The position numbers and the translations under genes are program-made. Under the pieces are notes generated by a model. The model saw only the letters and a program-made list of their open reading frames with translations. It was not told the origin of the DNA and did no database searches. From Hyphomicrobiales bacterium (GTDB lineage Bacteria; Pseudomonadota; Alphaproteobacteria; Rhizobiales; Rhizobiaceae), in contig UBYA01000001.1 of assembly GCA_900469615.1 (NCBI GenBank), forward strand, positions 62,001 through 126,000: DNA of 64,000 nt. The letters are read 5' to 3'. Below, in pieces: positions 1 through 64,000 of this stretch (positions are counted from its first letter, which is position 1; each line of letters starts with the position of its first letter).

Positions 1-857
1 GGCAGACAGGGGTCTATGCTCAGGATCAGGTTGCCTTCGGCAATTGGCGCGTTTCCGGCGGGCTGCGTTACGACTGGGCGAAGACCAGCGACACGGATCT
101 GGTTTCGGACGGCAATCCAACCGTCGAGAACGACGACAAGAAACTGACCGGGCGCTTCGGCCTCCTTTATCTTTTCGACAACGGGATCGCTCCCTATTTC
201 AGCTATTCGACCTCGTTTCAGCCGTCGCCCGGCCTGAATTCGACGACCGGCGATGCGTTGAAGCCGACCACCGGCAAGCAATACGAGGTCGGCGTGAAAT
301 ATCAGCCGTCCGGCTACAACAGCTACATGACGGTTGCCGCTTATAATCTCGACCAGACCGATGTGACGACAACCAATCCCGGCCCGCCGGTGACCTACGC
401 ACAGACCGGAGCCATCCGTATGCGCGGCTTCGAAGTGGCGGGGGTCGCCGATCTGGACAACGGCCTGAAGCTGATCGCGAACTACACATACAATAACGGA
501 GAGATCACCAAGGACGATGATCCGTCTCTACGTGGAAACCGGCCGAAGGACGTGCCGAAAAGCATGGCCAGCCTGTGGCTGGACAAGACCATCGAAAGCG
601 GCGCAGCCGAGGGGCTTGGGTTCGGCGCGGGTGCGCGCTATGTGGGCAGCCGTTACGGCGACAACGCCAATACGCTGAAGATCCCGGATTATTTCCTCGT
701 CGATGCCTCCATCCACTATGATTACAAGGATTGGCGTTTCGCGCTCAACGGCACCAATCTGTTCGACAAGAAATATGTCGGCACCTGCGATGACGATACG
801 TTCTGCTACTATGGAGAGCGCAGAGCGGTGCTGGGCACCGTCTCGGTAAAATGGTGA
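1..857 (+). CDS. TonB-dependent ferric-siderophore receptor, C-terminal part (5' end outside window)
   Basis: This is the C-terminal 284 residues of an outer-membrane receptor that imports a ferric siderophore using TonB energy. The frame is open from base 3; the start, signal peptide, TonB box and plug domain lie upstream of the window. What is visible is beta-barrel: alternating polar/aromatic strands, the 'GKQYEVGVKY' strand typical of FhuA/FoxA-type receptors, and a last strand ending in Lys-Trp, the terminal aromatic residue that outer-membrane barrels use for assembly. The stop codon overlaps a possible ATG of the next gene, and a FhuD-like and a FhuB-like gene follow, so it belongs to a ferric-hydroxamate-type uptake operon. 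The exact siderophore cannot be told. A second receptor of the same superfamily lies at 57775-59916. Confidence 0.93.
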   Translation, partial: QTGVYAQDQVAFGNWRVSGGLRYDWAKTSDTDLVSDGNPTVENDDKKLTGRFGLLYLFDNGIAPYFSYSTSFQPSPGLNSTTGDALKPTTGKQYEVGVKYQPSGYNSYMTVAAYNLDQTDVTTTNPGPPVTYAQTGAIRMRGFEVAGVADLDNGLKLIANYTYNNGEITKDDDPSLRGNRPKDVPKSMASLWLDKTIESGAAEGLGFGAGARYVGSRYGDNANTLKIPDYFLVDASIHYDYKDWRFALNGTNLFDKKYVGTCDDDTFCYYGERRAVLGTVSVKW

Positions 858-904
858 TCCGGGACCGGTCCCGGCCCGGCAGTGCCCCGCAGGCAAACGG
901 TCGG

Positions 905-1792
905 ATGGGAAACCCGTTGGGACGCCGGCGATTTATCGCCGGCGCAGCCGCAACTCTGATCGGGTATCCCCTGACGTCGAAGGCGGCGCCGCAAGAACGC
1001 AGAATCGCCTCCTTGAACTGGGCGATCAGCGAGACACTTTATGGCCTGGGCATCACGCCGATCGCCGCAGCCGAGACGGCGTCCTATGATCTGGTGGTGG
1101 GGCAGCCAAGGACACCGGCCACGACCGTCGACATCGGGCTGCAGGGTGCACCGAATTTCGAATATATCGCGCAACTGTCTCCCGACATCATCCTTATCCA
1201 GACCTGGCAGGAGGCACTGCGGGCACCGCTTGCGCGATGCGCGCCGGTCGAAACCATTGGCATTCATACCGGGGAGGGCGACGTCTATCGGCATGCCTGC
1301 GATGCGGTCCGCAAGATCGGAGCCCTGACCGGACGTGTAGTCGAATCGGAAACATTTCTTGCGGGTGTGGAGGCCAGGTTCGCGTCGTTGCGAAAGAGCA
1401 TGCAGGCCAAGCCGATGGTTCCACTGTATCTCGTACAGATGATCGACGACAATAATCTCACGGTTTTCTCGCGGGGAAGCCTGTTCGACGCCGCTCTTTC
1501 CAAGCTCGGCCTCGTCAACGCATGGCAGGGCGAACCCACTTTGCTGTGGGGAGGGGCCGTCATCGGCATCGAGCAACTCGCGACAGATCCCAAGGCCCGG
1601 ATAATACTCATCGATTCTCCCGGGCTTGCGCCGGAGGAAGCCCTGACGAAGAGCCCGTTGTGGGCGACATTGCCGGCGGTTCGATCGGGTCGCTTTACCA
1701 GGATCCCGTCATTCTGGGGGTTTGGAGCGCTGCCGACGACTATCCGTTTCGCAGAAACGATCGCCTCCAGCCTCGAAGGCATCCCCGGATGA
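905..1792 (+). CDS. fhuD: FhuD-like periplasmic ferric-siderophore-binding protein
   Basis: Periplasmic binding protein that hands a ferric hydroxamate-type siderophore to the inner-membrane permease. Starting at 905 gives 295 residues, the usual FhuD size, and begins with a twin-arginine signal (MGNPLGRRRFIAGAAA), as FhuD proteins often have. An ATG at 851 overlapping the receptor stop would add 18 residues before the signal and is less likely. The mature part has the helical-backbone TroA/FhuD fold features, for example 'RRIASLNWAISETLYGLGI' near the N-terminus and 'SPDIILIQ' after the first lobe. It sits 47 bp after the receptor and 4 bp before the permease gene, so the three are probably co-transcribed. 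No ATPase follows; a fhuC partner must lie upstream of the window or elsewhere. Confidence 0.88.
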   Translation: MGNPLGRRRFIAGAAATLIGYPLTSKAAPQERRIASLNWAISETLYGLGITPIAAAETASYDLVVGQPRTPATTVDIGLQGAPNFEYIAQLSPDIILIQTWQEALRAPLARCAPVETIGIHTGEGDVYRHACDAVRKIGALTGRVVESETFLAGVEARFASLRKSMQAKPMVPLYLVQMIDDNNLTVFSRGSLFDAALSKLGLVNAWQGEPTLLWGGAVIGIEQLATDPKARIILIDSPGLAPEEALTKSPLWATLPAVRSGRFTRIPSFWGFGALPTTIRFAETIASSLEGIPG

Positions 1793-1796
1793 TCGC

Positions 1797-3782
1797 ATGA
1801 AACCGCGGGCTCAATCCTCCAGCGCAAATGCACTTATCGTCGGCGGTCTATTGCTTGCGCTGGCTCTCGTGCTGACGGGGTTCAATCTCAACGCCGCATT
1901 TCCGCAGCTTGGATGGCACGATCTGGCGCGGCGAGCCCGCGAAGGGGATCTGCCTGCAGCCATCGCATTCTATAGCGCATTGCCGCGTATCGCCGTCGCC
2001 ATGCTCTGTGGTGCCGGGCTCGCATTATGCGGAACCATCTATCAACAAGTGCTGCGCAATCCGCTGGCCGAACCTTCGACGCTCGGGGTTTCTTCGGGTG
2101 CCTATCTTGCGGTATCGGCCTTGTCCTGGCTGCTGCCAGGGCTGGGGATGCCGGAGAGAATTCTTATCGCCATGGCAGGAGCGGGGCTCGCCATGGCGCT
2201 GGTGCTGATCCTGGCCTGGGGTCACGGATTGTCGGTTCTTGCACTGTCCCTAAGCGGATTGACCTTGAATCTCGTGTTCGGCTCACTTGCGTCGATGATC
2301 ATCACATTCCATCGCGATGGCATGGTGTCATTGTCATTCTGGGGCTCGGGAGCGCTTCGGCAGAATGACTGGGGGGCGGCCGAAACCCTGGTATTCACCC
2401 TTCTTCCTGCTGCAGTGGCTCTTCTTCCAGCCGCACGGTCGCTCTCATTGTTCAGCATCGAAGATGAGATCATGGCAGGACTGGGCGTCTCTGTTCGAGC
2501 CTTTCGGTTGCTGGCACTCATATTGGCCACATGGATTGCCGCCGTCATCGTCGCCTGCGTGGGGATCATCGGCTTCGTCGGGCTCGCCGCCCCTTGGCTT
2601 GCTCATCTGTTTGGAGCCCGGCGAATGGCGGCGCGCCTATTGGTGTCCGCAATGACCGGTACGGCGCTGCTGCTGGCAACCGATCAACTGTTAATTGCAT
2701 CCGGTCCCATGGCGCAGTCGATTCCAGCCGGCTCATTGACGGCTTTGCTCGGCGCACCGGTGCTCCTGTGGCTATTGCGCAAGCCAAAGGCGACGCCGCC
2801 GACGGCCGCCGCAGGCGCCTCCGTTTTTTCGATCCCGCGTGCGCCGACCATGCCCGCCGTTCTTATTCTGGCGATTCTTGGCATGGCGGCGGCCATGATG
2901 ATCGGACGGGACGCTCATGGCTGGCATATCCTCGATTATGATCGATTTGCAAAGGTTCTCCCCTGGCGGTGGCCGCGCGTGCTGGGCTCGGCCGCGGCCG
3001 GAGCAGCCTTGGGGATTGCCGGCTCCAGCCTGCAACGATTGACCGCCAATCCGATGGCAAGCCCTGAAGTTCTGGGCGTTTCAAGCGGTGCGATCCTTGG
3101 CGCCCTGCTTGCCATGTTCATCGCCTCGCCGGATCTGCCAGTGACCCAGGACATCGGAGCCGTCGCCGGTTCGGGAGTGGTGGTTGCACTTTTGGCGCTG
3201 TCTGCGCGCCGCGGCAGATCTGCGGCAGGGCATGTTCTGATGGTCGGAATAGGTCTTGGCACGGTACTCAGCGCGATCTCGAGCGCGATCGCACTCCTAC
3301 CCGACCCGCGTTTCCAAATCCTCCAGCTCTGGATTGTCGGATCGACGGATGGCATCTCGCCGCTCTCTGCCGTTGTTATGGCTGTGGTGGCAATGGCCGG
3401 TCTCGGCGCCGCATGTCTTCTAAGGCGCTGGCAGGCGATGCTGCAGCTCGGCGCGCCCTTTGCCATCGCCGGCGGCGTTGCCGTCGGACGGGCGCAGATG
3501 GCTATGCTGATGCTCGTGTCGGTGCTTTGTGCAATTGCAACGCTGATCGTCGGCCCTCTGAGTTTCATCGGACTGATGGCGCCGCATCTTGCCGAAAAAC
3601 TCGGCGGTCGGCGGGTGGTTTCTCACCTGCTTCTTACGGCGATTCTTGGTGCGCTGATCATGGTTCTCGCAGACTGGCTGGGGCGAAACCTTTCGTTTCC
3701 CTACGAGATTCCCGCAGGTCTGCTCGCCACATTGATTGGAGGGCCTTATTACCTATGGCTTTTCCACAAGCGTGCCACCTGA
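1797..3782 (+). CDS. fhuB: FhuB-like fused ferric-siderophore ABC permease
   Basis: Inner-membrane permease for ferric hydroxamates. At 661 residues it has the length of E. coli FhuB (about 660) and consists of two FecCD-type halves in one chain, each with roughly ten membrane helices. The repeated signatures are 'NPLAEPSTLGVSSGAY' in the first half and 'NPMASPEVLGVSSGAI' in the second, each followed later by a 'GxIGFVGLxAPxLA' or 'GPLSFIGLMAPHLA' motif, the ATPase-coupling region. The ATG at 1797 lies 4 bp after the fhuD stop and is preferred to an upstream in-frame ATG at 1722 that sits inside fhuD. The C-terminus ends in a last helix and a short basic tail. The second siderophore cluster of this window uses two separate permeases instead of this fused form. 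Confidence 0.92.
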   Translation: MKPRAQSSSANALIVGGLLLALALVLTGFNLNAAFPQLGWHDLARRAREGDLPAAIAFYSALPRIAVAMLCGAGLALCGTIYQQVLRNPLAEPSTLGVSSGAYLAVSALSWLLPGLGMPERILIAMAGAGLAMALVLILAWGHGLSVLALSLSGLTLNLVFGSLASMIITFHRDGMVSLSFWGSGALRQNDWGAAETLVFTLLPAAVALLPAARSLSLFSIEDEIMAGLGVSVRAFRLLALILATWIAAVIVACVGIIGFVGLAAPWLAHLFGARRMAARLLVSAMTGTALLLATDQLLIASGPMAQSIPAGSLTALLGAPVLLWLLRKPKATPPTAAAGASVFSIPRAPTMPAVLILAILGMAAAMMIGRDAHGWHILDYDRFAKVLPWRWPRVLGSAAAGAALGIAGSSLQRLTANPMASPEVLGVSSGAILGALLAMFIASPDLPVTQDIGAVAGSGVVVALLALSARRGRSAAGHVLMVGIGLGTVLSAISSAIALLPDPRFQILQLWIVGSTDGISPLSAVVMAVVAMAGLGAACLLRRWQAMLQLGAPFAIAGGVAVGRAQMAMLMLVSVLCAIATLIVGPLSFIGLMAPHLAEKLGGRRVVSHLLLTAILGALIMVLADWLGRNLSFPYEIPAGLLATLIGGPYYLWLFHKRAT

Positions 3783-4562
3783 ACGCACCAGGGCACCGAG
3801 ACGTGTCCCTCTGAAGTTCCTCGCCCGGCCGGTGGTGAATGGTCATGGGGGCGAGCTAAGCCAAATCCGCCAATTGTTATCAGGACCTTGAATCGGGTCG
3901 CAATTCATATCTTTCCAAGGGCAAAAGCCAGGTGAGCTCCTATTGAGCGAAACTCGCGCAAGTTTACGCCGGGGTTGATACGGATCTTTCTGAGAATATC
4001 CTGAATATTGAGTCAGTATATCCAGAAGCTCTCTACCCATCATAGGAAGCGCAGGATCTGCGCCTGCACAGCGGCTCTCAGCCCAGCGCGCATGCTCCTC
4101 AGGCGACGGGCGGCTTGCTATAGCCATCAGGCGATAGGCCCGTTTTTGCTTTGGTAGAAATCATTGGTAAGCTAAGCAAGTCGACACCGAAGATCGGCGT
4201 CGCCATCCGGCTCATCCTTGAATTGCTCGATATTTTCAAGCACATGAGAAAGGGTGGGCCAATCACCGCCATTACGGCTCTTCCTGCAAGACGTTCAATT
4301 TGTTCGTGAACTTTGCAGGATAAAAATGGAACCATTCGGGCACCATGGGTATTGCCCTTGCCGAGCGGCCCTGACGGTCGACAATATGCCCGGTTGGGAG
4401 TGCCGATCTTGAAGAAGATAAACATAAACGCAGCGAAGATTGCCGAACGCGTCGATCGATTAATCGTGCGTTCAGGGTGTTAAAGCTAGTTAAGCGGCAA
4501 CGATTGCCCCGGTTGCTGTCAAGCGGGTGGGGTGCTGTAACGAAGATCTCAGGCTCCCGGTT
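3783..4562. other. Gene-poor stretch between fhuB and ndvB
   Basis: No convincing gene is seen here. Two minus-strand frames (about 94 and 108 codons) are open at 3843-4127 and 4099-4425, but neither has a recognisable motif or a convincing ribosome binding site. A plus-strand stretch at about 4154-4309 reads as a plausible helical peptide (VEIIGKLSKSTPKIG..) that is closed upstream by a stop and ends at a stop, which could be a decayed gene. Base composition is less GC-rich than the neighbours. The promoter of ndvB is expected in the last 150 bases. Confidence 0.4.
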
Positions 4563-4595
4563 GTCGTTTCCAGAACCCCGGATTCCGGAAACGAC
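4563..4595 (+). promoter_or_regulatory. Strong hairpin in the ndvB 5' untranslated region
   Basis: A perfect 9-bp inverted repeat (GTCGTTTCC at 4563-4571 and GGAAACGAC at 4587-4595) encloses a 15-base loop that can add a GAA/TTC pairing. The same left arm, from TTGTCG at 4561, can instead pair with CGACAA at 4597-4602, so two exclusive folds are possible. The hairpin ends 20 bases before the ndvB ATG, where the ribosome binding site should be. No T-run follows, so a terminator is unlikely. A role in translational control is inference. Confidence 0.5.
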
Positions 4596-4615
4596 GCGAC
4601 AAAAGCGAAAGACAC

Positions 4616-7600
4616 ATGTCGTCTAAAGATACTGTCAACGATTCTGCTTCAACCTCCCAGATGGATCATTCGGATCGCGAATTCGGCATCCGCGCCGCTC
4701 TTTTGTCAAACGAGCAGCTGAGGGCCAGGGCTGCAAAATTTGCCGAGAACCGGACGCTGGATTTCGTTCAGTTCAAAGACTTCGATTTTTATCTCCGCCA
4801 TAAAGAGAACGAGACCGAGATTCTCCGGGTCTATCGTGCCGCCGCGACGGATGTCGACGCCGGCGAGAGCATCACGCCGGCCGCCGAATGGCTGCTCGAC
4901 AATCACTACATCGTCGAGGAAGCAATTCAGGAAGTTCGCCGTGACTTTCCGAAGAAGTTCTATCGCGAACTGCGCAAGATCAAGCTCGATGGGACGGAGG
5001 TGCCGCGCACGCTCGCACTCGCTTGGCTTTACATGGCGCATGCGCACAGCAATATCAGCAATGCCGGCATGACGGCGGTGACGGAGGGGTTTCAGGATCG
5101 CGAAACTCTGCGGATCGGCGAACTCTGGGCTCTGCCTTCGCTGGTGCGCTACGTACTGATCGACAATCTTCGCCGGGTGGCATCGCAGATCGACAAGAGC
5201 CGTCAGATGCGTGCGGCCGCCAATGCGGCGGCCACCGAGGCGATTGCGCTCGGCGATGCCGGCGCGGCGCAACATCTGGAGACGCTGGCCGCCAACATCG
5301 ACGACACGACCTTCGTCACGCAGCTGCACTATCGTCTTCGCAATGCGCTCGAGCCAACGGAAGCCGCGCTGAACTGGCTCGAAGGCAAGCTTGCCGCCAG
5401 GGTGACGGATGCGGAAACCGTCATGTCGGCCGAGCAGACCCGCCTTGGCGCAGCCAATGCGCTCATGGGCAGCATCATCAAGAGCCTGCGCGAGATCAAC
5501 GATACCGACTGGTCCGAATGGGTCGAAGAGGTCAGCACCATCGACAAGCTGCTCTGGCAGCAGACGGATTATGCCGAGCTCGATTCCGGCTCGCGCAACA
5601 GCTATCGCCGCCAGATCGAAAAGCTCGCAAAACGCTCCGACAAGACGGAAATGGATATTGCCGAGGCGGCCGTCCGGCTGACCGAACGTGCAAAAAGCGA
5701 GCAAAGGGACGGATCTGCGGGCAACGTCGGCTACTATTTCGTCGGTAACGGGCGCCCGGCGCTCGAGGCGGAGATCGGATTCCGGCCGACGCTTGGCCTG
5801 CGCTTCATGCGCATGGTCCGCAAGCTGAACTGGCTATCGATCGCCATTCCCGTGCTCTTCCTGACATTGCTGGCACTGATTCTGGTCGAATGGGTGTTCG
5901 TCGACACCGGCATGCCGCTTTTTGCGACCGTTGTCCTGCTGCTGATGTTTGCGCTTCCTGCATCCGAGGGCGCGACGGGCCTCTTCAATTTCTTTGCCAC
6001 GTTCTTCATTACCCCGGATCGCCTGGTCGGCTACGAGTTCAAGAAGGGATTGCCTGCGGACGCGCGCACGCTCGTCACCATCCCCTCCCTGATCGGCAGG
6101 CGCGAGCATGTCGACGAACTCGTCCGCAATCTGGAGGTGCATTATCTTGCCAATGCTCGCGGCGAGATTTATTACGCTCTCCTGACCGACTGGCCGGACG
6201 CGGAAGAAGAACAGACCGCCCGCGATCTCGAAGTCCTCGACTACGCGCGAAGCAAGATCGCCGAGCTGGAATCGCGTTACTCGGAGGAAGGCAGGCAGCG
6301 CTTCTATCTCCTGCATCGCCGCCGGCAGTATAACCCGGCCGAGGGCGTCTGGATGGGTTGGGAGCGCAAGCGCGGCAAGCTGCATGAACTCAACATGCTG
6401 TTGCGCGGCAGCCCGGACACGAGCTTTATTCCGGGCGTCGATGTGGTGCCGGCGGACGTCAAGTACGTCATGACGCTGGACAGCGATACGCGCATTGTTC
6501 GCGATACCGTGACGAAGCTCGTCGGCAAGATGCACCATCCGATCAACCGGCCGGTTTTCGACGACAAGAAGCAGCGCGTCGTCGATGGCTATGGCGTGCT
6601 GCAGCCGCGCGTGACGCCGTCGCTGACGACGGGCAAGGATGCATCCGCCTTTCAGCGTGTCTTCTCCGTCAATCGTGGTCTCGATCCTTACGTCTTTGCG
6701 GTTTCCGATGTTTATCAGGACATCACCGGCGAGGGCAGCTTCACCGGCAAGGGCCTCTACCATGTCGATGCCTTCGAGGCTTCGCTGAAGGGCCGGATCA
6801 GCGAAAACTCCATCTTGAGCCACGACCTTCTCGAAGGCTCGATGGCGCGATGCGGGCTGGTGACGGACTGTGAGCTGGTCGAGGATTTCCCAATCCGCTA
6901 CGAGGTCGAAGTCTCGCGTCAGCATCGCTGGGCACGCGGCGACTGGCAGCTTATTCCGTACATTTTCGACGATCGCCGCGGCATCACCGCGCTCGGCTGC
7001 TGGAAGATGCTCGACAATCTGCGCCGCTCGCTGACCCCGATCGCCTGGCTCCTGGCATCCGTTCTCGGCTGGTACTGGATGGATCCTCTTGGAGCGCTCG
7101 TCTGGCAGATCCTGCTGATCTTCAGCCTGTTCGTCGCTCCGACATTGTCGCTGATCAACGGCATCATTCCGCGAACAAGCGACATCATCCTGCAGGCGCA
7201 TCTCCATACCATCCGGAAAGATATCGAGAATGCCAATGCCCAGGTGGCGCTGCGCATCATCTTCATTGCCGACATCGCCTGCGTCATGGCCGATGCGATC
7301 GTCCGTTCGCTCTACCGCATGTTCGTCAGCCGCAAGCTGATGCTGCAGTGGCGTACTGCCGCCAGCGCGCAGGCCATGGCCCAGACCACGATCCTCGGCC
7401 ACTACAAGGTCATGTGGCGCGCGCCGCTGCTGGCCATCCTGGCGCTGATCTTCGCGGCCTCTTCCGGCGATATCGCCTGGCTGGTCGGGCTTCCTTTCGT
7501 CCTTCTCTGGGTGCTGTCGCCGGCCATCGCCTGGCTGGTCAGCCAGACGGCGGAAACGGAAGATCGTCTCGTCGTTCCCGATGAGGTCCGCAACGAATTG

Positions 7601-10600
7601 CGCAAGATCGCAAGGCGTACCTGGCGCTATTTCGATCACTTCGTTGTTCCCGATCAGCATTTCCTGCCGCCCGACAACGTTCAGCAGACGCCGCATGCCG
7701 TCGTGGCCATGCGTACGTCCCCGACCAATATCGGCGTCTATCTGCTGTCGGTCATTTCGGCGCGCCGGTTCGGCTGGATTTCGTTCGTAGACGCCGTCGA
7801 GCGCATCGAACAGACGATCGAAACGGTCGAAAAGCTGGAGAAATATCGCGGACACCTGTTCAACTGGTATCATACGGATACGTTGAAGCCGCTGGGCCGC
7901 AAATATGTTTCGTCGGTCGATAGCGGGAATTTCGCCGGCCATCTCATTGCCGTTTCATCGGCATGCCGTATCTGGGCCCAGTCTCCTCTTGCCCATATCC
8001 ATACCGATCTCGACGGCATCGGCGATGTCGCCGCAATTTTGCGCGAGGTGCTTTCGGAACTCGATGGCGATACGCGGTCGAACCGATCGCTCCACGACCG
8101 CCTCGACGGCCGTATCGCCGAGCTCGAAGCCGCGGTTGCGACCGGCAAGCGCGAGAAAGAGTTCTCCTCGGGTCTCATCGAACGATTTGCCGGACAGGCA
8201 CGGGAAATCCGCGAACTTGCCGGAAGCCTCGACAGGGAAGTCAAGACCACGCAGAGCGACGAGGTCGTCCATTGGGCGGAGAAGCTGGTCGAAACCTGCG
8301 AACTCCATCAGGTCGACAAGGCCTTTGATGTCTCGCAGGCATCCGACATCGGCGAAAGGCTGATGCGGATCGGCAATCGCGCCCGCGAAATCGCCTTCGA
8401 TATGGATTTCAGTTTCCTCTACCGTCCGGAGCGCCGGCTGCTGTCGATCGGCTTCCGCGTCGAGACGGAAGAAGTGGATGCCGCCTGCTACGATCTGCTC
8501 GCCTCGGAAGCTCGTCTGACGAGCCTCTTCTCCGTGGCGAAGGGTGATTTGCCGACCGAGCACTGGTACAAGCTCGGCCGTCACGTCGTACCCGTCGGTA
8601 CGCGCGGTGCGCTGGTCTCCTGGTCCGGCTCGATGTTCGAATATCTGATGCCGCCCCTCGTCATGCAGGAGCGCAGCGGCGGTATTCTCAACCAGACCAA
8701 CAATCTGATCGTTATCGAGCAGATGAACTATGCGCGCAAGCTTGGCACGCCTTGGGGCATCTCGGAAGCGGCCTTCAACGCTCGCGATCACCAGATGAAC
8801 TATCAGTACAGCAATTTCGGGGTGCCGACGCTGGGCCTGAAACGCGGCCTCGGGCAGAACGCCGTGATCGCTCCCTATGCCTCGCTGCTGGCCAGCCAGT
8901 ACAATCCGGTCGCAGCCCTCGAAAACCTCAACCGGTTGCGGGCCGTCGGCGCGCTCGGCATGTATGGTTTCCATGATGCCGTCGATTTCACGGCAAGCCG
9001 CGTGCCCGAGGGCAAGCAATGCGCGGTGGTCTACAACTACTATGCGCACCATCACGGCATGTCGATTGCCGCTGTCGCCAACGTGGCTTTCGACGGCTTG
9101 CTGCGAGAGCTGTTCCACGCGGATCCGGTGATCGAGGCTGCCGAACTGCTGCTGCAGGAAAAGGCGCCGCGCGATATTCCCGTCATGGCCTCGAAGCACG
9201 AAACCGATGCGCCGGCGACCATCCAGGGCGACCTGATGCGCCCCGAAGTGCGTCGTCTGGAAGACCCGGCATCGCGCGAGCGCGAGTTGCTGCTGCTGTC
9301 GAACGGCCGTTACTCGACCATGCTGACGGCGACCGGCTCCGGTTACAGCCGCTGGAAAAACCTCTCCGTCAATCGCTGGCGCGCCGATCCGACCGAGGAT
9401 CGCTGGGGGTCGTTCGTCTTTTTGCGCGACACGGCATCCAACGAGTGGTGGTCTGCCACCGCAGAGCCGCGCTCGATTGCCAACGAGCACGTTCGGGTAA
9501 GCTTCAGCGACGACAAGGCGGAGTTCACCAAGACCGTCGGCGATCTGACGAGCGAAATGGAAGTCTTCGTTGCAAGCAATCACGACGCCGAAGGCCGCCG
9601 CCTGACGATCAGCAATACCGGCACGGAAGACCGGGTCATCGAAGTCACCTCCTATATGGAGCCGGTGGCAACGCTCGATGCCGTCGATACGGGCCATCCA
9701 GTCTTTGCCCGTATGTTCCTCAAGACCGAAATCGCCGCGAATGGCGATGCGATCTTCGTCGAGCGCCAGAAGCGCGGCGTGACGGATCCCGAAGTCGCCA
9801 TCGCCCATCTGATCGTCGATACGTCGGGCGAAGATCTGCCGACCCACTACGAGACGGATCGCATGCGCTTCCTCGGTCGAGGGCGCACGCTGACGGAAGC
9901 CGCCGCTTTCGACGCCGGCGCGCAGCTTTCGAATAGCAGCGGCTTCACGATGGACACCTGCCTGTCGCTGCGCCGGACGCTTCGCGTGCCGGCCGGGGAG
10001 AAGGTCAGCGTAACCTTCTGGACCATTGCCGCCGCCGAGCGTGGCGAACTTGAAGCAGCGGTTGAGCACTATCGCCAGCCGGAAAGCTATGCCCAGGGTC
10101 TGGTTCAGGCATGGACGAGAACGCAGAGCCAGCTGCGCCAGATCGGCGTCAATTCGAAGGAGGCGGCGGCCTACCAGCGCTTTGCCCGCTATATCATCTA
10201 TCCCGACATGGCACTGCGCGCCGACAACAAGGCGGTCCGCGAAGGCCTGAGGTCGCAGTCTGTCCTCTGGGGCGCGACTTTGTCCGGCGATGCACCGCTG
10301 ATGACCCTGCGCATTACCGACGAGCTCGGCACGGATCTCGTCAAGGAATTGCTGCGTGCACAGGGCCTCTTGCAATCGCGCGGGGTCGAGGTCGATCTCG
10401 TTATCTTCAACGAGCGCGCCGGTGAGGCGGCTGCCGAAATGCAGCGCACCATCGACCAGCTCTGTGACGCAGCGCGTCACGCCAGCGAGGTCGCCGGCAT
10501 CCAGCGCAACATCTATGTCCTGCGCAAGGATCTGACGGCTCCGGAAGCCTACGACGCCATCATCGCCGCCTCGCGCGTCGTGTTGCGCGGTCGCGACGGC

Positions 10601-13108
10601 AGCCTCATCGACCAGGTGCAGAAGGCCAGGTCCGTTTCCGGTTCGCCTGCGCTGCTCGGGCAGTGGGGCGACTCCACTCTGGTGCCGCGCATGGTGCGCG
10701 ACGCCGCCGAGGCTCTACCCGTCGACGGCAGCGATCTTGCCTTCTGGAACGGCTATGGCGGTTTCGCGGCCGATGGCAGCGAATATGTCGTGCGCCTGTC
10801 CGGCGGCGAGCAGACGCCGCATCCGTGGGTCAACATCATCGCCAATGAGAGTTTCGGCTTCCATGTCTCGGCTGAAGGCGCTGCCTTCACCTGGAGCCAG
10901 AACTCCCGCGACCATCAGCTGACGCCCTGGACCAACGACATGGTGACCAACCGGCCAGGCGAGGCCTTCTATCTGAAGGATCTCGACCGTGGCTCCGTCA
11001 TCGTGCCGTATGCGGCGTTGGCGCAGCGCTCCGACACGCGTTTCGAAGCCCGCCACGGCCTCGGCTACTCGGTCTTCTCGACGGTCCAGGACGAGATTTC
11101 CCTGGAGGTCACGCAGACCCTCGACATGGAAAAGCCCGTCAAGCTGACGCAGCTGCGCATCCGCAATGATGCGGGCGAGGCACGCAAGCTGCGCCTTTAC
11201 GGCTATGCCGAATGGATTCTCGGCAACAACCCGACCAAGAGCAAGCCCTTCATCATATCGAGCTTCGACAGCGCGACTGGTGCGGTCTTTGCGAAAAATC
11301 CGTTCAGCGTGAGCTTCGGAACCCGTGTCGCGGCATTTGCGGCAAGCGAAGCACCGTCGAGCGTTTCCACCAGCCGCCGCGAATTCATCGGCCGGCACGG
11401 AACGATCCAGCAGCCGCGCACGGTCTCCGCCGGCTCGCGGCTCTCCAATGCCGTCGACCTCGATGGCGATCCGGCAGCCGCCTTGGCATTCGATCTGACG
11501 ATCGAGCCGGGCGAAGTGCGCGACATCTGCTTCTACATGGGTGACGCCGCCTCGCAGGAAGAAGCGGCCGCTCTCATCGCCGACATCCGCTCCGTCGGCT
11601 TTGACGAGGTTCTTGAGAAGACGCGTGGGTTCTGGAAGACCTTCACCGGCAAGACGCGTGTCTCCACGCCGGATCAGCGCCTCGACTTCATGGTCAACAG
11701 CTGGCTGCCCTATCAGACCTATAGCTGCCGCATCATGGCCCGCACCGCCTTCTATCAGTCGAGCGGCGCGTGGAACCTGCGCGACCAGTTGCAGGATTCG
11801 CTGGCCTTCCTGCTGCATTCGCCTGAAATCGCGCGCAAGCAGATCCTCAATACCGGCCGCCGACAGTTCCCGGAAGGCGACTTCCAGCACTGGTGGCTGG
11901 CAGACAGCGGTGCCGGCGTTCGCACGAACATCTCCGACGATCCGGTCTGGCTCGCCTATGCCGTCGACCAGTATTGCACGGTGACCGGCGACAGCTCGAT
12001 CATGGACGAGATGCTGCCTTTCGTCGAAGGCGCGCAGCTCAGCCCCGGCCAGTACGACGCATTCCTGCAGCCGCGTGTTTCCGACGAGACCGCATCGCTG
12101 TACGAACACGCCGCGCTCGGCCTCGATCTCGCGATCAAGCGCACGGGCGTCAACGGCCTGCCGTTGATGATGAGCGGTGACTGGTGCGACAAGATGGATC
12201 GTGTCGGCATGGCCGGCCGCGGCGAGAGCGTGTGGCTCGCCTGGTTCCTCGCGGGCGCCTTGCGTCGCTTCATCGCCTATGCCGAAACCCGCGGCGACAA
12301 GCAGCGCGTCAGCCGCTGGTCGGATCATCTCGCACAGCTCAAGACCGCGATCGAAACGGCCGGCTGGGATGGCGAATATTATCGCCGTGGCTATTACGAC
12401 AACGGCGCGCCTCTGGGCTCCAGCCAGTCGGCGGAAGACAAGATCGACTCGATCGCGCAATCCTGGAGCGTGCTCTCGGGCGAGGGCGATGCCGAGCGCA
12501 GCAATATGGCCATGAACGCGGTCCTCGACAAACTGGTCGATGACGAGGGCAAGCTTATCCGTCTGCTGACCCCGCCCTTCGTCAAGCCGGTCAATGATCC
12601 CGGTGTGATCAAGGCCTATCCGCCGGGCGTCCGCGAGAACGGCGGCCAGTATACGCATGCCGCCATGTGGGCGACTCTTGCCCTTGCCCGAATGGGCCGA
12701 GGCGAAGACGCCTGGCGCGCTGTCGAAATGCTGAACCCCATCAACCACGCGCTCGATAAATCCGCCGCGGACATCTATCGCATCGAGCCCTATGTGATCG
12801 CCGGTGACGTGTATGGAGAAGGCGACCTTAAGGGCCGCGGTGGCTGGAGCTGGTATACCGGCTCGGCCGGATGGTTCTATCGCACGGCAATCGAAGGCAT
12901 ACTGGGCATCCGCACCGAGAACGGACGCCTCCACGTCAGGCCTGTCCTGCCGGCGGGCTGGAACGGCTACTCGGCCGGGCTGGAGCTTCCCGGCGGCAGA
13001 TACGATGTTTCGGTTTCGAGAGCGGATGGGGCAGCCGGATATTCGGTTTCGGTCAACGGGACCGTGATCGACGACCTGGAAGAGGGATATTCGCTCGCGT
13101 CCTCGTGA
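4616..13108 (+). CDS. ndvB: Cyclic beta-1,2-glucan synthase (NdvB/ChvB)
   Basis: Giant inner-membrane enzyme of 2830 residues that makes cyclic beta-1,2-glucan, the periplasmic osmoprotectant needed by rhizobia for hypo-osmotic growth and nodule or host invasion. It primes on itself with UDP-glucose, elongates, trims by phosphorolysis and cyclises. Visible parts are an N-terminal region; membrane pairs near residues 405-460, 805-850 and 935-985; a family-84 glycosyltransferase core with the DSD motif at D622-D624 and the R-x-x-R-W motif at R768-W772; and a C-terminal half with family-94 phosphorylase character (about residues 1550-2830, including the GGQYTHAAMW and GRGGWSWYTGSAGW motifs). The length matches Sinorhizobium NdvB and Brucella Cgs. 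The ribosome binding site is weak and a hairpin lies just upstream. The gene is monocistronic here; the exporter NdvA is not in the window. Confidence 0.98.
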   Translation: MSSKDTVNDSASTSQMDHSDREFGIRAALLSNEQLRARAAKFAENRTLDFVQFKDFDFYLRHKENETEILRVYRAAATDVDAGESITPAAEWLLDNHYIVEEAIQEVRRDFPKKFYRELRKIKLDGTEVPRTLALAWLYMAHAHSNISNAGMTAVTEGFQDRETLRIGELWALPSLVRYVLIDNLRRVASQIDKSRQMRAAANAAATEAIALGDAGAAQHLETLAANIDDTTFVTQLHYRLRNALEPTEAALNWLEGKLAARVTDAETVMSAEQTRLGAANALMGSIIKSLREINDTDWSEWVEEVSTIDKLLWQQTDYAELDSGSRNSYRRQIEKLAKRSDKTEMDIAEAAVRLTERAKSEQRDGSAGNVGYYFVGNGRPALEAEIGFRPTLGLRFMRMVRKLNWLSIAIPVLFLTLLALILVEWVFVDTGMPLFATVVLLLMFALPASEGATGLFNFFATFFITPDRLVGYEFKKGLPADARTLVTIPSLIGRREHVDELVRNLEVHYLANARGEIYYALLTDWPDAEEEQTARDLEVLDYARSKIAELESRYSEEGRQRFYLLHRRRQYNPAEGVWMGWERKRGKLHELNMLLRGSPDTSFIPGVDVVPADVKYVMTLDSDTRIVRDTVTKLVGKMHHPINRPVFDDKKQRVVDGYGVLQPRVTPSLTTGKDASAFQRVFSVNRGLDPYVFAVSDVYQDITGEGSFTGKGLYHVDAFEASLKGRISENSILSHDLLEGSMARCGLVTDCELVEDFPIRYEVEVSRQHRWARGDWQLIPYIFDDRRGITALGCWKMLDNLRRSLTPIAWLLASVLGWYWMDPLGALVWQILLIFSLFVAPTLSLINGIIPRTSDIILQAHLHTIRKDIENANAQVALRIIFIADIACVMADAIVRSLYRMFVSRKLMLQWRTAASAQAMAQTTILGHYKVMWRAPLLAILALIFAASSGDIAWLVGLPFVLLWVLSPAIAWLVSQTAETEDRLVVPDEVRNELRKIARRTWRYFDHFVVPDQHFLPPDNVQQTPHAVVAMRTSPTNIGVYLLSVISARRFGWISFVDAVERIEQTIETVEKLEKYRGHLFNWYHTDTLKPLGRKYVSSVDSGNFAGHLIAVSSACRIWAQSPLAHIHTDLDGIGDVAAILREVLSELDGDTRSNRSLHDRLDGRIAELEAAVATGKREKEFSSGLIERFAGQAREIRELAGSLDREVKTTQSDEVVHWAEKLVETCELHQVDKAFDVSQASDIGERLMRIGNRAREIAFDMDFSFLYRPERRLLSIGFRVETEEVDAACYDLLASEARLTSLFSVAKGDLPTEHWYKLGRHVVPVGTRGALVSWSGSMFEYLMPPLVMQERSGGILNQTNNLIVIEQMNYARKLGTPWGISEAAFNARDHQMNYQYSNFGVPTLGLKRGLGQNAVIAPYASLLASQYNPVAALENLNRLRAVGALGMYGFHDAVDFTASRVPEGKQCAVVYNYYAHHHGMSIAAVANVAFDGLLRELFHADPVIEAAELLLQEKAPRDIPVMASKHETDAPATIQGDLMRPEVRRLEDPASRERELLLLSNGRYSTMLTATGSGYSRWKNLSVNRWRADPTEDRWGSFVFLRDTASNEWWSATAEPRSIANEHVRVSFSDDKAEFTKTVGDLTSEMEVFVASNHDAEGRRLTISNTGTEDRVIEVTSYMEPVATLDAVDTGHPVFARMFLKTEIAANGDAIFVERQKRGVTDPEVAIAHLIVDTSGEDLPTHYETDRMRFLGRGRTLTEAAAFDAGAQLSNSSGFTMDTCLSLRRTLRVPAGEKVSVTFWTIAAAERGELEAAVEHYRQPESYAQGLVQAWTRTQSQLRQIGVNSKEAAAYQRFARYIIYPDMALRADNKAVREGLRSQSVLWGATLSGDAPLMTLRITDELGTDLVKELLRAQGLLQSRGVEVDLVIFNERAGEAAAEMQRTIDQLCDAARHASEVAGIQRNIYVLRKDLTAPEAYDAIIAASRVVLRGRDGSLIDQVQKARSVSGSPALLGQWGDSTLVPRMVRDAAEALPVDGSDLAFWNGYGGFAADGSEYVVRLSGGEQTPHPWVNIIANESFGFHVSAEGAAFTWSQNSRDHQLTPWTNDMVTNRPGEAFYLKDLDRGSVIVPYAALAQRSDTRFEARHGLGYSVFSTVQDEISLEVTQTLDMEKPVKLTQLRIRNDAGEARKLRLYGYAEWILGNNPTKSKPFIISSFDSATGAVFAKNPFSVSFGTRVAAFAASEAPSSVSTSRREFIGRHGTIQQPRTVSAGSRLSNAVDLDGDPAAALAFDLTIEPGEVRDICFYMGDAASQEEAAALIADIRSVGFDEVLEKTRGFWKTFTGKTRVSTPDQRLDFMVNSWLPYQTYSCRIMARTAFYQSSGAWNLRDQLQDSLAFLLHSPEIARKQILNTGRRQFPEGDFQHWWLADSGAGVRTNISDDPVWLAYAVDQYCTVTGDSSIMDEMLPFVEGAQLSPGQYDAFLQPRVSDETASLYEHAALGLDLAIKRTGVNGLPLMMSGDWCDKMDRVGMAGRGESVWLAWFLAGALRRFIAYAETRGDKQRVSRWSDHLAQLKTAIETAGWDGEYYRRGYYDNGAPLGSSQSAEDKIDSIAQSWSVLSGEGDAERSNMAMNAVLDKLVDDEGKLIRLLTPPFVKPVNDPGVIKAYPPGVRENGGQYTHAAMWATLALARMGRGEDAWRAVEMLNPINHALDKSAADIYRIEPYVIAGDVYGEGDLKGRGGWSWYTGSAGWFYRTAIEGILGIRTENGRLHVRPVLPAGWNGYSAGLELPGGRYDVSVSRADGAAGYSVSVNGTVIDDLEEGYSLASS

Positions 13109-13147
13109 GCGAAGTCCCGTTGTCAATCGAAGTCTGCAATGTGATTT

Positions 13148-13181
13148 CCTGTCGCTTGCTGCGGAAATGCCAAGCGACAGG
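13148..13181 (+). terminator. Perfect 11-bp hairpin downstream of ndvB
   Basis: CCTGTCGCTTG (13148-13158) and CAAGCGACAGG (13171-13181) form a perfect 11-bp stem around a 12-base loop, 39 bases after the ndvB stop. No T-run follows, so it is either an atypical terminator or a 3'-end stabiliser of the very long ndvB message. Confidence 0.45.
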
Positions 13182-13221
13182 TGTCCGCGCCCGAGCCGAT
13201 GCGGCCGCATGTCACAATAGT

Positions 13222-13298
13222 CCGGGAGCCGATAGCCCGGTGAGTTGCCAGGACGCAAAGTCCTGTTGCCGCCGCAAGGTCAGCCAGCGGCGGGATCA
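13222..13298 (+). ncRNA. Possible structured RNA element: three consecutive hairpins
   Basis: Three adjacent perfect stems lie in the non-coding gap before the MarR gene: CCGGG/CCCGG (13222-13240), CAGGAC/GTCCTG with loop GCAAA (13249-13265) and CCGCCGC/GCGGCGG (13269-13293). The middle hairpin contains GGACGCAAAGTCC, which resembles the GGGACGCAAAGCC core of the class-I cyclic-di-GMP riboswitch, and 'GGTCAGCCAG' downstream resembles its 3' part. The upstream GGCAAACC element of that riboswitch is absent, so the match is partial. The rest of the 13182-13627 gap shows no gene. Confidence 0.3.
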
Positions 13299-13610
13299 CT
13301 TTGCCATCGATGCCGGCCGATCGCCGATATAGCGGTGGAAGGACAGCACGAGCGTTTGCGGGTCTTCATCGGACCGAGCGGAGCGGCGCGGGCAGGGCAG
13401 CCTTGTGATAGCACCGATCTCTATTCACCATGGTTGCAAGCATGATGGCCAGCACTGCAATTTGCGTTCGCTCAGACGCTTGGCAGGCCGAGGAAGCTTG
13501 CCCTTTATCAGCCGATCACATTCCTGCTCAGAAAATCATCAGTCTTCGATGAAAGACAAAAAATATGCGATTCAGGGGCAGGGTACTTGACATCCTCAAT
13601 CATAATGTAG

Positions 13611-13623
13611 TTGAGTTAGTCAA
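13611..13623. promoter_or_regulatory. Candidate MarR operator upstream of the MarR gene
   Basis: TTGAGTTAGTCAA is an imperfect palindrome (TTGA-N5-TCAA) ending four bases before the preferred ATG at 13628. MarR-family regulators usually bind such short AT-rich palindromes at their own promoters. A TTGACA hexamer lies at 13587-13592, but I cannot place a matching -10 box. Autoregulation is inference. Confidence 0.35.
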
Positions 13624-13627
13624 TCAA

Positions 13628-14170
13628 ATGGAGGCGCAATTGCCTGGAGACGGCGAAAGACAGGAAGAGCTTTGGCCGGGTGAGGGACTGGTTCTGTCAC
13701 CGGAGGCGTTGGATCTCGATGTACTGAACGACACGTTCAGCTTCTTCGTGCGTAGCTTAAGTATCGAGGTCAGCCGCGATTGGGATGCGCGGATCAGCGA
13801 TATCGATGAGATGCGGGGTACAGGCAAGGTGACGGCTTTGTTCCTGATCAGCAAATATCCCGGCATACATCCTTCGGTCATTGCGCAGGTGAGCTCGAAG
13901 GATAGGGCCGAGATCGCGCGCCTGCTGACGGGGATGGAAAAGGCCGGTCTGATTTATCGCAAGGCCGGACGCAAGGACTCACGTTCCTGGTCTCTCTTCA
14001 TCACGGAAAAAGGAGAGAGTCTGCTGGGCGAGATTCGTCAGCGCGTCCGGGATTCCCGGCGTTTTCTGGCCGACATTTCAGACGATGAATACGATCAGGC
14101 TATGACCCTGCTCAGAAAGATCTACTGGCGTTTGGTCATGACGCCGCGTCCACCAGGAGGCCAGCCATGA
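13628..14170 (+). CDS. MarR-family transcriptional regulator
   Basis: Winged-helix regulator of 180 residues. The DNA-binding part is clear: 'HPSVIAQVSSKDRAEIARLLTGMEKAGLI' is the helix-turn-helix and recognition helix, followed by the wing 'GRKDSRSWSLFITEKG' with the conserved D-x-R-S. C-terminal helices form the dimer interface. An in-frame ATG at 13565 would add 21 residues, but a palindromic operator-like site lies inside that extension, so 13628 is preferred despite the lack of a good ribosome binding site. The stop codon overlaps the start of the downstream dehydrogenase by four bases (ATGA), so the two are translationally coupled and the regulator probably controls that enzyme. The ligand is unknown. 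Confidence 0.85.
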   Translation: MEAQLPGDGERQEELWPGEGLVLSPEALDLDVLNDTFSFFVRSLSIEVSRDWDARISDIDEMRGTGKVTALFLISKYPGIHPSVIAQVSSKDRAEIARLLTGMEKAGLIYRKAGRKDSRSWSLFITEKGESLLGEIRQRVRDSRRFLADISDDEYDQAMTLLRKIYWRLVMTPRPPGGQP

Positions 14171-14853
14171 AAGAAGGCAGGGTTGCTCTCGTTACCGGGG
14201 CGGGAAGAGGAATCGGGCGGGCGGTTGCCGAACGGCTTTTGGCCGACGGCTGGGCTGTTTCTCTCGGTTTGCGGCGTGGCCTGGAGGAGTGGAGTGACCA
14301 TAACGTCCAGACGGTCGCCTATGATGCTGCCAAGGGTGGCGAGGAGTCCTGGGTGGGTGCCGCCCTCGACCGGTTCGGACGTATCGATGCAGTCATCGCC
14401 AATGCCGGGGTGATGATCCCCAAGTCGGTGGTCGAGATCGACGACGAGGATCTCGACGCAATGTGGACCGTCAACGTACGGGCGCCGCAACGCCTGGCTC
14501 GTGCGGCTTTTGCAGCGCTTGCCAAATCGGGAAGCGGGCGCATTGTCATCGTCGCTTCGCTGTCGGGCAAGCGAGTGGCATCCCCGCAATCGTCGGCCTA
14601 CGCACTAACCAAGCATGCCGCCGTCGCTTTAGCCCACGGATTGCGTCAATCGGGCTTTGATAAGGGAATTCGTGCCACTGCAATTTGCCCGGGTTTCGTT
14701 TCGACGGACATGGGGCGGTCGTTGATGCCGGACATGGCGGACATGACCACCCCTGGCGAGATCGCCGATCTCGTCGCCATGGCCATCAATCTGCCGAACC
14801 GGGCAAGTGTCGCGGAAATCGCCGTGAATTGCAGGGCGGAGCAGTCGTTCTAG
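14167..14853 (+). CDS. Short-chain dehydrogenase/reductase
   Basis: Cytoplasmic NAD(P)-dependent oxidoreductase of the classical SDR family, 228 residues. The cofactor motif TGAGRGIG spans residues 10-17, NAG is at 79-81, the structural Asn is N103, and the catalytic triad is complete with Ser131/133, Tyr145 and Lys149 (YALTK). Arg37/Arg38 after the second strand favour NADPH, which is an inference. The sequence after the active site (CPGFVSTDM) is typical for the family. It is slightly short of the usual 240-260 because the C-terminal substrate loop region is compact. Coupling to the MarR regulator suggests an inducible detoxification or catabolic role; the substrate cannot be told. Confidence 0.88.
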   Translation: MKEGRVALVTGAGRGIGRAVAERLLADGWAVSLGLRRGLEEWSDHNVQTVAYDAAKGGEESWVGAALDRFGRIDAVIANAGVMIPKSVVEIDDEDLDAMWTVNVRAPQRLARAAFAALAKSGSGRIVIVASLSGKRVASPQSSAYALTKHAAVALAHGLRQSGFDKGIRATAICPGFVSTDMGRSLMPDMADMTTPGEIADLVAMAINLPNRASVAEIAVNCRAEQSF

Positions 14854-15095
14854 GATCTTGCACGCTCCGAAATGAGTAGCGTGCGGAATGCAGTTGGAAA
14901 TCCGAATACAGCCGAAGCTATTTCGGATGTTCGTCCATAACAGAAGTCAGGCATGGCACGCTGCTGTGCAAACTGACCTTGAGAGGCGTTTGCCTTTCTC
15001 CCTGGGAGCAGGAAATGCCTCGTCCGCGCTTTGGACGGGGATAGTGCCGTGCAACGACACGTCGTGCGAAAACTCTATAATAAAAGGGAACAAAG

Positions 15096-16751
15096 ATGAC
15101 ATCGACCAACAGTCCGTTTCATGCGAGCAGACGTCAAATGCTCGCGATGCTAGGCATTGGTGCTGCAGGAACTGCGATGCCTGGCCTATTCAGTGCAGGG
15201 ACAGCCCGAGCGAAGGAAGCTCCGAAAGGGCAAATAGTCTTGGGCTTCTCGCAGGAGCCAACGGTGTTCAACCCGCACCTTCTCCACATCGAAGTCGATG
15301 AAGGTGTGTACTTTGCGATCTTCGATCCTCTCTTCGGCATCGATGAAAAGGGAGAGTTCTTTCCCTGCCTGGCGGCAGAAGTGCCCTCTGTCGCGAATGG
15401 CGGTATTTCCAAAGACGGCTTGAACTGGCGGGTAAAGCTGCGCGATGGCGTGACCTGGCATGATGGCAAGCCGTTCACGGCCGAGGACGTCAAGTTTACG
15501 ATCGAGCTTCTTGTCAATCCGAAGTTCAATAGCTGGCGGCATACGGGGCATGAACTGGTACGGAACCTCACAGTTGTCTCTCCGACGGAGCTGACATGGA
15601 CGATGGACAAGCCCTATGCTCCTTATGCATCCATCCTCGCATCGACATTTATCGTGCCGAAGCATGCATTCGATGGTCAGGCCGATCTGAACAACACCCC
15701 CTTCAACAATGCTCCGATTGGTACTGGCGTATACAAATGGAAGAAGCGGGTTGCCGGCGATTACATCGAGCTTGAGGCCAATAGTTCTTATTACGGTGAT
15801 GGCCCTCACGTTCAAAGCCTGATCGTCAAGTACATCCCGGACCTGACCGTGATGTACACGCAGTTCAAGACGGGCGACATCGATGTGACCGGCCTGCAGG
15901 GAATCAGCGCGGAACATTACGACGAGGCATCCAAGCTGGCTGATCGCACGGTCGTCAAGGCACCCGGCAGCCCGGTCGAGACATTCTCGTTGAATCTCGG
16001 TCTGCCTGTATTTCAGGACAAGGTCGTGCGCCAGGCCCTGTATCTCGCAATCGACAAGCAGTCGATCATTGATGCGCTCTACTATGGCCTTCCGGCTCAA
16101 ACCGAAAGCTACATGCCGCAGCAGGGCTACTACTACAATGCGGAGTTGCCGAAGCACGAATTCGATATCGACAAGGCAAACGCGCTCCTTGATGGAGCCG
16201 GGTGGGCGAAAGGCGCCGATGGCGTGCGCGCCAAGAATGGCCTGCGCCTTTCGTTCGAGAATTCCACCACATCAGGCAATCATCTTCGCGAACAGATGCA
16301 GCAGTTCATTCAGCAGACATTTACGCAGATCGGCGTTGAAATGAAGATCCGCAATTTGCCGCCTGCCGTCATGTGGGGCGACAACTGGATGATGTCGCAA
16401 TTCCAGAGCGCAATCGCCGGCATCGTCTTCCTGACCAGCGGAGACCCCGACACCGCGGACTATTTCAGCTCGAAGTCCATTCCGGCTCAAGGCGGTTCGG
16501 GACAAAACACCTGGCAGTGGAAGAACGAGGAGATCGACAAGCTCCTTTCCGACGGCGCGAAGGTATTCGTTCCGGATGAACGCAAGAAGATCTACCTCAA
16601 GATGCAGGAGATCGTACGCGAAGAGCTTCCGTTCCTGCCGCTGTATCAGTTCACGGACCTGCGGGGCTACAAGAAGGGCTTCGACGGCATGGTTCCGAAC
16701 GTGAACGTGCGCATCGATACGTGGAACGTCAATCGCTGGCGTTGGAGCTAA
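15096..16751 (+). CDS. Dipeptide/opine-type ABC transporter substrate-binding protein
   Basis: Periplasmic binding protein of solute-binding family 5 (DppA/OppA/NikA type), 551 residues. An N-terminal signal with SRRQMLAMLGIGAAG, probably twin-arginine, ends near ARAKEA. Family marks are 'LRDGVTWHDGKPFTAEDVKF' in the first lobe and 'FDIDKANALLDGAGW' in the C-terminal lobe. A clear ribosome binding site (AAAGGGAA) precedes the ATG, and a TATAAT at 15076-15081 could be a -10 box, although no good -35 is seen. It is first in a long plus-strand unit with two permeases, a fused ATPase and amino-acid-type oxidases, so the ligand is probably a peptide-like, opine-like or N-substituted amino acid. 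Confidence 0.9.
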   Translation: MTSTNSPFHASRRQMLAMLGIGAAGTAMPGLFSAGTARAKEAPKGQIVLGFSQEPTVFNPHLLHIEVDEGVYFAIFDPLFGIDEKGEFFPCLAAEVPSVANGGISKDGLNWRVKLRDGVTWHDGKPFTAEDVKFTIELLVNPKFNSWRHTGHELVRNLTVVSPTELTWTMDKPYAPYASILASTFIVPKHAFDGQADLNNTPFNNAPIGTGVYKWKKRVAGDYIELEANSSYYGDGPHVQSLIVKYIPDLTVMYTQFKTGDIDVTGLQGISAEHYDEASKLADRTVVKAPGSPVETFSLNLGLPVFQDKVVRQALYLAIDKQSIIDALYYGLPAQTESYMPQQGYYYNAELPKHEFDIDKANALLDGAGWAKGADGVRAKNGLRLSFENSTTSGNHLREQMQQFIQQTFTQIGVEMKIRNLPPAVMWGDNWMMSQFQSAIAGIVFLTSGDPDTADYFSSKSIPAQGGSGQNTWQWKNEEIDKLLSDGAKVFVPDERKKIYLKMQEIVREELPFLPLYQFTDLRGYKKGFDGMVPNVNVRIDTWNVNRWRWS

Positions 16752-16758
16752 ACTGTCC

Positions 16759-16778
16759 GTCGGGCCGAAAGGCCCGAC
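16759..16778 (+). other. Intercistronic hairpin after the binding-protein gene
   Basis: GTCGGGCC-GAAA-GGCCCGAC is a perfect 8-bp stem with a stable GNRA tetraloop, placed 8 bases after the binding-protein stop and 34 before the permease ATG. There is no T-run. Such hairpins commonly protect the 3' end of binding-protein messages so that the binding protein is made in excess over the permeases; that role is inferred. Confidence 0.6.
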
Positions 16779-16812
16779 CATTCCCAGCCTTAGCTAAAAC
16801 GGAGATCGACTT

Positions 16813-17763
16813 ATGGCGCGTTTCCTGCTCGGCAGATTGGGCCAGAGCCTTGTTCTGCTATTCGTTATTTCGCTGATCGGCTTTTGCATATTGATGCTGG
16901 CTCCGGGCGGACCGATGTCGAAGTTCGCACTCACACCCGGCATCAGCAAGGTGGATCTGGATCGGATTGCACATCAGATGGGGCTGGACCGTCCCATCCT
17001 GGTCCAATATTTCGATTGGCTCTGGGGCCTTGTTCGCGGCGATTGGGGGCGGTCGTTCCGAGACGGGCGTCCGGTCCTTGCAATCATCGCAGAACATCTG
17101 TTCGCAACCTTGCTCTTGATGGGAAGCTCGACCGCCATCGCGATCGGCCTCGGTACGTGGATCGGGATGAAGAGCGCCATCAAGCGCTATTCTATCTTCG
17201 ACTACACCGCGACGATCGGCACCATGATCGCGCTCTCGATCCCGACCTTCTGGTTCGGTTTGGTGGCGATCTATATATTCTCGCTCGATCTCGGCTGGTT
17301 CCCGGCCGGCAACATGTACACGGTGGGCGATGAATCCGCCTTGGATTATCTGCATCACCTCGTCCTTCCCTCGGTCGTTCTCGCGCTCGTCAACATCGCA
17401 ATCTGGAGCCGCTACATGCGCTCCTCGATGATCGAGGCGATAGGACAGGAATTCGTGAAGACCGCACGGGCGAAGGGTGTTGCCGAGCGCACGATCATGC
17501 GACGGCATGTAGCCAGGAATGCCATGTTGCCGATGATTACGCTTGCCGGAATGCAGGTGCCGCAGCTTCTCGGCGGTGCTCTCGTGGCCGAGACGGTTTT
17601 CACCTGGCCGGGCATGGGGCGCCTGTTTCTCGACAGCCTGGGTTACAGCGATTACCCCGTGATCATGGGGTTGCTGATGTTCTCCGCGATCCTGACGGTT
17701 CTCGGCAGTTTCATGGCCGACGTTCTGACGGCCTTCATCGATCCTCGGATACGGCTGGCGTGA
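16813..17763 (+). CDS. ABC transporter permease, DppB type
   Basis: First inner-membrane permease of the importer, 316 residues with about six membrane helices. It has the DppB/OppB layout: an N-terminal helix (ARFLLGRLGQSLVLLFVISLIGF), a large first periplasmic loop with 'LGLDRPILVQY'-like text (here MGLDRPILVQYF), and the EAA coupling loop 'EFVKTARAKGVAERTIMRRHVARNAMLP' that contacts the ATPase. A good ribosome binding site (GGAG, 8 bases upstream) supports the ATG. The second permease follows after 10 bases. Confidence 0.93.
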   Translation: MARFLLGRLGQSLVLLFVISLIGFCILMLAPGGPMSKFALTPGISKVDLDRIAHQMGLDRPILVQYFDWLWGLVRGDWGRSFRDGRPVLAIIAEHLFATLLLMGSSTAIAIGLGTWIGMKSAIKRYSIFDYTATIGTMIALSIPTFWFGLVAIYIFSLDLGWFPAGNMYTVGDESALDYLHHLVLPSVVLALVNIAIWSRYMRSSMIEAIGQEFVKTARAKGVAERTIMRRHVARNAMLPMITLAGMQVPQLLGGALVAETVFTWPGMGRLFLDSLGYSDYPVIMGLLMFSAILTVLGSFMADVLTAFIDPRIRLA

Positions 17764-17773
17764 GGGCAGAACA

Positions 17774-18649
17774 ATGGCAATAACCACAGATGTTTTCGTT
17801 CCCTCGCGATCGGGCAACCGTGTCCTTGCACGTTTCATGCGCCATAAACTGGCGGTCATCGGCTTCGTGGTCGTCTGCCTGCTGATCCTTGCGAGTGTGT
17901 TCGGACCGGGCCTGATCCCATACGACCAGCTTCATATCGACCTCAGAGCCAGAAACGCACCGCCGTTTTCAGGCGCGCATATTTTCGGGACCGATCCGCT
18001 CGGGCGTGACGTTGCCGCGCGCCTGTTCATGGCGGGTCGCGTTTCGCTGGCAGCGGGGGTTGCGGCGATGGTCATCTCGACGATTGTCGGAACGGTCGTC
18101 GGGACCATATCGGGTTACTACGGCGGCCGGGTCGGCGCGGTGCTCATGCGCATCGTCGATGGATTTCTGGCCTATCCCAGCGTTTTCCTGATGCTGACGC
18201 TCGCCGCCTTCATCAAGCCCAGTCCTCTCATGATCACCGCCATCATTGCCGCAACCAGCTGGATGCAGGTGGCACGCGTCGTGGACGCCGAGGTTCGCTC
18301 CCTGCGGCATCGGGAGTTCGTGCTGGCCGCAACCATGCTCGGTCTCACGCCGAACCGGGTTATGTTCCGTGAAATCCTGCCGAACGTCATGGGTCCGGTC
18401 ATTGTTTCGGCGACGCTGACGATTGCCAATGCAATCCTGCTGGAGGCCTATATTTCCTTCCTGGGCTACGGCATTCAGCCGCCGCTGCCCTCCTGGGGAA
18501 ATATGCTGAACGGAGCGCAGCAGTATCTTCAGACCGCGCCCTGGCTTGCGATCGTGCCGGGGATTGCGATCACGCTGGCTGTAACCGGCTTCAATTTCAT
18601 CGGCGACGGTCTCCGTGATGCCCTCGATGTGCGGGGTGACGTGAAATGA
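17774..18649 (+). CDS. ABC transporter permease, DppC type
   Basis: Second inner-membrane permease, 291 residues. It has the DppC/OppC-type N-terminus with 'FMRHKLAVIGFVVVCLLILASVFGP', the hallmark 'HIFGTDPLGRDVAARLFMAGRVSL' and the EAA loop 'REFVLAATMLGLTPNRVMFREILPNVMGP'. Six membrane segments are visible, and the protein ends with the family-typical 'FIGDGLRDALDVR'. It pairs with the DppB-type permease just upstream. The stop overlaps the ATPase start (ATGA), so translation is coupled. Confidence 0.93.
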   Translation: MAITTDVFVPSRSGNRVLARFMRHKLAVIGFVVVCLLILASVFGPGLIPYDQLHIDLRARNAPPFSGAHIFGTDPLGRDVAARLFMAGRVSLAAGVAAMVISTIVGTVVGTISGYYGGRVGAVLMRIVDGFLAYPSVFLMLTLAAFIKPSPLMITAIIAATSWMQVARVVDAEVRSLRHREFVLAATMLGLTPNRVMFREILPNVMGPVIVSATLTIANAILLEAYISFLGYGIQPPLPSWGNMLNGAQQYLQTAPWLAIVPGIAITLAVTGFNFIGDGLRDALDVRGDVK

Positions 18650-20322
18650 TGTCCCTGCTCGCCAATCACGAAACTGAGGCTGCAGCCCCGAAAGCGGAGG
18701 GTCTTGTGAAGGCCGTGCTGACCATCGATAATCTCTCCGTTTCCCTGCCGCATATTGCCGATCGGCCATACGCAATCGAGAACATATCCTTTACGCTCGA
18801 GTCCGGTGAAATCCTTTGCATCGTCGGAGAGTCCGGATCGGGAAAATCCGTGACCGCCAATGCGGTCATGGGGCTTCTTCCGCCGCCGCTCAAGATTGAG
18901 AGCGGAACGATCAGATTGCACGACCGCGACATCACGGCATCGACGGAAAGGGAACGCACGAGCCTGAACGGTCGCGTCGTGTCCATGATCTTCCAGGACC
19001 CGCTTTCGGCGCTCAATCCGTTGATGACGATCGGCCGCCAGATCGAGGAGGTCATGCTCACCCATCCTGAGGCTGCGCAATTCAACCGCTGGACGCGTGT
19101 GATCGAATTGCTCGAGATGGTCGGTTTGCCAAATCCGCCGACGATCGCGCATCAATATCCATTCCGGCTGTCGGGTGGTCAGCGCCAGAGGGTCATGATC
19201 GCCATGGCGCTCGCGCTTGACCCCGATATCCTCATCGCGGACGAACCGACCACTGCACTCGACGTCACCACGCAGGCGCAAATTCTGGACATCATCAGGC
19301 GGCTGCAGCGCCAGAAGAAAATGTCTGTCCTGTTCATCACTCATGATTTCGGGGTGGTCGCCGATATCGCCGACAGGGTGATCGTCATGGAGAAGGGCCG
19401 GCTTGTCGAACAGGGGCTCGCCAAACAGGTTCTTCGTGCCCCCAGAGAGCCGTATTCGCAACGGTTGCTGGCAGCGATACCGACGATGCGCACCGAGCCG
19501 AAGCCTGCCGTCCGGGAGGATAGCCCCGTCGTGCTCGATGTCCAAGGCGTGTGCAAGTCTTTCAGGACGAAGGGGGGCCTGTTTGGCAAGACGCGCGTCG
19601 TCCATGCGGTTCAGGGCGTCAGCCTGACGCTGAGAAAAGGCGAAACCGTCGGCATCGTCGGCGAATCCGGATCGGGCAAGTCGACGTTCGGCCGGATGGT
19701 GATGAAACTGCTCGATAGCGATTCCGGCCGCATCATTCTGGACGGCGACGATATCGTGCCGATGAAGGAATCGCGATTCCGGGCGAAACGGCCCTATATC
19801 CAAATGGTCTTTCAGGATCCGTTTGCCTCACTCAACCCTCGCCATTCGATCGAGCATTCCCTGACCTGCGGTCCGATGACCTTCGGAATGTCACGCACGG
19901 AAGCCAGGGACAACGCATTCAGGCTTTTGAAGCGGGTAGGCTTGCCGGAACAGGCAATGGATCGCTACCCGCACGAGTTTTCGGGTGGTCAGCGCCAGCG
20001 CATCGGCATTGCCCGGGCGCTCATGTTCAATCCTCTCTTGCTGATTGCCGATGAAGCCGTGTCCGCGCTTGACGTTTCCATCCAGGCTCAAGTGCTGCAA
20101 TTGTTGGCGGAGCTTCAGCAGGAAACCCGCGTGGCGATGCTCTTCATCACCCACGATCTGCGTGTCGCAAGCCAGATCTGCGATCAGATCGCGGTCATGC
20201 AGCACGGCCGCATCGTGGAGTTTGCGCCCGCATACGAGCTGTTTGAGGCACCAAGAGATCCTTACACGCAGACCCTCGTTCAGGCCATTCCGGGATGGCG
20301 CACCTCGTCGTCTCGAGAGTGA
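18646..20322 (+). CDS. Fused double ABC ATPase, DppD-DppF type
   Basis: Peripheral ATPase of the importer in which the two nucleotide-binding subunits of a Dpp/Opp system are fused in one 558-residue chain. Walker A motifs are at residues 61-68 (GESGSGKS) and 339-346 (GESGSGKS). Both halves carry the [15 protein letters not shown] or [15 protein letters not shown] signature, a Walker B ([26 protein letters not shown]) and the H-loop (FITHDF; FITHDL). Oligopeptide-transporter tails 'REPYSQRLL' and 'RDPYTQTLV' end each half. The second half has DEA instead of DEP in Walker B, a tolerated change. The gene completes the importer begun at 15096 and is followed by a flavoenzyme gene after 68 bases. 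Confidence 0.94.
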
Positions 20323-20390
20323 TTGCGATCAGGCAACGAAATTTAATCGCTGAAACGACCAGCGCGCCAATGGGAACAGGAGACGGAGCG

Positions 20391-21557
20391 ATGACGTATG
20401 ATGCCGACATCGGCGTGGTGGGGCTGGGGGCCATGGGATGTATGACCGCCTGGCGTCTCGCCAAACGCAGCGTGAGCGTTCTGGGATGGGATCGTTTGGC
20501 CCCCGGCCACGACCAGAGCGCCTGCGGCGGCGAAAGCCGAATATTCAGGACGGCCTACAAGGAGGGACCTGCTTACGTTCCGTTATTGATCAAATCGCGT
20601 GAACTCTGGCGCGAACTCGAGGGCGAAACCGGGATCGACCTTCTCCATCTCGTCGGCGCATTGTCGATCGCGCACGAAGACAGCGACTACATGAGCAATG
20701 TCATTGCCTCCTGCCGCGACTACGAGATCGACCACGAAGTCCTGTCTCCAGCCCAGGTGAAGGAGCGATATCCCGTTCATACGCTTTACCGCGGCGAAGT
20801 TGCCGTCCTTGACCGTTGGGCAGGCTATGTGCGTCCGGATCGCGCAACGATGACAGCCGCACGGCGCGCCGAAGCGCTGGGGGCCGTGCTGCACCGATAC
20901 ACGCCGATCCGCGACATTCAGTTCGGGGCGGATGGAGCGACGGTCTGCTCCGATACCAAGGAATGGCGTGTGCGAAAGCTCGTGCTGACGCTGGGTCCGT
21001 GGACACGCCATCTTCTTCCTGCAACCGCCGAAAGCCACAAGCTGGTGCGGATCGTGCTTGCCTGGTATCGCACGGAAAACGAGGCTCGGTTTCGCGCCGA
21101 TGTCTTTCCGGTTCTCCTGCGTCTTTCGGGCGGCCTCGATTTCTGCGCGTGGCCGATCATCGACGGCGATACGATGAAGGTCGCTCGAAACGGATCGCAT
21201 GGCATCTTCGACGATGCCGCGAAGCTCGACCGCAACGTCAGCCCGGAATGGTTCGTTCGCTGGCGGCGGATGATCAGGGACTATCTGCCCGGCGTCATTC
21301 CCGATCCTGTCCGCATCGGCGCCTATATGGACAGTTGGACGGAGAGCGGCAACGCGGTCATCGACACCCATCCCGATTGTTCCAACCTGGTGACGCTCTA
21401 CGGCTTCTCCGGGCATGGCTTCAAGCTGTCGCCGATATTCGGCGAGATTGCCGCGAAACTGGCGCTGGAGGAAAAAACCGAACACGACCTGTCGATCTTC
21501 AAATCACCGAAGCTCGGACCCTTCGGCGCCATCCCGTGCGACGCGATGGCGCCATGA
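20391..21557 (+). CDS. SolA/monomeric sarcosine oxidase-like FAD oxidoreductase
   Basis: Flavoprotein of the DAO superfamily, 388 residues, closest in text to monomeric sarcosine oxidase and N-methyltryptophan oxidase, which oxidise the N-methyl group of an amino acid to formaldehyde and give the free amine. The FAD motif (GVVGLGAMG) is at the N-terminus, the oxygen-activating Lys equivalent to MSOX Lys265 is kept (TMKVARNG), and the C-terminal GFSGHGFK motif is intact. The Cys that binds FAD covalently in MSOX (Cys315, in CMYT) aligns with Tyr312 here, so the flavin is probably non-covalent. The ATG at 20391 has a good ribosome binding site (AGGAGACGGAGCG). Placement after a peptide-type importer suggests the imported compound is its substrate. 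Confidence 0.82.
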   Translation: MTYDADIGVVGLGAMGCMTAWRLAKRSVSVLGWDRLAPGHDQSACGGESRIFRTAYKEGPAYVPLLIKSRELWRELEGETGIDLLHLVGALSIAHEDSDYMSNVIASCRDYEIDHEVLSPAQVKERYPVHTLYRGEVAVLDRWAGYVRPDRATMTAARRAEALGAVLHRYTPIRDIQFGADGATVCSDTKEWRVRKLVLTLGPWTRHLLPATAESHKLVRIVLAWYRTENEARFRADVFPVLLRLSGGLDFCAWPIIDGDTMKVARNGSHGIFDDAAKLDRNVSPEWFVRWRRMIRDYLPGVIPDPVRIGAYMDSWTESGNAVIDTHPDCSNLVTLYGFSGHGFKLSPIFGEIAAKLALEEKTEHDLSIFKSPKLGPFGAIPCDAMAP

Positions 21558-21700
21558 AACCAGCAATCACTTTCCATCGCCGCGGATCGGGTTGAACCCG
21601 TTCACGGATGACGGCGCTCGCCGCCAAATCCTTGCACGTTCGGTCGCAAGCGGCCGCACGCGCCGGGAATGCCAGTATTCACTTTCTGAGGGGACTTCAT

Positions 21701-23023
21701 GTGACACGCTTTGCTCCATTCGATGAATCCTATTGGTACGCATCGGCTCCGCCGGCCCCGGAAACCGGGAGGCTCGCCGGCGAAAAGACCGCCGACGTCT
21801 GTGTCGTCGGCGCCGGTTATACGGGTCTGACGACCGCGATCGAACTTGCCCGCAAAGGCGTGTCGGTTGCCCTCATCGAGCGGCAGGAGGCCGGTTACGG
21901 CGGATCCGGCCGAAATGCCGGCCATTGCAGTCCCACCTTCTCCTACTATACCCTTGAAAAGGTGCGCTTGCTGTTGGGCGAACCTTGGGCCGAGCGGCTG
22001 ATCCGGCGTCAGACGCGGGCTGCGGACAAGGCCCGCGAATATATCAACCGGTATGGCATCGACTGCGAGTGGGTGCAGAATGGCCTGGTCATCGGGGCGA
22101 TGCGGCCCGGGCACATTCCGGCCCTGCAGCACAAGACCGAAAGCTACAATGCCGTCGGCGCGAAGACGCGCATGCTCGACCGCGACGAGGCGATCGCCAT
22201 CACCGGCTCGCCACGAATGCATGGTGGCTGGATCAACGAGGATGGCGCCCATCTGCATCCGCTGAAATATGCCCGTGGCCTGGCGCATGCGGCCATCTCC
22301 GAAGGGGTCGCTCTCTATACCGGCTCACCCGCCAACAACTGCGAGCGGCAGGGTGCCAAGTGGAAGGTCAGGAGCGACAGCGGCCATGTGATTGCCGACA
22401 AGGTGATCTTTGCGACCGGCGCCTACACGGTGGCCGGTTGGCCCGGCCTCGAAAAAAGCTATCGCATTCTGCCGATCTATGTCTGCGCCACCAACCGCCT
22501 TTCGGATCGGACGCGGGAGAGCGTGCTGCCACGCAACAATTCGATGATCGACGGGCGCGGCGATTTTTATTGCTACAAGTGGACGGCCGACAACCGCATC
22601 GTCGCTTCCATGTTCATCCTGGGCCAGCGGGGCAGGGACGCCGCCTATACGAAAAAAGTCATGGCCGACAAGCTGAAATGGCTTCATCCGCAGATCAGCG
22701 AGGAGATTACCTGGGACTATTACTGGTTCGGTGAACTCGACATGCAATACCGCACCGTGCCGCGGCTGTACGGATTGGCGCCCGGTGTCGTCGCGCTGAC
22801 CGGTCTTTCCGGGCGCGGCGTGCCGACAGGCACGATGCTTGGCGGCATCCTGTCGGACTGGGCCGTCGGCGTGCCCGAAAACGATCTGGACCTGCGCATC
22901 GAACCGCTGCATCAGGCGCCGCGCTGGATGGACTATGCGCCCAACTACAAGCTGCGCGAGATGCGTCTCGTCGACAATTTCATGAGCAAACGCGGCAATA
23001 TCGAACTCCCGCCGCACCACTGA
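21701..23023 (+). CDS. PuuB-like FAD-dependent oxidoreductase (DAO superfamily)
   Basis: Flavoprotein of 440 residues. It starts with the 'PFDESYWYASAPPAPETGRLAGEKTADVCVVGAGYTGL' arrangement typical of gamma-glutamylputrescine oxidase (PuuB) and related oxidases, in which a short leader precedes the FAD motif (GAGYTG). Other marks are ERQEAGYGGSGRNAG and the C-terminal 'LTGLSGRGVPTGTMLGGIL'. The GTG at 21701 is chosen because TGAGGGGAC sits six bases upstream. The natural substrate is probably an amino acid or amine with a free or acylated amino group; PuuB activity itself is not shown. It lies inside a run of four DAO-type genes with a cupin gene immediately downstream (15 bp). Confidence 0.82.
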   Translation: MTRFAPFDESYWYASAPPAPETGRLAGEKTADVCVVGAGYTGLTTAIELARKGVSVALIERQEAGYGGSGRNAGHCSPTFSYYTLEKVRLLLGEPWAERLIRRQTRAADKAREYINRYGIDCEWVQNGLVIGAMRPGHIPALQHKTESYNAVGAKTRMLDRDEAIAITGSPRMHGGWINEDGAHLHPLKYARGLAHAAISEGVALYTGSPANNCERQGAKWKVRSDSGHVIADKVIFATGAYTVAGWPGLEKSYRILPIYVCATNRLSDRTRESVLPRNNSMIDGRGDFYCYKWTADNRIVASMFILGQRGRDAAYTKKVMADKLKWLHPQISEEITWDYYWFGELDMQYRTVPRLYGLAPGVVALTGLSGRGVPTGTMLGGILSDWAVGVPENDLDLRIEPLHQAPRWMDYAPNYKLREMRLVDNFMSKRGNIELPPHH

Positions 23024-23038
23024 GGGAAAGGACAGGAC

Positions 23039-23386
23039 ATGACTATCTATCAGCGTATAGACGATGAGGCCGGCCGCAGCGAGGCGGCAATCGCCACCAA
23101 CGGCGCACAATCCTGGCGCCGCATGATCTGGTTGGATGAGGGCGAGGCCGATGCGGCCGCCAAGGTCGCCGTCTGGAGCGCGCAGCCGGGCCTTTACGCC
23201 TATCCGGCCCGCCCGCTCGCCGAAAGTTTCGTCGTCATGGAAGGCGAGGCGGATTGCCGAATTGCCGGCGGAGACGTTCGCAGGATCGGTCCCGGCGATA
23301 TCGTCAACGTGCCGGTCAACGCTCCGATTTCGCTCGAGGTTCTAAAGCCTTTCCGCAAATTTGCGATGGTGGTTCCGAAGGCTTGA
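23039..23386 (+). CDS. Small cupin-domain protein
   Basis: Single-domain cupin of 115 residues. The beta-barrel core is seen from 'PGLYAYPARPLAESFVVMEGEADCRIAGGDVRRIGPGDIVNVP', which matches the two cupin motifs (ES-F-V-V-EGEA for the strand with the Glu, GPGDIVNVP for the turn). The usual His-x-His metal ligands are not evident (PARPLAES replaces G-x-H-x-H), so it may lack a metal. EutQ- or DUF861-type cupins next to amine oxidases are common. A strong ribosome binding site (GAGGGAAAGGACAGG) precedes it. It probably has a binding or enzymatic role for the same substrate as the adjacent flavoenzymes, but this is inference. Confidence 0.8.
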   Translation: MTIYQRIDDEAGRSEAAIATNGAQSWRRMIWLDEGEADAAAKVAVWSAQPGLYAYPARPLAESFVVMEGEADCRIAGGDVRRIGPGDIVNVPVNAPISLEVLKPFRKFAMVVPKA

Positions 23387-23469
23387 CGACATGCCGGGCC
23401 GCGTGGATGACATGCGGCCCGGCCTCTATGGACACGCCATGGCGACAGGCCAATCAGCAGGAGCGCAAG

Positions 23470-24642
23470 ATGGATAAATTCGACGTTGCGGTTATCGGCG
23501 CAGGCATCACCGGCGTCGCGACGGCCTATGCATTGGCGAAGGGCGGCGCCAAGGTCGTCTTGATCGACCGGTTCGGACCCGCCGCCATGGCATCCGGCTG
23601 GACGCTTGCCGGCGTACGCCAATCCGGACGCCATCCGGCAGAGCTTCCGCTGGCGATGGAGGCGGTCGAAATCTGGCGGACGCTGCATGAAGAACTCGGC
23701 GCCCCGACGCAATACAGGCGCAAGGGAAACCTGCGGCTCGCCCGCAATGCCGATGAGTATGAGCAGATTCGCGCCATGGTCGCCAGCCAGCAGGCCTCGG
23801 GGCTCGATCTTACCTTCCTGCCCGGCAATGCCGATGTGCGCGCCATCGCGCCGGCGGTTTCGCCCGGCATCGTCGGGGCGTCCTTCTGCGCCACGGACGG
23901 TCATGCCGATCCGCAAGCGACAAGCGCGGCCTATATGGGCGCGCTGAAGCGGCTCGGCGTCACGATCGTCATGGCGGAAAAGGTCGAGGAGATCGGTGTC
24001 ACGGCCGGCAAGGTGAGCGGTGTGCGGACATCCGCGCGCAGCATGGCCGTCGACGGCGTCGTTCTGGCGGCAGGCGTCATGGGCAACGAACTTATGAAGC
24101 CGCTTGGGGTCTCCGTACCCATCGAGACGCCGATGGTCGCCGTCATCCGCAGCGTACCGATCGCGCCGGTCCTGGAGCAGGTCATCGGCGTCTCCGGGGG
24201 CGACTGGGCCGGGCGCCAGCAGGCCGACGGCCGGCTGCGGATCACCAGCGGCGCGCTTGCCTGGAACGGCGTCATGGATACGGTCCAGACCGATGCCGGC
24301 CCGCGGCCGGTCATCCGTCCACCGCTGTCCAGCCTGCGGGAGATCATCGAGAAACTAGACCACCTGCTTCCGGGCCTTGGCGCGACGCCGATTGAGGAGT
24401 GCTGGGCGGGGCTTCTTGACCTGACGCCGGATGCAATACCCGTTCTCGACCGCGTTCCCGGCATCGAGGGTCTCGTCGTCGGCATGGGCTTTTCCGGCCA
24501 CGGTTTCTGCCTCGGTCCGGTAACCGGGCGGATCCTCGCCGATCTGGTCAGTGGCCGCGCGCCGGGTCACGATTTGTCCTCCTTCACCTTTGACCGCTTC
24601 CGCGACACCGCCGCCGGCGGCCGGCTGGAGCTTCACGGCTAG
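23470..24642 (+). CDS. FAD-dependent oxidoreductase, glycine oxidase/DadA-like
   Basis: DAO-superfamily flavoprotein of 390 residues. The N-terminal dinucleotide motif is VAVIGAGITGVATAYALA, the second FAD-binding stretch is 'ASGWTLAGVRQSGRHPAELPLA' and the end carries the conserved DLTPDAIPVLD and MGFSGHGFCLGP motifs. It is most like the small beta subunit of heterotetrameric sarcosine oxidase and opine oxidase (OoxB/SoxB) or D-amino-acid dehydrogenases. The ATG at 23470 has AGGAGCG upstream. It is the third of four related flavoproteins in this unit, all divergent from one another, so they are not recent copies. Possible partners (opine oxidase alpha or gamma subunits) are not present nearby. 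Confidence 0.82.
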   Translation: MDKFDVAVIGAGITGVATAYALAKGGAKVVLIDRFGPAAMASGWTLAGVRQSGRHPAELPLAMEAVEIWRTLHEELGAPTQYRRKGNLRLARNADEYEQIRAMVASQQASGLDLTFLPGNADVRAIAPAVSPGIVGASFCATDGHADPQATSAAYMGALKRLGVTIVMAEKVEEIGVTAGKVSGVRTSARSMAVDGVVLAAGVMGNELMKPLGVSVPIETPMVAVIRSVPIAPVLEQVIGVSGGDWAGRQQADGRLRITSGALAWNGVMDTVQTDAGPRPVIRPPLSSLREIIEKLDHLLPGLGATPIEECWAGLLDLTPDAIPVLDRVPGIEGLVVGMGFSGHGFCLGPVTGRILADLVSGRAPGHDLSSFTFDRFRDTAAGGRLELHG

Positions 24643-24705
24643 CCGCCGATCCCGTAAAGCATCCTCTTCACTCTGCACATTCCTCAATCACGGAGCCTCA
24701 TCGCA

Positions 24706-26037
24706 ATGCCCGGTCCTTTTGTCGTCCCGTTCCATGGAGATACCGACCTTCCGGAAAAGGTCGATGTCGTCGTCATTGGCGGCGGTATCATCGGCGCCTC
24801 GACGGCGTTGGAGCTCGCAGAGCGCGGGCTGAAGGTGGCGCTGTGCGAGAAGGGCGGGATCGGCCACGAGCAGTCCAGCCGCAACTGGGGCTGGGTGCGG
24901 ATCACGCGCCGCGACCCGCGCGAAGTGCCGCTGATGGCCGAGGCGCTGCGCATATGGCCCGGCCTGAACGAAAAGCTCGGCCGCGACGTCGGCTATAACC
25001 GTGCCGGTATCACCTTCACCTGCCTGACGGAGAAGGAGGTGGAGGATAACCGCAGCTGGATGAAGAACCTCGAAGGCTACCAGATCGACACGAGGATGCT
25101 GACGCCCGAGCAATTCGCGGCGATGAATCCCGGTTCGCGGCTGGATATCAAGGGGGCGCTTTTCACCTCGGTCGATGGCCGGGCGGAACCGCAACGGGCA
25201 GCGCCGGCTATCGCCGAGGGCGCGCGCGACCGCGGTGCGCATGTTCTCACCGAGTGCGCCGTGCGCGGCATCGACCTGAAGGCGGGCAAGGTCTGCGGCG
25301 TCTTCACCGAGAGAGGATATATCGCCTGCGATGCGGCCGTCCTTGCCGGCGGCGCCTGGTCGAGCCTCTTTGCCGGCAATGCCGGCATCAGGCTGCCGCA
25401 GTTGAAGGTGATCAACTCGGTGGTGCGCACCAAGCCTTTCGAAGGCGGGCCGGAATCGGCGATCTGGACGAATGGCTTTGCCATCCGCAAGCGGCAGGAC
25501 GGTGGCTACACGGTCGCCAACGGCCTGGAGAACATCGTCGATGTCGTTCCCGACAGCTTCCGCTTCCTGCGTGATTTCCTGCCGGCGCTGGGGGCCGAGT
25601 GGCGTTCGCTGATCCTGCGAGGGGGAATGGCGTTTGTCGACGAGATGCGCATCCCCAGAAGATGGAAGATGGACGAGGCATCCCCCTTCGAATATTGCCG
25701 CGTCCTCGATCCGAAGCCGTCTTTCGACCTTCAGGACAAGGCGCTCGCCAACCTGCGCAAGGCGTTTCCGGCCTTCGAGAAGGCGAAAGTCGCGCAAAGA
25801 TGGGCCGGCAAGATCGACGTGACGCCGGATGCCGTCCCCGTCATTTCTCCGGTGGAGCAGACGCCCGGCTTCTACATTGCCACCGGTTTCTCCGGCCACG
25901 GTTTCGGCATCGGCCCGGCTGCGGGCCGGCTGATGGCCGATCTCGTCACCGGCGCGCCGCCGCTCGTCGATCCCCACGATTTCCGCTTCAGCCGCTTCAG
26001 CGATGGATCGAAAATCAGTATCATCAGCGGCTTTTGA
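24706..26037 (+). CDS. FAD-dependent oxidoreductase, D-amino-acid dehydrogenase-like
   Basis: Fourth DAO-type flavoprotein of the cluster, 443 residues. It has a short leader, then VVVIGGGIIGASTALELAERG (FAD motif) and 'SSRNWGWVRITRRDPREVPLMAEALRIW', a stretch typical of a rhizobial and pseudomonad DadA-like subfamily, and ends with KIDVTPDAVPVISP and TGFSGHGFGIGPAAG. It probably oxidises a D- or N-substituted amino acid and passes electrons to the respiratory chain or oxygen; the substrate is not known. It is the last gene of the plus-strand run and faces the minus-strand purine operon across a 190-bp gap that holds only a weak CCCG-TAAG-CGGG hairpin followed by GTTTCTCTC near 26046. Confidence 0.82.
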   Translation: MPGPFVVPFHGDTDLPEKVDVVVIGGGIIGASTALELAERGLKVALCEKGGIGHEQSSRNWGWVRITRRDPREVPLMAEALRIWPGLNEKLGRDVGYNRAGITFTCLTEKEVEDNRSWMKNLEGYQIDTRMLTPEQFAAMNPGSRLDIKGALFTSVDGRAEPQRAAPAIAEGARDRGAHVLTECAVRGIDLKAGKVCGVFTERGYIACDAAVLAGGAWSSLFAGNAGIRLPQLKVINSVVRTKPFEGGPESAIWTNGFAIRKRQDGGYTVANGLENIVDVVPDSFRFLRDFLPALGAEWRSLILRGGMAFVDEMRIPRRWKMDEASPFEYCRVLDPKPSFDLQDKALANLRKAFPAFEKAKVAQRWAGKIDVTPDAVPVISPVEQTPGFYIATGFSGHGFGIGPAAGRLMADLVTGAPPLVDPHDFRFSRFSDGSKISIISGF

Positions 26038-26227
26038 AAGCGGAGCCCGTAAGCGGGGTTTCTCTCGGCATGGCACTCGAATAGCGCCGCCGCCGTCTTG
26101 TCGAGCAGAATGGCTTATTGACCGTCGCGCGACCGACGGCGATCCCGGCGGCCATATGCAGCCTGCAACGGCAGGCGATTGCAACCCTGCTGACGTCCGC
26201 CGGGCCGATAAGCCGTCCTATGCCATT

Positions 26228-27139
26228 TTACCGCTCAAGCGGCTCGCCGAGTGACGCGACGCCGTTGAGCCTTAGCAAGCGGCGATCCGCGGAGATGATG
26301 CCGAGGACGACAATCGTCACGAGATAAGGAAGGCATGCAAGCAATTGCGATGGGACGGAAAGTCCGGTCGCCTGTGCCGCAAGCCCCATCAGCGATACCG
26401 CACCGAACAGGCAGGCACCCAGGAAAATCCTGGATGTCAGCCAGGTTCCAAAGACAACGAGGGCAATGGCAATCCAGCCCCGCCCGGCGATCATGCCGTC
26501 CGCCCAGAGCGGCGTGTAGATCGTCGAGGCATAGGCACCGGCAAAGCCGGCCATCATGCCACCGAACGTAACTGCGGCGAAGCGGATCGAGACAATGGGA
26601 TAGCCGATGGCGTGCGCGGCTTTCGGATTTTCACCGACGGCGCGGAGGATAAGACCGACTTTGCTATAGGCAAACAGCGCCCATATGCCGATCGTCACGA
26701 CAAGCGAGATCCAGACGACGATATCCTGGCTGAAGAGGCCCCCGACGACCGGAATTTGTGAAAGCCCGGGAATTGCGATCTTTGGCAGCGTCGTGACGGT
26801 CAGGCTCTCATAATTCTTGCCGAACAGCGCGGAGAGGCCCTGGCCGAGAATGCCGAGCGCAAGACCGGCTGCAACCTGGTTCGCGTTGAAGCCCAGCGTG
26901 ATACCGGCAAAAATCATGGAGAGGAGCGCGCTTCCGAAACCGGCTGCAAGGAAAGCGAGAAAATGGCCGCCGCCATGATAAACGACAATGAACGCAATGG
27001 CGGCGCCAACTGCCATCAAGCCTTCCACGCCGAGGTTCAGGACGCCCGCGCGTTCAGCGACGAGTTCGCCCAGGGCTGCCAGCAGAAACGGCGTTGCGGC
27101 TGCCAGCATGCCGGCAAGAATGAACTCGATGGCGCTCAT
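26228..27139 (-). CDS. BMP-type (nucleoside/purine) ABC permease, second subunit
   Basis: Inner-membrane permease of the BPD_transp_2 class, 303 residues, about eight helices. The family mark is 'ERAGVLNLGVEGLMAVGA' near residues 28-45 (the YufQ/NupQ and RbsC-like motif), then 'GFNANQVAAGLALGILGQGLSALFG' and 'RAVGENPKAAHAIGYPI'. It is the last gene of the eight-gene minus-strand operon; its start overlaps the stop of the first permease (ATGA). Together with the ATPase, the other permease and the BMP-family binding protein it makes a complete importer of the type that takes up nucleosides or purines in other bacteria. Confidence 0.93.
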   Translation of the reverse strand: MSAIEFILAGMLAAATPFLLAALGELVAERAGVLNLGVEGLMAVGAAIAFIVVYHGGGHFLAFLAAGFGSALLSMIFAGITLGFNANQVAAGLALGILGQGLSALFGKNYESLTVTTLPKIAIPGLSQIPVVGGLFSQDIVVWISLVVTIGIWALFAYSKVGLILRAVGENPKAAHAIGYPIVSIRFAAVTFGGMMAGFAGAYASTIYTPLWADGMIAGRGWIAIALVVFGTWLTSRIFLGACLFGAVSLMGLAAQATGLSVPSQLLACLPYLVTIVVLGIISADRRLLRLNGVASLGEPLER

Positions 27140-28236
27140 GATGCGCTCCGAACGGATATGGGGCGCCAGACGATGCGATAGCGCACGAAGGCGACGGCGA
27201 TGAGATAGATGAGGAGCAGGCTGCCCTGAAACACGCGGACGGCTGCGATCGGCAGATTGGCGGAGACCATGGCGTTATCGCCACCGATATAGAGCGCTGC
27301 CATGACGATCGCCGAGATGACGATGCCGATTGGGTTGAGGCCGCCAAGATAGGCAACGATGATTGCCGCGTACCCATATCCGGTCGAAATCGACCGCTGC
27401 AGCTGACCAAGCGGGCCGGCCACTTCAGCCGCCCCCGCAAGCCCGGCCGCCGCTCCGCCAAGGATCAGCGAAAGCCAGATTGCCCAGCTCTCCTTGAAGC
27501 CGGCATAGCTCGCCGCCCGGGGGGCCAGGCCGCCGACCTGCAATTTATACCCGGCGAAGCTCTTCTGCATGAAGATCCATGCCGCGACCGACAGCGCGGC
27601 AGCGAGGATAAGCGAGACGTTGACGCGGGTTCCCTCAAACAGGATCGGTATCGTCGCATCGTACTGGAACATGACCGACTGCGGGAAATTGAAGCCGTTC
27701 GGGTCTTTCCATGGGCCGAGAAGAAGATAGTTGAGCAATTGCGCGGCAACGAAGCTCAGCATCAGGGAGACGAGGATTTCATTGGCGTTGAACCTGACGC
27801 GCCAGAAGGCGGTGAGAGACGCCCATAGAGCGCCGCCGAGGGTGCCGAGCAGCAGCATTGCGGGCCACATCCACTGGCCCGTTGCCTGCGGCATCCAGAT
27901 GGGTATGGCGGAGGCGAAGATTGCGCCAAGAATGAATTGGCCTTCGGCGCCGATGTTGAAGACCTTCGCGCGAAAGCCGATTGCGAGCCCCTGTGCGATC
28001 AGAAGCAGGGGACCGGTCTTCAGCAACACTTCCGAGAATGAGGCCCATGAGATGAATGGTTCGATCAGCATGGCATAGATCACGGCTGCCGGATCACGAC
28101 CCATGACGATATAAAGGCCGAGATTGAGTGCGATGGTGACGATGAGGGCGATCGGCGGCGCGAGCATCTTTGCCGCGAACGAGGCTCGATCGCGGCGGAC
28201 CAGAGCGGGGAGGACTGCGGAAAAGGAGCTGCTCAT
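27136..28236 (-). CDS. BMP-type (nucleoside/purine) ABC permease, first subunit
   Basis: Inner-membrane permease of 366 residues, the YufP/NupP counterpart. After a 30-residue cytoplasmic leader it shows about nine helices, with the motif 'GFRAKVFNIGAEGQFILGA' near residues 90-110, 'FRVRFNANEILVSLMLSFVA' and 'YGYAAIIVAYLGGLNPIG', all conserved in this permease class. Its start and stop codons overlap the ATPase gene and the second permease gene respectively, which indicates a single translationally coupled unit. Substrate choice is set by the binding protein, which belongs to the purine-nucleoside (BMP) family. Confidence 0.93.
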   Translation of the reverse strand: MSSSFSAVLPALVRRDRASFAAKMLAPPIALIVTIALNLGLYIVMGRDPAAVIYAMLIEPFISWASFSEVLLKTGPLLLIAQGLAIGFRAKVFNIGAEGQFILGAIFASAIPIWMPQATGQWMWPAMLLLGTLGGALWASLTAFWRVRFNANEILVSLMLSFVAAQLLNYLLLGPWKDPNGFNFPQSVMFQYDATIPILFEGTRVNVSLILAAALSVAAWIFMQKSFAGYKLQVGGLAPRAASYAGFKESWAIWLSLILGGAAAGLAGAAEVAGPLGQLQRSISTGYGYAAIIVAYLGGLNPIGIVISAIVMAALYIGGDNAMVSANLPIAAVRVFQGSLLLIYLIAVAFVRYRIVWRPISVRSAS

Positions 28237-29756
28237 GCGGATACCTTTTCGCGTTGAGGCTGCGCACCGATCATGTACCGGCCGATGTCTTCGGGTTTCG
28301 TATCGCGGGTGACAAGTGGCGGGCTCAGCGTGCCGTGGTAAAGGACCTGGATGACGTCGCTGAGCGCGAACAATTCCTCGAGCTCTTCCGATATGACGAG
28401 AATTGCCATACCCTGATTGCGCAGCTCGATCAGCCGCTTGCGAATGGCGGAGGCCGCGCCGACATCGACGCCCCAGGTTGGCTGCGCAAGAAACAGCAGT
28501 TTAGGAGCGAGCATGATTTCGCGGCCGACGATGAACTTCTGCAGGTTTCCCCCCGAAAGCGACCCGGCTTCAGCCTCCGGACCGCGCGTACGCACGTCAC
28601 AATCCCGGATGCATTCGTTTGCGAAGCCGGTTGCCTTCGCATTGTCGATGAGGCCATGCTTGACGAGCTTCAAGGGATGGGCCGTCAGCAGGCTATTGAG
28701 CGTCAGCGACATTTCGGGAACCGCGCCGTGCCCGAGCCGATCCTCCGGAACAAAGGCAAAGCCGAGCTTTCGCCGACTGGCGGCATCGAGATTGCCCACA
28801 TCCCGTCCCATCATGAAGATCTGGTCGCGCCTGTCTCGGGGCAGGGTTGTTTCCCCCGAAACCAGTGCGGCAAGCTCCTTCTGTCCATTTCCCGAAATGC
28901 CGGCAATGCCCAGAATCTCGCCGCTGCGCACGCTGAGGCTGATGGTGGCGAGCGGTATGCCGAAAGGATCGTCCGGCCGGTAATCGAGGCCAATGATCTC
29001 CAGGCGCTTTTCACCCTCGACCATAGGCAAAGCGGGTATTGCTTCCGGCATGTCGCGGCCGATCATCATGCGGGCGAGACCATGGGCGTCATGCTCGCGC
29101 GGATCCACATGCCCGGTCACGCGCCCACCGCGCAGGATCGTGGCACGGTCGCACAGAGACTGGATCTCCTCCAGCTTGTGCGAGATGAAGAGGATCGATA
29201 CGCCGCCGTCGCGCAGCCGACGCAGCGTATCGAACAGCTTCTCGACGGCTTGCGGCGGCAGGACCGATGTCGGCTCGTCGAGGATCAGCAGTTTCGGATC
29301 GGTCATCAGGCAGCGGATGATTTCCACCCGTTGCCGCTCGCCGACCGACAGCTCATGCACATGGGCCAGCGGATCGACTTCAAGTCCGAATTCATCGCCC
29401 AGCGTACGGATGCGCCGCACGAGTTCGGCCCGGCGGCCGGAGACGATCAGGCGAATGTTTTCGACAACCGTCAGACTCTCGAACAGGGAGAAATGCTGAA
29501 AGACCATCCCGATGCCGGTACGCCTCGCCTCCGCGGGGGAGGCAAGGCTGAGCGGCTTTCCATGCCAGGCGATAGTTCCGTCATCCGGCTGTTCGACTCC
29601 GTAGATCAGCTTCATCAGGGTCGATTTGCCGGCGCCGTTTTCTCCGAGGACGGCATGGATCGAGCCCGGTGCTACATCCAGATCGATATGCTGGTTGGCA
29701 TGGACCTGGCCATAGCTTTTGGAAATGCCGCGCAGCGACAGGAGCGGGATGGTCAT
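28233..29756 (-). CDS. BMP-type (nucleoside/purine) ABC ATPase, double domain
   Basis: ATPase of 507 residues with two nucleotide-binding domains in tandem, as in sugar and nucleoside importers (YufO/NupO/RbsA class). The first domain has a full Walker A (GENGAGKST, about residue 39), signature LSVGERQRVEI and Walker B LLILDEPTSVL. The second domain has the usual degenerate P-loop of this class (GISGNGQKEL) and an intact LSGGNLQKFIVGRE signature, with LFLAQPTWGVDVGAAS replacing the Walker B acidic residues. Only one site is therefore expected to hydrolyse ATP, which is normal for the family. It lies 7 bp after the binding-protein gene and overlaps the permease gene by four bases. Confidence 0.94.
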   Translation of the reverse strand: MTIPLLSLRGISKSYGQVHANQHIDLDVAPGSIHAVLGENGAGKSTLMKLIYGVEQPDDGTIAWHGKPLSLASPAEARRTGIGMVFQHFSLFESLTVVENIRLIVSGRRAELVRRIRTLGDEFGLEVDPLAHVHELSVGERQRVEIIRCLMTDPKLLILDEPTSVLPPQAVEKLFDTLRRLRDGGVSILFISHKLEEIQSLCDRATILRGGRVTGHVDPREHDAHGLARMMIGRDMPEAIPALPMVEGEKRLEIIGLDYRPDDPFGIPLATISLSVRSGEILGIAGISGNGQKELAALVSGETTLPRDRRDQIFMMGRDVGNLDAASRRKLGFAFVPEDRLGHGAVPEMSLTLNSLLTAHPLKLVKHGLIDNAKATGFANECIRDCDVRTRGPEAEAGSLSGGNLQKFIVGREIMLAPKLLFLAQPTWGVDVGAASAIRKRLIELRNQGMAILVISEELEELFALSDVIQVLYHGTLSPPLVTRDTKPEDIGRYMIGAQPQREKVSA

Positions 29757-29763
29757 GACCTGA

Positions 29764-30864
29764 TTACTTCGGCAAAGGCGTCTTCACACCTTTGACATGC
29801 CAGTCCATCGCGACGATCTGCGCATCCGTGAGTGTCGCGCCGGAAGCCACGCCTTCGCTGCCGTCGGCCTTGGCGATCGGACCTGTAAACGGCGAAAAGT
29901 TGCCGCTTCCGATCTTCGCCTCGACCTCCTTGATCTTTGCCATCGTGTCCGCCGGGATCGCCGGGTTCCAGTCGACGACTTCGACGACCTTGTCCGCGAC
30001 GCCGAGGAAGGCGTTGGCACCTTTGAAGGTCCCGGCGAGATGGGCGTCGACCGATGCCTTGAAGAAGGGCGACCAGTCCGTGGAGATGCAGCCGAGATAG
30101 GTTTTCGGCGCGTATTTCTTCATCGATGAGTTCAGGTTGAAGGCATAGACACCGGCAGCCTCGCAAGCGGAAATGACCGAGGGCGTATCCTGCGCGTTCG
30201 AGAAGATCACGTCGCACCCCTGCGAGATCAAAGCCTTGGCCGCCTCCTGCTCCTTGGCCGGATCGAACCAGGAGTTGACCCAGACGACCGATACCTCGAT
30301 GTCCGGCTTCACGGCCTGCGCTCCGAGCGTGAAGGCGTTGATTGACGTGATCAGTTCGGGAATCGCAAATGCGGAAACCGAACCGAGCTTGCCGGTCTTG
30401 GAGACTGCGGCTGCCGCCATGCCGAGCAGATAGGTCCCTTGAAAATACTTGGCGGCGAAGGGCGAGAAATTCGGCGCGACCTGGAAGCCGGAGGCATGCA
30501 GGACGGTTATCTTCGGGTTGCGGCGGGCAATCTGAAGCGCGCCGTTCTGATAGCCGAACGAGCCCGCGATCAGGAAGTGATTGCCGTCGGCGACCGTCTT
30601 GTTCATGATGCGGTCCGCGTCCGGGCCTTCGGCAATGTTCTCGATCACCGTCACCTTGACCTTGTCGCCATAGGCGGCCTTGATGGGCTCGAGGCCCGCA
30701 GCCAGCGCATGTCCCCAGCCGACATCTCCGATGGGCGAGGGCACGACGAGCGTGATGCCGAGAGGTTCGTCGGCGGCGAAAGCGGAGCGGCCGGTAAAGG
30801 CCGTTGCGAGGCCTGCAACGGCCGCGCTCTTCATCAATGTTCTGCGGGTCAGATTTTTCTGCAT
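29764..30864 (-). CDS. BMP-family periplasmic binding protein for nucleosides or purines
   Basis: Solute-binding protein of the BMP/Med (PnrA-like) family, 366 residues, which in characterised members binds purine nucleosides. The N-terminus is a twin-arginine signal (NLTRRTLMKSAAVAGLA) with likely cleavage after AFAA. Family features are 'PIGDVGWGHALAAGLEPIKAAYG' (the Trp near the first lobe contacts the nucleobase in PnrA), 'NSWFDPAKEQEAAKALISQGCDVIF' and 'STDWSPFFKASVDAHL'. A good ribosome binding site (AAGGGGAAC) precedes the ATG. The gene sits between an amidohydrolase of the oxopurine group and the importer genes, which supports a purine-type ligand, perhaps a methylated one given the oxygenase genes upstream. 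Confidence 0.92.
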   Translation of the reverse strand: MQKNLTRRTLMKSAAVAGLATAFTGRSAFAADEPLGITLVVPSPIGDVGWGHALAAGLEPIKAAYGDKVKVTVIENIAEGPDADRIMNKTVADGNHFLIAGSFGYQNGALQIARRNPKITVLHASGFQVAPNFSPFAAKYFQGTYLLGMAAAAVSKTGKLGSVSAFAIPELITSINAFTLGAQAVKPDIEVSVVWVNSWFDPAKEQEAAKALISQGCDVIFSNAQDTPSVISACEAAGVYAFNLNSSMKKYAPKTYLGCISTDWSPFFKASVDAHLAGTFKGANAFLGVADKVVEVVDWNPAIPADTMAKIKEVEAKIGSGNFSPFTGPIAKADGSEGVASGATLTDAQIVAMDWHVKGVKTPLPK

Positions 30865-30886
30865 CCCAGTTCCCCTTTTTGGTTTT

Positions 30887-32266
30887 TCAGAATTCTACTG
30901 TCGCAAGCGCTGCCTCGGCCGCGGCAAACAGCGCGGCTTCGTCCAGTCCCGTGAATTCGCCGTCCTGCCAGGCGATACGTCCGTTGATCATGGTCAGATC
31001 GGTGGGCATGCCGATACCGACCTTGGCAATCAGGCTCAGCGGGTCATGCCGCGTCCCGACATAATCCATCCGTCGCGTATCGATCGCAAAGAGATCGGCC
31101 GCCATGCCCGGAGCGAGACGACCGATATCGGTGCGCCCGAGCAGGCTTGCGCCTCCGCTTGTCGCATAGTGCAGAAAATCGAGCGGGGCGGGGACGGGGT
31201 GCCGACGCGTCGAGGCTGTCAGGCACTGCAGCATGTAGGCGGAATGGATGCAATGCATCAGGTTCGAGTTGTCGTTCGATGCCGCTCCGTCGCAACCAAG
31301 GCCAATCCGCAAGCCGAAAGCCTGCATCGCCGGAATATCGGTCACTTCGGCGCCGACCAGGTAGACCGGCTCCGGGCAATGGGAAACGCCGGTTCCGCTT
31401 GCCGCCATTTTGCGCAACTCGTCGTGCGTCAGCTCCCAGCAATGGGCATAAAAGGTATCCGGGCCTGCAAAGCCCAATTCGGCGCAGTAGTCGACCGTGC
31501 GCATGCCATGCCGCGCCTCGATGACGGGGCTTTCGCCTTCGCCGACATGCGTATGGAGCTGCACGCCGCGATCGCGCGCCAGCGAGACCGACTCGGTGAA
31601 GGTTTCGCGGTAGCAATTGACCGGCTGGCAGGGTGCGATCACCACCTGACGCATGCTGAAGGGGCCGGCATCGTGATAGCCGTCGATCAGCCGTGCGCAA
31701 TCGGCGATGAATTCATCCGTGGTTTCGAGCATGGCGTCCGGGATCGTCGAGCCTTCGGACTTCGGCAGGGTATTGCCGCCGCGCCCTGCGTGAAAGCGCA
31801 TTCCGAGCAATTCCGCCGCTTCGAACTGGCGATCGATCAGCCGCTTTCCCGCGTGGCGAGGAAAGCAATATTGATGGTCGAAGGCGGTCGTGCAGCCGTG
31901 CTTGATCATCTCGGCCATTGCGGTCACTGAAGAATGATAGAAGCAATCCTCCGTCAGCCGCGAAAAGATCGGATAGATCCGGTCCAGCCATTCGATGACG
32001 GAAAGCTTCGTCCAGTCGAGATCGGCCCGATTTCGCACGAAGCACTGAAAGAAGTGATGATGGGTGTTGACGAGCCCCGGATAGACGAACCAGCCGGATG
32101 CGTCCTTGACGATGGTGTTCTCGGGTAATGCGTTCAGCGACAGGTTCTCCCCGATCGCCTGGATCGCCGGACCCTTCGTGAGCAGGTCGACGTTTCGCCG
32201 CACGCCCGGTCCACTGCCTTCATCGACGATAACCGCCGCACAATTCTTCAGGAGATAGCCGGTCAT
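30887..32266 (-). CDS. Amidohydrolase, 8-oxoguanine deaminase-like
   Basis: Cytoplasmic metal-dependent deaminase of the COG0402 amidohydrolase group, 459 residues. Visible ligands are the first metal motif in 'PGLVNTHHHFFQCFVRNR' (residues about 63-80), 'QLHTHVGEGE' (second His), 'YAHCWELTHDE' (third His) and 'LGCDGAASNDNSN' (the catalytic Asp). The HHHFFQ text and the flanking sequence are those of 8-oxoguanine deaminase and related TrzN/AtzB-like enzymes. The expected reaction is hydrolytic removal of an amino group from a guanine-type base (8-oxoguanine to urate in studied members). Linkage to a purine-type importer and an oxygenase suggests a purine with an extra oxo or methyl group. The exact substrate is inference. 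Confidence 0.85.
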   Translation of the reverse strand: MTGYLLKNCAAVIVDEGSGPGVRRNVDLLTKGPAIQAIGENLSLNALPENTIVKDASGWFVYPGLVNTHHHFFQCFVRNRADLDWTKLSVIEWLDRIYPIFSRLTEDCFYHSSVTAMAEMIKHGCTTAFDHQYCFPRHAGKRLIDRQFEAAELLGMRFHAGRGGNTLPKSEGSTIPDAMLETTDEFIADCARLIDGYHDAGPFSMRQVVIAPCQPVNCYRETFTESVSLARDRGVQLHTHVGEGESPVIEARHGMRTVDYCAELGFAGPDTFYAHCWELTHDELRKMAASGTGVSHCPEPVYLVGAEVTDIPAMQAFGLRIGLGCDGAASNDNSNLMHCIHSAYMLQCLTASTRRHPVPAPLDFLHYATSGGASLLGRTDIGRLAPGMAADLFAIDTRRMDYVGTRHDPLSLIAKVGIGMPTDLTMINGRIAWQDGEFTGLDEAALFAAAEAALATVEF

Positions 32267-32270
32267 TCCA

Positions 32271-32927
32271 TTATTTCTCCCCTGCCGGATGCGGATCGGG
32301 TTTCAGTTCGTGCAGGCGATGGATGCCGGGCATCTCGATGAAGCCCGGCAGGCTGCGGATGGCGCGCATCCAGAGCCGGATCAAGGGGTAGGGATCAAGC
32401 GAGATGCCGCCGTCAGGCGCGAGTGCCACGTAGGGGAAGCAGGCGATATCGGCGATGGTCGCCCGGTTTGCCGCAAGGAATTGCATGCCGCGCTCGCCCT
32501 GTTCGAAGAGGCCTGCTTCAAGTTCGCGCAGTGCCGCGATCCCCTGCACCCGCAAAGCCTTGATGTCCCCAGGACGCAGAAGCATTTCGTGAAGCCGCGC
32601 GCCGCCAAGGTTCGCCGTCAGGCGATGCGAAAAGGAGAGCCATTGCTGCACGCGCGCCGTTTCCCGCGGTGAGCCATGACCCAGCCATTCCGGCGCAGCA
32701 TCGGCGGCGAGATAGGCAAGCATTGCCGAGGACTCTGTGAGCACGAGATCGCCGTCTTCGAGGATCGGGATGGAGCCCGCCGGATTGAGCGCCAGCAGCT
32801 CCGGCCCGCGATGCTCGGCCCCGGGATGGAAGTCGACCGGCCGGATTTCGAGCTCGATGCCCAGGATGGCGGCCATGAGCCGTACCTTGTAGCAGCTGGG
32901 CGACAGAACATAATCGTAGAGTTTCAT
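32271..32927 (-). CDS. Glutathione S-transferase-like protein (NdmE-like context)
   Basis: GST-fold protein of 218 residues: an N-terminal thioredoxin-like domain (KLYDYVLSPSCYKVRLMAAILG; conserved NPAGSIPIL with the cis-Pro, then ESSAML binding the glutathione gamma-glutamyl end) and an all-helical C-terminal domain with 'ATIADIACFPYV', the N-capping box motif. The likely catalytic or structural residue is Ser11 or Cys12. Its ATG overlaps the oxygenase stop by four bases. In Pseudomonas putida CBB5 a GST homologue, NdmE, is an obligate part of the NdmCDE complex that removes the N7-methyl group of 7-methylxanthine; the same gene partnership is seen here. Whether it is a structural partner or a true transferase cannot be told. 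Confidence 0.85.
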   Translation of the reverse strand: MKLYDYVLSPSCYKVRLMAAILGIELEIRPVDFHPGAEHRGPELLALNPAGSIPILEDGDLVLTESSAMLAYLAADAAPEWLGHGSPRETARVQQWLSFSHRLTANLGGARLHEMLLRPGDIKALRVQGIAALRELEAGLFEQGERGMQFLAANRATIADIACFPYVALAPDGGISLDPYPLIRLWMRAIRSLPGFIEMPGIHRLHELKPDPHPAGEK

Positions 32928-33769
32928 TGTGCGACCAACTGTGCGCCGTAGGTATAATTGTGGCGCTTGAGCCATCGCCGGTAAGCGACCGAAGTGAGGT
33001 CGGCCCTTGTCGGGATTTCCATGCCGGGATCGAGCGGAAGAAGCGCGGGTATCTGGTTCTCGAGGATCGAGCGATCCTGCAGGAAGATCGTCTGCTGAAA
33101 GTGGATGAGATCCGTCATCGGCGTTTCGTCATCGAAGAGCGCCATCCACGGCCACACGTCGCATACGTCTTCGGCAAGAGGCTGGACGAACAGGGTTATG
33201 ACGTCCCATTCGCTGGGTCGCGGAGGGCATGTCTTGTAGAGTACCGAACAGGTCGGTGCCGGCACGCGATACATGTACTCGGTGGTGATGCCGCCAGTTG
33301 CCGATTTTGCAGCCTGCGGCTGGTAGAACTTCACCTGCGTTGCCCATACCTCATCCTCGCTCTCGCGAATCTCGACCTTGTAGTTTTCGACCTCGGTGTG
33401 CGGCTCGGCACCGAGGATATCGGTGTGGACGAAGGGAAAATGCGCGATGTCGAGGAAGTTCTCGACCGCGCGAAGCGGCGAGCAGCGCACGCGCACCACG
33501 CCGACATCGACGAAGCGCCGCCCCGGCTGATCGGCCTCCGGAATGGCGAAAAGCTCCTTCTCCGGCTTTCCGAGGGAGGACCAGACATGGCCATACCGGA
33601 CGCAAACGGGGAGGGCTCTTCCCTCGGCGGTCGCCACCCGCGCATTCCCATCCAGATCGCGCGCGACCTCGATCGCCTCGCCCATCAGCCAGGTCTTGCT
33701 TCCTTTCTCGCCGAGCTGGCTGAAGAGGCCGACCGGATACCATTCGTCGATCATCGCGCCGCCTTTCAT
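32924..33769 (-). CDS. Rieske-type oxygenase catalytic subunit lacking its 2Fe-2S ligands (NdmC-like)
   Basis: Mononuclear-iron oxygenase of 281 residues. The C-terminal catalytic domain is complete: N104-x2-D107-x2-H110-x4-H115 (ENFLDIAHFPFVH) gives the bridging Asp and two His ligands, and D232 in FLQDRSILENQ is the third ligand. The N-terminus starts like a ring-hydroxylating oxygenase (DEWYPVGLFSQLGEK), but the part that should hold the Cys-x-His and Cys-x2-His cluster ligands is missing; the text runs from GNARVATAEG straight to LPVCVRYGHVW. NdmC of the caffeine pathway has the same unusual build and depends on a Rieske domain supplied in trans. Here such a domain is coded by the directly upstream, overlapping gene. 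The expected reaction is an N- or O-demethylation. Confidence 0.85.
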   Translation of the reverse strand: MKGGAMIDEWYPVGLFSQLGEKGSKTWLMGEAIEVARDLDGNARVATAEGRALPVCVRYGHVWSSLGKPEKELFAIPEADQPGRRFVDVGVVRVRCSPLRAVENFLDIAHFPFVHTDILGAEPHTEVENYKVEIRESEDEVWATQVKFYQPQAAKSATGGITTEYMYRVPAPTCSVLYKTCPPRPSEWDVITLFVQPLAEDVCDVWPWMALFDDETPMTDLIHFQQTIFLQDRSILENQIPALLPLDPGMEIPTRADLTSVAYRRWLKRHNYTYGAQLVAQ

Positions 33770-34428
33770 TCCGCAGTCTCCCTATGGCGCTCTTCCGCCG
33801 TGCGGCGAAGGGATTCGACAATCCGGGACGCCGCAACGCGGTCTGCCGGACTGCGATCCTTTTCGATCATGAGAAGAATGAGCGTATGCTTCTCCTGGGG
33901 CGCCAGCAGCAGCCCGATCCAGGGAAATTCAGGCAGACAGATCAGCCCGTGCTTGTCGATCTTCGCTCCGGCCGCATCCTCGATCGCCGCAATATCCGTT
34001 TCCACCGTTAGCGAGCGCAGCGGTATGAGCCCATTGAGCTTCGGAGGCTGCGTTGCCGGTTGCCCGACGGCTACCCACAAGATGCCATCAGCCTCTTCGA
34101 CCTGCCGGACGGCGACACGGATGGTTTCCGGCGGAACCAGATCGGGATGGGCGGGAATGCGAATGCATGCGCCCGAGAGGGAATAGCTCCATCCGTGATA
34201 GATGCAGGACAGGGCCTCGCCGCGAACGAAGCCATGCGACAATCTCATTCCGCGATGCGGACAGCGATCCGACGATGCGGTTGCGCGGCCCGACTGACTG
34301 CGCCACAGGGCAATCGGGCCAATCGAAGTCCAGGCCGGTATGACAGTTGCTGGTGGCAGATCAGCGGAAAGGGCGACTGGCGCCCAGGATTCCGGCCCAT
34401 CATGTGGCATGGCCTTCACTCTCTTCAT
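33766..34428 (-). CDS. Rieske 2Fe-2S protein, probable trans electron donor of the adjacent oxygenase
   Basis: Protein of 220 residues with an N-terminal Rieske domain. The cluster ligands are complete: C56-x-H58 (RCPHRG) and C75-x2-H78 (SCIYHGW), 16 residues apart as in oxygenase-type Rieske domains. The C-terminal 110 residues look like the start of an oxygenase catalytic domain but show no iron-binding Asp/His set, flavin or ferredoxin motif, so it is neither a full oxygenase nor an NdmD-type reductase. It overlaps the cluster-less oxygenase gene by four bases; together the two supply one complete Rieske oxygenase. A second in-frame ATG at 34410 preceded by GAAGG is an alternative start. 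A reductase to feed it is not in the window. It is the first gene of the purine-type operon. Confidence 0.85.
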   Translation of the reverse strand: MKRVKAMPHDGPESWAPVALSADLPPATVIPAWTSIGPIALWRSQSGRATASSDRCPHRGMRLSHGFVRGEALSCIYHGWSYSLSGACIRIPAHPDLVPPETIRVAVRQVEEADGILWVAVGQPATQPPKLNGLIPLRSLTVETDIAAIEDAAGAKIDKHGLICLPEFPWIGLLLAPQEKHTLILLMIEKDRSPADRVAASRIVESLRRTAEERHRETAE

Positions 34429-34547
34429 TTCACCAATGGCTTAGCGCCACCGGCCATAGGCAGGCGCCTATCCCTGCATCCCTTAGCTTGCGAAGGTTTG
34501 CATAAATAATTCGCATTGGCAACAATGATTAAATAAAAGGCAAAGAA

Positions 34548-34832
34548 TCAGGAATCCCTAAGATGGGATGTTTCCGGATCATTCACGACCCTGCGCTGAA
34601 TCTCTTCGACCCAGACGTCGATCGGTCCAAGTGAGCAGCCTATTTCCAACATGTCGATTAGTTCGACAGGCCCGGTAACCTCAAGCTCGATCCGGTCCGC
34701 GTCAGAATGAACGAATGTCTGTGACAGCCCGAGCTTGCTGGCGTGGCGTTGTATCCACGGAAGAAACGAGGCTGAATTGATATTGCCGAGAATTGTCACA
34801 TGTTCGCGCAACTCGTCCAACCGTAGCGACAT
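34548..34832 (-). CDS. Acylphosphatase-like protein lacking the catalytic Arg and Asn
   Basis: Small protein of 94 residues that reads along its length like acylphosphatase: HVTILGNI (first strand), 'FLPWIQRHASKLGLSQTFVHSDADRIELEVTGP' (helix, strands 2 and 3), and 'GPIDVWVEEIQ' (last strand). In true acylphosphatases the P-loop GxVQGVGFR holds the catalytic Arg and the following V-x-N the catalytic Asn; here these positions are Leu24 and His42/Ser43, so hydrolytic activity is not expected. A weak ribosome binding site (AAAGGT) lies upstream of the ATG. It is a lone gene upstream of the purine-type operon, on the same strand, separated from it by 119 bp. A binding role is possible; the function is unknown. 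Confidence 0.6.
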   Translation of the reverse strand: MSLRLDELREHVTILGNINSASFLPWIQRHASKLGLSQTFVHSDADRIELEVTGPVELIDMLEIGCSLGPIDVWVEEIQRRVVNDPETSHLRDS

Positions 34833-35330
34833 AAGCCGGGACCTTTGATTGTCTTCGAGAGGTCAGAATAGCCAATGGAAATCTCTTGGCCAAGAGCAAG
34901 GTCTTGCTCGCAGCCTGGACGTATCGTGGACAATTAATCAACAGCAACTGCAAGGGAACCGCCGTGTCGACATCGGGCATAGTCGAAAAATGATCATTCC
35001 CGACTTATTGCCGGATATCAGATTTCCGCCTCCTTTCTACACCACCGACTCCTAAGGAAATTGTAGTTTGACTATAGTCTTCATTTATGGCGTTCAGGCA
35101 GCGAGCGGTTGGCGGCCAAGTTTGGCCCAGTCGGCATTCAATCGCCGATCTGAGCAGAGCGAAGTTCAGCTTCGCTACGGCTATCTGATATTTCGGCAAG
35201 TGCTATAAAATCCATAGTATGGCATCATTCAGACTGAATTGCCGTACCGGGCAGCCGGTTCAATTCCTTCCAAGGACGTTCATTTTGCAGTATTGTGGTC
35301 GATGGTTTTTGTCGATCAAGAGCGACGCCA
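34833..35330. other. Non-coding gap without recognised features
   Basis: About 500 bases with no gene I can support. A minus-strand frame at 35005-35199 (64 codons) has no ribosome binding site and no family match; its sequence has the look of short fragments found repeatedly in rhizobial intergenic DNA. No T-tailed hairpin was found for the minus-strand AroE gene that would end into this gap at 35331. Confidence 0.35.
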
Positions 35331-36158
35331 CTAAAGCTTTGCTATTTGCCTCAAGTGATCCGCGGTCGTTGCGGCAAATCCGAAAAACTCGAGATATGCC
35401 GGTATCTGTTCAAACAGCATATCGGTTCCCACCTGATACCGGCATCCACGCTCACGCGCGGCGGCCAGAAATGGTGTAACTTCCTCCTTCATCACCACTT
35501 CGCCGACGAAGGTCTCGGGCGAAAGGCGCGTCATATCGAGCGGCAGTGGATCGTCCTTGTGCATGCCGAGCGGCGTGGCATTGATGACGATGTCGAAACC
35601 TCGGGGATCGTTGGTGCCTTTTGTAACCTGCACGGCAGGGTAATAGGTATTGAGGCGGCTTTTCAGCCCTTCCAAGGCCGCTTTGTTGTCGTCGTGAAGA
35701 GCGAGATGGGTAAGGCCGGCGCCGGCAAGCGAGGCCGCGATCGCCGAGCCCACGCCGCCGGCGCCGATCATGAGAGCTTTGGCGCCCGATATCGGCTGGC
35801 CCTTGCGAGCCAGGCCGCGCACGAAACCTTCGCCATCGAACATGTCGCCGATCAGCCTGCCATCCGTGCCGAGCTTGACGGCGTTACAGGCTCCGGCGAC
35901 GCGGGCATTGGTGGAGATCTCGTCCAGGAGGCCCATGGTGGTAATCTTGTGGGGCATTGTGATGAGCGCGCCGTGGATGTTGGACAGGCGGAAGACGAGT
36001 TTCAAGAAATCGGGGTAATCCGCCGGCCTGCAACCCATCGGCACGACAACGGCATCGATGCCCTGCTCGTCGAAATAGGGGTTGTAGATCAGCGGTGCCT
36101 TGAAGCTTTCTGTCGGGTAGCCAAGATGGGCGATCAACCGGGTGGTGCCGCTAATCAT
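35331..36158 (-). CDS. Shikimate dehydrogenase-like (AroE superfamily) with remodelled substrate site
   Basis: NAD(P)-dependent dehydrogenase of the AroE superfamily, 275 residues. The catalytic pair is kept (Lys71 in MPHK and Asp108 in GDMFDGEGF), as are Asn92 (ACNAV) and the Rossmann motif GAGGVGSAIAASLAGAG. However, the two serines that bind the carboxylate of shikimate in E. coli AroE (Ser14, Ser16 in HSKSP) align with Phe19 and Ala21 (SFKAP), and the NTD motif is MFD (Phe107 in place of Thr). The pocket is thus more hydrophobic and the usual carboxylate contact is lost. It ends an operon with an AroQ-like dehydratase and an ABC importer, so it probably serves catabolism rather than aromatic amino-acid synthesis. 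The substrate is unknown. Confidence 0.85.
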   Translation of the reverse strand: MISGTTRLIAHLGYPTESFKAPLIYNPYFDEQGIDAVVVPMGCRPADYPDFLKLVFRLSNIHGALITMPHKITTMGLLDEISTNARVAGACNAVKLGTDGRLIGDMFDGEGFVRGLARKGQPISGAKALMIGAGGVGSAIAASLAGAGLTHLALHDDNKAALEGLKSRLNTYYPAVQVTKGTNDPRGFDIVINATPLGMHKDDPLPLDMTRLSPETFVGEVVMKEEVTPFLAAARERGCRYQVGTDMLFEQIPAYLEFFGFAATTADHLRQIAKL

Positions 36159-36460
36159 CGATATCGCCTTTCGAGTTCTGTCGTTCGGCTCGATCGGGCC
36201 GAAGCCGTAACCATTGGCCGAGGGATCGCCAACGTGTCAGCGGTGCCGCCAATCCGGCGGCAAGCCCGGGTCCGCCAAGGGAAGGAGTGGTTTTCGCCCG
36301 AGGTCATCTCCCAGCTCAAAGGCGAGGGCAGGGCATCGGAGGGGACGCTGATGGCGAGATTCGTTCGCGGCTCGGCGAGCATATGCTCGATACAGCGCCT
36401 GCCAATCAAGCCGGCACCCGTCACCGCGATCCACAAACTTTCCGGCAACAGCCCCGGCAT
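36155..36460 (-). pseudogene. Remnant of a Gfo/Idh/MocA-type dehydrogenase
   Basis: A frame of 101 codons lies between the ABC ATPase and the AroE-like gene and ends in an ATGA overlap with the latter. Its first 30 residues are a clear NAD-binding start, 'WIAVTGAGLIGRRCIEHML', as in Gfo/Idh/MocA family dehydrogenases, which are normally 330-380 residues. After about residue 45 the text loses any resemblance to the family and becomes rich in Arg, Thr and Ser, with more protein-like text in another frame (LAFELGDDLGRKPLL), which points to a frameshift plus a large deletion. The remainder may still serve to couple translation of the AroE-like gene. In an intact operon a second dehydrogenase would be expected here. 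Confidence 0.6.
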
Positions 36461-36470
36461 CGATCCGATC

Positions 36471-37232
36471 CTAATTGCGCAAGATTTCGCCGAGGAACTT
36501 GCGGGTGCGCTCGTGGCGAGGACTGGTGAAGAATTTTGCAGGGGCGGCTTCCTCGACGATGGCGCCGCTTGCCATGAAGACCACCCGGTTGGCGACCTGG
36601 CGCGCAAAGCCCATTTCATGCGTCACGCAGATCATCGTCATGCCTTCTTCGGCAAGACCGATCATCGTGTCCAGCACCTCCTTGACCATCTCGGGATCGA
36701 GCGCCGACGTCGGCTCATCGAAGAGCATTATCTTGGGGCGCATGCAGAGCGCACGGGCGATCGCCACGCGCTGCTGCTGGCCGCCCGAAAGCTGCACGGG
36801 ATATTTGACCGCCTGTTCGGAAATCTTGACGCGGGCGAGCAACGCGCGCGCCCGCTCTTCCGCTTCGGCCCTCGGAAGGCCAAGGGCGCGCATCGGCGCG
36901 AGCATGCAGTTTTCCAGCACGGTAAGATGCGGGAAGAGGTTAAACTGCTGAAAGACCATGCCGACCTCGCGCCTGACGGCATCGATGGTTTTCGCCCGAT
37001 CGCCGAGCAGGATGCCGCCGACGCGAATCTCGCCCCGCTCGTAAGTCTCCAGACGGTTGATGCAGCGGATCAGGGTCGATTTTCCGCTGCCGGAGGGACC
37101 GCAGAGAACGATGCTCTCACCCTTGTGGACTTCGATATTGATGTCCCGCAGGGCCTGGAAGGCGCCATACCATTTCTCCACATGGCTCATGGTGATCATT
37201 GTTTCAGCGGAGGGGGCAGGAACTGCTGTCAT
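36471..37232 (-). CDS. Polar amino-acid-type ABC transporter ATPase
   Basis: ATPase of 253 residues of the GlnQ/HisP class. Walker A is GPSGSGKST, the Q-loop follows at [11 protein letters not shown], the signature is [15 protein letters not shown], Walker B is [14 protein letters not shown] and the switch His is in VTHEMGFA. The end '[18 protein letters not shown]' is the normal family tail. With the two permeases and the family-3 binding protein at 39144 it completes an importer of amino-acid type. Since the other operon genes are dehydratase and dehydrogenase homologues of the shikimate group, the cargo may be a hydroaromatic acid or a related polar acid rather than an ordinary amino acid; this is inference. 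Confidence 0.94.
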
Positions 37233-37267
37233 ATTGTCGATTCCTGAATACGATCAGAAGATCGCGG

Positions 37268-37912
37268 CTATCGCGCATGGATGGCATTGAAGCGCCGTTC
37301 CAGGCGCGCGCCGATGATCGTCAACGGGCAGCACATCAGGAAATAGAGGGCGCCGACGATGCCGAAGACAGTCAACGGCTGGAAGATCTGGTTGGAAATG
37401 ATGTTGCCGGCACGCGTCAGCTCCGTGAAGCCGACGATGGAAGACAGCGACGTGCCCTTGATGAGCTGCACCAGGAAACCGATCGTGGCCGGCAGGGAGA
37501 TGCGGATTGCCTGCGGCAGGATTACATCCTTCATGCGCGAAACATATTTGAGGCTGAGCGCCTTGGCCGCCTCCGTCTGGCCGCGCGGCACGGCCTCGAT
37601 CGAACCGCGCCAGATCTCGCCGAGATAGGCGCTGGCATGGAGTGTCAGGCCGATCGCGACTGCTTCCCAGGCATCGAGCTTCAGCCCGATCAATGCCAGC
37701 CCGTAATAGGTGACGAAGAGTTGCATGAGGAGCGGCGTACCCTGGAAGACAGCGATGTAGCTCGACGTTGCCCGCTCGAGCAGCGGTAGGCCCGAGGTGC
37801 GTGCCAGCGCTATGGCGAGACCTGCGATGCAGCCGCAGACGAACCCGACGGCAGACAAAAGCACGGTCCATTTCAGGCCGATCAGAAGGAAGGTGAATTC
37901 TGCGCTGCCCAT
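37268..37912 (-). CDS. Polar amino-acid-type ABC permease
   Basis: Inner-membrane permease of 214 residues, HisM/GlnP class, with about five helices. The N-terminal 'FTFLLIGLKWTVLLSAVGFVCGC' helix, 'SYIAVFQGTPLLMQLFVTYYGL' and the coupling loop 'EAAKALSLKYVSRMKDVILPQAIRISLPATIGF' are typical. It lies six bases after the other permease and 35 bases before the ATPase gene in the same operon. The paired permease at 37919 is related but clearly different, as in heteromeric importers. Confidence 0.92.
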   Translation of the reverse strand: MGSAEFTFLLIGLKWTVLLSAVGFVCGCIAGLAIALARTSGLPLLERATSSYIAVFQGTPLLMQLFVTYYGLALIGLKLDAWEAVAIGLTLHASAYLGEIWRGSIEAVPRGQTEAAKALSLKYVSRMKDVILPQAIRISLPATIGFLVQLIKGTSLSSIVGFTELTRAGNIISNQIFQPLTVFGIVGALYFLMCCPLTIIGARLERRFNAIHAR

Positions 37913-37918
37913 GATGCC

Positions 37919-38587
37919 TCACTTGACCGGATAGGTGAAATAGCGGGCCGAGAAGAGCGCGAAGAAGCGCATCATCAGCCAGGAGATGAAAAAGTAGAGG
38001 AACGTGATGGTGAAATAGACCTCGAAGCTGCGGAAGCTGTCGGATTCGATGCGTTGCGCCACAGCGGTCAATTCATAGGCCGAGATCGCCGAGCAGATGC
38101 TTGTCGACAGCGTCAGCAGCACGAACTGGCTGGTCAGCGACGGATAGATCGCTCTCAGCGCAGGCTTCAATATGATCAGCCGGAACACCTGTACCTTGTG
38201 AAGCCCGAGTGCCAGGCCTGCTTCGATCTGGCCGCCGGGAATGGATTGCACGCCGCCCCTGATGATCTCGATCGCGTAAGCGCCGCCATTGATGCCGAGC
38301 GCGATGATCGCCGTCGGCGTGGGGTCGAGGCGGATGCCGATCAGCGGCAAAGCGAAGAAAAGAAAGAAGATCTGCACCAGAAAGGGCGTATTTCGGATGA
38401 GCTCAACGAAGCCTATCACCAGCCAGCGCACCGGTTTGATGGGGGAATCCCTGAGCGCCACGCCGCCGATGCCGATGATGACGGCAAGAACCATGCCGCA
38501 GATGGCGAGCAGAAAGGTGCCGAGACAGCCAAGCAGCAGGCTTGGCAGACCATCGATAACGGGCGTAAAATCCAGTTGATAGTTCAT
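37919..38587 (-). CDS. Polar amino-acid-type ABC permease
   Basis: Inner-membrane permease of 222 residues, HisQ/GltJ class. Visible are 'LLLGCLGTFLLAICGMVLAVIIG', 'FVELIRNTPFLVQIFFLFFALPLIG' (the conserved R-N/G-T-P-x-L-x-Q motif) and the coupling loop 'QIEAGLALGLHKVQVFRLIILKPALRAIYP'. The ATG overlaps the stop of the upstream AroQ-like gene (ATGA), so enzyme and transporter are translationally linked, strong evidence that the imported compound is handled by the AroQ/AroE-like enzymes. Confidence 0.92.
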   Translation of the reverse strand: MNYQLDFTPVIDGLPSLLLGCLGTFLLAICGMVLAVIIGIGGVALRDSPIKPVRWLVIGFVELIRNTPFLVQIFFLFFALPLIGIRLDPTPTAIIALGINGGAYAIEIIRGGVQSIPGGQIEAGLALGLHKVQVFRLIILKPALRAIYPSLTSQFVLLTLSTSICSAISAYELTAVAQRIESDSFRSFEVYFTITFLYFFISWLMMRFFALFSARYFTYPVK

Positions 38588-39036
38588 ACTTCTCTTGCGG
38601 CCCCCACCATTCCTGCCATGGCCTCGATTGCCAGCTCATAACCGTGGGCGCCAAAGCCGATCATGATGGCGGTGGCGATGCGCGAGACAAGGGATCTGTG
38701 GTAGATTTCCTCGCGGGCATGGACATTGGAAATGTGCAGTTCGATCTTCGGGGGATCAAACGTTTTCAAGGCGTCGAGCAGCGCAATCGAGGTAAAAGTG
38801 AAAGCGGCGGGATTGATGATGATGCCGCAAGCCTCCTTTCGAGCCTGATGGATGCTTTCCACCAGCTCGCCCTCGAAATTCGTCTGGCGAAAATCGATCG
38901 TAAAGCCAAGGCTTGCGCCCTTGGTGACGCATAACGTCTTGATATCGGCGAGCGTCGTGAAGCCGTAGATATGCGGCTCGCGCTCGCCAAGCAGGTTGAG
39001 GTTCGGCCCGTTGAGGACGAAGATGGTTCTGGTCAT
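38584..39036 (-). CDS. aroQ: Type II 3-dehydroquinate dehydratase-like protein with altered active site
   Basis: Small dehydratase homologue of 150 residues, the normal type II size (dodecamer-forming flavodoxin-like fold). NGPNLNLLGEREPHIYG carries the loop Arg and Tyr24, Asn75 (INP), Asp88 and the catalytic His101 (ELHISNVHAREE) are present. Compared with the Mycobacterium tuberculosis enzyme, whose numbering it matches exactly, His81 (in THTS) is Phe81 and Arg112 is Tyr112; both normally contact the substrate hydroxyls and carboxylate side. The proton-abstraction machinery is thus intact while substrate contacts differ. The ATG at 39036 starts the family-typical MTRTIFVLNGPN; an upstream ATG at 39090 is less likely. 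Known role of the family: 3-dehydroquinate to 3-dehydroshikimate. Confidence 0.88.
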   Translation of the reverse strand: MTRTIFVLNGPNLNLLGEREPHIYGFTTLADIKTLCVTKGASLGFTIDFRQTNFEGELVESIHQARKEACGIIINPAAFTFTSIALLDALKTFDPPKIELHISNVHAREEIYHRSLVSRIATAIMIGFGAHGYELAIEAMAGMVGAAREV

Positions 39037-39089
39037 GGCGCGCCTCAAACGGTGCAATGCGGTTTCTTGGTCTTCGGCGAAAGGGTTCA

Positions 39090-39116
39090 AAGGACGGGAT
39101 GAGAATCCCCGTCCTT
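39090..39116 (-). terminator. Attenuator-like hairpin between binding protein and AroQ genes
   Basis: AAGGACGGG and CCCGTCCTT, with an inner AT/AT pairing around a four-base loop and one bulged base, make an 11-bp stem 28 bases after the binding-protein stop (minus strand). It is followed by TTGAACCCTTT, a poor U-tract. Partial termination or 3'-end protection here would raise binding-protein levels above those of the rest of the operon. Confidence 0.55.
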
Positions 39117-39143
39117 GCGCCTGAATTGCCAGGAGCGTTTGTG

Positions 39144-39974
39144 TCAGTTAGCCACGAACGAAATGCCTTCCAGGCTCTTCGGAAATTCCGGAACCGGCAC
39201 CTTCATCCACTTGTCGTAGATCGTCTTCAATTCGCCGTTGCCCTTGATTTTGTCGATGAAGGCGTTGATGGAGGCGTTGAGCTCCTTTTCGCCCAGACGC
39301 GTGCAGGCCCCGTTGTAGAGCTTCTGAAACTCCAACTTGTTTTCGAATTCTCCGGGGCGGGCTTTTTCCACGCGGTCCATATAGAAGATATTGCCGCCGA
39401 GAGCATCGACCTGGCCGGAAACAAGCGCCTGGACGCTGGCTGCATCGCCATCGAAACGGCGGATGGTGGCCGAAGCCGGCGCATTCTTGGTGACCTGTGT
39501 GTCTTGTGCCGCGCCTTTGGCCACAGAGATGGTCAGGTTGGCCATGTCGGCGTTGGTCTTGATCGACTTGTTCTTCGGGCCGATCAGGACGATGGCGTTG
39601 GCGTTATAGGGCTCACTGAACTGTACGGCTTTGGCGCGGTCCGGAAGCATGGCCATGGTCGCAAAGAGCACGTCGACACGGCCGGAGGTCAGTGCCGGAA
39701 TGCGGTTGTTGACTTCCAGCGGGACGAATTCGACGTCAACGCCGAGTTCCTTGGCGTACAGGGCGCCCATGTCGGCGTCAAATCCATCCTGTTTGCCAGC
39801 GCTGGTGACGAAGCCCCATGGCGGGTTATCGCCCTGGATGCCGACGATCAGTTTTCCACGCGCCTTGATTTCCTGGGGCGTGATAGCGGCTGCCGAGTTT
39901 GCAAGCCCGATGGCGGCAGCGAAAACGGCCGCACCAAGCATGGCGCCACGCCGCGTCAGTAAAGACTTCAACAT
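39144..39974 (-). CDS. Polar amino-acid-type ABC transporter substrate-binding protein
   Basis: Periplasmic binding protein of solute-binding family 3, 276 residues. A Sec-type signal (LTRRGAMLGAAVFAAAIGLANSAAA) is followed by 'ITPQEIKARGKLIVGIQGDNPPWGFV' and 'QDGFDADMGALYAKELGVDVEFVPLEVNNRIPALTSGRVDVLFATM', the hallmark lobe-one text. The acidic residue that binds the alpha-amino group in amino-acid binders is not sure. The start at 39974 has a very good ribosome binding site (GAGGAGGAACTC). It is the first gene of the minus-strand operon that runs to the AroE-like gene at 35331 and diverges from the QuiC-like gene. Confidence 0.92.
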   Translation of the reverse strand: MLKSLLTRRGAMLGAAVFAAAIGLANSAAAITPQEIKARGKLIVGIQGDNPPWGFVTSAGKQDGFDADMGALYAKELGVDVEFVPLEVNNRIPALTSGRVDVLFATMAMLPDRAKAVQFSEPYNANAIVLIGPKNKSIKTNADMANLTISVAKGAAQDTQVTKNAPASATIRRFDGDAASVQALVSGQVDALGGNIFYMDRVEKARPGEFENKLEFQKLYNGACTRLGEKELNASINAFIDKIKGNGELKTIYDKWMKVPVPEFPKSLEGISFVAN

Positions 39975-40206
39975 GAGTTCCTCCTCTTTTCGGATGGTCG
40001 CCTCCGCAACCTCCCAGTCACCCTCTCCCGGTTGTTCGCGGTAATATTTGCCTGAGGGGTGCGGATAAATCAACATAGTTTTTAAAAAACATATGATACT
40101 TTTCATTTAATCATCTGAATTGAAATCCTCACGATATTCGCCATAATGCCATCGGCATGCTCGGCTGCTTATTGCCGTGGCACGGCCAGGGAGGATTTTG
40201 CGCGCC
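39975..40206. promoter_or_regulatory. Divergent promoter region of the hydroaromatic locus with candidate operator
   Basis: This 232-bp gap separates two divergent units. An AT-rich core lies at about 40070-40125. Within it ATGAT (40093-40097) and ATCAT (40110-40114) form an inverted pair with 12 bases between. It is a candidate binding site for one or both of the neighbouring GntR/FCD regulators, which would allow joint control of the two divergent units. No clear -35/-10 pair can be assigned by eye. Confidence 0.3.
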
Positions 40207-42096
40207 ATGAAGACCTCGATTGCGACTGTCACGATCTCAGGCGAGCTTCCGGAAAAATTGGAGGCTATCGCGCGGGCCGGCTTTGATGGCGTGGAGATTT
40301 TCGAAAACGACTTCCTGGCCTTTGACGGCAGCCCCGCCGATGTCGGGAAGATGGCGCGGGATCTTGGCCTTACCATCACGCTCTTCCAGCCCTTTCGCGA
40401 CTTCGAGGGTATGCCGGATGCTCTGCGCGGCCGCACCTTCGATCGCGCTGAGCGCAAGTTCGACATCATGCAGGCGCTCGGCACGGACATGGTGCTCGTC
40501 TGCTCGAATGTCTCGCATGCAGCGCTCGGCGGCATCGACCGGGCCGCCGCCGACTTTCGCGAGTTGGGGCAACGAGCGGCAAAGCGTGGGCTGAAGGTGG
40601 GTTATGAGGCGCTTGCCTGGGGCCGCTTTGTCAACGATCACCGCGATGCCTGGGAGATCGTGCGGCGCGCGGACCATCCCAATGTCGGGCTGATCCTTGA
40701 CAGTTTCCACTCGCTGTCGCGCAAGATCGATATCAATTCTATCCGCTCGATCCCCAAGGAAAAGATCTTCATCGTGCAGCTTGCCGATGCACCATTGATC
40801 GATATGGACCTGCTTTACTGGTCCAGGCATTTCCGCAACATGCCGGGCGAGGGCGATTTGCCGGTCACGGAATTTGCCGAGGCTGTGGCATCAACCGGTT
40901 ATGACGGATACTTCTCTTTGGAGATATTCAATGACCAATTTCGGGGCGGCTCGACACGGGCGATTGCGGCGGATGGCCACCGTTCGCTGATCTATCTGGC
41001 CGACCAGATTCGTCGGAAGGTCGAGACGCCGATCGGCACCGAGATGCCGGCGCGCGCCGCGGTCAAAGGCATCGGCTTCATCGAATTTGCCACCGATGAA
41101 GAGGAGGCGGTGGAACTGGTCGGCATCCTGCAGGCGCTCGGCTTCCGCAAGGTGGCGGCGCACCGCTCCAAGAAAGTCACGCTCTTCCAGCAGGGCCGGA
41201 TCCGCATCCTTATGAATGTCGATCCCGCAGGTTTCGCCAACGCCGCCTATGCCGTGCACGGCACGTTTGCCTATGCCATGGCGCTGGTCGTCGATGATGC
41301 GGCAGACGCCTATTCCCGCGCGCTCGCACTCGATGCCGAGCCGTTCGTCCAGGCCGTCGTCGAGGGTGAGTTGCAACTGCCGGCTATCCGCGGGGTCGGC
41401 GGCGGGCTGATCTATCTGATCGACGAGAAAAGCCCGCTCGGCCGTTTCCCGGAGATCGATTTCGTGCCAGTTGCGGAGCAGGACGCGGCCGACGATGCCG
41501 GATTGCTGGAGATCGACCACGTCGCGCAGACCGTCAGCTACGACGAAATGCTGACCTGGCTGCTCTTCTACACCTCGATCTTCGAAGCGCACAAAACGCC
41601 CATGGTCGATATTATCGACCCCTCCGGCGTGGTACGCAGTCAGGTGATCGAAAATGAGGCCGGTTCCTTGCGTATCACGATGAATGGTGCGGAAAACCGG
41701 CGTACGCTCGCCGGTCATTTCATCGCTGAAAAATTCGGCTCGGGCATCCAGCATCTGGCTTTTTCGACGGGAGATATCTTTGCGACCGCCCAGCGCCTGC
41801 GCGCCAAGGGATTTAAGCCTCTGACGATTTCCCCCAACTACTACGAGGATGTCGAAGCTCGCTTTGGGCTGGATTCTGAACTGACGGAGCGGCTGAGGAC
41901 GGAAAACATTCTCTACGATCGCGATGACGATGGCGAGTATTTCCAGCTCTACAGCAGCACCTATGGAGAAGGTTTTTTCTTCGAGGTGGTCGAGCGCCGC
42001 GCTTATCGCGGCTATGGAGCGCCGAATGCGATCTTCCGGATCGCCGCGCAGAAGAAGCAGATGCGGCCGGAGGGCATTCCGAAGGATGCCGTATAA
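40207..42096 (+). CDS. quiC: QuiC-like 3-dehydroshikimate dehydratase fused to an HPPD-like domain
   Basis: Bifunctional-looking protein of 629 residues. The N-terminal half (about 1-270) is a xylose-isomerase-type TIM barrel with all four metal ligands of the bacterial 3-dehydroshikimate dehydratase site (Glu134, Asp165, Gln191, Glu239). The C-terminal half (about 285-610) is a VOC/4-hydroxyphenylpyruvate-dioxygenase-like domain with His438 (EIDHVAQ), His516 (IQHLAFS) and the Glu in FFFEVVERR as iron ligands. The known role of such fusions is to turn 3-dehydroshikimate into protocatechuate in quinate/shikimate catabolism; the C-terminal domain's reaction is not settled. The ATG at 40207 follows GGGAGGA by about 12 bases. 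It diverges from the importer/AroQ/AroE-like operon, with which it makes a pathway. Confidence 0.9.
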   Translation: MKTSIATVTISGELPEKLEAIARAGFDGVEIFENDFLAFDGSPADVGKMARDLGLTITLFQPFRDFEGMPDALRGRTFDRAERKFDIMQALGTDMVLVCSNVSHAALGGIDRAAADFRELGQRAAKRGLKVGYEALAWGRFVNDHRDAWEIVRRADHPNVGLILDSFHSLSRKIDINSIRSIPKEKIFIVQLADAPLIDMDLLYWSRHFRNMPGEGDLPVTEFAEAVASTGYDGYFSLEIFNDQFRGGSTRAIAADGHRSLIYLADQIRRKVETPIGTEMPARAAVKGIGFIEFATDEEEAVELVGILQALGFRKVAAHRSKKVTLFQQGRIRILMNVDPAGFANAAYAVHGTFAYAMALVVDDAADAYSRALALDAEPFVQAVVEGELQLPAIRGVGGGLIYLIDEKSPLGRFPEIDFVPVAEQDAADDAGLLEIDHVAQTVSYDEMLTWLLFYTSIFEAHKTPMVDIIDPSGVVRSQVIENEAGSLRITMNGAENRRTLAGHFIAEKFGSGIQHLAFSTGDIFATAQRLRAKGFKPLTISPNYYEDVEARFGLDSELTERLRTENILYDRDDDGEYFQLYSSTYGEGFFFEVVERRAYRGYGAPNAIFRIAAQKKQMRPEGIPKDAV

Positions 42097-42203
42097 ATGA
42101 GTCTCGTCATCGCCCGGCCGCGACCGCTTCTTCGGCATGCGCGAGTGGCTCCGAGGGGTCCGCAGCCGCGCTTCTGGGATGCGCGAAACAGCGTTGCCGC
42201 AGT

Positions 42204-42908
42204 TCAACCGATGCGCCCGCTCCGCAGAACGTGTTCCATACCGCTTTGCACATGCCTGGCGATGATGGCCTGGGCAGCGTCCACATCGCGCTTCAGCGCG
42301 GAGTCGAAAAGCAACTTGTGATCATCGGCCACGGCCTGGCCGCGAAAGCTTTTCGCCAACATGTGATACCGCAGAAACCGATCGAAGACCGAAGAGAGCG
42401 TCGCCATCAGTGTCGTCGAGTTGCAGGCGGAGACGATCGCCTGGTGAAACTCCCAGTCGTAGCGTACCCAGTCGATCGTCCGTGAAGCATCTCCCGCGAG
42501 CAGCTTGCGCTCTGCCGCAGCGAGCTTGTGGTGCGCAGCGACGACGCGGCCTTCCCATTCCAGCGTGCCGGCCGCAAAGGAAAGCGCGATTGCATGCGTT
42601 TCCAGTACGGTGCGGAGATCGGCGAGTTCTTCCAGTTCCTTGCGGGAGGCCGGGCTAACCTCGAAGCCGCGCTGGCCTTCGGCAAGCACCAGATTCTCCA
42701 TGGCAAGGCGGCTGAGGATTTCACGCAGCGAGGACACACTGATCGAGTAGTGGATTTTGGCCTGCTCCAGCTTGATCTTGGTGCCAGGTGCCAGCGCTCC
42801 CGAAATAATGTCCTGACGGATCTGCCGGAAGACAACATCGCTGATGGTCTCAGAAGCATCGGCTGCGGCATTGCCGGCCTGTTTTTCCGATTTACGTGGG
42901 GCTGCCAT
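42204..42908 (-). CDS. GntR/FCD-family transcriptional regulator
   Basis: FadR-type regulator of 234 residues. The N-terminal winged helix reads 'IRQDIISGALAPGTKIKLEQAKIHYSISVSSLREILSRLAMENLV', followed by the linker 'EGQRGFEVSPAS' and an all-helical FCD ligand-binding domain with metal-type His residues near RYDWEFHQAI and the terminal HVQSG. It lies 3 bp after the paralogue at 42912 and so is probably co-transcribed with it. The two proteins share layout and many blocks (RYDWEFHQA, the FD-x2-LRY block, ALKRD), showing an old tandem duplication. Targets are probably the adjacent hydroaromatic genes. Confidence 0.9.
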   Translation of the reverse strand: MAAPRKSEKQAGNAAADASETISDVVFRQIRQDIISGALAPGTKIKLEQAKIHYSISVSSLREILSRLAMENLVLAEGQRGFEVSPASRKELEELADLRTVLETHAIALSFAAGTLEWEGRVVAAHHKLAAAERKLLAGDASRTIDWVRYDWEFHQAIVSACNSTTLMATLSSVFDRFLRYHMLAKSFRGQAVADDHKLLFDSALKRDVDAAQAIIARHVQSGMEHVLRSGRIG

Positions 42909-42911
42909 CGA

Positions 42912-43631
42912 TTACTTCGCCTGTTTGACCGGGGAGGAGAGCAGCCCCTTGCCGAGCGCATGCTCGACGCCGCCCTGGATGTGGCGCTTCAGGATGTCCT
43001 TCGCCTTGGTGCTGTCACGCTTGAGAGCGGCGTCGAGCAATTGCCGGTGTTCCTGCTCGGCCACTCCGCCCCGATAGGAGAGCGCCACCATCTGATAGCG
43101 AAGATATTTGTCGAAGACGGCTGAATGTGTCTCCATCAAGAGCCGCGAGCCGCATGCCGCAATCAGCGCCTGGTGGAATTCCCAGTCATAGCGTTTCCAG
43201 TCCTCGGCCTGGCCGGTATCGCCCGAAGCCATGACGGCTTCCATGCGTGCAAGCTTGTGATGGGCCGATACGAGCAGCGCCTCCCATTCCAGATCACCCT
43301 GTTCGAAGGACTGCTCCAGCGCATGTTCTTCCAGAAGCAGCCTTAGCGCTGCGATCTCGCGCAGGTCCGCAATGGAAACTCTTGCGACCTCGAACCCTCG
43401 TTGCCCCTCGGCAACAACCAGTCCTTCCGATGTCAGCCGGTTGAGAATTTCTCTCAGGGTGCTGACGCTGGTCTCATAGGTCGCTTTCAAATTATCGAGT
43501 TTCAGCTTTTGCCCCGGAGCGAGTCGCCCAAAGATGATGTCCCTGCGTATCCGCTGGTAGTTGCTCTCGGCAACGGTTTCGGCCAACAAGTCGGTTTGCA
43601 CGGCTTCCTCGGAGATTTTGGATTTTCTCAT
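42912..43631 (-). CDS. GntR/FCD-family transcriptional regulator, tandem paralogue
   Basis: FadR-type regulator of 239 residues, first of the tandem pair. The winged helix is 'IRRDIIFGRLAPGQKLKLDNLKATYETSVSTLREILNRLTSEGLV', then 'AEGQRGFEVARVS' and an FCD domain with 'RYDWEFHQALIAACGSRLLMETHS' and 'HIQGGVEHALGKGL'. The start at 43631 (MRKSKISEE) fits the paralogue's N-terminus; an in-frame ATG at 43682 would add 17 unconserved residues. In such pairs both may bind the same operator with different ligands or form heterodimers; this has not been shown here. Confidence 0.9.
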   Translation of the reverse strand: MRKSKISEEAVQTDLLAETVAESNYQRIRRDIIFGRLAPGQKLKLDNLKATYETSVSTLREILNRLTSEGLVVAEGQRGFEVARVSIADLREIAALRLLLEEHALEQSFEQGDLEWEALLVSAHHKLARMEAVMASGDTGQAEDWKRYDWEFHQALIAACGSRLLMETHSAVFDKYLRYQMVALSYRGGVAEQEHRQLLDAALKRDSTKAKDILKRHIQGGVEHALGKGLLSSPVKQAK

Positions 43632-43763
43632 ACATATTCGACTCGATCTTTTCAATGGGAAACATTCAAGTCGATCTCCCATTGGATCGCTTCCGGTAGC
43701 GATGCGCTGAAGGCGCTCGGCGCGACGGGCAAGCTTGAAACGGCCGAGCTTTGCGCATCCGCT

Positions 43764-44060
43764 TCAATTAGAGCGTTTCGGACTTGCGAAGGATGGTTCG
43801 CTGCCTTTCCAGCTTGGGCCGATGCCTCGACCGCTCAATAACCAGGCCAGGCTAATGTGAAGCGAGTCGGCAATTTCCCCGAGGTAGGCCGGATCGGGCT
43901 CGTCGCGGTCGTTCTCCCAGGATAGCCACGTCTGCTTCGGTACGGCCACGAGCAAAGCCGCATCCTCTGCGGAGAGCCCGCAGGCATCGCGCGCCAATGA
44001 CATCCGGCCGCCGAGCGTGTCATCGGCTGCGAGCGCCCAGTCCGGCATCTGATTGCACAT
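43764..44060 (-). CDS. XRE-type helix-turn-helix regulator
   Basis: Small DNA-binding protein of 98 residues. Residues about 20-80 form a Cro/CI-type five-helix HTH: 'RMSLARDACGLSAEDAALLVAVPKQTWLSWENDRDEPDPAYLGEIADSL', with the recognition helix around PKQTWLSWEN and the classic 'I-S-x-A-W-L-L-S-G-x-G' ending. The C-terminal tail is short and disordered. It lies downstream of the betaine importer on the same strand, behind a strong terminator, so it is probably expressed from its own promoter. The target is unknown; control of the importer is possible. Confidence 0.8.
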   Translation of the reverse strand: MCNQMPDWALAADDTLGGRMSLARDACGLSAEDAALLVAVPKQTWLSWENDRDEPDPAYLGEIADSLHISLAWLLSGRGIGPSWKGSEPSFASPKRSN

Positions 44061-44076
44061 TCATGTCACCTCGATA

Positions 44077-44107
44077 TGAAAAGAAACCCCGCCGCGGCAC
44101 GGCGGGG
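44077..44107 (-). terminator. Rho-independent terminator of the betaine importer operon
   Basis: On the minus strand CCCCGCCG-TGCCG-CGGCGGGG is a perfect 8-bp GC stem with a five-base loop (44087-44107), followed directly by TTTCTTTTC. This is the clearest intrinsic terminator of the window. It ends the ProVWX-type operon 14 bases after the binding-protein stop and insulates the downstream XRE gene. Confidence 0.88.
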
Positions 44108-44121
44108 CTGCAACGGCAATG

Positions 44122-44994
44122 TCAGCCTTCGTCGCCGACCCAGGCCTTCACCTGATCGGGATGATCCTTGATGTACTTGTCGACCGCCTGGTCGTAGGAG
44201 GTCGTCTGCGCATTAAACATCGCCGCTTCCAGGTCGGAGATCGGCAGTTTCATGCGTGACAGGAAGCCGGCCACCTTCGGATTTTCGGCGGCGAAGCCCT
44301 TCCTGGCGAGCACATCCACATGCTCCGCTTCGCCCAGAGACTTCTTCGGGTCGGCAATGTAGCGAAGCTTGTATTTGCCGAACATCCAGTGCGGGCTCCA
44401 GGAGGTTGCGACGAACCATTTTTCGCTGCGTATGTCACGATCGACCGTGGTCAGCATGCCTGCTTCGCTCGAGACCTGAAGCTTGTATTTATCGAGGCCG
44501 TAATCCTTGAGGGCCTTCTCCGAAAGCCGGGTCAGGCCGGCGCCGGGATCGATGCCCTGCACCGTGCCCGACAGCTTTTCCTGAATCTCCGGCTTCTTCA
44601 GATCCTCGATCGAGCCGATCTGGTCTTGCGGGATGTAGGCGGGCACCACCCAGCCGAGCTTTGCGCCGTCATAGACGGTGCCGAGGGTCTCCACGCGGTT
44701 CTTGACCTTGGCGTAGTAGTCAGCATGCGTCTGCGGCAACCAAGCCATCATCATGGCATCGAGATTGCCGCGGCTGACGCCCTGATAGAGCGGCGCGACA
44801 TCGGTCTGCACGAGCTCGACCTTCTGGCCGAACTTGTCCGTGATCAGCCTGGCGGCGAGCTTCGTGACGAACTCGGCATCGGACCACGCGGCCCAGCCGA
44901 TCTTCACGGGTTTGCTGTCTTCAGCCATAGCGGCTGCGGTCATGCCGCTGCAAAGCGTGGCGGCAAGGCCCAGTGTTGCGAGTAACTTGAACAT
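44122..44994 (-). CDS. Glycine betaine/proline-betaine-type ABC substrate-binding protein
   Basis: Periplasmic binding protein of the OpuAC/ProX family, 290 residues, Sec signal (LLATLGLAATLCSGMTAAAMA). 'KIGWAAWSDAEFVTKLAARLITDKFG' and the Trp-rich text 'EKWFVATSWSPHWMFGKYKLRYIADP' supply the aromatic cage that grips quaternary ammonium groups. The start at 44994 has GAAAGGAGC upstream; the frame stays open further 5' inside the permease gene but that part is not coding. It is the last gene of a three-gene operon (ATPase, permease, binding protein). The precise ligand, betaine, choline or proline betaine, cannot be told. Confidence 0.92.
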   Translation of the reverse strand: MFKLLATLGLAATLCSGMTAAAMAEDSKPVKIGWAAWSDAEFVTKLAARLITDKFGQKVELVQTDVAPLYQGVSRGNLDAMMMAWLPQTHADYYAKVKNRVETLGTVYDGAKLGWVVPAYIPQDQIGSIEDLKKPEIQEKLSGTVQGIDPGAGLTRLSEKALKDYGLDKYKLQVSSEAGMLTTVDRDIRSEKWFVATSWSPHWMFGKYKLRYIADPKKSLGEAEHVDVLARKGFAAENPKVAGFLSRMKLPISDLEAAMFNAQTTSYDQAVDKYIKDHPDQVKAWVGDEG

Positions 44995-45062
44995 GGATGT
45001 TGCTCCTTTCAGGGAAGGTTCGCGTTTGGCGGTCGAGACCGCCTTGGTTTCAGGTGGAGGGT

Positions 45063-45944
45063 TCAGGCCGTGGCCGTCACCAGGCGCTCGTTTTCGCTCC
45101 TTCGGAAAAGCGATTGCAGCAGGGTGAGCCGGCGCGAGCCAAGGCTCTGGGTGATGCGGTCGAGAATGACGGCGAGGATGACGACAGCCAGCCCTCCTTC
45201 GAAACCGGTGCCGACATCGAGGCGCTGGATGCCCGTCAACACCGTATTGCCGATGCCGCCCGCGCCAATCATCGAAGCGATGACGACCATGGAGAGCGAC
45301 AGCATGATCGTCTGGTTGATCCCGGCCATGATCGAGGGCATGGCATTCGGCAGCTGCACCTTGAACAGCAGCTGCGTCGAGGTGCAGCCGAAGGCATTGC
45401 CGGCCTCGATGAATTCGGGATGGACCTGGCGAATGCCGAGGTTGGTCAGGCGCACTACCGGCGGCATCGAGAAGATCACCGTTGCGATCGCACCCGGCAC
45501 GGCGCCGAGGCCGAAGAACATCGCCGCCGGGATGAGATAGACGAAGGCGGGCATCGTCTGCATCAGGTCGAGGATGGGGCGAACCGCGGCGGCGATCGCA
45601 TTGCGGCTTGCCATGGCGATGCCGAGCGGCAGGCCCACGATCATTGCCATCAACGTAGAGGCGATGACGAGCGCCAGCGTCTCCATCATCGCGCCCCAGA
45701 GGCCCATGTGATTGACCAGGAAAAGCGAGATGCCGGTGAAGGCAGCAAAGGCAAATCCCACCCGCCACAAAGACAGGAAGACGAAGATGGCGATGCCGAC
45801 AGGCATCGGTATCGCGGTCAGCGCGCTCTGGATGGAGCCGGTGACGAAGCCGATGATTGCGGCAATGGTGTCGAGCGCGGGCGAAAAATTGTCGAGAATG
45901 TAATTGACGGCACTGTCGATGCCGTCGCCGATATCGAAGGTCAT
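45063..45944 (-). CDS. proW: Betaine-type ABC permease, ProW/OpuAB family
   Basis: Inner-membrane permease of 293 residues. It begins with the characteristic amphipathic 'DIGDGIDSAVNYILDNFSPALDTI' leader of ProW/OpuAB proteins and carries six or seven helices and the coupling motif 'IDLMQTMPAFVYLIPAAMFFGLG'-like text (here LDLMQTMPAFVYL) with 'VRLTNLGIRQVHPEFIEAGNAFGCTSTQLLFKVQLPNAMPSIMAGINQT'-type EAA loop. It works with the CBS-domain ATPase upstream to import osmoprotectant or carbon/nitrogen-source betaines. It lies 24 bp after the ATPase gene. Confidence 0.92.
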   Translation of the reverse strand: MTFDIGDGIDSAVNYILDNFSPALDTIAAIIGFVTGSIQSALTAIPMPVGIAIFVFLSLWRVGFAFAAFTGISLFLVNHMGLWGAMMETLALVIASTLMAMIVGLPLGIAMASRNAIAAAVRPILDLMQTMPAFVYLIPAAMFFGLGAVPGAIATVIFSMPPVVRLTNLGIRQVHPEFIEAGNAFGCTSTQLLFKVQLPNAMPSIMAGINQTIMLSLSMVVIASMIGAGGIGNTVLTGIQRLDVGTGFEGGLAVVILAVILDRITQSLGSRRLTLLQSLFRRSENERLVTATA

Positions 45945-45968
45945 GGAATCTTCCGATTTGATTGGAGG

Positions 45969-47201
45969 TCAGCTTGCGCGGTCGAGCGTTTCGAGCAGCG
46001 CCGATTTGCTGATGGAGCCGAGATAGCGATTGCCGTCATCGACCACGGGCACGGGCCACGGGCTGGCCGCGACCTTGCCGAGAACGCCGGAAAGCGGCTC
46101 GGCGGCGGGGATGGGTTCTATCCCAGGAAGAAAGGCGCTGCGATAGGGATCGGCTGCGTTTGCACGCAGATTTTCGACAAGGGACGCATGGCTGACCATG
46201 CCGTGATAGGTCTTGTCGCGGCCGAGAATGATTGCATATTCCCGGTCGAAGTTTTTCATCCGCTCCAGCGCCGCCGCAGCCGAAACGCCCTGACGCTCGA
46301 TGATCGTCACCTGGGTCTTGCGCGCGACATCGCCGGCCCTGAAGACCTGCGAAACGTCCACATTGCGGAAGAACGACCGGACATAGTCGTTGGCAGGACT
46401 CATGACGATCTCGTCGGGCGTACCCACCTGGATGACATTGCCGTTCTGCATGATGCAGATGCGGTCGCCGATGCGCATCGCCTCGTCGATATCGTGGCTG
46501 ACGAAGACGATCGTTCGACTGTGCTGAGCCTGGAGGCGCACGAGCTCGTCCTGCATCTCCGTGCGGATCAACGGATCGAGCGCCGAAAACGCCTCGTCCA
46601 TCAGAAGCACGGTCGGCTCATTGGCAAGCGCGCGCGCGAGGCCGACGCGCTGCTTCATGCCGCCGGACAGCTGATCCGGATGACTGTCGGCATAGCCGTC
46701 GAGACTGACGGCCTCGAGCGCGGCCATCGCCCTTTGCCTGCGCTCCGCTTCGCCGACGCCGGCCACTTCAAGACCGAAAGCGACGTTGTTCAACACGGTG
46801 CGGTTCGGCAACAGCGCGAAGGACTGGAAGACCATGCTGATTTCGCCACGGCGCAGAGCGATCAGCTCCCGGCGCGGCATACCGGTGATGTCCCTGCCAT
46901 CGATTTCGATGGAGCCGGCGGTCGGTTCGATCAGCCGGTTGAGCAGACGCAGCAGGGTGGATTTGCCCGATCCGGAAAGGCCCATGATGACGAAGATTTC
47001 GCCGGCCCGGATATCGAAGCTTGCATCGTTCACTCCGACCGAGCAACCCGTCGCGGCGTGAATTTCCGATTTTGATTTGCCGGCGTGGATCAGGTTCATG
47101 GCCCTCGAAGGGCGTTCGCCGAAAATCTTGTAAATGTTCTTGAGACTGATTTTGGTCGAAGCCGGGTGCGCCGGCGCGTCATTTTCAGTTGCAAATGCCA
47201 T
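45969..47201 (-). CDS. proV: Betaine-type ABC ATPase with CBS domains, ProV/OpuAA family
   Basis: ATPase of 410 residues. The first 280 hold the ABC domain: an N-terminal 'ALNL(I)HAGKSKSEI'-like segment of ProV proteins (MNLIHAGKSKSEI), Walker A GLSGSGKST, signature LSGGMKQRVGLARAL, Walker B VLLMDEAFSALDPL and H-loop VSHDIDEA. The last 120 residues are a CBS pair that in OpuA senses ionic strength. The DEA in place of DEP is usual in this family. The ribosome binding site CCAGGA lies five bases before the ATG. First gene of its operon; a palindromic site lies 265 bp upstream at 47466. Confidence 0.94.
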   Translation of the reverse strand: MAFATENDAPAHPASTKISLKNIYKIFGERPSRAMNLIHAGKSKSEIHAATGCSVGVNDASFDIRAGEIFVIMGLSGSGKSTLLRLLNRLIEPTAGSIEIDGRDITGMPRRELIALRRGEISMVFQSFALLPNRTVLNNVAFGLEVAGVGEAERRQRAMAALEAVSLDGYADSHPDQLSGGMKQRVGLARALANEPTVLLMDEAFSALDPLIRTEMQDELVRLQAQHSRTIVFVSHDIDEAMRIGDRICIMQNGNVIQVGTPDEIVMSPANDYVRSFFRNVDVSQVFRAGDVARKTQVTIIERQGVSAAAALERMKNFDREYAIILGRDKTYHGMVSHASLVENLRANAADPYRSAFLPGIEPIPAAEPLSGVLGKVAASPWPVPVVDDGNRYLGSISKSALLETLDRAS

Positions 47202-47969
47202 AAAATCCTGGGCCTGCGACTCGATAGTCCAGGCATGCTCCTTGTTCTTGTTTATTCATCCGGGACGACAGCTGAAATCCGCAGATCCATGCGCTGTCTT
47301 CCAGTTTCCGATTCGACGATCAATCAGTCGGCAAACGGAGGTGTCGTTTTGTCGATCGATAAGCCGGGGAGGCGCGAAGGACGGCGAAAAGCAGACAAAT
47401 ACAAATGTTCCTGCTCACCGCAGGACCAGTTTATGTCTCAACACTCAGCAACGGCTTTTAGGATGGTAGACAAGGACTGTCTACAAAAAATTGAGATTAT
47501 TTGGTCGCGCTGGTTGTCGCAAACAGGGCTTCGGGTCCCGTCGATATCATCATATGCTGCGAATGAATTATCATCTCACGGAGGCCGTCCATCTCTATGA
47601 TGACTTAAAAAATTCATATTTATCAAATGATTATCTGAAAGTCAGATCCTCTCGATGATGCTGTCCGGCTGCTCGTCATCGAATTCACGTTTCCTCTTGG
47701 TAACCATAGCAGATGCCGCCGGGAACACGCCCATGCCTGGCGATTGGTTTTCATGCCTTCTCGCATTCTGTCGCGAACCTGTTCGAGATTTTCTGATTGA
47801 GCACTGTTCGAAGCCGCGCCTCGCGCTCTGAGCGGCTGCCACAAAGCGCGACGATCAGCCAGAAGGCGAAATTCTCAAGAAAGCCATGGCGATCGCTACC
47901 GACGCGTAGCTGATTGCCAATCCGATCTTGGCCAATTAGCCTCGGCCTGTCGAATGTGCTGGGAACGTC
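47202..47969. other. 768-bp intergenic region between the betaine importer and the FUSC gene
   Basis: This gap separates two divergent genes and should hold both promoters. It is relatively AT-rich at 47580-47640. A palindrome is listed separately. A 21-codon minus-strand frame at 47642-47707 (MVTKRKREFDDEQPDS..) reads well as protein but has no ribosome binding site, so it is left as a possible micro-gene or a gene remnant. Nothing else is recognised. Confidence 0.4.
47466..47484. promoter_or_regulatory. Palindromic operator-like site
   Basis: GTAGACA-AGGAC-TGTCTAC is a perfect 7-bp inverted repeat with a five-base spacer. A T-run does not follow on either strand in the right place for a terminator. 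Its size and symmetry fit a dimeric repressor site, and it lies in the divergent region of proV and the FUSC gene. The regulator is not known. Confidence 0.45.
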
Positions 47970-49835
47970 ATGCCTGAACCGATTACCGAACCTGATATTC
48001 CGCCGCTGGTGGAGCGGGCTTTCCAGCTAACCTCACTGTTTACCCTGAATAAGCCGGATGCGCGACGTTGGCCGATTGCATTGCGTGCTGCCGTGGCAAT
48101 GGGGGTGCCGGCGGCAATCGGCTGGGTGGCCGGCGACCTGCCGGCAGGTCTGATGGCGACGATCGGTGGCTTCACTGCCGTCTACGGCAATGACCGGCCG
48201 TTCCTGAACCGCGCCATACATCTTGGCGCGATCGCGATCTCATTTGCGCTGGTCGTCATGATCGGTGTGGCGGTAGGCAGCACGGGTTGGCTGACTATTC
48301 CGGTGGTCACGGTGATCGCAACCGCCGCCGCCTTCCTATGCAGCGCATTGAAAGTCTCGCCGCCCGGAGCGTATCTCTTCACGCTTGCGGTTGCGGCTGG
48401 CACGGCGATGGGTGCCGAAGATCTGGCACGGTGGCATGTGGGTACGCTCGTCTTTGCCGGCGGAGCCTTCGCCTGGGCGTTGCATATGGCGGGCGCGATC
48501 TTTGCGCCACGCGGCCCTGAAGTTTTGGCTCTGAAATCGGCAGCCCGCGCAGTCGGCGATTTTCTCACCGCTGCGGCGACGCCGCGTGCCGACGCGGCAA
48601 GGCATCAGGCGGCTGCCGCGCTCCATCTGGCCTGGACGGTGCTGGTTAGCCAGCAACCCGTCCAGCCCCGGCCGAACGGAACATTGACGCGGTTGCGCGC
48701 CGAGGGCAGGGAGTTGCACATGATTTTCGCCGAGAGGGTCAATGCTGCACCAAGCGAGCCTGTCCCGCTGGTAAATGTCGAACGTGTGAGGGCAATCGCC
48801 GAGCAGGGACCCAGACCGCAGGACGTCACCGATATGGGCCATATTCCGCTCGGCCGCGTCAGTGGCTGGCAATTGCTGAAGGAGAGCACAAGACCCGGTG
48901 CGCAAGCATTCGAGATCGGTCTACGTGTGGCGGTAGCCTCGGCGGTCAGCGGACTCGTGGGCTGGGCGACGAACGTCGAGCATGCCTACTGGATCACCGC
49001 CGCGGCCGTCTTGATGCTTTACCAGGGGCTTGATCGGGCGACCACGCTGCAACGGGCAATCCAGCGGGTCGGCGGGACCCTGATCGGCACGGTTCTGGCC
49101 GGCGGAGTTCTGTTTCTGCATCCAGAAGGCCTTTGGTTCGCCGCCGCGATTGTCGTACTGCAATTCATCATCGAAATGCTGGTGCCCAGGAACTATGGAC
49201 TTGCAGTCGTGTTCATCACGGCGATTGCGCTCACCATTGCCTCCGGCGGTTATCCCGTGACGGATATCTCACATCAAATCTGGGTCCGTGCGGAAGATAC
49301 CATTCTAGGTTGCGCGATCGGTATCGCGGTGTTTATGCTGCTGGCGAAGCGTGGCATGACCCGGGCGATATCACGGGAATTGTTCCGGACCTGGGGTGCG
49401 ATCGATTTGGTCACCCAGCATCTGGCAGCCGGCGATGCTGATACAACGGCGGCTCGCAGCGCCCGGCGTAATCTTCAGCATCATACGATTCTGTTGCTGC
49501 AAAGCTTCGATGCCGCCGTTGGCAGCAGCATGGAGAGCCGGGCTGCGGCCGAACCGCTCTGGCCGGCCGTCGTTGCTACCCAGCGCCTTGTCTACCGCCT
49601 GCTTGCCGCCGCCTGGCGGATCGACTCTGCGTCGGCGATGGGCGAGAATACCGCTCTGGCGAGAGAACTGTTCGGCAGAGACGGCGCGGTGCAGGTGCAC
49701 AACGCGCTCGCCGGCATCATCAGCGCCCTTAACAAAGGGGTCGCGCTGCCGTCTGCGCCCGACGTTCCGGCTTTTCTCGAAGCGGAAATCCGGCTGCTCC
49801 GCAGCTCGATCGTCAGCGCGTCCAATAGAGCATGA
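47970..49835 (+). CDS. FUSC-family inner-membrane protein (YccS/AaeB-like exporter)
   Basis: Membrane protein of 621 residues with the FUSC layout: an N-terminal block of about five to six helices ('AIGWVAGDLPAGLMATIGGFTAVYG', 'VVTVIATAAAFLCSALKV'), a cytoplasmic stretch of about 140 residues, a second block of six helices ('ITAAAVLMLYQGLDRATTLQRAIQRVGGTLIG', which is the family hallmark) and a C-terminal helical cytoplasmic part. Members studied in E. coli export aromatic carboxylic acids (AaeB) or are of unknown role (YccS). The gene stands alone; a weak ribosome binding site (GGGAACGTC) precedes the ATG. Proximity to the hydroaromatic locus could mean export of phenolic acids, which is speculation. 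Confidence 0.85.
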   Translation: MPEPITEPDIPPLVERAFQLTSLFTLNKPDARRWPIALRAAVAMGVPAAIGWVAGDLPAGLMATIGGFTAVYGNDRPFLNRAIHLGAIAISFALVVMIGVAVGSTGWLTIPVVTVIATAAAFLCSALKVSPPGAYLFTLAVAAGTAMGAEDLARWHVGTLVFAGGAFAWALHMAGAIFAPRGPEVLALKSAARAVGDFLTAAATPRADAARHQAAAALHLAWTVLVSQQPVQPRPNGTLTRLRAEGRELHMIFAERVNAAPSEPVPLVNVERVRAIAEQGPRPQDVTDMGHIPLGRVSGWQLLKESTRPGAQAFEIGLRVAVASAVSGLVGWATNVEHAYWITAAAVLMLYQGLDRATTLQRAIQRVGGTLIGTVLAGGVLFLHPEGLWFAAAIVVLQFIIEMLVPRNYGLAVVFITAIALTIASGGYPVTDISHQIWVRAEDTILGCAIGIAVFMLLAKRGMTRAISRELFRTWGAIDLVTQHLAAGDADTTAARSARRNLQHHTILLLQSFDAAVGSSMESRAAAEPLWPAVVATQRLVYRLLAAAWRIDSASAMGENTALARELFGRDGAVQVHNALAGIISALNKGVALPSAPDVPAFLEAEIRLLRSSIVSASNRA

Positions 49836-49930
49836 CGGGAGCTTTTGTCGCATACAACCCATTTCGCGAGTTCGATCAATCTGCAGGCCTCATCGTCGGA
49901 CGGTTCGGCTCGATAGAAATTCAAGCCGTT

Positions 49931-49955
49931 TGGAACAAATCGTTGCGCCGTGCAT
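49931..49955 (+). promoter_or_regulatory. Near-consensus EcfG stress promoter upstream of bphO
   Basis: GGAAC at 49931-49935 and CATT at 49952-49955 are separated by 16 bases. The alphaproteobacterial general-stress sigma factor EcfG recognises GGAAC-N16/17-CGTT, so the -35 is perfect and the -10 has one mismatch. It would start transcription about 50 bases before the bphO ATG. It gains weight from two perfect sites within 5 kb. Confidence 0.4.
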
Positions 49956-50009
49956 TCATCGTGGTCAAATTGCTTAATAAGTGAATTTTCCTAAAAGTGG
50001 GTTTTCTGA

Positions 50010-50588
50010 ATGTTGCAAAGAGGAATGCCAGGCCGCCGTGGGCGTTTGAAATCGGCGACTGATTCCCATCACCGGCGGCTCGATGCATTGAACAAGGAGT
50101 TCGCCATGTTCGAGGCACTCCCCTCCTATCGCAAATATCTGATTGCAACGCTTGCCAGCCGTGTGCGATTGGAGTCCATGCTCGAAGCCAGCGGAGTGGA
50201 AGCGCTGGTTCCGGATTGGGCGCAGCGCAGGATCGTTCCGCAGCTTCTGGAGGATCTCCACGATCTTGGCGGTGGCGCGCCCATGCCCGTTGAGGCAACG
50301 CGCAACCCGGTCGACATGGCCGCAATCGTCGGGACGCTTTACGTCCTGGAGGGCTCCGGACTGGGAGCAACGATCCTCCTGAAGCAGGCGGTCAAACTCG
50401 GTATGTCGGAGACGTTCGGAGCCCGCCATCTGGTCCGGCAGGTGAGCAATCAGCGATCGTGGCGAGACATGCTTCAAACGATCGAGACCACCCCTGTCAG
50501 CGACGAGGACGGCTGTGATCTTGCGGCGATCACTGCCTTTGCGGTGTTCGAGAGCGACTATCGGAAGGTATTCGCCAATGACCTCTGA
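50010..50588 (+). CDS. bphO: Heme oxygenase of the bacteriophytochrome module
   Basis: Cytoplasmic biliverdin-forming heme oxygenase, 192 residues. The N-terminal helix 'RLKSATDSHHRRLDAL' matches the start of heme oxygenases (LK-x-AT-x3-H) and places the proximal heme ligand at His21. 'GTLYVLEGSGLGATILLKQA' is the distal helix with the flexible glycines (G-S-x-L-G-A). The reaction is heme plus oxygen and electrons to biliverdin, iron and CO. The stop overlaps the phytochrome start by 11 bases, so product and chromophore user are made together. The choice between ATGs at 50010 and 50025 is open; the first is kept because the second has its GAGG too close. Confidence 0.9.
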   Translation: MLQRGMPGRRGRLKSATDSHHRRLDALNKEFAMFEALPSYRKYLIATLASRVRLESMLEASGVEALVPDWAQRRIVPQLLEDLHDLGGGAPMPVEATRNPVDMAAIVGTLYVLEGSGLGATILLKQAVKLGMSETFGARHLVRQVSNQRSWRDMLQTIETTPVSDEDGCDLAAITAFAVFESDYRKVFANDL

Positions 50589-52710
50589 GACGGCTGTCGA
50601 CCTCAGCGCATGCGATCGCGAGCCCATTCACATTCCCGGATCGATCCAGCCGCACGGACTTCTTTTGGTTGCCGAGCGAGAGACCGGCAAAATCATCGGT
50701 GGCGCTGGAGCGATCGAGACCTATCTTGGCGACAATTGGATGGGCCGCTCGATCAGCGAACTCCTGGCACTCGATGTTCTTGGACATGCCGAGCAAGCAC
50801 CGCGCGCAAATGAGATCATATTGGGAAAGCGAGAGATCGCTGGCGAGATTCACGACATACTTGGCCATGTGTCCGGCGATGTGATCCTGGTCGAGGTCGA
50901 GCCGGCACCGAGCGCGCAAGTGACGCCGGAACAGTCGCTTTCGAACCTCGACGCGATCGCCCAGGCGTTCGAAGCTGCGCCGGACATGGCAAGCCTTTTT
51001 CAAACGGCGGCCACGGCTTTTCGCAGGCTGACGGGATTTGATCGGGTGATGCTCTATCAATTTACCGAGGATGCCTCCGGCGTGGTGGTCGCCGAGGATC
51101 GCAACGAGGCCTTTCCGCCATTTCTCAACCATCATTTCCCCGCCGGCGATATTCCAAAGCAGGCACGCGCGCTTTATCTGCGCAACCGCGTCCGCGCCAT
51201 TCCGGATTCGGCATACCAGGCCGCACCCCTTCGCTGGGAAGACGGCAAGGCGCAGACCGTCGATCTCAGCGATGTGGCGCTGAGAAGCGTGTCGCCCATT
51301 CATCTGCAGTATCTGCGCAACATGGGCGTGTGTGCGAGCGCATCCGTTTCCATCATCAAGGACGGTATTCTTTGGGGCCTGATTGCCTGCCATCACGCCA
51401 GGCCGCTGCGCATGCCCTTTGCCATACGCGCCGCGGCAACGGCTTTGGCGGGGAGTCTGGCGCGGCAAATCAAGGCCAAGGACGAGGCTCAGAATGCGCG
51501 GGAGCGGCTGAGGCTGAGGTCGCATGAAGACCGCCTGATCGAAACGCTTCAACTCAATGCTCCGCTGCAGACGCTTTTGGCGGAGGCCGCACCCAATCTG
51601 CGGCAGATGATGTTGGCCGATGGCTTTGCCGTCGTGACGGGAAAGACGCTCGTGGCACAGGCCGGCACAGTCCCCGAGCTGCCGGACCTTGCCATCCTGA
51701 TCGAACTCGTGCTGCCGAGCCTGAGAGGCGGCATGTTCCATTCGCATCAATTCGGCAGAACGCCCGGTCTGCCCGGCGATCTGGTCGCTGTTGCAAGTGG
51801 CCTGGCGGTGCTCAGATTGTCGCTGGAGGAGGATCTGTTCCTCGTGTGGCTGCGAGCGGAGAAGGTGCAGGTCGTGGAATGGGCGGGCAACCCTCACAAG
51901 GGCGAGGCGCCGGCTGCAGCCGCGCCGCTAACGCCGCGCGCGTCGTTCGAGGCCTGGTCCGAGGAGGTCCGCGGCGTTGCGGCGATCTGGAACAACAATA
52001 AGATCGATGCGATACATCGCATCGGCCGCGTGATCAGCGAAAGCTATCAGCGTCAGCGCATCGCCGGGCTCAACCGCGAACTGGAGAAAACGCTTCAGCA
52101 AAAGGATGAACTGCTCAAGCAGAAGGATTTTCTGATGCGCGAGATCAACCATCGCGTCCAGAATAGCCTGCAGCTTGTTTCGACATTTCTAAAAATGCAG
52201 GCGCGAGAAACGCAGGACGCATCGATCGTCCAGCATCTTGACGATGCGCGCGCCCGCATTTCAGCCGTGGCGCTGGTTCACAGGCGGCTCTACTCGGACA
52301 ACCATGTCGGATCGGTTGATCTGGCCCGCTATCTGAGCGAACTCTCCAACGAGCTCTTTCTGTCCATGGGAGAGGAATGGCGCAGCCGCCATACCAGCAA
52401 CTTCGCTCCGGTGCTGATGGATGCCGACCGGGCGATCAATCTTGGCCTGATTTTCTCGGAGCTGATCACCAATGCAAACAAATATGCTTATGGCGGTGCT
52501 CCAGGGCCAACAAGCGCATGCCTTGATCATCATCTCAATGAAGTTCGCCTGATCGTTTCCGACAGCGGTGGCGGAAAGACGCGCCTGACCGCTGGTTTCG
52601 GCAGTAAAATGCTGCACGCCATCATCGTCGGTCTCGGTGGCGAGCTACAGGAAACCGACAACAATCCGGGACTGAAGACGATTGTGACGGTGCCCATCAA
52701 GTTCGGCTAG
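50578..52710 (+). CDS. bphP: Bacteriophytochrome histidine kinase
   Basis: Red/far-red photoreceptor kinase of 710 residues using biliverdin. The chromophore-binding Cys12 lies in the classic SACDREPIHIPGSIQPHG start of the PAS domain; the GAF domain follows with 'FPAGDIPKQARALYLRNRVR' (bearing the D-I-P motif) and 'HLQYLRNMGVCASASVSI' ending in ACHH; the PHY tongue motif is PRASF. The kinase is of the HisKA_2/HWE type: 'MREINHRVQNSLQLV' with phospho-His525, then 'ELITNANKYAYGG' (N box) and VSDSGGG. No receiver domain is attached and no response regulator gene follows. The GAF motif has AGDIP where PASDIP is usual. Light output is probably sent to an unlinked regulator. Confidence 0.96.
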   Translation: MTSETAVDLSACDREPIHIPGSIQPHGLLLVAERETGKIIGGAGAIETYLGDNWMGRSISELLALDVLGHAEQAPRANEIILGKREIAGEIHDILGHVSGDVILVEVEPAPSAQVTPEQSLSNLDAIAQAFEAAPDMASLFQTAATAFRRLTGFDRVMLYQFTEDASGVVVAEDRNEAFPPFLNHHFPAGDIPKQARALYLRNRVRAIPDSAYQAAPLRWEDGKAQTVDLSDVALRSVSPIHLQYLRNMGVCASASVSIIKDGILWGLIACHHARPLRMPFAIRAAATALAGSLARQIKAKDEAQNARERLRLRSHEDRLIETLQLNAPLQTLLAEAAPNLRQMMLADGFAVVTGKTLVAQAGTVPELPDLAILIELVLPSLRGGMFHSHQFGRTPGLPGDLVAVASGLAVLRLSLEEDLFLVWLRAEKVQVVEWAGNPHKGEAPAAAAPLTPRASFEAWSEEVRGVAAIWNNNKIDAIHRIGRVISESYQRQRIAGLNRELEKTLQQKDELLKQKDFLMREINHRVQNSLQLVSTFLKMQARETQDASIVQHLDDARARISAVALVHRRLYSDNHVGSVDLARYLSELSNELFLSMGEEWRSRHTSNFAPVLMDADRAINLGLIFSELITNANKYAYGGAPGPTSACLDHHLNEVRLIVSDSGGGKTRLTAGFGSKMLHAIIVGLGGELQETDNNPGLKTIVTVPIKFG

Positions 52711-52811
52711 CTTGTCAGCGGGGAGGCGACCTTGCCACAAAGGGCCAGACGTCAGCCATGGGCCCGTCCGAATGCTCCTCCTTTTTCAGAAATCCTGCGA
52801 TCCTGATCGAA

Positions 52812-52843
52812 CTCGGGGGTGCCGGGAAATACCGCACCCCGAG
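52812..52843 (+). terminator. Hairpin downstream of bphP
   Basis: CTCGGGGGTGC and GCACCCCGAG form a 10-bp stem with one bulged G around an 11-base loop, about 100 bases after the bphP stop. It is followed by AATTTAG rather than a T-run, so intrinsic termination is uncertain. Confidence 0.45.
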
Positions 52844-52885
52844 AATTTAGTGCAGCCATGCTGCCGGGCTTCGATCGAGCGGCCA

Positions 52886-52914
52886 CGGCGAAGGACAGCG
52901 GGCTGCCTTCGCCG
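52886..52914. terminator. Hairpin between convergent bphP and PhnA-like genes
   Basis: CGGCGAAGG and CCTTCGCCG make a perfect 9-bp stem, and the loop can add CAG/CTG pairing. It lies seven bases after the stop of the minus-strand PhnA-like gene, in a convergent gap, so it could serve as a two-sided terminator although neither side has a T-run. Confidence 0.45.
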
Positions 52915-52920
52915 CGCCTG

Positions 52921-53826
52921 TCATAAAGCGCGGCGGCTGGTCGTGATGAGCAGATCCTCTTCCTCATCGCGCTGACGACCACCAAGCGCTGCGGCCGCAG
53001 ATGCGATGAACGCACCGACCAGCAGCGACAGAGAGCCGACCAGCGCCGTTGTCGCCCCGGTCTTGCGGGCTTTGTCAGCCGCTTCCTTTGCCGCCGATTT
53101 TGCCTCGTCGATCTGTTTGAGGGTGGTGTCGACGCGGCTGCGTGCATCCGCGTCGGAGATGCCGGTGCGGGCGGCAATGATCGTTGCAATATAGGATTTA
53201 TCGGCTTCCGGAATCTGTCCGCTGGCAGCACCTTGCAACAGAATCCGCGAGATTTCGGCCGCCGCCGCGCCATTATCGGATTGAGCGCGGTCCGCCGCCT
53301 TCGTTGGCCGAAGCAGGGCGTCGGTGAAGTAGGCGGTCGAGCCCGAATTGTCCGACGGCGCTGCGGAAGCAGCGGCGGTAACCGCGGTCTTGGCAATCTG
53401 GCCCGCAGTATTGATCGAGGCGCCTGTCAAGGTAGTTAACGAGGAGGCCAGAAAGCCCACCACGAAGACCGTCGCCAGAGCCCAGCTTAGAAACCCATGC
53501 GCCGTGTCGCGGAAGAACACCTCGTCGGAATGAACCTCAACCCATTTTGTGCGAAGCCGCCCGGTGAGGTAGCCGCCGATCGCCGACGAAAGCCATTGAA
53601 CAACCACCAGCCAGATTGCCGCGGTAATGCCGACGGTCGTCGCGGAACTGCTCTCACCGCTCCATGGGGACACCATCGTGAGGCCGACGCCCGATCCAAG
53701 CAGCAGCAGGATGAGGGCAATTCCCGTCGCGGCAAGTGCACCTCCGATGATCGGACCCCATACGATGGCGGGTTTGGAGGATTCGATAGGAACGGCTTCT
53801 CCCGGCGCGTTTTCGACTGCGGACAT
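52921..53826 (-). CDS. PhnA-like membrane protein of unknown function
   Basis: Inner-membrane protein of 301 residues of a kind common in rhizobia and often labelled PhnA-like, though no link to phosphonate metabolism is visible. The N-terminal half has three helices ('WGPIIGGALAATGIALILLLLGSGVGL', 'TVGITAAIWLVVVQWLSSAIGGYLTGRL', 'FLSWALATVFVVGFLASSLTTLTG'), the middle about 120 residues are Ala/Ser/Asp-rich and probably periplasmic or coiled, and a fourth helix is near the C-terminus ('TTALVGSLSLLVGAFIASAAAALGG'). A strong ribosome binding site (TAGGAGG) precedes the ATG. It follows a 25-residue membrane peptide gene by 9 bp, behind a perfect EcfG promoter, so it is probably a general-stress envelope protein. 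Confidence 0.8.
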   Translation of the reverse strand: MSAVENAPGEAVPIESSKPAIVWGPIIGGALAATGIALILLLLGSGVGLTMVSPWSGESSSATTVGITAAIWLVVVQWLSSAIGGYLTGRLRTKWVEVHSDEVFFRDTAHGFLSWALATVFVVGFLASSLTTLTGASINTAGQIAKTAVTAAASAAPSDNSGSTAYFTDALLRPTKAADRAQSDNGAAAAEISRILLQGAASGQIPEADKSYIATIIAARTGISDADARSRVDTTLKQIDEAKSAAKEAADKARKTGATTALVGSLSLLVGAFIASAAAALGGRQRDEEEDLLITTSRRAL

Positions 53827-53835
53827 GGACGCCTC

Positions 53836-53913
53836 CTATCGCGTGAAGAGAACAAGAAGAATAACGATCGGCAACGGAATTCCCAGAAGCCAGAGCAGAA
53901 TACCTCGACCCAT
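53836..53913 (-). CDS. 25-residue single-helix membrane peptide
   Basis: A very small gene with a strong ribosome binding site (TTTGGAGG, 9 bases before the ATG). The product is almost entirely one hydrophobic helix (MGRGILLWLLGIPLPIVILL, then VLFTR) with a short basic start and end, and two prolines that kink the helix. Peptides with this GILLWLLGIPLP text occur widely in rhizobia to my knowledge, without a known role. It lies 30 bases after the predicted start site of a perfect EcfG promoter and 9 bp before the PhnA-like gene, so the two form a stress-induced operon. Confidence 0.75.
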   Translation of the reverse strand: MGRGILLWLLGIPLPIVILLVLFTR

Positions 53914-53949
53914 TTGACTATCCTCCAAAGTTGAACTGATGCTCATTGG

Positions 53950-53975
53950 AACGGTGATCAAGGCGGTTTTGTTCC
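53950..53975 (-). promoter_or_regulatory. Perfect EcfG general-stress promoter for the membrane-peptide operon
   Basis: On the minus strand GGAAC (53975-53971) and CGTT (53953-53950) are separated by 17 bases, an exact match to the EcfG consensus. The start codon of the 25-residue membrane peptide lies 37 bases beyond the -10 element, with a GGAGG in between, which is an ideal arrangement. Confidence 0.75.
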
Positions 53976-54357
53976 CGGCTCCTTGTTCGCGTTCTGCGCG
54001 AAAGCGGCCGATCTGGATTCGCAATGTTCGGGGAGATGCAATACGACGTTCCGGCAGCCTATGCCTCAGCTCGCCAGCAGCCTGTATTTTGGCGGCGGGA
54101 GCCCATTCGCGTTCTCATGCGGTGAACCGCAGTGGTTGAGGCTGAGGGAGGAAAAGCTGCCGACTGGTAACGGGAAAAACCGGAGGAACTCGCCGCTGAT
54201 GAGGCCGGCGGTTTCAGACTACAACACGAGACCATGCACTCGTTATGCCGGCCGGGGATCGCGGCACGCCCTTGATGTGAGGGAAGGGCGGCACCGCCAA
54301 AACTGTGTCCGATAATTTTCAATGGGCATCAGACGGTTTCGCGGTTGTCGAGCCCGT
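53976..54357. other. Gap between the membrane-peptide operon promoter and csbD
   Basis: About 380 bases with no supported gene. Open frames exist on both strands but have no ribosome binding sites or recognisable motifs. No repeat or palindrome of note was found in it. Confidence 0.4.
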
Positions 54358-54387
54358 AGAAGGGAAGGGACCGGCAGCGCCGGCCCC
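54358..54387 (-). terminator. Terminator of csbD
   Basis: On the minus strand GGGGCCGGC-GCT-GCCGGTCCC forms a 9-bp stem (one G-U pair) with a three-base loop (54387-54367), followed by TTCCCTTCT. It starts 10 bases after the csbD stop. Confidence 0.7.
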
Positions 54388-54397
54388 CGAATGCAGG

Positions 54398-54601
54398 TTA
54401 CCAGCCTTGCCGGCCGTACCAGTCGTCGACATCGGATTTGGCCCTGTCCTTGGCCAGACCATACCGCTCCTGAATCTTCCCTTCGAGTTGCTCGCGCTTG
54501 CCAGCGATCTGATCGAGATCGTCGTCCGTCAGCTTGCCCCACTGCTCCTTGATCTTGCCCTTTACCTGCTTCCAGTTTCCTTCGACACGATTCCAGTCCA
54601 T
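54398..54601 (-). CDS. CsbD-family stress-response protein
   Basis: Small soluble protein of 67 residues with the whole CsbD/YjbJ pattern: MDWNRVEGNWKQVKGKIKEQ, then GKLTDDDLDQIAGKREQLEG and 'KIQERYGLAKDRAKSDVDDW'. The fold is a small helical bundle; family members are strongly induced in stationary phase or stress, and their molecular role is unknown. The ATG at 54601 has a near-perfect ribosome binding site (AAGGAGG, 7 bases upstream). A degenerate EcfG promoter lies at 54633-54657 and a terminator follows, so the gene is monocistronic. Confidence 0.93.
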   Translation of the reverse strand: MDWNRVEGNWKQVKGKIKEQWGKLTDDDLDQIAGKREQLEGKIQERYGLAKDRAKSDVDDWYGRQGW

Positions 54602-54632
54602 GGGAAATCCTCCTTCTGGGTTGCATGAGGTC

Positions 54633-54657
54633 AATGCCCGAAAGGCGCATTTGTTCA
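54633..54657 (-). promoter_or_regulatory. Degenerate EcfG-type promoter upstream of csbD
   Basis: TGAAC (54657-54653) and CATT (54636-54633) on the minus strand are 16 bases apart, one mismatch from consensus in each element. The position, about 30 bases before the csbD ATG, is right and csbD genes are usual members of the general stress regulon, but the match alone would not be convincing. Confidence 0.3.
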
Positions 54658-54714
54658 GTTTTATTTCGCATCCTCCCCACGACGAGCGAGGCTGCACGAT
54701 CAGCAATTCCTTCT

Positions 54715-54739
54715 GGAACCTCGCTGCCCGCACGTCGTT
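54715..54739 (+). promoter_or_regulatory. Perfect EcfG general-stress promoter for the oxidoreductase gene
   Basis: GGAAC (54715-54719) and CGTT (54736-54739), 16 bases apart, match the EcfG consensus exactly on the plus strand. The TTG start of the downstream oxidoreductase follows 47 bases after the -10 element. Confidence 0.72.
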
Positions 54740-54786
54740 AACTGCAGACTCCAGCTCATGGCGATTGCAACCGAGGGGACATCCTG

Positions 54787-56016
54787 TTGGAAAAATCCAG
54801 ATCTTTGACGAGGCGTCATGCTCTGCGCCGCGATTTGCCGCTCTGGGCCTCCACTCCCGGCGGCTCGATCAGGACGCAGGGAAAAAGTCGGCGGTCGCAC
54901 TATGATGTGATCATCGTCGGGGCCGGCATAAGCGGCGCTCTGATGTCGCATGCGTTGGTCGAGAAAAATCTGCGGGTGCTCATGGTCGATCGCCGGCGGC
55001 CTGTCCGCGGGAGCACCCTTGCCAGCACCGCGATGATCCAGCATGAAATCGACACTCCCCTGCATGTGCTCCAAAAGTCGATCGGGGTGCGCAACGCGCA
55101 ACGGGTGTGGCAACGCTCGGCGACGTCTGTGGAGCAGCTCGGCCAGATCGTGCGCGATCTCGATTTGAAATGCGCTTTCCAGGCAAAGAAGAGCCTTTTC
55201 CTTGCGGGCGAGGACTATGGTTCGCGGGCGTTAAGGACGGAAGTGGAGGTGAGGAAGGCAGCGGGCCTGAGCGCGAACCTGTTGAGCGCAGAAGTCCTTC
55301 GAGAACGGTTTGCGCTATGCCGTACGGCCGCAATCGAAAGCGCGATCTCGGCATCGGCAAATCCGGCACAATTGTCCGCAGCTATCCTGCGAAATGCGAA
55401 AAAGAAGGGTATGGAAATCGTTTCGGACGTCGAGATCAAGGACATCAAGGAGTTTGACGAGAACGTCGTTCTCTCGACATCGCAGGCCGTCCTGCTGTCA
55501 GCGCGCGCTGTCGTGTTCTGCACCGGCTATGAATTCTTGAAAGTCCTAGCACATAAAAGTCAGAGGGTCGTTTCCACCTGGGCACTTGCAAGCAGACCGA
55601 GGCTGAAGAGACCTGAATGGCTGGACGAATACGTCGTCTGGGAAGGCTCGGATCCCTATCTATATTTTCGTTCGACACCGGATGGCCGCGTCTTGCTGGG
55701 CGGCGAGGATGAAGATACCGAAGACGCGTACAAAGACGAGAGGAAGCGTGCGCGAAAGACCAAAATTCTCATCGAGAAGCTGGCGGATCTCACGGGCATA
55801 TCAATCGGCAAGCCGGATTTCGAGTGGTCCGCCGCCTTTGGAGTGACGCCCAGCGGCTTGCCGATGATCGGGCGGGTGCCGCATATAAGGAATGTTTTTA
55901 CCGCCATGGGGTTCGGGGGGAACGGCATTACATTCAGTCAGATCGCCGCCGCGCTGATCTCCAGCGAAATTCTCGGTCATCGCGACGCCGATTGGGATCT
56001 GTTTCCGATTTCATGA
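54787..56016 (+). CDS. FAD-dependent oxidoreductase (DAO superfamily), stress-linked
   Basis: Flavoprotein of 409 residues. A 38-residue basic leader precedes the FAD motif YDVIIVGAGISGALMSHALVE, followed by 'LMVDRRRPVRGSTLASTAMIQHEID'. Near the C-terminus are 'FEWSAAFGVTPSGLPMIG' and MGFGGNGITFSQIAA, the DAO end signature. The start is a TTG at 54787 with GAGGGGA seven bases upstream. It differs clearly from the four DAO proteins at 20391-26037 and resembles stand-alone glycine/D-amino-acid oxidase-like proteins of rhizobia. The perfect EcfG promoter before it suggests induction in the general stress response. The substrate is unknown. Confidence 0.85.
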   Translation: MEKSRSLTRRHALRRDLPLWASTPGGSIRTQGKSRRSHYDVIIVGAGISGALMSHALVEKNLRVLMVDRRRPVRGSTLASTAMIQHEIDTPLHVLQKSIGVRNAQRVWQRSATSVEQLGQIVRDLDLKCAFQAKKSLFLAGEDYGSRALRTEVEVRKAAGLSANLLSAEVLRERFALCRTAAIESAISASANPAQLSAAILRNAKKKGMEIVSDVEIKDIKEFDENVVLSTSQAVLLSARAVVFCTGYEFLKVLAHKSQRVVSTWALASRPRLKRPEWLDEYVVWEGSDPYLYFRSTPDGRVLLGGEDEDTEDAYKDERKRARKTKILIEKLADLTGISIGKPDFEWSAAFGVTPSGLPMIGRVPHIRNVFTAMGFGGNGITFSQIAAALISSEILGHRDADWDLFPIS

Positions 56017-56191
56017 TGCCATACATGTCCGTCCGTCGGCTGGCCATAAGACGAGTGACGTTCACTGAATCCTGGCGAGAGCTGGGGAATTCGGACCTAT
56101 CCGTCGCCATAGCGATAAGATCGGACCCGGCACAATGGGCTAAAAAGGCGTCGCCCGGTCCTCCGACATAATGCTTCTCCTGAGCTCTTGC

Positions 56192-56527
56192 CTATATCTT
56201 CCGCGTTAGCCGGATAGAAGCGATTTGACGATGCGCCTCCTCCAGTTTGTTATACGCCGCCTGCATCATGTCGATATCGTACAGGTGGGCGACACCGGCA
56301 AGTTTGTACATGACATCTCCAACGGCCCTATCGACCCGGAGTTGATGACCGGTTGAATAAACTTTTTGAGCTACGGCAGAAATTTCAGCCGCGTCTCCTT
56401 CCATGGCATAAAACAGCTCGATCGCTCTACGAAGAAAGTCATTTCTTCGATCCTTTATGTCTAAGATCGAATCCTCCCCGGATCGCAACTGCATCAACTC
56501 TACGGCTTTGTTTTGATACTCGCTCAT
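56192..56527 (-). CDS. MazG-like family protein
   Basis: All-helical protein of 111 residues. 'DRRNDFLRRAIELFYAMEGDAAEISAVAQKVYSTG' and 'VDRAVGDVMYKLAGVAHLYDIDMMQAAYNKLEEAHRQIASIR' follow the pattern of a rhizobial and phage MazG-like family (R-N-x-FLEEALEL ... QEVGGVMVTLAAL ... GIDM-x-A). The Glu residues that hold Mg2+ in true MazG pyrophosphohydrolases are partly replaced (EEALEL is RRAIEL; QEVGG is RAVGD), so activity is doubtful. An in-frame ATG at 56560 would add 11 residues. The gene is isolated. Family placement is by pattern only. Confidence 0.55.
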   Translation of the reverse strand: MSEYQNKAVELMQLRSGEDSILDIKDRRNDFLRRAIELFYAMEGDAAEISAVAQKVYSTGHQLRVDRAVGDVMYKLAGVAHLYDIDMMQAAYNKLEEAHRQIASIRLTRKI

Positions 56528-56882
56528 GATAAGAAAAAACTCCATGCGATCAGCCCGCATTACTCTACGATCACTTAAAAAATGGACAATAGATCGCGCT
56601 ACTTTCGAGCAGTCAGGGCAGCGATCGGTGGATGATGAATCGTTCGGTGAATGTGCGATAAATCTCGACGAGTTGCTTGTCTCTGCGGTAAAACATGATA
56701 ATCGTACTCATGTTAATCATAAACCGGTTTGAAACCTGCCGGGGCAGCTTTAGAGGCTGTTGCTGAAATCAGTGCGTCGGGGCGACGTTGAGGCTGGATA
56801 TCGCGCATGTCGCGAGCGGGAATGGATTCTTAATTTGAATTTCTGGCATTCGATGGTTTGGCACACCGAGGGTATACAGGTC
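56528..56882. other. Upstream region of the AraC regulator, with a perfect palindrome
   Basis: No gene is supported here. It holds a 10-bp perfect palindrome AAACCGGTTT at 56721-56730 and an AT-rich patch at about 56828-56855 that could be promoter DNA for the AraC gene. A TTG at 56760 could extend the AraC frame upstream by 41 codons, but the codon use of that part is unlike the rest. Confidence 0.35.
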
Positions 56883-57728
56883 ATGGCGCCTGTTAAGTGG
56901 CGCCAGTTCGACGGGCTCGTGAGCGTCTTCTGGGAGGCGGAAAGCCAGTCCGGCGCCAAGGGATATTATCTGTCGGACGATCCGCGCATCATGATCTTTT
57001 TCAGCGACGTGTCATCCCAGATCCGTATGTCGAACCGGAACGGTGATTTCCTGCAGTACTACCGGCCTTTGACCCGGGCGATTTACGTACCGCCCGGCAT
57101 GCCTATGTGGACGACCAGCAGTGCCACTCATCGCTTTTCGCATCTCAATGTGCACATGCATAAGGACAGGCTTCTCAAATATCTTTCGCCTTCGATCGGC
57201 ACCTCGGCCGCGATGACGGCCCTGCGTCGGCCGGTCGAGGTTCAGGATACATTGGCCATCGAAACTCTGGCCCGGCTGGTAGTAGACGAGGTTTCAAAGC
57301 CGTCCAAGCATCCCCTTTACGGTGAAAACCTCGTTGGGAGCATCGTCACTGGTCTACTCGATATTCCGCAGAAGGGGCATGAGCAGACCAATGGCAGGCT
57401 GACGCAGGCGCAGATGAACAAGCTGATTGCGCGCCTTGACAGGCTCACCGACTGCCGGTTGACCGTTGCGGAAATGGCGGAGACGGTCGGTCTGTCGGAA
57501 AGCTGGTTTTCCAACGTTTTCAAACAGACCACCGGCAAGACTCCGCTTCAATGGCAGCTTGGAAAGCGTATCGACCATGCCAAGACACTCTTGCTGGAAA
57601 GCCACCTTGCCGTGGCGGATATCGCAGCCCAACTTGGCTTCTCCGACCAGGCGCATCTGACGAAGGTTTTCCGCCAGATCGCAGGCTCCACACCAGCGGC
57701 ATGGCGTCGTATGCAGCGCAGTTGTTAG
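56883..57728 (+). CDS. AraC-family regulator of the siderophore cluster
   Basis: Transcription factor of 281 residues: an N-terminal ligand-binding half and a C-terminal double helix-turn-helix. The HTH part starts at 'ARLDRLTDCRLTVAEMAETVGLSESWFSNVFKQTTGKTPLQW' and ends with 'HLAVADIAAQLGFSDQAHLTKVFRQIAGSTPAAWRR', the full AraC signature. The start at 56883 (MAPVKWRQFDGL) has GAGGG upstream; an upstream TTG at 56760 is possible. It converges with the receptor gene (46 bp between stops). AraC regulators beside siderophore receptors usually sense the ferric siderophore and activate its uptake genes, so the receptor and the divergent ABC operon are likely targets. Confidence 0.9.
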   Translation: MAPVKWRQFDGLVSVFWEAESQSGAKGYYLSDDPRIMIFFSDVSSQIRMSNRNGDFLQYYRPLTRAIYVPPGMPMWTTSSATHRFSHLNVHMHKDRLLKYLSPSIGTSAAMTALRRPVEVQDTLAIETLARLVVDEVSKPSKHPLYGENLVGSIVTGLLDIPQKGHEQTNGRLTQAQMNKLIARLDRLTDCRLTVAEMAETVGLSESWFSNVFKQTTGKTPLQWQLGKRIDHAKTLLLESHLAVADIAAQLGFSDQAHLTKVFRQIAGSTPAAWRRMQRSC

Positions 57729-57774
57729 AGCGGATGCCCCACCCGGCAGCATTGTGGACGGGACGATGCGATCA

Positions 57775-59916
57775 TCACCAGGTCTGGCGGAGCGTTGCCA
57801 TGACGGCGCGGCCAGGGTTGTAGAAATCCGCGCCGAAGCCGCCATAAGCCACATGTTTTTCGTTGAAGATATTGCTGGCGTTCAGCTGAAAGCTGGTATT
57901 CTTTTGGATCTTGTAGGTCAGCGAAGCATCGAAGACGACATTGGCCTTGGACTTCGACGTATTGTCGTTGCTCAGGTAGTAGGAGCTCGTATAGCGAGCG
58001 CCGAGTCCGAATGTCGTGTCTCCGCGCAGACCCTCGCCCGGCAAGGTGTAGGTGACCCAGGTGGAGGCGAAATGCTTCGGCACCAGGGCGAGGCGATTGC
58101 CCTCGGTGCCGTCGCCGCCATTGTTGAGAATCTTGGAGTCAATGTAGGAGTAGGATGCAATCACGCTGATATTGTCGGTGACTTCGGCCTTCGCTTCGAG
58201 ATCGATACCGCGATGGCGGACCTTGCCGACGGTGGATGGCAGCAAGGTCGCGGGATCGGTGACGGTGATGTGTTCCTTCGTCAGGTCATAGATCGCAGCG
58301 CTGAACAGGGCCGGGAAATCGGCCGGACGATATTTGACGCCGATTTCATATTGTTCGCCGGTTTCCGGTTCGACGCCGGTCTCCGGCGGCGCGACGGAGT
58401 CGGCGTAGCTCGCATAGGTCGAAAGCTCCTCGGTGATCTTGTAGGTCAGGCCGAAGCGCTTGGTGAATTTACTGACGTCGCTGGAGCCGTTGGCGCCGTA
58501 TAGCCTGTCGGTTTCGTGCAGGTCGAGCCAGTCGTTGCGCAGGCCGATGGTTGCGATGAGCTTGTCGAAGAAGGTCAGGTCTTCCTGGAAATAGATCGCC
58601 TTCGTGTTCTGATCGCTTTTTGTGCTGGCGATCAGCGGAACGTAGGACGGACGGCCCGTATAAACCGGATTGGTCCAGTCGATGCCGGGAGCAGGGCCCC
58701 AATAAGTCTTGTCGTCGATATCTGTCGTGTTGTACTCGACGCCGAGCATGCTGCGACTGTCGATGTTTTCGAAATTCGTCTCATAAAGAAGATGCGAATC
58801 GATGACGAACTGCTCCGTGGAGCTGTCGTTACCGAAATAGGCGCGACTTGCGGTAGTCGAGCCGTCGGTCGGCGTTGCCGAGATATAGGCGTAGCCGAAA
58901 TTGGTGTTCGCTTTGCTGTAGCGCGCATTCGTGCTGAAGGTGAGGCCACCGCCGAAATCGTGGTCGAATATGACGCTGACCGAATTCCTGTTTATGCCGC
59001 GATAGTTATAATCCGGCTCGCCGAAGAAGCGGCTTCGATCAAAATGCGAGCCTACGGGCTGGCCGCCGCTTCCCGGAACGCCGTCCTTATCCAGATGATC
59101 GAAGACGACCGACAGGCTGGTATCGCCGCTGGGCCGCCAGGTCAGGCCGCCCATGATGAAGTTCTCGTTGTCCTTCGAATAGTCATATTCGGCATCGGAC
59201 CTCTGGAACTTGCCGGTGATGCGGTAGGACAGCGTGTCGTCGTCGGTGATGTTGTCACCGAAATCGACACCCGCTTCGCCGTGCTTGTAGGAGCCGCCGG
59301 TGGCATAGGCCTCGCCGAATCGCTCGCTCTTCGGCCGTTTGGTCACGAAATTCACCGCGCCGCCGGGATCGGAAACCCCGAAGCCCGTCGAATTCGCGCC
59401 CTTCAGCACCTCGACGCGCTCATAAGCATAGGGCTCCTCGCGAAGCCCGCCGAAAGGCCGGCCGATGACGAGCCCGTCGCGATACATATAGGCATCGAAG
59501 CCACGGATTTTAAAGTAGTCGAACCGGTCGTCCGATCCGTAGAAGTCCGTGTTCACGCCGGCGGTATACTGAAGGACCTGCTCGACTGTGCTGGCGCCGC
59601 GCTCCTGCATTTCCTTGGAAGTGATGACGGAGACCGAAGCGGGCGTGTCCAGGATATCCGTCGGCATCCTGCCGCCGCCCGTGGTGCTGGTCGCCACAAT
59701 CGACTTCGAATCGTTCCCCGTGTCGAGAATGCCGATGTTCCCGCTGCCCTGAAGGACGATCGGTTTAAGCGTGGTGTCTGAACTCGAATTGTCGGCCTCC
59801 TGGCCAAACGAGATAGCCGGCGTGAATGCGATAAGAGCCGTACATGCCAGAAGGACCGTGTTCCGGTGGCGGATAAGGGCCTGTCTCGAGCGACCGCTTG
59901 TTCTTTCGATGTCCAT
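57775..59916 (-). CDS. TonB-dependent siderophore receptor (FhuA/FoxA type)
   Basis: Complete outer-membrane receptor of 713 residues. It has a long signal peptide (IRHRNTVLLACTALIAFTPAISFG), a probable TonB box region near 'TTLKPIVLQG', the plug domain with 'ILDTPASVSVITSKEMQERGASTVEQVLQYTAGV' and 'DYFKIRGFDAYMYRDGL', and a 22-strand barrel ending in Gln-Thr-Trp. The sequence class is the TonB-siderophore group that imports ferric hydroxamates (ferrichrome, ferrioxamine) and related compounds. The ATG at 59916 (MDIERTSGRS) gives the best signal peptide; an upstream ATG at 59997 adds 27 residues. It diverges from the ABC operon starting at 60251 and so shares its promoter region. Confidence 0.95.
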   Translation of the reverse strand: MDIERTSGRSRQALIRHRNTVLLACTALIAFTPAISFGQEADNSSSDTTLKPIVLQGSGNIGILDTGNDSKSIVATSTTGGGRMPTDILDTPASVSVITSKEMQERGASTVEQVLQYTAGVNTDFYGSDDRFDYFKIRGFDAYMYRDGLVIGRPFGGLREEPYAYERVEVLKGANSTGFGVSDPGGAVNFVTKRPKSERFGEAYATGGSYKHGEAGVDFGDNITDDDTLSYRITGKFQRSDAEYDYSKDNENFIMGGLTWRPSGDTSLSVVFDHLDKDGVPGSGGQPVGSHFDRSRFFGEPDYNYRGINRNSVSVIFDHDFGGGLTFSTNARYSKANTNFGYAYISATPTDGSTTASRAYFGNDSSTEQFVIDSHLLYETNFENIDSRSMLGVEYNTTDIDDKTYWGPAPGIDWTNPVYTGRPSYVPLIASTKSDQNTKAIYFQEDLTFFDKLIATIGLRNDWLDLHETDRLYGANGSSDVSKFTKRFGLTYKITEELSTYASYADSVAPPETGVEPETGEQYEIGVKYRPADFPALFSAAIYDLTKEHITVTDPATLLPSTVGKVRHRGIDLEAKAEVTDNISVIASYSYIDSKILNNGGDGTEGNRLALVPKHFASTWVTYTLPGEGLRGDTTFGLGARYTSSYYLSNDNTSKSKANVVFDASLTYKIQKNTSFQLNASNIFNEKHVAYGGFGADFYNPGRAVMATLRQTW

Positions 59917-60250
59917 GTTCACGTTCCAGAAGTTAATATGGCCGTTGCCGGCTTTCGGCAGGAGTACGCCAAGATTGGAGCCAGCTTTGCGGAGCATCCC
60001 GAACGCATCCCCGGTACTTTGACATGGGCAGGAGATCTCTTCCCGACCCTGGCAGCGATGATGGTTTGATTTACCCCGTGAGGGCTACTAACTTGAGCCT
60101 GTTTATCCAGTATTGTAAATTTCCCGGGTTTTGTAGGATCCAATGGAAATCTCGATGCCGCCGCCCATCAGCGCCGGCATCCCCGTTGACGCGGCTCGAT
60201 GAACCTGAGAGTGGAAGTCCACTTAAAAACGTCAGGTGGAGTTTTGCGCG
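59917..60250. promoter_or_regulatory. Divergent promoter region of the second siderophore system
   Basis: This 334-bp gap should hold the promoters of the receptor (minus) and the ABC operon (plus). An AT-rich part lies at about 60065-60125. I looked for Fur/Irr-type and RirA-type iron boxes and for AraC direct repeats and found no match I would defend. Confidence 0.4.
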
Positions 60251-61249
60251 GTGTTGCGGTTCTTTCTTTCTGCCGTGCGTGTGACGGCTGCATGCGTCTG
60301 GATTATTGCGCTCAGCGGCGCGTCGGCGGGGGAGGGCTCTTCCTATCCGATTACCATCAGGCATGCCTTCGGCACGACAGTCATCCCCAGGAAACCCGAA
60401 CGGATCGCCACCGTCGCCTGGGCGAATCATGAAGTGCCGTTAGCGCTCGGGATCGTGCCCGTCGGCTTTGCAGCGGCTAATTTCGGCGACGATGACGGCG
60501 ATGGGGTGCTGCCCTGGGTGTCGGAAAGGCTGACAGAGCTTCATGCCGGCAAGCCGGTGCTGTTCGACGAGGGAGATGGCATCGATTTCGAGGCGGTCGC
60601 CGCCACTCATCCCGATGTGATCCTGGCGGCTTATTCCGGCTTGAGCAGGTCGGATTACGACACGCTGAGCCAGATCGCTCCGGTGGTCGCTTATCCGCAG
60701 GCGCCCTGGTCGACCGATTGGCGCGATACGATCCGTCTCGACAGCGCCGGGCTGGGCATGGCCCCCGAAGGAGAGACCCTGATCGCAGGGATCGAGGCCG
60801 ACATCGCCAAGGCGGTTGCCGCGCATCCGGAGCTCAAGGGAAAGACGGCGATGTTCATAACGCATCTCGATCCGACCGACCTGAGCACGGTCAACTTCTA
60901 CACCACCAACGATACTCGCGTGAAGTTCCTTGCGGATCTCGGCCTGAAATCGCCGAAAAGCGTGGTCGAGGCCTCGGCGCCGGGCCGGTTCGCGGGTTCG
61001 ATCAGCGCCGAGCGCATCGATTCGTTCGACGATGTCGATATCGTCGTCACCTACGGCAACCAGCAGCTCCTCGACGCGCTGAAGGCCAATCCGCTCACCG
61101 CCAGGATGCCGGCCATCGCCAGGGGTGCGGTCGTCATGCTGGGCAGGAACCCGCTCGGCACGGCCGCCAATCCGACGCCCCTGTCGATCCGCTGGGTGCT
61201 GAAGGATTACGTGGATCTGCTTGCCGAAGCAGCCAGAAAGTCCGAATGA
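60251..61249 (+). CDS. Periplasmic iron-siderophore-binding protein (FecB/FhuD family)
   Basis: Binding protein of 332 residues in the TroA-like fold. The GTG at 60251 is preferred because GGTGGAG lies nine bases upstream and it yields a clean signal peptide (MLRFFLSAVRVTAACVWIIA); a GTG at 60236 adds five residues. 'ITIRHAFGTTVIPRKPERIATVAWANHEVPLALGI' is the classic start of the mature family and 'IDFEAVAATHPDVILAAYSGL' closes the first lobe. Two permeases and an ATPase follow with overlapping stops and starts, and the divergent receptor completes the path from cell surface to cytoplasm. Confidence 0.93.
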   Translation: MLRFFLSAVRVTAACVWIIALSGASAGEGSSYPITIRHAFGTTVIPRKPERIATVAWANHEVPLALGIVPVGFAAANFGDDDGDGVLPWVSERLTELHAGKPVLFDEGDGIDFEAVAATHPDVILAAYSGLSRSDYDTLSQIAPVVAYPQAPWSTDWRDTIRLDSAGLGMAPEGETLIAGIEADIAKAVAAHPELKGKTAMFITHLDPTDLSTVNFYTTNDTRVKFLADLGLKSPKSVVEASAPGRFAGSISAERIDSFDDVDIVVTYGNQQLLDALKANPLTARMPAIARGAVVMLGRNPLGTAANPTPLSIRWVLKDYVDLLAEAARKSE

Positions 61250-62289
61250 CGACCTCCGGCTCGCAATCCTCCCACTGGATTCCCGCACACGGCCGGTCGA
61301 ACCGCAATCGCGGCCTCTGGCTGGCGGTTCTGGTCGCGCTGCTCGCCGCGCTCTGCGCGCTTTCGGTTACGATCGGCACGCGCGAAGTGTCCTGGGCGGA
61401 CATTGCCTCGGCCCTGGCCGGACGGGCCGACGATATCGGTCAGGCGGCGGTCGCGGTGCGTATCCCGCGCACGCTGCTTGCACTGCTCGCCGGCGCCGCG
61501 CTCGGGCTTGCCGGCGCGATCATGCAGGGCGTGACACGCAACCCGCTTGCCGATCCGGGCATTCTCGGCGTCAACATGGGCGCGTCGCTGGCCGTCGTGG
61601 TCGGCGTCGCATGGTTCGGCATCGCAACGGCCGAGGCCTATATCCGGGCCGCGATCCTGGGTGCGGGATGCACGGCCGCTTTTGTTTACACCATCGGCTC
61701 TCTGGGGCGCGGCGGGGCGACGCCGCTCAAGCTCGCCCTCGCCGGCGCGGCCACATCGGTCGCCTTCTCCTCGATGGTGATCGCCGTGGTGCTGCCGCGC
61801 AACGACATCGCCGGCGGCATTCGCTCCTGGCAGATCGGTGGCGTGGGCGGGGCCTCCTTCGACCGCATTGTCCCCGTGCTGCCATTCCTGGCCGCCGGTT
61901 TCGCGATCGGCCTTCTGTCGGCGCGGAAGCTGAATTCGCTGGCCCTGGGCGACGAGCTGGCGGCCGGTCTGGGCGAGCGTGTCGCCCTGGCCCGCGCCGT
62001 GGCCTCGCTCGGCGCGATCCTGCTCTGCGGCGCAACGACAGCGATCTGCGGGCCTATCGGCTTCCTCGGACTGGTGGTGCCGCATCTGTGCCGTCTGATG
62101 GTCGGGGTCGATTATCGCTGGCTGCTGCCCTTTTCCACCCTTGGCGGCGCCTGCCTGTTGCTGGCGGCCGACATCCTTGGCCGCATCGTCGCCAGACCGG
62201 CCGAAATCGACGTCGGGATCGTGATGGCGCTTGTCGGCGCGCCATTCTTCATCGCGATCGTCCGTCGCCAGAGGGTGCGCGACCTGTGA
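61246..62289 (+). CDS. Iron-siderophore ABC permease, FecCD family (first)
   Basis: Inner-membrane permease of 347 residues with about ten helices. The ATG at 61246 overlaps the binding-protein stop (ATGA). The family marks are 'VRIPRTLLALLAGAALGLAGAIMQGVTRNPLADPGILGVNMGA' and 'AICGPIGFLGLVVPHLCRLMVG', the latter the coupling region for the ATPase. The N-terminal 22 residues are a polar cytoplasmic leader. It forms a heterodimer with the permease coded next. Confidence 0.94.
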   Translation: MTTSGSQSSHWIPAHGRSNRNRGLWLAVLVALLAALCALSVTIGTREVSWADIASALAGRADDIGQAAVAVRIPRTLLALLAGAALGLAGAIMQGVTRNPLADPGILGVNMGASLAVVVGVAWFGIATAEAYIRAAILGAGCTAAFVYTIGSLGRGGATPLKLALAGAATSVAFSSMVIAVVLPRNDIAGGIRSWQIGGVGGASFDRIVPVLPFLAAGFAIGLLSARKLNSLALGDELAAGLGERVALARAVASLGAILLCGATTAICGPIGFLGLVVPHLCRLMVGVDYRWLLPFSTLGGACLLLAADILGRIVARPAEIDVGIVMALVGAPFFIAIVRRQRVRDL

Positions 62290-62291
62290 CC

Positions 62292-63326
62292 ATGTCCATT
62301 TCCACACTCGACCGCATTATCGACAGCCGCAGGCGGCGTCTGCGCCGGTATGTGCTCTTGATCGCCATGCTGTCGGTTATCGTCGTAGCTCTCTTCGCGC
62401 TCACCTTGCTGCTCGGGCAGTCCTTCACACCGCCGGGGGACGTCGTGCGCGTGCTGCTCGGCGAAAACGTGCCGGGTGCGGCCTTTACCGTCGGTCAGCT
62501 CCGGCTGCCGCGTGCCATGCTTTCGGTGCTGGCGGGCCTGAGCTTCGGGCTCGGCGGTGTTGCGTTCCAGACCTTGCTGCGAAACCCGCTCGCCAGTCCC
62601 GATATCATCGGCATCAGCTCCGGTGCCAGTGCGGCGGCCGTTTTCGCCATCGTCGTGCTGTCGCTGAAGGGGCCGGTCGTCTCCCTGGTGGCCGTGACGG
62701 CTGGCCTCGGCGTCGCGCTTCTGGTCTACGGCCTGTCATTCCGAAACGGCGTCGCCGGCACGCGGCTCATTCTCGTCGGCATCGGCGTTTCGGCCATGCT
62801 GGAAAGCATGATCGCCTATATCCTGTCGCAAGCTCCGGCCTGGACGTTGCAGGAGGCGATGCGCTGGCTGACCGGCAGCGTGAACGGCGCACAGCTCGTC
62901 CAGGCGGCTCCGCTGCTCGCCTCGCTCGCCGTCTTCGGCGGCCTTCTGCTTAGCCGCGCGCGCGACCTGGAGGCGCTGCGGCTTGGAGATGACACCGCCG
63001 CCGCCCTCGGGGTCGGCGTTTCGCGCACTCGCGTGCTGGTCATCGTCGCGGCCGTCGGCATGATCGCCTCCGCCACGGCGGTCACCGGCCCGATCGCCTT
63101 CGTCGCCTTTCTTTCAGGGCCGATTGCGGCGCGTATCATGGGAAGCGGCGGATCGTTGCTCATCCCATCGGCGCTGATCGGCGCCGTCCTCGCGCTGGGA
63201 GGCGATTATGCCGGCCAGTTCCTCCTGTCGAGCCGCTATCCGGTGGGCGTGGTCACAGGCGCGTTCGGGGCTCCCTATCTGATTTTCCTGATCATCCGCG
63301 CCAATCGGACCGGAGGCACACTATGA
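62292..63326 (+). CDS. Iron-siderophore ABC permease, FecCD family (second)
   Basis: Second permease of 344 residues with the same layout: 'LRLPRAMLSVLAGLSFGLGGVAFQTLLRNPLASPDIIGISSGA' and 'AVTGPIAFVAFLSGPIAARIMG'. In the last motif the usual 'GLxxPH' is 'AFLSGPI', a change seen in some second subunits. The start may be this ATG or a GTG at 62286 that overlaps the previous stop (GTGA). It ends in an ATGA overlap with the ATPase gene. Confidence 0.93.
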   Translation: MSISTLDRIIDSRRRRLRRYVLLIAMLSVIVVALFALTLLLGQSFTPPGDVVRVLLGENVPGAAFTVGQLRLPRAMLSVLAGLSFGLGGVAFQTLLRNPLASPDIIGISSGASAAAVFAIVVLSLKGPVVSLVAVTAGLGVALLVYGLSFRNGVAGTRLILVGIGVSAMLESMIAYILSQAPAWTLQEAMRWLTGSVNGAQLVQAAPLLASLAVFGGLLLSRARDLEALRLGDDTAAALGVGVSRTRVLVIVAAVGMIASATAVTGPIAFVAFLSGPIAARIMGSGGSLLIPSALIGAVLALGGDYAGQFLLSSRYPVGVVTGAFGAPYLIFLIIRANRTGGTL

Positions 63327-64000
63327 CGGTTCATTCCCTTGTGGCCAGCGGGCTTTCCGTCGGCTACGGCCAAGTTGAAATTCTGCATCAGCTTGATCTC
63401 GCCGTCCCTCCCGGCAGGATCACAGCCATCGTCGGCGCCAATGCCTGTGGCAAGTCCACGCTTCTGCGCTCGTTGTCGCGACTGCTGGCACCGCGCCAGG
63501 GGCAGGTGCTGCTCGACGGTGAGGCGATCCACCGCATGCCATCGAAGGAACTGGCGCGCACGCTGGGGCTGCTGCCGCAGTCGCCGATCGCGCCGGAGGG
63601 CATCACCGTTGCTGATCTCGTCAGCCGCGGAAGGCACCCGCACCAGACCTTGTTTTCGCGCTGGACACGCAAGGATGACGAAGCCGTGGACAGCGCACTT
63701 TCGGACACCAAGCTCTTGGAGCTTGCCGAACGATCCGTGGACGAGCTTTCCGGCGGGCAACGTCAACGCGTGTGGATCGCCATGGCGCTGGCTCAACAGA
63801 CGGAAGTCCTGCTGCTGGACGAGCCGACGACATTTCTCGATATCAGTCACCAGATCGAGGTGCTGGATCTGTTGACCGATCTCAACCAGTCGCGTGGGAC
63901 CACGATCATCATGGTGCTGCACGACCTCAATCTCGCGGCGCGCTACGCAGACCACCTCGTCGCAATGGCGGGAGGGCGTGTCCACATTTCGGGCCGACCG
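63323..64000 (+). CDS. Iron-siderophore ABC ATPase, FecE/FhuC family (3' end outside window)
   Basis: The first 226 residues of an ATPase expected to be about 255-270 long; the frame runs off the window edge. Walker A is GANACGKST (residues about 38-46; Ala and Cys replace the common Gly and Cys/Gly of GPNGCGKST, allowed by the motif), the Q-loop is at LPQSP, the signature [15 protein letters not shown], Walker B VLLLDEPTTFLD and the switch His in VLHDLN. It powers the permease pair upstream and is the last visible gene of the plus-strand operon. Confidence 0.94.
   Translation, partial: MTVHSLVASGLSVGYGQVEILHQLDLAVPPGRITAIVGANACGKSTLLRSLSRLLAPRQGQVLLDGEAIHRMPSKELARTLGLLPQSPIAPEGITVADLVSRGRHPHQTLFSRWTRKDDEAVDSALSDTKLLELAERSVDELSGGQRQRVWIAMALAQQTEVLLLDEPTTFLDISHQIEVLDLLTDLNQSRGTTIIMVLHDLNLAARYADHLVAMAGGRVHISGRP

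Follow-up and report, generated by a model that had tools for sequence, protein, structure and literature searches.

The window, a stretch of 64,000 nucleotides from a bacterium of the family Rhizobiaceae, carries a minus-strand operon that, with a probability of roughly 0.6, serves to import methylated guanines and to convert them to xanthine by hydrolysis at N2 and oxidative demethylation of a ring nitrogen. A methylated guanine had already been proposed as the substrate in a sequence-only reading of this DNA, and the homologies and residues described below support that class of compound.

Extent of the operon and the gene upstream of it

Analysis of open reading frames and domains in the window placed eight genes on the minus strand between 26228 and 34428 in one tightly packed set (Table 1). 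The intergenic distances, from upstream to downstream, are −4, −4, 4, 22, 7, −4 and −4 bp; the g7/g6 distance of −4 holds for a g6 start at Met17 (32927) and becomes −52 if the first ATG of the g6 open reading frame is used. From g8 to g1, the domains are Rieske, VanA_C without Rieske, GST, amidohydrolase, Bmp, a double ABC ATPase and two BPD_transp_2 permeases. Coordinates, gaps and domains all confirmed the earlier description of eight minus-strand genes separated by short overlaps or gaps and encoding a Rieske protein, a cluster-less oxygenase, a GST, an amidohydrolase, a BMP protein, an ATPase and permeases. Other genomes, which belong to more than one genus, show all eight genes in unchanged order and on one strand, and the arrangement is therefore not due to chance. 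What did not stand was the start of the operon, which probably lies one gene earlier, at g9, 119 bp upstream of g8. The sequence-only reading had overlooked this ninth gene as well as the absence of a reductase.

Table 1. Genes and selected residues of the operon, in window coordinates.
Feature	Position	Strand	Evidence
g9, degenerate acylphosphatase-like protein, 94 aa; putative first gene of the operon	34548..34832	-	PF00708 near cut-off, profile matches, position
g8, stand-alone Rieske [2Fe-2S] protein, 220 aa; counterpart of the NdmD N-terminal module	33766..34428	-	
g8 Rieske cluster ligands Cys56, His58, Cys75, His78	34195..34263	-	motif; alignment A3
g7, NdmC-like non-haem iron oxygenase without Rieske cluster, 281 aa	32924..33769	-	
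g7 Asp107 (bridging), His110 and His115 (iron ligands)	33425..33451	-	alignment A4
g7 third iron ligand Asp232	33074-33076	-	alignment A4
g6, GST homologue in NdmE position; start at Met17 of ORF 32271-32975	32271..32927	-	GST_N
g5, predicted NdmH-type N2,N2-dimethylguanine hydrolase, 459 aa	30887..32266	-	identity to P0348; named residues
g5 stretch with the CQNN codons (Asn165, Cys213, Gln214, Asn217)	31616..31774	-	alignment of homologues
g4, BMP/PnrA-family periplasmic binding protein, AtzT relative	29764..30864	-	PF02608; AtzT match
g3, importer double ABC ATPase	28233..29756	-	PF00005 twice
g2, importer permease	27136..28236	-	PF02653
g1, importer permease	26228..27139	-	PF02653

g9 scored 21.8 bits against PF00708, just below the gathering cut-off of 22.5, and a profile search of the PDB retrieved acylphosphatases (best E = 3.6e-6); 12 of 24 members of the g9 family gave a PF00708 match at E ≤ 0.1. 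In acylphosphatases the catalytic Arg follows the conserved Phe of the loop. g9 has Leu24 at this position, and Arg was found there in 2 of the 24 rows of alignment A6 (loci L165 and L167).

Related loci were tallied in three groups, 65 split, 49 fused and 7 other (121 loci), after exclusion of L069-L073, which carry distant full-length oxygenases, and of the duplicates L097, L113, L123 and L173; L216-L220 were added later and enter no tally. Of the 65 split loci, 58 have a g9-like gene immediately ahead of the Rieske gene, compared with 0 of 49 fused loci and 0 of 7 others; the queries for this tally came from earlier matches, nearly all of them upstream of split Rieske genes, and a very divergent fused-locus version could have escaped it. 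No g9-like match was detected in 20 control stretches taken at fixed positions in three genomes. Seven split loci lack the gene at this place. Two of them, L068 (with a 595-aa partner) and L098 (at a contig end), were counted as split and are probably fused; of the other five, L053 and L067 show a match at another position in the locus, and no match was detected in L054, L122 or L168. A PADLOC search with g9 gave nothing, and the literature searched, which included few subscription journals, held no report linking an acylphosphatase with a Rieske protein, an oxygenase and a demethylase.

Hydrolase and importer

g5 is 81% identical, without gaps, to protein P0348 of Pleomorphomonas oryzae, the numbering of which agrees with all 13 residues named for poNdmH. 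All 13 are identical in g5: the catalytic Q74, E243, H275 and D326, the substrate-flanking W85, W93, Y98, Y133 and P300, and the CQNN residues C213, Q214, N217 and N165, each of the last four being present in 120 of 120 g5 homologues among the matches listed. Judged by these residues, g5 is of NdmH type, a predicted N2,N2-dimethylguanine hydrolase. The locus that we take to be that of P0348 contains all eight genes in unchanged order. The earlier label of 8-oxoguanine-deaminase-like was not borne out, as g5 scored 370.6 bits against NF006055, which has a cut-off of 532, and carries the NdmH residues. Of two other candidates, AtzB, which has SSII where g5 has the CQNN residues, was rejected, and isoxanthopterin deaminase (PDB 2paj) was set aside, its score being below those of chains 7ww2 and 3hpa.

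As described (ACS Catal 2026; PMC13054789), poNdmH of P. oryzae hydrolyzes N2,N2-dimethylguanine with release of dimethylamine; NdmH enzymes prefer this base 150-3600 fold over guanine, a preference demonstrated for poNdmH, and enzymes of the AtzB cluster cleave -NHR groups too. The discoverers state that the physiological context of NdmH is still under investigation, and the available part of the paper gives no gene neighbourhood. g5 does not differ from poNdmH at any named residue; what the operon adds is such a neighbourhood. The same paper was the only one found for "dimethylguanine hydrolase" in the literature searched (few subscription journals).

Elsewhere in the genome, guanine deaminase and xanthine dehydrogenase are each represented by two genes above cut-off, which argues that plain guanine does not require g5. 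Within the family of the window, NdmH at E ≤ 1e-100 occurs in 16 of 199 genomes, 15 of which have g7 within 0.8 kb of it, and NdmH adjoins g7 in all 15 family genomes with a g7 match of at least 59%. Genome G671 has NdmH with neither trio (g8-g7-g6) nor importer beside it, and NdmH at the same threshold is absent from 27 of 43 family genomes carrying a g7 relative; the trio and NdmH are therefore not tied to each other outside the clade of the window.

The binding protein g4 aligns over residues 32-366 with AtzT (6pi5; E = 2.8e-80), a guanine/2-hydroxyatrazine binding protein with a KD for guanine of about 110 nM. Six of the nine residues named for the AtzT guanine pocket are identical, and the aromatic pair is kept as Trp50/Trp199. 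Where AtzT has Tyr45, Asn220 and Asn169, g4 has Trp50 (a conservative change), Asp226 and Ser174. A guanine-like base is its putative ligand, and the partly kept pocket agrees with the purine-type importer suggested earlier.

A split relative of NdmCDE

g7 is 45% identical over 275 residues to the Pseudomonas putida methylxanthine N7-demethylase M1EY73, taken as NdmC; a g7 match of 96% occurs in R. tropici CIAT 899. g6 is 40-41% identical to three GSTs in NdmE position, but the best g6 paralogue in its own genome reaches 38% (80.6 bits), so GST likeness alone says little. The matches agree with the link to NdmC and NdmE that had been drawn for the oxygenase and the GST. g7 contains the VanA_C catalytic domain, and its D107, H110, H115 and D232 are invariant across all 30 rows of alignment A4; these are presumably the bridging residue and the iron ligands, roles that we assigned by the spacing in naphthalene dioxygenase. 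The Rieske cluster motif was found in 0 of 30 rows, g7 and P0136 among them. In a quick tree of 62 rows, g7 and NdmC fell on the same side of a branch with a support of 98, apart from the full-length Rieske oxygenases, and in separate sub-clades of that group, so that the position demethylated may differ. None of the four cluster ligands of g8 varies across the 21 rows of alignment A3, g8 matched the N-termini of NdmD-type fusions at E = 2.6e-47, and Foldseek on g8 gave the same families as VIA-align. By fold prediction, g7 and g8 are each a Rieske oxygenase minus the metal site kept by the other. SxtT, one of the saxitoxin-pathway Rieske oxygenases SxtT/GxtA, aligns with g8 through its Rieske half and with g7 through its catalytic half; one SxtT chain thus covers what two proteins share here.

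By sequence comparison, the trio is related to NdmCDE of caffeine degraders yet differently built. It has in common with the 7-methylxanthine N7-demethylase of P. putida CBB5 a Rieske-less oxygenase, an adjoining GST and a Rieske module like the NdmD N-terminus; in CBB5, however, that module is fused to the NdmD reductase, whereas here it is the separate g8, with an acylphosphatase-like gene ahead. Because the locus has this 220-aa protein and no NdmD-type partner in which a Rieske module is fused to a flavin/ferredoxin reductase, we do not class the trio as an NdmCDE complex. The operon encodes no reductase, and candidates in the genome are 23-28% identical to the reductase queries. In the literature searched, an assay was found for CBB5 NdmCDE only, and none for a split trio. 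Caffeine loci such as L102 carry NdmA/B-like oxygenases and a xanthine-type permease, in contrast to the guanine-base hydrolase and BMP importer here.

Neighbouring genes were counted as present when tblastn matched at any position of the retrieved DNA (mostly 20 kb, with no set distance). Of the 65 split loci, 64 have a g6-like GST, 39 a guanine-type deaminase and 4 FrmA/FrmB; of the 49 fused loci, 48 have the GST, 18 FrmA/FrmB and 13 a xanthine-type permease. The deaminase, FrmA/FrmB and the permease each occurred in 0 of 20 control stretches. The split architecture is associated with guanine deaminases at a small Fisher p, but in the tree, for which the 121 loci were thinned to 53, the loci behind this link fall in a single part; the counts are therefore not independent, and we do not treat the association as independent evidence. 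The tree needs only three changes of architecture, and an independent-pairs test had two pairs on supported branches, which puts significance out of reach.

Proposed pathway and alternatives

In the pathway we propose, guanine-like bases would be taken up through g4-g1, and g5 would convert N2,N2-dimethylguanine to xanthine and dimethylamine, and N2,N2,7-trimethylguanine, which bears a ring methyl too, or 7-methylguanine to a methylxanthine. The mononuclear iron of g7 would bind the methylpurine, and the methyl group would leave as formaldehyde, with electrons from the Rieske cluster of the separate g8, itself fed by a reductase encoded elsewhere. The GST-like g6 would hold the complex together, as proposed for NdmE, g9 may serve the split version as an additional component without catalytic function, and the resulting xanthine would pass to xanthine dehydrogenase. 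We infer the order of the two steps, like the methyl group that the trio would take off. Deamination plus demethylation had been envisaged before; the methylated guanine of that scheme stands, but its demethylation does so only in part, since with an NdmH-type g5 at least one methylated substrate would go by hydrolysis and not by the oxygenase. N2,N2-dimethylguanine itself requires no demethylase after NdmH, which counts against the pathway. Other points against it are the lack of a reductase gene in the operon, the three changed pocket residues of g4, the separate sub-clade of g7, the occurrence of trio and NdmH apart from each other outside the clade of the window, the low count of FrmA/FrmB in split loci and the want of a glutathione-dependent formaldehyde dehydrogenase above cut-off in the genome.

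A more specialized pathway, for which the odds are rather low, would be dedicated to N2,N2,7-trimethylguanine, the base of the eukaryotic snRNA cap, and related RNA bases. NdmH would then yield 7-methylxanthine, the exact substrate of NdmC-type enzymes, and a split oxygenase of four parts (acylphosphatase-like, Rieske, cluster-less oxygenase and GST) would remove the N7-methyl. If so, a rhizosphere bacterium would feed on plant or fungal RNA caps, and two complementary half-dead Rieske oxygenases would form one active centre in a new oxygenase assembly. We consider it unlikely that the system is confined to N2-methylated guanines, with NdmH clearing N2,N2-dimethylguanine and the trio oxidatively demethylating N2-methylguanine, so that both states of the exocyclic amine are covered. 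The substrate preference of NdmH and the guanine-type deaminases accompanying 39 of 65 split trios would fit such a division, but NdmCDE works on the ring nitrogen N7, and the cleavage of -NHR groups by enzymes of the AtzB cluster would make oxidation of N2-methylguanine superfluous.

It is likewise improbable that the trio hydroxylates a purine ring carbon as does HpxD, a molybdenum-cofactor-independent xanthine hydroxylase, turning guanine or xanthine into 8-oxoguanine or urate. HpxD-annotated relatives appeared in the plasmid search (rows H58-H60, 29-31% over 62% of the query), and the genome shows no obvious formaldehyde sink, as no glutathione-dependent formaldehyde dehydrogenase exceeded the model cut-off (best 286 of 544 bits). 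Against this, g7 is far closer to NdmC, with which it shares the loss of the Rieske motif, the genome has its two xanthine dehydrogenases, and g5 has the NdmH residues and falls short of the 8-oxoguanine deaminase cut-off. A uricase of the PF01014 type was not found in the genome. Several close g5 homologues bear database names of the hydroxyatrazine ethylaminohydrolase type, and AtzT- and AtzB-type chains are related to g4 and g5; an operon for s-triazines or another xenobiotic is nevertheless very improbable, given the CQNN residues of g5 and the conservation of the operon across more than one genus and family, which makes it old relative to atrazine.

A 2015 review lists ndmCDE homologues of no assigned function, mostly from Sinorhizobium and Mesorhizobium. 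The earlier statement that no rhizobial system of this make-up had been described therefore holds for the function and not for the gene cluster. The literature searched (few subscription journals) yielded nothing on 7-methylguanine together with Rieske, on 7-methylguanine as sole nitrogen source or on dimethylguanine in rhizobia. The operon places NdmH, whose enzyme class was published in 2026, in a genetic setting and suggests a function for rhizobial ndmCDE-like clusters printed without one. Its oxygenase would be an unusual assembly, in which two homologues with complementary metal sites are combined with a GST and with a small protein characteristic of the split form. The pathway also suggests that bacteria living in soil or in association with plants may draw nitrogen from methylated guanines released as RNA and DNA are turned over.

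The NdmH-type hydrolase and its conserved operon

The sequence-only reading had described a tightly packed set of eight minus-strand genes, and all eight were found at the position listed in the table. They encode, in order, a Rieske [2Fe-2S] protein (g8), an NdmC-like oxygenase without the Rieske cluster (g7), a GST (g6), an amidohydrolase (g5), a BMP-family binding protein (g4), a double ABC ATPase (g3) and two permeases (g2 and g1); g8, g7 and g6 are here called the trio. The same reading had called g5 8-oxoguanine-deaminase-like, a designation that we withdraw: its best NCBIfam model, 8-oxoguanine deaminase, gave 370.6 bits and did not reach the 532 cut-off, and the residues of NdmH, the N2,N2-dimethylguanine hydrolase, are present instead. 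According to the 2026 paper on these hydrolases (PMC13054789), which includes poNdmH of Pleomorphomonas oryzae and describes the physiological context of NdmH as still under investigation, the catalytic residues of poNdmH are Q74, E243, H275 and D326, the flanking residues W85, W93, Y98, Y133 and P300, and the CQNN residues C213, Q214, N217 and N165. All 13 occur at their published numbers both in g5 and in P0348, a P. oryzae protein annotated as an amidohydrolase, with which g5 aligns without gaps at 81% identity. We take P0348 to be poNdmH on the basis of the species, the residue numbering and the finding that the single further match in its genome is distant (28%). Of 120 listed g5 homologues, 119 retain Q74, and the other 12 positions show no variation. 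Judged by its sequence, g5 is of the NdmH type.

Of 14 genomes covered by a genus search of Pleomorphomonas relatives, 5 have NdmH with at least 80% identity. At one of these loci (L191, genome G574), taken as that of P0348, g8 to g1 lie in the same order, with identities of 53, 80, 67, 81, 83, 75, 74 and 78%, respectively; all eight genes are also present at the other four loci, in the R. etli annotation, and in three more genomes of the window's family (NdmH 67, 67 and 76%). Of 199 genomes of this family, 16 encode NdmH (E ≤1e-100) and 43 a g7 relative (E ≤1e-60); the two genes are no more than 0.8 kb apart in 15 of the 16, and NdmH adjoins in 15 of 15 genomes in which g7 identity is at least 59%. 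The other 27 of the 43, whose g7 relative is more distant, contained no NdmH at E ≤1e-100. In the single exception among the 16 (G671), neither trio nor importer adjoins NdmH (L219); a second locus on the same contig (L220) carries more distant g7 relatives and has a trio accompanied by genes of the GuaD and Ade types.

The own genome comprises 6.55 Mb in 55 contigs. The best plasmid matches of g7 were in Rhizobium tropici CIAT 899 (96%) and Rhizobium sp. CB3060 (94%), in a search from which own-genome records were possibly omitted; on this basis we treat the window's family as Rhizobiaceae. The importer and oxidoreductase set convergent with the operon is probably unrelated to it, because in R. 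etli the set does not lie in the 15 kb to either side of the eight genes.

Coordinates of the operon, its surroundings and features at other fetched loci
Feature	Sequence	Position	Strand	Remarks
Eight-gene operon, g8 to g1	window	26228-34428	-	neighbours overlap by 4 bases or are at most 22 apart
g9, acylphosphatase-like, 94 residues	window	34548-34832	-	119 bp upstream of g8
Peptide-type ABC importer and oxidoreductase set	window	15096-26037	+	SBP_bac_5, two permeases, double ATPase; four FAD-dependent DAO oxidoreductases and a cupin
Open reading frame	window	4616-13108	+	2830 codons
NdmH (87%)	L219	8475-9800		G671
Two Rieske/cluster-less oxygenase/GST trios	L090	8905-15456		Komagataeibacter nataicola conjugative plasmid, kombucha; also NdmA/B-like oxygenases
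NdmCDE-type cluster	L089	7551-20959		conjugative P. putida plasmid; NdmC-like oxygenase, NdmD-type fusion, GST; adjoins hpxO, full-length Rieske oxygenase, nucleobase symporter
Two tandem NdmC paralogues	L060	9140-10930		43-46% to g7; ahead of one NdmD-type fusion

Purine genes in split and fused loci

According to the Rieske gene that accompanies the g7/NdmC relative, we sorted 121 loci into 65 split loci (stand-alone Rieske protein), 49 fused loci (Rieske module joined to the reductase, as in NdmD) and 7 others. Because the architecture changes only three times on the tree of loci, the deaminase, permease, Frm and BMP counts that follow, taken anywhere in the fetched stretches, are not independent: a guanine-type deaminase (NdmH, 8-oxoguanine-deaminase or GuaD type) was found in 39/65 split versus 2/49 fused loci, adenine deaminase in 19/65 versus 2/49, xanthine permease in 1/65 versus 13/49, and FrmA or FrmB in 4/65 versus 18/49. 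The BMP protein was present in 47/65 and 30/49, respectively. Of 20 control stretches, 2 had the BMP protein and none a guanine-type or adenine deaminase, xanthine permease or FrmA/FrmB. Proteins of two sister loci exceeded the cut-offs for 8-oxoguanine deaminase (L159, 604 bits) and guanine deaminase (L167, 413.6 bits). The adenine-deaminase-type genes of the split loci (L112, L120, L141, L167 and others) hint that methylated adenines may be handled as well.

AtzT, a protein purified with bound guanine and with a KD of about 110 nM (PMC6834077), is a relative of the binding protein g4, to which it aligns at E 2.8e-80. Six of the nine guanine-pocket residues of AtzT are identical in g4, whereas Tyr45, Asn220 and Asn169 correspond to Trp50, Asp226 and Ser174.

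Partners of the split trio

No reductase is encoded in the window's operon. A separate VanB-type reductase adjoins the split trio in four inspected loci (L053, L090, L150 and L162), and the tally gave a reductase in 6/65 split loci. The own genome has five PF00175 matches, three with a plant-type ferredoxin motif; these candidates are 23-28% identical to two reductase queries. The kombucha plasmid is a candidate split methylxanthine system from a caffeine-rich habitat. Further genomes of the family have tandem NdmC pairs like that of L060; the L060 paralogues are possibly heteromeric or of differing specificity.

A g9-type gene directly precedes the Rieske gene in 58/65 split, 0/49 fused and 0/7 other loci, and the 20 control stretches, taken from three genomes, gave no match. 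The window's g9 scored 21.8 bits against PF00708, below the 22.5 cut-off, and its profile matched PDB acylphosphatases with a best E of 3.6e-6. The position that we take, from acylphosphatase biochemistry, to be that of the catalytic Arg is Leu in the window's g9 and Arg in 2 of 24 aligned rows. Our guess is that g9 may substitute for contacts supplied by the NdmD fusion. A literature search that covered few subscription journals found no acylphosphatase-like protein linked to Rieske demethylases and no paper in which NdmH is combined with a BMP importer and a split form of NdmC. The earlier claim that no such rhizobial system had been described holds for function only; ndmCDE homologues in rhizobia are in print, since two reviews (PMC4408171 and PMC10380055) place homologues without assigned function mainly in Sinorhizobium and Mesorhizobium, and describe NdmE as presumably structural.

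A putative route for methylated guanines

Away from the operon, two proteins of the own genome exceed the cut-off for guanine deaminase and two that for xanthine dehydrogenase; no FrmA over its cut-off and no PF01014 uricase was found in the genome. What g4 binds, what the trio acts on, in which order the steps run and what g9 does are inferred. The g4-g1 importer would take up methylated guanines, NdmH (g5) would strip the N2 substituent, and the trio would take off a ring methyl as formaldehyde, leaving xanthine for xanthine dehydrogenase. 7-Methylguanine and N2,N2,7-trimethylguanine, putative 7-methylated substrates of NdmH, would require both enzymes in series via 7-methylxanthine, the NdmCDE substrate; for N2,N2-dimethylguanine, NdmH alone would suffice.
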